Part shown: positions 1-16,927 of the stretch, one piece after another
Position numbering within the stretch: position 1 is the stretch's first letter
How the letters are laid out: each line of letters begins with the position of its first letter
Assembly (NCBI GenBank): GCA_900543715.1
Contig: UQSX01000062.1
Location: 1-16,927, forward strand
Length of the DNA stretch: 16,927 bases
Direction of reading: 5' to 3'
DNA from: an uncultured Blautia sp.
GTDB taxonomy: Bacteria; Bacillota; Clostridia; Lachnospirales; Lachnospiraceae
Position numbers and translations under genes: made by a program
Notes under the pieces: model-generated
The model's input: only the letters and a program-made list of their open reading frames with translations
Database searches by the model: none
Told to the model about the DNA's origin: nothing

Positions 1-89
1 TCAACTTCCTCCAGCAAATTATTATAATTTAAGTTAAAACTATTCTCACATTCAACCAATTTTTCATGCATAGCCTTCTTATCATACAT
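1..89 (-). CDS. 5' end of an unknown gene (cut by window edge)
   Basis: An open frame begins at an ATG whose first base is 89 and runs off the left edge after 29 full codons. The start is preceded by a GAGGGGAT Shine-Dalgarno sequence at a normal distance. The visible peptide begins MYDKKAMHEKLVECENSF and is rich in Asn, Glu and Lys; no domain can be recognised. It lies 151 bp downstream of the LysR pseudogene in the same direction. The start is well supported, the function unknown. Confidence 0.5.
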   Translation of the reverse strand, partial: MYDKKAMHEKLVECENSFNLNYNNLLEEV

Positions 90-240
90 AACATTATCCC
101 CTCTTCTCTTTCCCAAATACAGTAATAATTAGCATTTTCATATCTATATAAATCCATTCCGATTTGTATAATTCATTTGAATAGGAATTTACTAAATCGA
201 CAAATTCTTAATTTCACAATTCCTCTGACTATGATTCGGC

Positions 241-1126
241 CTATTCTACATGCAGATTCTCCTTCACATAACCAATAAATTTTTCTGTCGCCAGACCGAA
301 TGGCTGCTTCCGCCTCCACGCAAGGACACTTGGGGCTGTCAAATCCGGAGACAGCGGGCAATATGTAATTTTTTCCGGGTCCCAGAAAGAAATAGAGCCT
401 TTCACAATGATGGAATATGCCAATCCGTGATGCACCATGATAGAGCTGTTAGATGGAAGATTCGAAGTAAAAAGTATATTCAGCTTCTCAAACTCATCTC
501 CGAACCAACGGGCCAGCTCACTTTGGACATTCAGGCGGTGTGGCAAAATCAACGGAAGTCCCCGTAAATCTTTCGGAGAAACAGCCTCTAGTTTTGCCAG
601 AGGTGAATCCGGAGGCATAACAACCACCCACTGCTCTTGATGATTAAGTTTTATATAATCATACTTTTCCTTATTGATTGGTTCCAGCAGCAGTCCGATA
701 TCAGTAATCCCCCGATCCATTCTTTCTTTTATATGATTGGCAGTTGCCGTATACAGCTCAAATGTAACAGCCGGATAGCGTTCATGGAAACCGCGGATCA
801 GATCCGGTATAACCTGCACAGCGGTAAGATCGCCGCAACCAAGGGATACGGTTCCTTCGACCATCTCCTCCTGCTCTACTAATTCACGCTCTGTTTTATC
901 CACGAGTTCCAGAATTTCTTCTGCGCGGCGTCGGAGTAACATTCCCTCATTCGTCAGAACAGTCTTCCTTGTACCTCGTTCAAACAGCTTGACCCCCATT
1001 TCATCTTCCATTTGCGCTATCTGACGGCTAAGAGTGGGCTGGGTGATATGCAGCAGTTCAGCCGGCCTTGGTAATATTTTCTTCTTGTACCACAGCTAAA
1101 AAGTATCTCAGTACACGGATCTCCAT
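241..1126 (-). pseudogene. LysR-family transcriptional regulator, frameshifted in the HTH
   Basis: LysR-type regulators bind DNA through an N-terminal winged helix-turn-helix and sense a small effector through a C-terminal periplasmic-binding-like domain. The natural start is the ATG at 1126, with GGAGG 7 bp upstream; it reads MEIRVLRYFLAVVQEENITK and then meets a TGA at 1060-1058. Removing one base in the run GCCGG (1062-1066) joins this to the long downstream frame, giving ..KA-AELLHITQPTLSRQIAQMEDEMG.., the classic LysR HTH. The repaired protein would be 294 aa, normal for the family. The effector domain (from about residue 90 to the end) is open and well formed. As read, the only sizeable product lacks most of the HTH. 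A single-base sequencing error is the alternative. No divergent target gene is present. Confidence 0.85.
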
Positions 1127-1160
1127 AGGTTTACCTCCAATTGAAAGTCAGCTTTACTAA

Positions 1161-1189
1161 AGCATATCATGTCCATGCTTATGAAGCAA
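1161..1189 (-). promoter_or_regulatory. Putative promoter of the LysR gene, with an inverted repeat
   Basis: Read on the minus strand, TTGCTT (1189-1184), a 17-bp spacer and TATGCT (1166-1161) form a moderate sigma-A promoter about 35 bp before the LysR start. An inverted repeat AAGCAT-N9-ATGCTT (1160-1180) overlaps the -10 and spacer, where an autoregulator could bind. The match is only 4 of 6 in each box, so this is tentative. Confidence 0.35.
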
Positions 1190-1277
1190 CCAATATACAT
1201 TTACGATCACTCATCCATATTGGAATATCTGTGGTTCAAAATCATTTCTTATCAGTTACTGTTTATAAAATTTAATC

Positions 1278-1763
1278 TCAAAGCACCGCCACCACGATCC
1301 CCACTGCAAGGCAGGCAGGAATTCCCAATAACATGCCAATGCAGGATTGTCTGATATGAAACAGATAATCCCTATACTCTTTCATATCTTCCGTGCCTGG
1401 AATTCTGACTTTCTTTGAGTGGCAGAACCATATACAATCAAGGACCAAGGCGTCATACCAGTCAATAATCAGCCATATCAGATAGGAATCTCTAAACCCT
1501 CTCTGAAACGTATGAGCACCATTAAAAAGTTTCAGAACAAAAGCAAATATAAACACAAAAATGATCATAGCTGCCACTTTCCGTATAATATCCCCTCTGG
1601 TAAACCGCTGTTTTCTTTTTTCGATCATACCTAATTCCATACACCTATCCCGGATAGCAGGGGGATAATCTCCCACCGAGGTCAGAGGATCTTTCAGCGT
1701 AAGGGCCACTATTATAATAGTAAACAGGATTATCCCTATCAGGCTTTCAATGAAAATGGCCAA
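1278..1763 (-). CDS. Small integral membrane protein of unknown function
   Basis: This 161-aa protein has four likely membrane segments: residues about 2-22, 64-82, 93-112 (containing LIWLIIDWYDALVLDCIWF) and 141-161, the last at the extreme C-terminus. A polar loop at 23-60 carries several Arg and Lys residues. The start is a TTG at 1763, chosen because AAGGAG lies 8 bp upstream, overlapping the end of the preceding gene; no in-frame ATG is nearby. Only 13 bp separate it from the methyltransferase stop, so the two are almost certainly one transcript and perhaps translationally linked. The acidic and aromatic residues in the third segment (DWYDALVLD) are unusual inside a membrane span and could mark a functional site. 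No family was recognised. A partner or substrate-handling role for the membrane-anchored methyltransferase is an inference from context. Confidence 0.75.
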   Translation of the reverse strand: MAIFIESLIGIILFTIIIVALTLKDPLTSVGDYPPAIRDRCMELGMIEKRKQRFTRGDIIRKVAAMIIFVFIFAFVLKLFNGAHTFQRGFRDSYLIWLIIDWYDALVLDCIWFCHSKKVRIPGTEDMKEYRDYLFHIRQSCIGMLLGIPACLAVGIVVAVL

Positions 1764-1776
1764 CTTTCTTCTCCTT

Positions 1777-2595
1777 TCATTTTCTGCCCACTAACATCTT
1801 TGACTCGCCAAGCATCATCATTGCCGCCCGGCGGTGAGAGCCAAATACCTCCTTTGCCGTGTCGATCAGGCGTACCTCCTCATACCCCATATCCCGGAGT
1901 TTTTGCGCAAAGGCCTCCATATCTCCATACATCCTTGGTTTCATTTCATCATTCAGTGCAAAGACGCCGCCCTTTTTCAGCACCCGCAGTGTCTCCAACA
2001 GAAGTTTCTGCTTATCAGCCCCGGTAATATTATGATAAACATAATTACTCACCACAGCGTCAAAAGATTCATCTAGGAAATCCAGTTTGTTGGCGTCCCC
2101 GTGTTGAAAGATGCAACGGCTCCCTGCTCCTTCACTGGCGGCGTTTTTCTCGCAAAGAGCCTGACTGTAGCTGTAAACTGCAGCCCAATAGTCGATCCCC
2201 ATAACCTTTGCCTCCTGCCATGTCAACGCAGCCCGGATGGATAATGCCCCCGAGCCGCAGCCTACGTCCAGCAGTGTTCCTTTGCCGTTATAATCCATAT
2301 GGGACAGGATGGTCTGATGTACCTGCTCCATGATCCTGCCCCCGTCAAAGGCATACTGCCGCTGGATCCATGTGATCCACCCAAGAAGTGCCAGAAGCCC
2401 CGCTACCACGATTATAAAAAGGAAGCCAAGTACAGGAATATGGAGCAGAGCAAATGACAGTACCGCCATCAAGGCTGCCAGTGTTGTCAGTCCGCACACC
2501 ATATAAAACACCGGATCCGACATCCAGTTTCCGTAATCCTCGCCGTGAGTGCCAAGCCGGACCACTTTTTGAGATTTTTCATTCCGTTCAGACAT
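1777..2595 (-). CDS. Membrane-anchored class I SAM-dependent methyltransferase
   Basis: This protein (272 aa) transfers a methyl group from S-adenosylmethionine to an unknown acceptor. Two hydrophobic segments (about 30-51 and 54-77) form a hairpin that would anchor it to the membrane. The cytoplasmic Rossmann methyltransferase domain follows: motif I LLDVGCGSG at 108-116, the acidic residue binding SAM ribose in VMGIDYW (D135), and the later NYVYHNI and VLKKGGVFALND motifs. The ATG start is preceded by AGAAGGGA. It is first in a two-gene unit with the downstream membrane protein. A consensus promoter with an embedded palindrome lies about 160 bp upstream, so it is probably under a repressor. 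The substrate cannot be read from the sequence; membrane location suggests a lipid or lipophilic molecule, which is only inference. Confidence 0.88.
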   Translation of the reverse strand: MSERNEKSQKVVRLGTHGEDYGNWMSDPVFYMVCGLTTLAALMAVLSFALLHIPVLGFLFIIVVAGLLALLGWITWIQRQYAFDGGRIMEQVHQTILSHMDYNGKGTLLDVGCGSGALSIRAALTWQEAKVMGIDYWAAVYSYSQALCEKNAASEGAGSRCIFQHGDANKLDFLDESFDAVVSNYVYHNITGADKQKLLLETLRVLKKGGVFALNDEMKPRMYGDMEAFAQKLRDMGYEEVRLIDTAKEVFGSHRRAAMMMLGESKMLVGRK

Positions 2596-2754
2596 AAATT
2601 CCCTTCTTTCTTTTATAACAATTTAATCCTTGTGATCAGCATTTCTCCAAAACCATGCGTATCCAGTTTACTGTAACTCCTCCCTCCGCAATATCTTTTT
2701 CATTGTATCTCCTAGCGAATATAGCAAAATATAAATGGATATTTCTATAATTTC
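2596..2754 (-). other. Long 5' leader of the methyltransferase unit
   Basis: The interval between the promoter at 2755-2783 and the start codon at 2595 would make an untranslated leader of about 150 nt. I looked for a riboswitch, leader peptide or attenuator and saw none that I can support; the sequence is AT-rich near the promoter and CT-rich nearer the gene. Confidence 0.4.
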
Positions 2755-2783
2755 ATTATAGTTAGTTTAAGCTAACATGTCAA
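2755..2783 (-). promoter_or_regulatory. Consensus sigma-A promoter with an operator palindrome in the spacer
   Basis: On the minus strand TTGACA (2783-2778), a 17-bp spacer (2777-2761) and TATAAT (2760-2755) match the sigma-A consensus perfectly in both boxes and spacing. The spacer is almost entirely filled by GTTAGCTTAAACTAAC (2776-2761), an inverted repeat GTTAG-N6-CTAAC. A protein bound there would exclude RNA polymerase, so repression is the natural reading. It drives the methyltransferase and membrane protein genes. The same GTTAG-N6-CTAAC spacing recurs at 6797-6812 before the ABC operon. Confidence 0.85.
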
Positions 2784-2888
2784 TAAATCTCTTTTACTTC
2801 ATCTCTTTTAAAGTGCACTGTTACAAAAGATTATCTTCCCTGATTTTGCGCTTTCTCCAAAACAGCAGCAAATAATCGAACACCTTCA

Positions 2889-2917
2889 TTGATAAATTCG
2901 TTCAATTTAAGTACAAT
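2889..2917 (+). promoter_or_regulatory. Promoter of the antitoxin remnant
   Basis: TTGATA (2889-2894), a 17-bp spacer and TACAAT (2912-2917) match the sigma-A consensus 5 of 6 in each box. It lies 45 bp before the start of the small plus-strand gene at 2962. Confidence 0.65.
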
Positions 2918-2961
2918 AATATTGAAACTATACATCTCACAATCATAAGGAGGTGCGATCT

Positions 2962-3093
2962 ATGTCAATTACTGCTACAGAATCAACGTTGGCCAATGCT
3001 GACCGCATGGAAATGGCAAAATCACTCCTTGGTGTCATTCCTTCCGATATTCCTGTTGAAGAAGCACGGAAAGAAAGGATCTCCAAAATATGA
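2962..3093 (+). CDS. Small antitoxin-like protein of a PIN-toxin module (orphan)
   Basis: A 43-aa protein reading MSITATESTLANADRMEMAK.. and ending ..EEARKERISKI. The ATG has AAGGAGG 8 bp upstream and its own promoter, so it is expressed as a real small gene. Its stop codon overlaps the start of the next frame as ATGA; that frame begins MKILINTCV, which resembles the N-terminus of PIN-domain (VapC-like) toxins, normally MKxLIDTxV. The layout of a short antitoxin followed by an overlapping PIN toxin is the usual one. I recall similar short proteins ending in LxEAReERLxKI beside PIN genes in clostridia, but could not search. The toxin is truncated, so this is probably an orphan antitoxin. The identification is inference from arrangement and resemblance. 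Confidence 0.6.
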   Translation: MSITATESTLANADRMEMAKSLLGVIPSDIPVEEARKERISKI

Positions 3094-3125
3094 AAATCTT
3101 AATCAATACCTGTGTCGAAGAATAG
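3090..3125 (+). pseudogene. Remnant of a PIN-domain (VapC-like) toxin gene
   Basis: A frame starting in the ATGA overlap with the antitoxin encodes only MKILINTCVEE before TAG. PIN-domain ribonucleases begin with a beta strand ending in an invariant, metal-binding Asp (..ILIDTxV..); here that position is Asn and the rest of the domain is gone. A terminator-like hairpin follows within 12 bases. I read it as the stub left after loss of the toxin body. With only 11 residues, the family call is tentative. Confidence 0.5.
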
Positions 3126-3136
3126 AAATATTTAAG

Positions 3137-3171
3137 AAGCCCAGGCTCAAAAAAATGTGGAACCTGGGCTT
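3137..3171. terminator. Hairpin between convergent transcripts
   Basis: Perfect 9-bp arms AAGCCCAGG (3137-3145) and CCTGGGCTT (3163-3171) enclose 17 nt that can pair further (CTC with GAA, one mismatch), and A/T-rich flanks extend the stem. It sits between the plus-strand antitoxin and the minus-strand ABC gene ending at 3209. There is no long U tract on either side, so it could act in both directions but only moderately well. Confidence 0.6.
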
Positions 3172-3208
3172 AAAATTTATCAAAATCCTTCTACGCCTCT
3201 GCCTCCGT

Positions 3209-4945
3209 CTAAACACCCCACCTCAGACTTTCCTGCTGGATATGATACAATCTCTGGTACAGGCCCTTCTTTTTCATCAGCTCCTTATGGGTTCCCCTTT
3301 CCACCAATTTCCCATCCTCTAATACAAGGATCTGGTCAGCGTCCGCCACTGTGCGCAGCCGGTGTGCGATCATAATCACCGTTTTTCCTTCAATCAGCTT
3401 TGCGATTGCTTTCTGAACGAAAACTTCATTTTCCGGATCCAGGGAGGCTGTGGCCTCATCAAGGAGAATGACAGGTGCGTTCTTCAGAAGTGCCCTTGCA
3501 ATGGAAATGCGCTGGCGCTCTCCCCCGGATAAGGTGCTTCCGTTTTCACCAAGAACAGTCTGGTAGCCATCTGGCATTTCACGGATAAATTCATCACAAT
3601 AAGCAGCCTTTGCCGCAGCGATCACCTGTTCATCTGAAGCATTTGGATTTCCAATCCGGATATTGTTTATAACTGTATCGTTAAACAGCGAAACATCCTG
3701 GAAAACGAAAGACATATAAGACATTAAGCTTTCAGGCTCTATTGTTTTGATATCTTTCCCTCCTACTGTAATCTTTCCTTTTTGGACATCCCAAAAACGG
3801 GCGATCAGCTTTATTACAGTGCTTTTTCCGCTGCCGGAAGGACCAACGAATGCGATAATGCTGCCCTGGGGTATTTTGCAGGAGATATCTTTGATCACAT
3901 CCTCCTGATTGTAGGCAAAGGTAACATGGGAGAGTTCAATATCACAATTATCTACAATCTTTTCCTCTCCTGCCATAGCCGGAGTTGTCAGAAGGGTACG
4001 CATACGGTTTGTAACAACATTCAGATTCAGCAAAGAAGACAGATTTGCAAGGATAGAAAGAATGGGACCGTAAATACGGGTTACCATCAACAAAAGCATC
4101 AGCAATGGAATCAATTCAATCTGACCTCTTGTAAGTAAAATTGCGCCCACGAAAATTGTAATTCCAATGCCTGCCTGCAATACCATGCTTGCACCGGACA
4201 TAAAGACACCAACAGCCATTTCAACTTTTACCGCTATTTTTTTCATAGCAAGAAGCGCATTATCCAAGGTCTTGAAGCGAGAGCCCCTTAAACCACAGAA
4301 TTTGATGATTTTCATACCTTCCAGATATTCCTGGACCTGATCAGAAGCCTTTAACTTTGCATCAACTTGTTTTTCAAATAACCGTATCTGACGCTTACGG
4401 CTTAACCAGATGATCAAAAATGCAATGGGTACAGTACAGAATACACATAGAGCTAATCTCCAGTCAAAGAAAGCAAGAAGAATACAGGTAATCGTCACTG
4501 TAATTCCGTTTGCAATCAATGGGGGAATCGTACTGCTGAGCAAGGATTCCATACTGCTGCAGTCGGCCATCATGTTTGTAGTAAGTTCCGATAAATCCTT
4601 TGTGTTGAAAAAACTCATAGGGAGCTTTCGCAAATGATCAGCGATACGAAGCCTTGTGGCGTTGGACTCCTGGTAAGAAGCGATATAGGTCTTCCGGTAA
4701 TCATTTTGGGCCGCCAGAAATACCAGTATTGCAGAAAGGATCCCTGCTCCCCATAACAGCCAGATATGATTCCACTGTACAGACCCTCCATTTGCTACAG
4801 GAGTTAATATTTCGCTAAAAATCATTACAGTAACACAAAAAGGAAGAAGCATAGCCAGATTCGTCAAAGTGCAGGCGAAAACGGCCTTTTTTAAATCCTT
4901 ATATCCTTTCTCTGATAAAAAGAGGACCTTCTGTAATTTTCTCAT
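3209..4945 (-). CDS. ABC transporter half-subunit (permease fused to ATPase), second of a heterodimer
   Basis: This 578-aa protein has an N-terminal six-helix exporter-type membrane domain (about 20-305) and a C-terminal nucleotide-binding domain. The ATPase motifs are complete: Walker A GPSGSGKST 368-376, Q-loop VFQD about 414-417, signature LSGGERQR 472-479, Walker B VILLDE 492-497, D-loop SLDPENE and switch His 528. It starts 3 bp after the stop of the partner subunit, with the AGGTGG ribosome site inside the partner's last codons, so translation is coupled. ABC pairs downstream of an AraC regulator recall siderophore-type YbtPQ/IrtAB systems, and the D-loop ending DPENE fits that impression, but drug or peptide export is equally possible. 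Because the partner gene carries an amber codon, this subunit may lack its partner unless it can homodimerise. Confidence 0.93.
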   Translation of the reverse strand: MRKLQKVLFLSEKGYKDLKKAVFACTLTNLAMLLPFCVTVMIFSEILTPVANGGSVQWNHIWLLWGAGILSAILVFLAAQNDYRKTYIASYQESNATRLRIADHLRKLPMSFFNTKDLSELTTNMMADCSSMESLLSSTIPPLIANGITVTITCILLAFFDWRLALCVFCTVPIAFLIIWLSRKRQIRLFEKQVDAKLKASDQVQEYLEGMKIIKFCGLRGSRFKTLDNALLAMKKIAVKVEMAVGVFMSGASMVLQAGIGITIFVGAILLTRGQIELIPLLMLLLMVTRIYGPILSILANLSSLLNLNVVTNRMRTLLTTPAMAGEEKIVDNCDIELSHVTFAYNQEDVIKDISCKIPQGSIIAFVGPSGSGKSTVIKLIARFWDVQKGKITVGGKDIKTIEPESLMSYMSFVFQDVSLFNDTVINNIRIGNPNASDEQVIAAAKAAYCDEFIREMPDGYQTVLGENGSTLSGGERQRISIARALLKNAPVILLDEATASLDPENEVFVQKAIAKLIEGKTVIMIAHRLRTVADADQILVLEDGKLVERGTHKELMKKKGLYQRLYHIQQESLRWGV

Positions 4946-4948
4946 TTA

Positions 4949-6763
4949 TCACACCACCTTTCCGCTGATCTTCCAATTGATGGCTTCTATATAATGCTTC
5001 CACATCCGGGCATAACAGCCGCCTGCTGCAACCAGCTCCTCATGTTTTCCCGTCTCTGCCAAACGCCCCTTTTCCATAACAAGGATCTTATCTGCATTGC
5101 GGATTGTAGAAAGTCTGTGTGCAATGATAATGACCGTCTTTCCCTCCATGAGTTTTTCAAAAGCCTTCTGTATCAGATACTCATTTTCCGGGTCGCTGAA
5201 TGCAGTTGCCTCGTCCAGGATAATAATGGGAGAATCTTTGATAATGGCCCTGGCAATAGCAATCCTCTAGCGCTCGCCGCCAGACAGATGTACGCCTTTC
5301 GTTCCCACAACTGTATGATAGCCCTCTGGCATTTTTGAGATAAAATCATGGCACTGGGCTGCCTTAGCCGCTGCGATCACCTGCTCTTTTGTAGCATTTT
5401 CATTTCCCATGCGGATATTGTCCAAAATACTCTGCTTAAACAGAAAGACATCCTGAAACACAAAGCTGACCTGGCCCATAAGTTCCTCCTGGGCCATATT
5501 TCGTATATCCACACCTCCAATGGTAATCTTCCCCTCCGATACATCCCAAAACCGGGAGATCAGATTGGCGATGGTGCTTTTTCCCCCTCCGGAGGGCCCC
5601 ACGATTCCGGTAATCTGCCCTTGCTTTGCGGTAAAAGTTACATCTTCCAGGGCTTTTTCTTCGCTGTTCCCTGTATAAGTAAAGCTTACATGATTAAAAG
5701 CCACATCCTCTCCCTTTGGTTTTTGTGGATGTGAAGTTTCCGGCATTTTCGGAATATTCAGGATTTCATCCATGCGGGCCACATTCCCATCAATCTGCAT
5801 AAAGGACTCTGAGATATACATGATTTTATTCAGGACCCCGGCAATGGCCGGAACAAACAGCAGGTAGAAAATAAATTTCATGGCAAATTCTGTGAAATCG
5901 GAAGTATTGGAGCCCATGAGAATACCTACAGGCACAAGGAGCAAATAGATATTGTTGATAATAGTTGTGAATGCAGGCATACAATTCTGCCATCCAAGAG
6001 AAAATTTTAATACCCATTCTGTATAGCCGCTGATGGCCTCCTGCAGCTTTTTAAAGGAGGAAGCCGTCTGATTAAACACCTTTACAACAGACATTCCTCT
6101 CACATATTCAACCGAAGCATTATTCATTTCCTCAGAAGCCTTTTGATATTTGGCCATATTCTCTTTCATATCTCCGCTGCCAAACCCTATAAATTCAACA
6201 GCAAAGGCCAGAAGGATTCCCACAAGTGAAGCCAAACCAAAACGCCAGTCTACGGCCAAAAGCAGGATCACCATAACAATCGGGGCAGTTACAGAGGCAA
6301 CAAAATCAGGAAACTGGTGGGCGATAAATCCTTCCACGCTTTCTATGTTTTCATCCATGATCTTACGCAGACGCCCGCTGCCGATGGTGAGATGATAACC
6401 TAAAGGAATTTTTGTGATATGATCGGCAAATAAGACTTTCAGATCATAAAGAGTACCGAAGGCTGCCATATGGGAGCTGAAAATAGCCAGAAAATAAAGC
6501 AGGATATTTGCAAGAATCCCGGCAAGGGCCATCCACCCATAGCTCATAACCCTTCCCATATCCAGTCGTCCTAAATCCGGGAATACCCCGATAATGGAAC
6601 GGATCATAAAATAAACCCCAATGTACGGGATAAATGAAGCTATAGCTGCAAGAGAAGAAAGTACAGCCGCCAGGATGATCACTCCTTTCCGGTCCGAAGC
6701 CAGCTCCATGCAGCGGGCCAGACCCGTCTTGGGCTTTGCCCCTTTTGAATTTTTCTTTGACAT
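4949..6763 (-). pseudogene. ABC transporter half-subunit with an amber codon in the ABC signature
   Basis: First gene of the transporter pair. The ATG at 6763 has AGGAGG 9 bp upstream. Residues 1-498 hold a six-helix membrane domain (about 25-320) and the first half of the ATPase: Walker A GPSGGGKST 389-397, Q-loop VFQD near 435-438, and the signature LSGGER 493-498. The next codon, normally CAG for Gln, is TAG (5269-5267). The same frame then continues without fault: RIAIARAI, Walker B PIIILDEAT, D-loop AFSDPENE, switch region IIIAHRL, to a TGA at 4949. The intact protein would be 604 aa. One C-to-T transition explains the defect. TAG ends other genes here (LysR and AraC), so a changed genetic code is unlikely. 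Without readthrough the product lacks Walker B and cannot hydrolyse ATP. A sequence error is possible. Confidence 0.9.
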
Positions 6764-6781
6764 AACACGGAACCTCCTAAC

Positions 6782-6827
6782 TAAAATAATGGCGCAGTTA
6801 GCATTTTCTAACCACGCTATTATTTTA
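6782..6827. promoter_or_regulatory. 46-bp imperfect palindrome before the ABC operon
   Basis: Arms of 20 nt flank a 6-nt centre (6802-6807). From outside in, TAAAATAAT (6782-6790) pairs with ATTATTTTA (6819-6827), GCG with CGC, and GTTAG (6797-6801) with CTAAC (6808-6812); only the G/T pair at 6791/6818 and the CA/CA steps are imperfect, and on the minus-strand RNA the CA steps become G-U pairs. It ends just before the AGGAGG of the first ABC gene. The core repeats the GTTAG-N6-CTAAC of the methyltransferase promoter. It may be a protein operator, or as RNA a hairpin next to the ribosome site; both readings are open. No good -35 box was found upstream, which fits an activator-dependent promoter. 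Confidence 0.7.
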
Positions 6828-6873
6828 CTGTTTCCAGTCAGTTCCTTCTACTCTGTTCCTTTATTTACAGGCC

Positions 6874-6899
6874 AAAAATAGCCCATTTCTTCTATTTTT
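6874..6899 (-). terminator. AT-rich hairpin at the AraC stop codon
   Basis: On the minus strand AAAAATAG (6899-6892, containing the AraC stop) pairs with CTATTTTT (6881-6874) across a 10-nt loop. The stem is eight mostly A-U pairs and ends in U residues, so it could be a weak terminator between the AraC gene and the ABC operon. Confidence 0.35.
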
Positions 6900-7804
6900 T
6901 CTTCCGATAATCCTTTGGGAGAACCCCATAGACCGATTGAAACGCTTTTGCAAATTTGCTGGCGTTACTGTATCCCAATTCCAGAGCAATATCTCCGATC
7001 TTTTTATTCTCATTCAAAAGGATATCCGCCGCAAGGTTCATTTTATATTTTTTCAGATAAGCATAAGGCGTATCACCATAAATATGAGAAAAAACCTTAT
7101 GAAATACCGTAAGGCTCAGATGTGCTTCTTTCGCCAGATGTTCCAATGAAATTTTCTCATCCAAATGCTGTACCAGGTAATCCCGTATTGCTTTTGTGGC
7201 CTGTATCTGCCCCTTTTCAAAATACTTGAAATCACAGCCATTCACCTGGGTGAGCTGATCCATATGATAAAGGAGCTCAATAGCTTTGATCCTGAAATAT
7301 CCCACATGCTCACGGCCCTCTGCCTCATATATTTCAGAAAACAGGTGCTGAAGTTTCTTCGGGGTCTGTCCGGTATACCACTTCTTTTCAATCCCCAGTG
7401 TTTCTCCGATCTTATCAAGATCAATAGGAATTTCCCCCATCATTTTCCTGGTAGACACAGACAAGGTCTGCCTGTCGATCACCAGGCTTACGGCAAAACA
7501 TTTTTTCAGCGGAAAGGAAAAAGACACCGGCAGGTATTGTGTGCCTGCAACGCCAAAATATCCCTCCGGTAAATAGGAGACTGTATGATTGGCAAACTCA
7601 CATTCATATCGTCCTTTCTGGCAATGGGTGATCTGGATAATATCCGGATTGAATTTCTGTGAGGGCATAGTCCACCACAATGTAATCTTCCCTTTGTTCC
7701 ATGATCTTTGCTTGTGTGCCATACCATTCCTGTCTGAAATAAGGACTCATCGTACGCTGGTACTGATCTAAATCAGCATAAGCTACTTTTGCTTTTTCAC
7801 TCAT
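6892..7804 (-). pseudogene. AraC-family regulator of the ABC operon, frameshifted
   Basis: AraC-type regulators join an N-terminal sensor to two C-terminal helix-turn-helices. The C-terminal pair is intact here (SLEHLAKEAHLSLTVFHKVF and KIGDIALELGYSNASKFAKA), ending ..PKDYRKKK. The true start is the ATG at 7804, which overlaps the preceding stop as ATGA; this frame gives MSEKAKVAYADLDQYQRT.. to ..DYALTE at residue 50. The rest of the protein continues as FNPDIIQITHCQKGRYE.. in another frame. Dropping one base from the run of three at 7654-7656 restores GAA-TTC and a 303-aa protein, normal for the family. Its position directly upstream of the ABC pair points to an activator of that operon, like YbtA for ybtPQ. 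As read, the protein is broken; an indel error in a short homopolymer must be excluded. Confidence 0.85.
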
Positions 7805-8148
7805 TTCTCTTTCACCGAATCTATCCATTTTTCAATTGCTTCCGCCAAAACAAACTGCTGCCTCAAAACAGCCATGCCGGTTGCCGGAATTTCCGGTAGA
7901 TTTTCCTTTTCCCGTATATTCTGTTCCAGATAACTTTTCAGCTCTTTTACATTCTCTTCTATACTATCTATACACTGCTTTCGCTTTTCTGATGAAAGAC
8001 TGTCCAGATTGACAATGACTGCATTAAAGTCCAGGAAAATATGGATAGGCTTAGCAGAGATCTCCATCATCAGCTTTTCAAATTCTTGCTTTCCCGTATC
8101 TGTCAGCGAATAAATTACCTTTTCCGGCATTTTTCCTTCTTTTGTTTT
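7801..8148 (-). pseudogene. C-terminal part of a PadR-like regulator, 5' end deleted
   Basis: The frame ending in TGA at 7801 holds ..EGKMPEKVIYSLTDTGKQEF.., the beta-wing of a PadR-type winged helix followed by TDTG and the leucine-rich helical dimerisation domain (..KPIHIFLDFNAVIVNLDSL..), ending ..AIEKWIDSVKEK. The first 50 or so residues carrying the recognition helix are missing: immediately upstream the frame runs into the end of the aldo/keto reductase gene, whose TAA is at 8150. An internal ATG at 8130 with AGAAGG before it could yield a 109-aa fragment without DNA-binding ability. It overlaps the AraC start by ATGA, so originally these two regulators were co-transcribed. The PadR assignment is from pattern memory and moderately secure; the truncation is clear. 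Confidence 0.65.
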
Positions 8149-8149
8149 C

Positions 8150-9280
8150 TTACTGAAGAAGCGCCGACATTTCCTGCATATAGGTGGGAATATCCAGTCC
8201 CTGAGGACAATGTGCCGTACAGCTTCCACATCCGATACAGGCTGCAGGCTGTTTCTCTTTCTCTAATGCTTTCAGCCGGTGCAGCCTCCAGACTGCCATA
8301 TTCTTGTCCCCTAAGGCTGCCCCTTCATCCCGATAGTCATTATAAGCGGAAAGCAGTGAGGGGATATCCAGTCCCTGGGGGCAGTTATCGCAGCAATACC
8401 GGCAGCCGGTACAGGGAACTGCGATTTTTTTCCGGAGTTTTTCACTGATCCGGGCTAACTGTGAAAGTTCTGCCCCGGTCAGGGATTGTCCTGAATCTGC
8501 TGTGATAATATTTTCCTTTACCTGCTCCATATCTGACATGCCGCTGAGGACCACGGCGATCCCTGGAAGATCCATGACAAATCTGAGGGCCCATGCAGCC
8601 GGTGAACCATTGCCTTTTGGCAGAAGCTCCATACAGTCTTCCGGCAGACTGGCCAGCATTCCCCCATGAACAGGTTCCATTACCATAACAGGCACATCAT
8701 GCTCTCTCAGGATTTCATACTGCTGTTTTGCGGTTCCCTGATACCAGTCATAATAGTTAAGCTGTATCTGTACAAAATCCCAGCTGTATGTTTCCAGCAG
8801 TCTGCGCAGACAGTCCGGCGTGCCGTGAAAAGAAAATCCGAAATGCCGGATCTTTCCCTGTTTCTTCTGCTCCTGAAAATAAGAAATGCAGCCGCAGCTT
8901 TCATAGTCGGCTGCTGTCAGATCTGTGATACCATGAAGGAGATAGAAATCAATATACTCCATTCCAAGGCGGTCAAGCTGATCCTGAAACTGAAACTGGT
9001 AATCCGGATTTGCCTGAACATTAAATTTATCTGCTACATAATAACTGTCACGGGGATATCCGGAAAGGGCCCGTCCCAAAATAGTTTCTGATTTTCCGCC
9101 GTGATAAATATAAGCCGTGTCATAGTAATTCACCCCATGGGCCATACAATAGTCAATGAGCTCCCGGGCCTTTGGTTCGTCAACGGGCTTTGCAAGTCCC
9201 GGTTCCGTCTGAGGCAGCCGCATGGCTCCCAGCCCCAGCTTGGAAAGCTTGATGTTCTCTTTAAATCCTGCATACTTCAT
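8150..9280 (-). CDS. Aldo/keto reductase with C-terminal 4Fe-4S ferredoxin domain
   Basis: This 376-aa enzyme has an N-terminal aldo/keto reductase barrel (about 1-280): LSKLGLGAMRLPQ near the start, NYYDTAYIYHGGKSE with the catalytic Asp and Tyr, a Lys in VADKFN, and HFGFSFHG. The C-terminal domain carries CTGCRYCCDNCPQGLDIP and CIGCGSCTAHCPQGLDIP, two four-cysteine motifs for 4Fe-4S clusters. Such proteins are common in anaerobic Firmicutes; physiological substrates are mostly unknown. I chose the ATG at 9280, with AAGGGGAA 8 bp upstream and MKYAGFKENIKLSKLG as the expected first beta strand; an in-frame upstream extension to 9343 overlaps the previous gene and is rejected. It lies 19 bp after the chimeric sensor gene. 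Its stop sits exactly where the PadR fragment begins, so a few C-terminal residues may have been lost. Confidence 0.92.
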   Translation of the reverse strand: MKYAGFKENIKLSKLGLGAMRLPQTEPGLAKPVDEPKARELIDYCMAHGVNYYDTAYIYHGGKSETILGRALSGYPRDSYYVADKFNVQANPDYQFQFQDQLDRLGMEYIDFYLLHGITDLTAADYESCGCISYFQEQKKQGKIRHFGFSFHGTPDCLRRLLETYSWDFVQIQLNYYDWYQGTAKQQYEILREHDVPVMVMEPVHGGMLASLPEDCMELLPKGNGSPAAWALRFVMDLPGIAVVLSGMSDMEQVKENIITADSGQSLTGAELSQLARISEKLRKKIAVPCTGCRYCCDNCPQGLDIPSLLSAYNDYRDEGAALGDKNMAVWRLHRLKALEKEKQPAACIGCGSCTAHCPQGLDIPTYMQEMSALLQ

Positions 9281-9299
9281 ACTTAGGTTCCCCTTTCTT

Positions 9300-9977
9300 T
9301 TATCGCCTGATCCCATCCCAGCACATTTGGAAGACCATTTCAAAGTCCACCTTGGGAAGCATAGATTTTTCTTTTCGCCACTCCTTGAAAATCTGCTGGA
9401 TAGGATAATAACAAAAGCTGATCAGAAGAACCGGCGAGGTCTGCTTCAGGATTCCTTCCTCTATTCCCCGCTGAAAAATCTTTACCGTATCTCTGTTATA
9501 CTGTTCCAGTTCCTCTATCATCTCATCGGTTGCCATGGGGGAATTGCAGGCCTGTTCTGGCACCTTGGGATTTAACGGGAGAATCTCAATCTGGGAAGAA
9601 GTAGTAATGGGCATAATATATTTCTGTTCAATCCTGCTTCCATGATCTCCCGCAAGTAATTTCGGTTCAAAAATATGGAGAAATTGTATATTTTTCTCCA
9701 TATGAGTCTGGATTTCCGTCATATGCAGTACATTTGAATTCACCATACCGGCCCAGCCAGCGGAAAAATCCATGGTTTCATTGGGCGTATGGTATTTTAA
9801 CTGGCCGCTTTCCATGTAGAACAGCTCTATGGCGTTATGCCAGTGCCAGGGTACAAAAGGCTCCCGGTAATCATCCAGTTCTGCCTGTGAAGCCACATAT
9901 GGAAAATCTGTAGTCTCATATGGCAGTTTTTCTTCCTTACTGCCTGTCTGAAATTCTAAATTGCGGGTAATTCTCAT
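9300..9977 (-). pseudogene. Chimeric ORF: AraC-type cupin sensor fused to a TetR ligand domain
   Basis: The 225-aa frame is uninterrupted, with an ATG preceded by GGAGG at 7 bp. Residues about 20-142 look like the AraC-family cupin sensor: FVPWHWHNAIELFYMESG with its His residues, then SAGWAGMVNSNVLHMTE and ILPLNPKVPEQA. In an AraC protein the linker and two HTHs should follow. Instead residues from about 146 (PMATDEMIEELEQYNRDTVKI.., GIEEGILK.., PIQQIFKEW) look like the C-terminal half of a TetR regulator, with no TetR HTH before it. The simplest reading is an in-frame deletion that removed the AraC 3' half and the TetR 5' half, near 9540-9552. It is still followed at 19 bp by the reductase that the TetR gene probably accompanied. 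The product has no DNA-binding domain. An assembly join is the alternative. Confidence 0.65.
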
Positions 9978-10071
9978 TTAGATACCTCCATGGGCTAATT
10001 GTAACATATCTGCCCCTGGAAGAGGAATGATAAGGCATTTTTTTCTCTCACTATCCGGAAGGGGTTTCCAA

Positions 10072-10100
10072 TTGACAAACCTCACCCCAACTGCTAATAT
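10072..10100 (+). promoter_or_regulatory. Promoter of the alcohol/aldehyde dehydrogenase operon
   Basis: TTGACA (10072-10077), a 17-bp spacer and TAATAT (10095-10100) form a near-consensus sigma-A promoter. Transcription would start near 10107, about 55 nt before the ATG at 10161. A weak GAAG/CTTC inverted repeat is the only structure noticed in the leader. Confidence 0.75.
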
Positions 10101-10160
10101 TTTTCTGGTAAAAAATAATAAAGAAGCGCAATACTTCCGCGCCAGAAAGGATCTGTTCCC

Positions 10161-11372
10161 ATGAATTGTCTAAAAAAAATATACTGCAGGACCTTTCAGA
10201 CAGGACTGAAAATAGCACTGCCGTTCCTGCCCTATCGAAAGCCTAAAATTGTCAACAGTGTGAAAGCCCTGCCGGAAGTCATTCAAAAGAAAAAATGCAG
10301 CAAGGTTCTGATCATCACCGATGCAGGTATACGAAAGCTGGGGCTGACTGCTCGTCTTGAAAAAGCTCTTGATAACGCTGGTATTTCCTACTGCATCTAT
10401 GACAAAACTGTAGCCAATCCCACCACCGACAATGTAGCTGAGGCCGTGGCCCTTTATCAGGATGAAGGCTGCGACTGCATCATCGGCTTCGGCGGCGGCT
10501 CCAGTATGGACTGTGCCAAAGCAACAGGGGCCCGCATTGTTAAGCCAAAGCAGTCTCTGGCAAAAATGAAGGGAATATTAAAAGTACATAAAAAACTGCC
10601 GCTTTTGATGGCGGTTCCCACTACTGCAGGTACGGGAAGCGAAACAACGCTGGCTGCGGTCATCACCGATGCCCAGACCCGGCATAAATATCCCATTAAT
10701 GATTTTTCTCTGATTCCCAGGTATGCGGTCCTGGATCCCAAGGTTACCTTAAGCCTTCCGCCTTTTATCACTGCCACCACAGGCATGGACGCGCTGACCC
10801 ATGCAGTAGAGGCTTATATCGGAAATTCCACTACCTATGGAACCCGCAAAGACGCCCTTCTGGCAGTACAGCTGATTTTTGAAAATATCTATACTGCTTA
10901 TGCAGACGGAAACAACGTGGAAGCCCGCCGCAATATGCTCCACGCTTCCTTTTACGCCGGCTGTGCATTTACTAAGTCCTATGTAGGATATGTCCATGCC
11001 ATCGCCCACTCGCTTGGCGGAGAATATAACGTTCCTCATGGCCTTGCCAATGCCGTGATCCTGCCTATGATCCTGGAAGCCTACGGAGAGAAGGTTCACA
11101 AAAAGCTGGCTCGCCTGGCTGTGGCTGCCGGCGTTGCTGATAAAGACACCCCTTGTGAGGAGGCGGCCCTGCAGTTTATCCAGGCCATTAAAGACATGAA
11201 AAAGCACTTTGGCATAGGCGACCATATTCCGGAAATCCAGGAAACCGATATTCCCAAGCTGGCCCACTATGCGGACAAAGAAGCGAATCCTCTCTATCCT
11301 GTTCCCGTACTGATGAACGGGGCAGAGCTGGAGCCCTTTTACTATATGCTGATGGAGGAGAAAACATCATGA
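10161..11372 (+). CDS. Iron-containing alcohol dehydrogenase (group III)
   Basis: This enzyme (403 aa) interconverts a primary alcohol and aldehyde with NAD(P)H in the cytoplasm. Family marks are clear: nucleotide-binding GFGGGSSMD at 109-117, PTTAGTGSE 153-161, and the metal ligands Asp210, His214 (GMDALTHAVEAY), His279 and His293 (HAIAHSLGGEYNVPHG), with the same 4- and 14-residue spacings as FucO. The ATG has AAAGGA about 9 bp upstream. The next gene, an aldehyde dehydrogenase, overlaps it by four bases (ATGA), so the two are co-translated and should form an alcohol-aldehyde-acid route. The N-terminal 25 residues include a hydrophobic KIALPFLPY stretch, probably not a true membrane span. 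Substrate not determined. Confidence 0.95.
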   Translation: MNCLKKIYCRTFQTGLKIALPFLPYRKPKIVNSVKALPEVIQKKKCSKVLIITDAGIRKLGLTARLEKALDNAGISYCIYDKTVANPTTDNVAEAVALYQDEGCDCIIGFGGGSSMDCAKATGARIVKPKQSLAKMKGILKVHKKLPLLMAVPTTAGTGSETTLAAVITDAQTRHKYPINDFSLIPRYAVLDPKVTLSLPPFITATTGMDALTHAVEAYIGNSTTYGTRKDALLAVQLIFENIYTAYADGNNVEARRNMLHASFYAGCAFTKSYVGYVHAIAHSLGGEYNVPHGLANAVILPMILEAYGEKVHKKLARLAVAAGVADKDTPCEEAALQFIQAIKDMKKHFGIGDHIPEIQETDIPKLAHYADKEANPLYPVPVLMNGAELEPFYYMLMEEKTS

Positions 11373-12748
11373 CTGAAAAGGAAATTAATGATATCGTTGT
11401 CAAACAGAGAAAATATTTTCAGACTGGAGCTACCCTTTCTGTTAATACACGGATTTCTGGTCTGCGCCGGCTCTACACAGCTATTTCTCAAAATGAAGAA
11501 AGAATTCACGATGCGTTGCGAAAAGATCTTGGAAAGAGCGGATTCGAGAGCTATATGTGTGAGACCGGTCTGGTCTTAGAAGAGATCAGCTATATGCTGA
11601 AACATATCCGCAGGTTTTCCATGGAAAAAAGAGTCCATACACCCCTCTCCCAGTTTCACTCCCGCAGTTATAAGAAGCCTTCACCTTACGGCGTAACGCT
11701 GATCATGAGCCCATGGAATTATCCTTTTATGCTGACCCTTTCCCCTTTGGTGGACGCACTGGCGGCAGGAAATACTGCAGTGGTAAAACCCAGCGCCTAT
11801 TCTCCTCACACCAGCAATGTGATCCAGCATATCCTGTCCAAATGCTTCGATCCTCAGTATGTAGCTGTGGTAACCGGCGGACGGGCAGAAAATACCTGCC
11901 TTCTCCGGGAACATTTTGACTATATTTTCTTCACCGGCAGTCAGTCTGTAGGAAAAGAGGTCATGCGAAACGCTGCGGAGCATCTGACTCCTGTTACCCT
12001 GGAGCTGGGAGGTAAAAGTCCCTGTATCGTAGATCAGACTGCAGATATCAAACTTGCCGCAAAGCGTATTGTTTTTGGAAAATATCTGAACTGCGGACAG
12101 ACCTGCGTGGCTCCTGACTATGTGTACTGTCACCATTCTGTAAAAGACAGGCTGATCAAAGAAGTACAGGACCAGATCCAAAAGCAGTATGGAAAAGAGC
12201 CCCTTCAGAATCCCGATTATGGAAAGATCATCAATGAAAAACATTTTGACCGTATTCTTGGGCTGATCGATGAAAAGAAAATTGTACAGGGCGGAAAGGC
12301 TGACCGGAAAGCACTCCGGATTGAACCTACGGTCCTTGACAATGTATCCTTTTCTGACAGGGTCATGCAAGAAGAAATCTTCGGTCCTCTTATGCCTGTC
12401 CTGACCTATGACAGCCTGGAGGAGGTTATCCGCACTGTTAATTCCATGCCCCATCCCCTGGCCCTTTACTTCTTTACCTCTGATAAATCAGCAGCAAAAG
12501 AAGTTACTTCCCGCTGCGGCTTCGGCGGAGGATGCATCAACGATACTATCATTCACCTGGCCACCACAGAAATGGGCTTCGGCGGATTTGGTGAAAGCGG
12601 TATGGGCGCTTATCATGGAAAGACTGGTTTTGACACCTTCACCCATTATAAAAGTATTGTAGATAAAAAGACTTGGCTGGACCTGCCTATGCGTTACCAG
12701 CCTTACCAGAAACTCCATGAAAAAATGGTGCGTTTTTTCCTGAAATAA
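11369..12748 (+). CDS. Aldehyde dehydrogenase (class 3-like), NAD(P)+-dependent
   Basis: The 459-aa protein oxidises an aldehyde to a carboxylate. Visible catalytic and cofactor residues are Asn116 in SPWNYPF, the FTGSQSVGKEV nucleotide loop at 188-198, general base Glu212 in LELGGKSP, and the nucleophile Cys246 in NCGQTCVAPDY. Its length (about 460) and the C-terminal QPYQKLHEKMVRFF match the short class 3 group, which acts on medium- and long-chain or aromatic aldehydes; some members are membrane-associated by the C-terminus, and RFFLK would fit. Start overlaps the alcohol dehydrogenase stop as ATGA; a strong terminator follows 3 bp after the stop. Together the pair probably clears or uses an aldehyde; substrate unknown. 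Confidence 0.94.
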   Translation: MTEKEINDIVVKQRKYFQTGATLSVNTRISGLRRLYTAISQNEERIHDALRKDLGKSGFESYMCETGLVLEEISYMLKHIRRFSMEKRVHTPLSQFHSRSYKKPSPYGVTLIMSPWNYPFMLTLSPLVDALAAGNTAVVKPSAYSPHTSNVIQHILSKCFDPQYVAVVTGGRAENTCLLREHFDYIFFTGSQSVGKEVMRNAAEHLTPVTLELGGKSPCIVDQTADIKLAAKRIVFGKYLNCGQTCVAPDYVYCHHSVKDRLIKEVQDQIQKQYGKEPLQNPDYGKIINEKHFDRILGLIDEKKIVQGGKADRKALRIEPTVLDNVSFSDRVMQEEIFGPLMPVLTYDSLEEVIRTVNSMPHPLALYFFTSDKSAAKEVTSRCGFGGGCINDTIIHLATTEMGFGGFGESGMGAYHGKTGFDTFTHYKSIVDKKTWLDLPMRYQPYQKLHEKMVRFFLK

Positions 12749-12751
12749 CAG

Positions 12752-12815
12752 AATATCCCCTGTGGAAACAGTGTTTTCAAAGTGATGTGCCTGTTTCCCC
12801 AGGGGATATTTTTCT
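12752..12815 (+). terminator. Strong terminator after the dehydrogenase operon
   Basis: AATATCCCCT (12752-12761) pairs with AGGGGATATT (12801-12810), and inside it GGAAACAG pairs with CTGTTTCC; a two-base internal mismatch and a 19-nt loop separate them. TTTCTT follows directly. The long stem lies between convergent genes and may also stop transcripts from the minus-strand gene ending at 12848. Confidence 0.85.
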
Positions 12816-12847
12816 TCGCCTTTTCGTAAATTTCAAAGGCTGTTTCC

Positions 12848-13696
12848 TTATTTTACCTCCACCAGTTCAATGCGGAAGTTCAATTCTTTTCCTGCCATTT
12901 CATGATTAGCATCGAAAGTGATGGTTGTTTCATCCTTTTCCGTTACTGTAACAGGGAAAGGCTGTCCATACTGATTCGACAGGTATACCCTCTGTCCTGC
13001 CTGAAGGTCTTCAGAACCTGGAAGCTGTGCGATCTCAAGAGTAAAGACAGCATTGGGGTCCGGCATACCATAAGCTTCTTCCGGCATCAGATGAACATCT
13101 ACTACCTGTCCTACTTCCATATCTGCAACAGCTGCATCAAATCCCCGGATCATCTGGCCTGCACCACAGATGAATTCCAGAGGTTCTCCCCTGTCATAAG
13201 AAGAATCAAACTGGGTTCCATCGTTGAAGGTTCCTCTGTAATGTGTACGGCAGGTTTTGCCTACATTGCGTCCGGTCAGTGCGGGACCGCTTCCGCAGGA
13301 ACCGCCGCAGTTTCCTCCGCAGGAATGTCCCTCTTCATGGTGGCCGCAGCTGTGGCCTTCCTCATGATGGTGGTCACAGTTTGCTCCGGTAGATACCAGT
13401 TCTCCTTTCAGATAAGCCTCTACTGCCTGATCTACATCGCCCTGAGCTCCTGCACACAGTTCTACTCCGGCCTCTTCAAGAGCTGCCTGAGCACCTCCGC
13501 CGATGCCTCCGCAGATCAGTACATCTACATCCTGCTCAGCTAAAAGCCCTGCAAGGGCTCCATGTCCTGTGCCGTTGGAACCGATCACTTCGCTGGAGAT
13601 TACCTTGTTATCCTCAACCTCATACACTTTAAAAAACTCAGTTTTTCCAAAATGCTGAAATATGTTTCCATTGTCATAGGTTACTGCTATCTTCAT
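12848..13696 (-). CDS. NifX-like domain fused by a His/Cys linker to a SlyD-type FKBP isomerase
   Basis: A 282-aa two-domain protein. Residues 1-105 resemble the dinitrogenase FeMo-cofactor family (NifX/NafY, PF02579): MKIAVTYDNGNIFQHFGKTEFF, ISSEVIGSNGTGHGALAGLL and DVLICGGIGGGAQAALEEAGVEL. Residues 107-135 are a metal-binding linker with a tandem nine-residue repeat HHEEGHSCG (110-118, 119-127) and a GGNCGGSCG tail. Residues 148-282 are a SlyD-like peptidyl-prolyl isomerase with its insert-in-flap chaperone subdomain: HYRGTFNDGTQFDSSYDRGEP, GAGQMIRGFDAAVADMEVG, EEAYG, then NHEMAGKELNFRIELVEV. SlyD normally carries its His/Cys tail at the C-terminus; here it sits between domains. A role in metal delivery or Fe-S/metal protein folding is inferred. 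No nif genes are nearby. ATG preceded by GAGGA; a good promoter is upstream. Confidence 0.9.
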   Translation of the reverse strand: MKIAVTYDNGNIFQHFGKTEFFKVYEVEDNKVISSEVIGSNGTGHGALAGLLAEQDVDVLICGGIGGGAQAALEEAGVELCAGAQGDVDQAVEAYLKGELVSTGANCDHHHEEGHSCGHHEEGHSCGGNCGGSCGSGPALTGRNVGKTCRTHYRGTFNDGTQFDSSYDRGEPLEFICGAGQMIRGFDAAVADMEVGQVVDVHLMPEEAYGMPDPNAVFTLEIAQLPGSEDLQAGQRVYLSNQYGQPFPVTVTEKDETTITFDANHEMAGKELNFRIELVEVK

Positions 13697-13781
13697 GTTT
13701 CGTCCTCATCTTTCCTCTTTATTCCAATATACAGCCGGGTGTTTTCGACTGTCTTTTTGCAGGCTTTCAGCCTCTTCTAAC

Positions 13782-13809
13782 ATTATCTCCATTCATGGAT
13801 TAATGTCAA
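13782..13809 (-). promoter_or_regulatory. Promoter of the NifX-SlyD fusion gene
   Basis: On the minus strand TTGACA (13809-13804), 16 bp, then GATAAT (13787-13782). The leader of about 80 nt contains a small hairpin, AGGCT/AGCCT with a 3-nt loop (13761-13773). Confidence 0.65.
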
Positions 13810-13841
13810 TACTCTATGAAAAATTCATCCGAATCTTCTGC

Positions 13842-14270
13842 TCAAAATACCGGGGTGATGCCTAATAATTCCAAAGTCCTCTGGTCTCTTCTCCCGCCGT
13901 AGTATTTCTCGATCACCTTGGTAAATACCCCGCCTTTTCCTTCCGCCTCTTCGAATAATGTCATAGAAGAAAGCAGCTTTAGATCGTCCGGACTTCCAAA
14001 CACCTTGTGCGGGTCGTCTGTATCCAGTTCCAACAAAGCCTGGCAGATACTTTTTATATTTCCTCCCAGATAAGGATCTTTCAGAAAATCTTTTGCTTCT
14101 TCCAGGCTCTGTATGCCATAATAGGCTGACATACTGCTGAAACCCAGACCCCGGATCTGGGGAAAGATATACCACATCCAGTGGCTTCTTTTACGTCCTC
14201 TGCGGATTTCTTCCAGGGCCAGATTAAAATCCTCTTTCTGTGCTTTTGTAAAGCGCTGTAAATCACTCAT
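13842..14270 (-). CDS. DUF1810 family protein
   Basis: A 142-aa soluble protein carrying the whole DUF1810 (PF08837) pattern: LQRFTKAQKEDFNLALEEI, GRKRSHWMWYIFPQIRGLG, MSAYYGI, SLEEAKDFLKDPYLG, and DPHKVFGSPDDLKLLSSMTLF. The molecular function of the family is not established. I start it at the ATG at 14270, with AAGGAG 9 bp upstream; the longer frame would need a TTG at 14291 and places the ribosome site inside the gene. It stands alone with its own promoter at 14310-14338. No terminator hairpin was seen downstream. Confidence 0.9.
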   Translation of the reverse strand: MSDLQRFTKAQKEDFNLALEEIRRGRKRSHWMWYIFPQIRGLGFSSMSAYYGIQSLEEAKDFLKDPYLGGNIKSICQALLELDTDDPHKVFGSPDDLKLLSSMTLFEEAEGKGGVFTKVIEKYYGGRRDQRTLELLGITPVF

Positions 14271-14309
14271 TTTCCTGTTCTCCTTTTCCAATACAACAGT
14301 CCTGCTCTA

Positions 14310-14338
14310 ATTTTATCTTACTGTCTCAAATTTGTCAT
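14310..14338 (-). promoter_or_regulatory. Promoter of the DUF1810 gene
   Basis: On the minus strand ATGACA (14338-14333), 17 bp, then TAAAAT (14315-14310), each 5 of 6 to consensus, about 40 bp before the ATG. Confidence 0.6.
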
Positions 14339-14357
14339 TATTTTTCCATTTACTGCC

Positions 14358-14386
14358 TTGCTATTTTCTCCGGTTCCCCCTAGAAT
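14358..14386 (+). promoter_or_regulatory. Promoter of the AI-2E family gene
   Basis: TTGCTA (14358-14363), 17-bp spacer, TAGAAT (14381-14386); about 50 bp before the start at 14437. It is back-to-back with the DUF1810 promoter. Confidence 0.55.
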
Positions 14387-14436
14387 GTAAGTAGCCTGAA
14401 TTTTTATAAGATTACGGCACCCACAAGGAGGTACTC

Positions 14437-15576
14437 ATGAAAAATAAGAAGTTTATATGGTTTACTGTTGGGCTTATCCTTTTGATCCTCTGTGTAAAAT
14501 ACAGCGATGGGATACTGGAATTTATAGGACTTTTATCCAGTCTGGTCACTCCCCTTCTGCTGGGCTGTGTGATCGCTTATATCCTGAACATTCTGGTCAC
14601 CCAGATAGAAAGGATTCCCTGTTTTCGCAAAAAGGGCACCATATTCTATAAAATACGCCGTCCTGTCAGCATTCTGGGCTCTTTGACAATTGTCCTTGCC
14701 ATTGCAGTCCTCGTTATCCTTATCGTTATCCCTCAGCTTGTACAGGCTATAGGGGTCATTGTCCAGGAAATCCCGGCTGTTGTTTCTGAAATCACAGCCT
14801 GGCTGTCTTCTTCTGACAGAGACTGGCCTCAGCTCCAGAAATTTCTGGAATCTCTGAATGTAAACTGGCCTCAGATTTTACAGAAAGCCGCCTCATACCT
14901 GACAAATGGACTGAGCAGTGTTTTTTCCTCTACAGTGTATATACTGGGCACCATTAGTTCCATGGTAATTACCGCAGTGGTAGCCCTGATCTTTTCCATT
15001 TACATACTTTCCGGAAAAGAAAAACTTTTTCACCAGTTTCAGACTCTTGCCAGAACTTATCTGAAAGAAAAGATTTACACAAAAGTAGGCCTTGTACTGG
15101 AAACAGCCCATGCAACCTTTACAAAATTTATTGTAGGCCAGTGTACGGAAGCTGTCATTCTGGGTTCTCTGTGTACCATTGGAATGCTGCTCTTCCGTTT
15201 TCCTTACGCCACCATGGTAGGAACTCTCATCGGGGCAACTGCCCTGCTGCCTGTAGTAGGGGCTTATCTGGGAGCCGCCGTAGGTGCATTTATGATCTTT
15301 ACCGTGAACCCGCTGCAGGCCATAGGCTTTCTGATCTTCATCGCCATTCTCCAGCAGCTTGAGGGTAATCTCATCTACCCCAGAGTGGTGGGCTCTTCTG
15401 TGGGGCTTCCCGGCATCTGGGTCCTGGCTGCTGTTACCGTAGGCGGAGGCCTGGGAGGCATCATAGGGATGCTCCTTGCTGTGCCTGTCACAGCCACTCT
15501 TTATAAACTTCTGCAAAAAGATGTGCAAAAAAGAAAGGCTGCTCTGCAGCCTGAGACGGAAGCGCCGGGGAAGTAA
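14437..15576 (+). CDS. AI-2E family transporter (PF01594) membrane protein
   Basis: This 379-aa protein has about eight membrane segments in the family arrangement: an N-terminal hairpin (about 7-22 and 28-55), a third segment at 75-95, a long outside loop rich in Trp and Ser (about 100-165), a segment near 167-190, and a dense C-terminal bundle (about 225-355) with GTLIGATALLPVVGAYLGAAVG and the closing IYPRVVGSSVGLPGIWVL motif. Family members have been linked to AI-2 export, Na+/H+ exchange or peptidoglycan-related transport; the name is not evidence for AI-2 transport here, and no lux genes are present. AAGGAGG precedes the ATG at 6 bp. The stop codon lies in the loop of the terminator. 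Confidence 0.92.
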   Translation: MKNKKFIWFTVGLILLILCVKYSDGILEFIGLLSSLVTPLLLGCVIAYILNILVTQIERIPCFRKKGTIFYKIRRPVSILGSLTIVLAIAVLVILIVIPQLVQAIGVIVQEIPAVVSEITAWLSSSDRDWPQLQKFLESLNVNWPQILQKAASYLTNGLSSVFSSTVYILGTISSMVITAVVALIFSIYILSGKEKLFHQFQTLARTYLKEKIYTKVGLVLETAHATFTKFIVGQCTEAVILGSLCTIGMLLFRFPYATMVGTLIGATALLPVVGAYLGAAVGAFMIFTVNPLQAIGFLIFIAILQQLEGNLIYPRVVGSSVGLPGIWVLAAVTVGGGLGGIIGMLLAVPVTATLYKLLQKDVQKRKAALQPETEAPGK

Positions 15577-15596
15577 ACTCCCCGGCCTTTATTATA
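15564..15596 (+). terminator. Terminator of the AI-2E family gene
   Basis: GCCGGGGA (15564-15571) pairs perfectly with TCCCCGGC (15579-15586) around a 7-nt loop that contains the TAA stop codon; CTTTATTATAT follows. The stem therefore begins within the last codons of the gene. Confidence 0.85.
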
Positions 15597-15599
15597 TAC

Positions 15600-16652
15600 T
15601 TATGAAGAAGTATATTTTTCTTTTAATTTTCTAAAGTCTTCTCTGTTTCGAAGAAAAGCATAACTCTCTTCTCTTTCTATGGAATCCAGAAGAGCTTTTG
15701 TAATCTGGTTTCCAAAATCCGACTCCCCTTCCTTTTTCTCCTGGTGGGCAAGCAGAATAGAATCTCTCATGGAAAGAGGATTCTCTAAGGCCTCCAGCAT
15801 CTCTTCCAAAATCTCTACACATCGTTTTCCATCTTTTTCTTCCATAGCCACGCTGAAAGAAACTGTCAGGCCGCTGTAATTCCATTTAAAAATCTCCATT
15901 ACCTTCCGGCTATAGTCAGCCAGCTCCCAGGCTCTCTTATTCTCTCCTTCCCGCACAGCCACAACTGCAAGCTGGTCAAGGAGCAGAAAAGCTTCCTGGA
16001 GCAAGCCGTTCAGCTTCCGTTCCAGAAGCTGTGCCGCTTCCTGGTTTTTCTTCTCCTTCATACATAGAGAAATCTGAAGCTGTCTTTTGTCCATAGACTG
16101 GTATTCAGGAAGCATGTCGATCAGCTCCTGGGCTTTCTCATAGTCTTCATCCTGAATATATATGGAGGCCAAGGCATATCTGGACCAGTCTGCAGCGTTC
16201 TTATCCCCACACTGTATTGCCCTCTCTAAAAGCGAAACCGCCAAATCCCAGGCTTCTTCCGCCTTTTCCTCCGGATATGAAAACAATATCCGGATTCCTC
16301 TCAGCAGCGTTGCCATCTGATACAGAAGGGCCCCGCATAAAGGGTATTCCTTCACTCGCTTATTGACCAGTTCCATGGTCTTTTCTATATCGCCCTGCCT
16401 GGCTATTTCTGCCACTTCATTGGCATAGACTGCGATTTCTTCCCTGGACAGATTTTGGTGAAATCCCAGAAGAGTATTGGGATCGGTTCCAAGAAGTCTT
16501 GCAAGGGCCGGAAGAATGGCCAGATCTGGACAGGTGGTCCCACTTTCCCATTTATTCACTGCCGGAGCAGACACCCCCAGAAAATCTGCCACCTGCTCCT
16601 GGGTAAAGCCGCAGGCTCTCCTTTTTTCACGGATCACATCTTTCATCTGCAT
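15600..16652 (-). CDS. XRE-family regulator with a C-terminal helical (TPR-like) repeat domain
   Basis: A 350-aa protein. Residues 4-63 form a Cro/C1-type helix-turn-helix (IREKRRACGFTQEQVADFLG, then VSAPAVNKWESGTTCPDLAIL). Residues about 70-340 are all helical with alternating pairs such as AWDLAVSLLERAIQCG, YALASIYIQDEDYEKAQELI and RAWELADYSRKVMEIF, which look like degenerate tetratricopeptide repeats. This layout is common in Firmicutes for regulators that respond to peptides or protein partners; the ligand is not evident, and no small peptide gene was recognised beside it. ATG at 16652 has GGAGG 8 bp upstream; a second Met two codons on is less well spaced. A palindrome in its promoter region suggests autoregulation. 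Confidence 0.9.
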   Translation of the reverse strand: MQMKDVIREKRRACGFTQEQVADFLGVSAPAVNKWESGTTCPDLAILPALARLLGTDPNTLLGFHQNLSREEIAVYANEVAEIARQGDIEKTMELVNKRVKEYPLCGALLYQMATLLRGIRILFSYPEEKAEEAWDLAVSLLERAIQCGDKNAADWSRYALASIYIQDEDYEKAQELIDMLPEYQSMDKRQLQISLCMKEKKNQEAAQLLERKLNGLLQEAFLLLDQLAVVAVREGENKRAWELADYSRKVMEIFKWNYSGLTVSFSVAMEEKDGKRCVEILEEMLEALENPLSMRDSILLAHQEKKEGESDFGNQITKALLDSIEREESYAFLRNREDFRKLKEKYTSS

Positions 16653-16663
16653 ATTTTCTTCCT

Positions 16664-16726
16664 CCTGTTTTTATACTTGGAAGGCCTTCCTGTTTTTATT
16701 GTAACAGAGGGAAGACAAGCTGTATA
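16664..16726 (-). promoter_or_regulatory. Promoter region of the XRE gene with palindrome and direct repeats
   Basis: On the minus strand TATACA (16726-16721), 17 bp, TACAAT (16703-16698). Just downstream is a perfect 12-bp palindrome GGAAGGCCTTCC (16679-16690), and an 11-bp direct repeat CCTGTTTTTAT occurs at 16664-16674 and 16689-16699. The palindrome lies where a repressor would block initiation. Confidence 0.5.
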
Positions 16727-16737
16727 TTGAGGGCTTT

Positions 16738-16927
16738 TTAATCTTCAGGCAAATTTATTAACTTCCAGTTAAATTCTGAGTGCCTGTCCGTATCTGCTGT
16801 TTTTTCTGTTCTATTCAGGGCAGCACCTGAGCTGGTCGGAAATTCAGATAATCCCCGGAAACCAGCATATATTCTATGCCATGAAAATTTCCCCGTATGC
16901 TGTCTCCGAACCTGGATTCTCCGTGAC
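16738..16927 (-). other. Right-edge region; possible 3' end of a further gene
   Basis: On the minus strand a frame is open from the window edge to TAA at 16740-16738 (last residues ..WKLINLPED). A plus-strand frame is also open from a TAA near 16769 to the edge, so openness alone does not decide. It also contains an inverted repeat GGAAA..GCATA / TATGC..TTTCC (16857-16892) and TTAACT-TCC-AGTTAA (16758-16772). I recognise no protein or RNA family. Confidence 0.25.

Follow-up and report, generated by a model that had tools for sequence, protein, structure and literature searches.

Clusters of recent pseudogenes occur in horizontally acquired bacterial DNA, where they are young, mostly deletional and confined to the accessory DNA. 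In yersiniabactin loci the AraC-type regulator is YbtA. The YbtP/YbtQ importers (PDB 6p6i) are tandem ABC half transporters. Passages of PMC3672683 describe the ICESe2 equibactin locus of Streptococcus equi as mobile-element cargo with ABC transporters, regulators and a DtxR-like repressor, and a table in PMC6814731 gives consecutive ABC, ABC, AraC, ABC and ECF-type genes for 023_CTn1 of Clostridioides difficile.

We analyzed a stretch of 16,927 nucleotides from an uncultured Blautia sp. (this whole stretch is called the window). It shares with YbtP/YbtQ a tandem of ABC half transporters, with an adjoining AraC gene, but here one half transporter (ABC2a) and the regulator (AraC2) are broken. 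As in recent pseudogene clusters, the lesions appear young, are mostly deletions and lie in accessory DNA; the difference is that several sister genomes carry different deletions in the same genes. In our reading, the left 10 kb is very probably exchanged accessory DNA under recent, mainly deletional erosion, beside a conserved chromosomal stretch.

The nearest genome compared was Blautia sp. An81 (G001; its loci L076 and L108 are one and the same contig), and the other main reference was G013 (L029), an uncultured Firmicutes bin. An81 is a chicken-caecum isolate placed under Blautia producta in PMC6069880, a paper in which the words “pseudogene” and “siderophore” are absent. The literature searches that we ran returned no paper on the locus itself, a result valid for those searches only. 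The features of the window are as follows.

241-1126, minus strand: LysR-type regulator, broken (LysR_substrate match; its pieces match continuous genes elsewhere)
1278-1763, minus strand: 161-aa protein, intact in the window
1777-2595, minus strand: methyltransferase, intact
2962-3093, plus strand: antitoxin remnant, 84 bp lost in frame relative to An81
3090-3125, plus strand: PIN toxin remnant of 11 codons, 399 bp lost in frame relative to An81
3209-4945, minus strand: ABC2b, YbtQ-like half transporter, intact
4949-6763, minus strand: ABC2a, YbtP-like half transporter, stop codon inside
6892-7828, minus strand: AraC2 regulator, out of frame through the loss of 89 bp at 7668-7672
7801-8142, minus strand: PadR-family regulator remnant, N-terminal part gone, junction at 8141-8142
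8150-9343, minus strand: aldo/keto reductase (AKR) with a 4Fe-4S domain, intact, DNA 99.5% identical in G013
9300-9977, minus strand: in-frame fusion of the AraC1 N-terminal part with the TetR C-terminal part, junction at 9549-9558
10161-16652, no single strand: undamaged flank with an Fe-ADH, an ALDH, a Nitro_FeMo-Co/FKBP protein, a DUF1810 protein, an AI-2E family transporter and an HTH-TPR regulator

We aligned contig C40 of An81 to the window, keeping rows with at least 75% identity and at least 60 bases. The left part of the window was broken into six blocks (1277-1341, 1463-1774, 2684-2990, 2993-3116, 3117-7672 and 7668-8040), and a seventh block (9549-15564) ran over 6016 bases at 98.3% identity with 2 gapped bases. 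At these thresholds C40 had no match left of 1277; a 73% match to 995-1127 was found on a different An81 contig. We scored 12 genes or remnants recognised by homology on the left (LysR, the 161-aa protein, the methyltransferase, antitoxin, PIN, ABC2b, ABC2a, AraC2, PadR, AKR, TetR and AraC1), a count from which genes lost outright were left out. Relative to intact homologues, inactivating lesions were present in 8 of these 12 (LysR, antitoxin, PIN, ABC2a, AraC2, PadR, TetR and AraC1), a mark of pseudogene clusters at positions 241-9977, and in 0 of the 6 genes at 10161-16652, all of which are full length (one-sided hypergeometric p 0.011, or 0.017 with the TetR-AraC1 fusion counted as a single lesion). 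The first-pass annotation had confined the damage to the left and called the right-hand genes full length, and both statements hold; random errors at equal density on the right, which it had named as a counter-sign, were not seen (0 of 6 genes broken and the same 2 gapped bases in 6016).

Most entries of its lesion list stand and the damage is real, although two lesions were wrongly described. The LysR gene, listed as broken, reads for 22 codons from 1126 to a stop codon (at 1058-1060 by manual count) and its remainder is open in a different frame, with an ATG at 1011; the pieces on both sides of the break match one 297-aa gene in locus L115 (77% and 71%) and likewise one continuous 314-aa gene in L014. 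For AraC2 a single-base insertion had been proposed and is rejected: an 89-bp deletion, with the 5-bp word TAGTC at its junction, accounts for the frame change. The PIN toxin, listed as truncated, is indeed damaged, but by a 399-bp in-frame internal loss. The 84-bp in-frame lesion of the antitoxin was absent from that list. Full copies of both genes are found in An81 and G013 (antitoxin 74 aa, PIN 144 aa); the G013 antitoxin scores 29.5 bits against Phd/YefM, slightly below the curated 29.8, and the G013 PIN copy has a PIN_3 domain. The claimed 5' loss of the PadR-like gene is borne out, with the 3' part alone remaining after a junction at 8141-8142 where PadR and AKR share 2 bases by alignment; a copy in L109 encodes 171 aa with a PadR domain. 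The two intact genes near the left end also vary between genomes. From the 161-aa gene, whose product has no Pfam match, the same 126 bp are missing in frame in An81 and G013, and contig C105 of genome G007 is uninterrupted over window positions 1300-1751. The methyltransferase is missing from this place in An81 and G013; its DNA is 94% identical in genome G002, and its protein is 71% identical to positions 690-1514 of L042.

By our count deletions make up 5 of the 7 lesion events, the other two being a frame break and a stop codon, so that the mixture of lesion types noted earlier exists but is less mixed than claimed. A single deletion mechanism using long shared words was rejected, since junction overlaps range from 0 to 10 bases; the PIN junction, with 0 shared bases, means that one mechanism does not fit all lesions. 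Under a simple model of a single junction, the chance of sharing 10 bases is 8e-6 and that of sharing 5 bases is 0.005, values uncorrected for how many junctions were read. The ABC2a lesion is the amber codon already reported, a TAG at 5267-5269 in the nucleotide-binding domain immediately after LSGGER, and the protein would end before the Walker B part. The gene is full length in An81, in G013 and in the protein cluster P0126 (604 aa, 97 members, 4 residues different from the window), and 119 of its best 120 relatives (out of 5451) are longer than the stopped form of 498 aa, so loss of ABC2a is not general.

The TetR-AraC1 junction at 9549-9558 consists of 10 shared bases, GGCCTGTTCT. In contig C11 of G013 (L110) and in G007 (L111) the gene order is AraC1, Cof-type HAD hydrolase, TetR and AKR, and the window fusion is therefore explained by deletion of the HAD gene together with parts of its neighbours. 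The internal deletion fusion proposed by the first-pass annotation is confirmed, with the addition of the lost HAD gene, which it had not listed. Between AraC1 and the flank, G013 and G007 also carry an ABC pair and a further TetR-like gene that the window and An81 are without, a difference that we would read as loss, not gain; the missing ABC pair, too, was not on the first-pass list. The ancestral order is taken from other species, and for the species of the window itself no undamaged island was found. Full-coverage matches to the 225-aa fusion at 97-98% identity occurred in three proteins among the best 120 of 643: P0001 (3 member sequences on 24 contigs, 4 residues from the window), P0002 (34 members, 2 contigs, 5 residues) and P0003 (2 members, 1 contig, 6 residues). 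The junction was absent from all 20 same-genus genomes searched.

Both half transporters carry ABC_membrane and ABC_tran domains (Pfam) and form a pair. Among solved single half transporters, YbtP was the best match to ABC2a (379 bits, best 60 of 244 matches) and YbtQ the best match to ABC2b (313 bits, best 60 of 247); double-length eukaryotic exporters outscore them, mostly with two matched stretches each. With ABC2a as the query, 94 relatives were obtained from named genomes and 79 loci were kept, from Mediterraneibacter, Flavonifractor, Faecalibacterium, Intestinimonas and other genera, with some cross-genus pairs 90-97% identical over 8-10 kb. The neighbourhood of the ABC pair at L042 includes genes for a relaxase, MobC, a serine recombinase, an AraC regulator, an ECF-type transporter and an iron-dependent repressor. 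Of the 79 loci, 9 have a relative of this relaxase, 12 one of the serine recombinase and 40 one of the ECF ATPase, the last an upper figure because ABC ATPases cross-match widely. By gene content only, L042 resembles the tabulated 023_CTn1 row (AraC, ECF genes and ABC pair), and its iron-dependent-repressor gene resembles the DtxR-like repressor in the cited passages on ICESe2. Unlike those two elements, the window appears as a damaged chromosomal remnant, with no relaxase or recombinase in the 16 frames scanned with Pfam, and so is not itself classed as a mobile element; no siderophore synthesis gene was seen among the frames scanned. Nor is it supported that the island in its entirety forms an intact mobile element: contig C32 of G013 continues into ATP-synthase-like and further chromosomal-looking genes (read by eye). 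The core of the island is an AraC-regulated, YbtP/YbtQ-like ABC pair. Its nearness to YbtP/YbtQ, the L042 neighbours and the ICESe2 and 023_CTn1 cargo suggest by analogy that the pair may have imported a metal-chelator complex; the pair presumably no longer works in this strain.

Identity to G013 is 78-84% in the flank (block by block), 99.5% in the AKR/TetR block and 97.9% in the ABC2 block, the last two lying on separate G013 contigs. Because the left blocks are far more alike than the flank, we conclude that the island was exchanged between species, which upholds its earlier description as an accessory region. Between the window and An81, dN/dS was 0.10 for ABC2b (11 nonsynonymous, 30 synonymous changes), 0.32 for ABC2a (10 and 9) and 0.125 for the 3' part of AraC2 (8 and 16); between the window and G013 the values were 0.17, 0.43 and 0.12, and the six right-hand genes ranged from 0 to 0.27. 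A high ABC2a value is found between An81 and G013 as well (6 and 1), both of which have the gene intact, and it therefore says little about the stop codon. The elevated dN/dS suggested as a check on the damaged genes was thus not clearly seen (0.10, 0.125 and 0.32 against 0-0.27, on small counts, and the loss may be too recent to register), so that the proposed decay over a long time is not supported and gene loss was probably recent. Relaxed selection on an accessory region, the cause offered by the first-pass annotation, is about right as to accessory DNA and real loss.

The history that we propose would have blocks swapped among gut Clostridia (the AraC-regulated ABC pair, the toxin-antitoxin genes, the methyltransferase and the TetR/aldo-keto reductase genes), followed by piecemeal loss, chiefly through deletions whose ends share a short word or no bases at all, plus a single frame break and a single stop codon; the loss would be neutral or nearly so. 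Other deletions in sister genomes support this erosion: An81 has its own fusion, joining AraC1 to PadR, and G007 retains its AraC1 locus but has lost part of AraC2 and, at window positions 3601-6821, the greater part of the ABC2 pair. The same recurrence could point to adaptive inactivation, in which loss of an iron-type importer and its regulators was favoured in the habitat and the same genes were hit repeatedly, though we hold this unlikely. In the records seen, AraC1 is cut at four junctions: that of An81, that of the window and P0001-P0003, a second and different AraC1-TetR junction in P0097, and that of P0006-P0009 (P0006 and P0008 tested), where AraC1 is joined to the end of a gene in L131, presumably a P-type ATPase by its motifs. 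For AraC2, a search restricted by a length rule to short proteins gave four, two of which (P0121 and P0122) match the shortened form over its full length without being identical to the window, while P0123 and P0124 are pieces with different tails and thus two further shortened forms. The G007 loss of most of the ABC2 pair is independent, and all five left-hand regulators are broken. Against adaptive inactivation, the AraC1 and AraC2 forms come from searches seeded with the broken genes (for AraC1, the window fusion) and are no measure of frequency, and 119 of the best 120 ABC2a relatives are longer than the stopped form. As for the regulators, named earlier as the main victims, they are hit often (5 of 5 against 3 of 7 other left genes), but the excess is not significant and at most suggestive (p = 56/792 = 0.07, by hand).

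Sequencing or assembly error as the source of the lesions is very improbable. The LysR frame break could be such an error, and the fusion junction in 0 of 20 same-genus genomes would fit one; set against this, three of the seven events (the AraC1-TetR fusion, the 89-bp loss in AraC2 and the amber stop) recur in protein records that are not otherwise identical to the window. For the amber stop this record is P0125, of the same 498-aa length and 5 residues apart; P0121, P0122 and P0125 are without a label of origin, so the project behind the window may also have produced them. The near absence of gaps over the right 6 kb against An81 and junction overlaps of at most 10 bases, below the usual assembly words, which are longer than that, also count against error. 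Poor local assembly, suspected earlier of imitating part of the damage, is for these reasons unlikely as its main cause.

Least probable of all, at a very slim chance, is that the products of fusion and shortening are working proteins, AraC1-TetR for instance binding a ligand while lacking a DNA-binding domain: of the six deletions joining coding parts, five are in frame (84, 399 and 126 bp, the window fusion and the An81 fusion; AraC2 is out of frame) and the fusion frame is open in the window, P0001, P0002 and P0003, but open frames are expected shortly after an in-frame deletion, P0001-P0003 came from a protein search, the fusion has no helix-turn-helix match, the PIN remnant has 11 codons and ABC2a presumably stops short of Walker B.

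Taken as recent erosion of exchanged DNA, the finding is ordinary gene loss and by itself changes no general view. What could grow in interest is that AraC1 has been cut repeatedly: it is conceivable, though we rate it a long shot, that this gene is a hot spot for deletions, which join it in frame to one new downstream partner after another (TetR twice, PadR and a P-type-ATPase-like gene), through a local mechanism or parallel selection in this gut Blautia group. The YbtPQ-like module appears to be widely shared across gut Clostridia, and the sister genomes, being at differing stages of loss, would make it possible to measure how fast and how repeatably gut commensals lose accessory genes.

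A predicted protein of 161 aa is encoded beside the methyltransferase gene of the window:

1278-1763, 161-aa protein, adjoining the methyltransferase gene (1777..2595, minus strand)

The Pfam scan returned no match for this protein. A full-length relative (79.5%) was found at locus L044, and a weak one (26%) at L042, where it likewise adjoins the methyltransferase gene of that locus.

Following the half-transporter gene ABC2b, a sequence that by eye resembles a hairpin occupies window positions 3134-3174. Its counterpart in the sister genome G007 (L111:12934-12974; 88% identity over 41 bases) sits on the far side of the regulator gene AraC2. The reading frames of AraC2 and of PadR overlap in both the window and Blautia sp. 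An81, and in the uncultured Firmicutes bin G013 the two genes are separated by a DUF4268 gene (L109:2237-3163).

Among the loci compared, L035 and L036, recorded under the names Bittarella massiliensis and Enterocloster alcoholdehydrogenati, share 99.99% identity across their whole 21,494 bases (21.5 kb). Either this DNA was transferred very recently, or an assembly is mislabelled or contaminated.

At the right flank, the ends of two An81 contigs lie no more than about 120 bases from the place matching window 15564-15586, which suggests that An81 carries an inserted repeat there.
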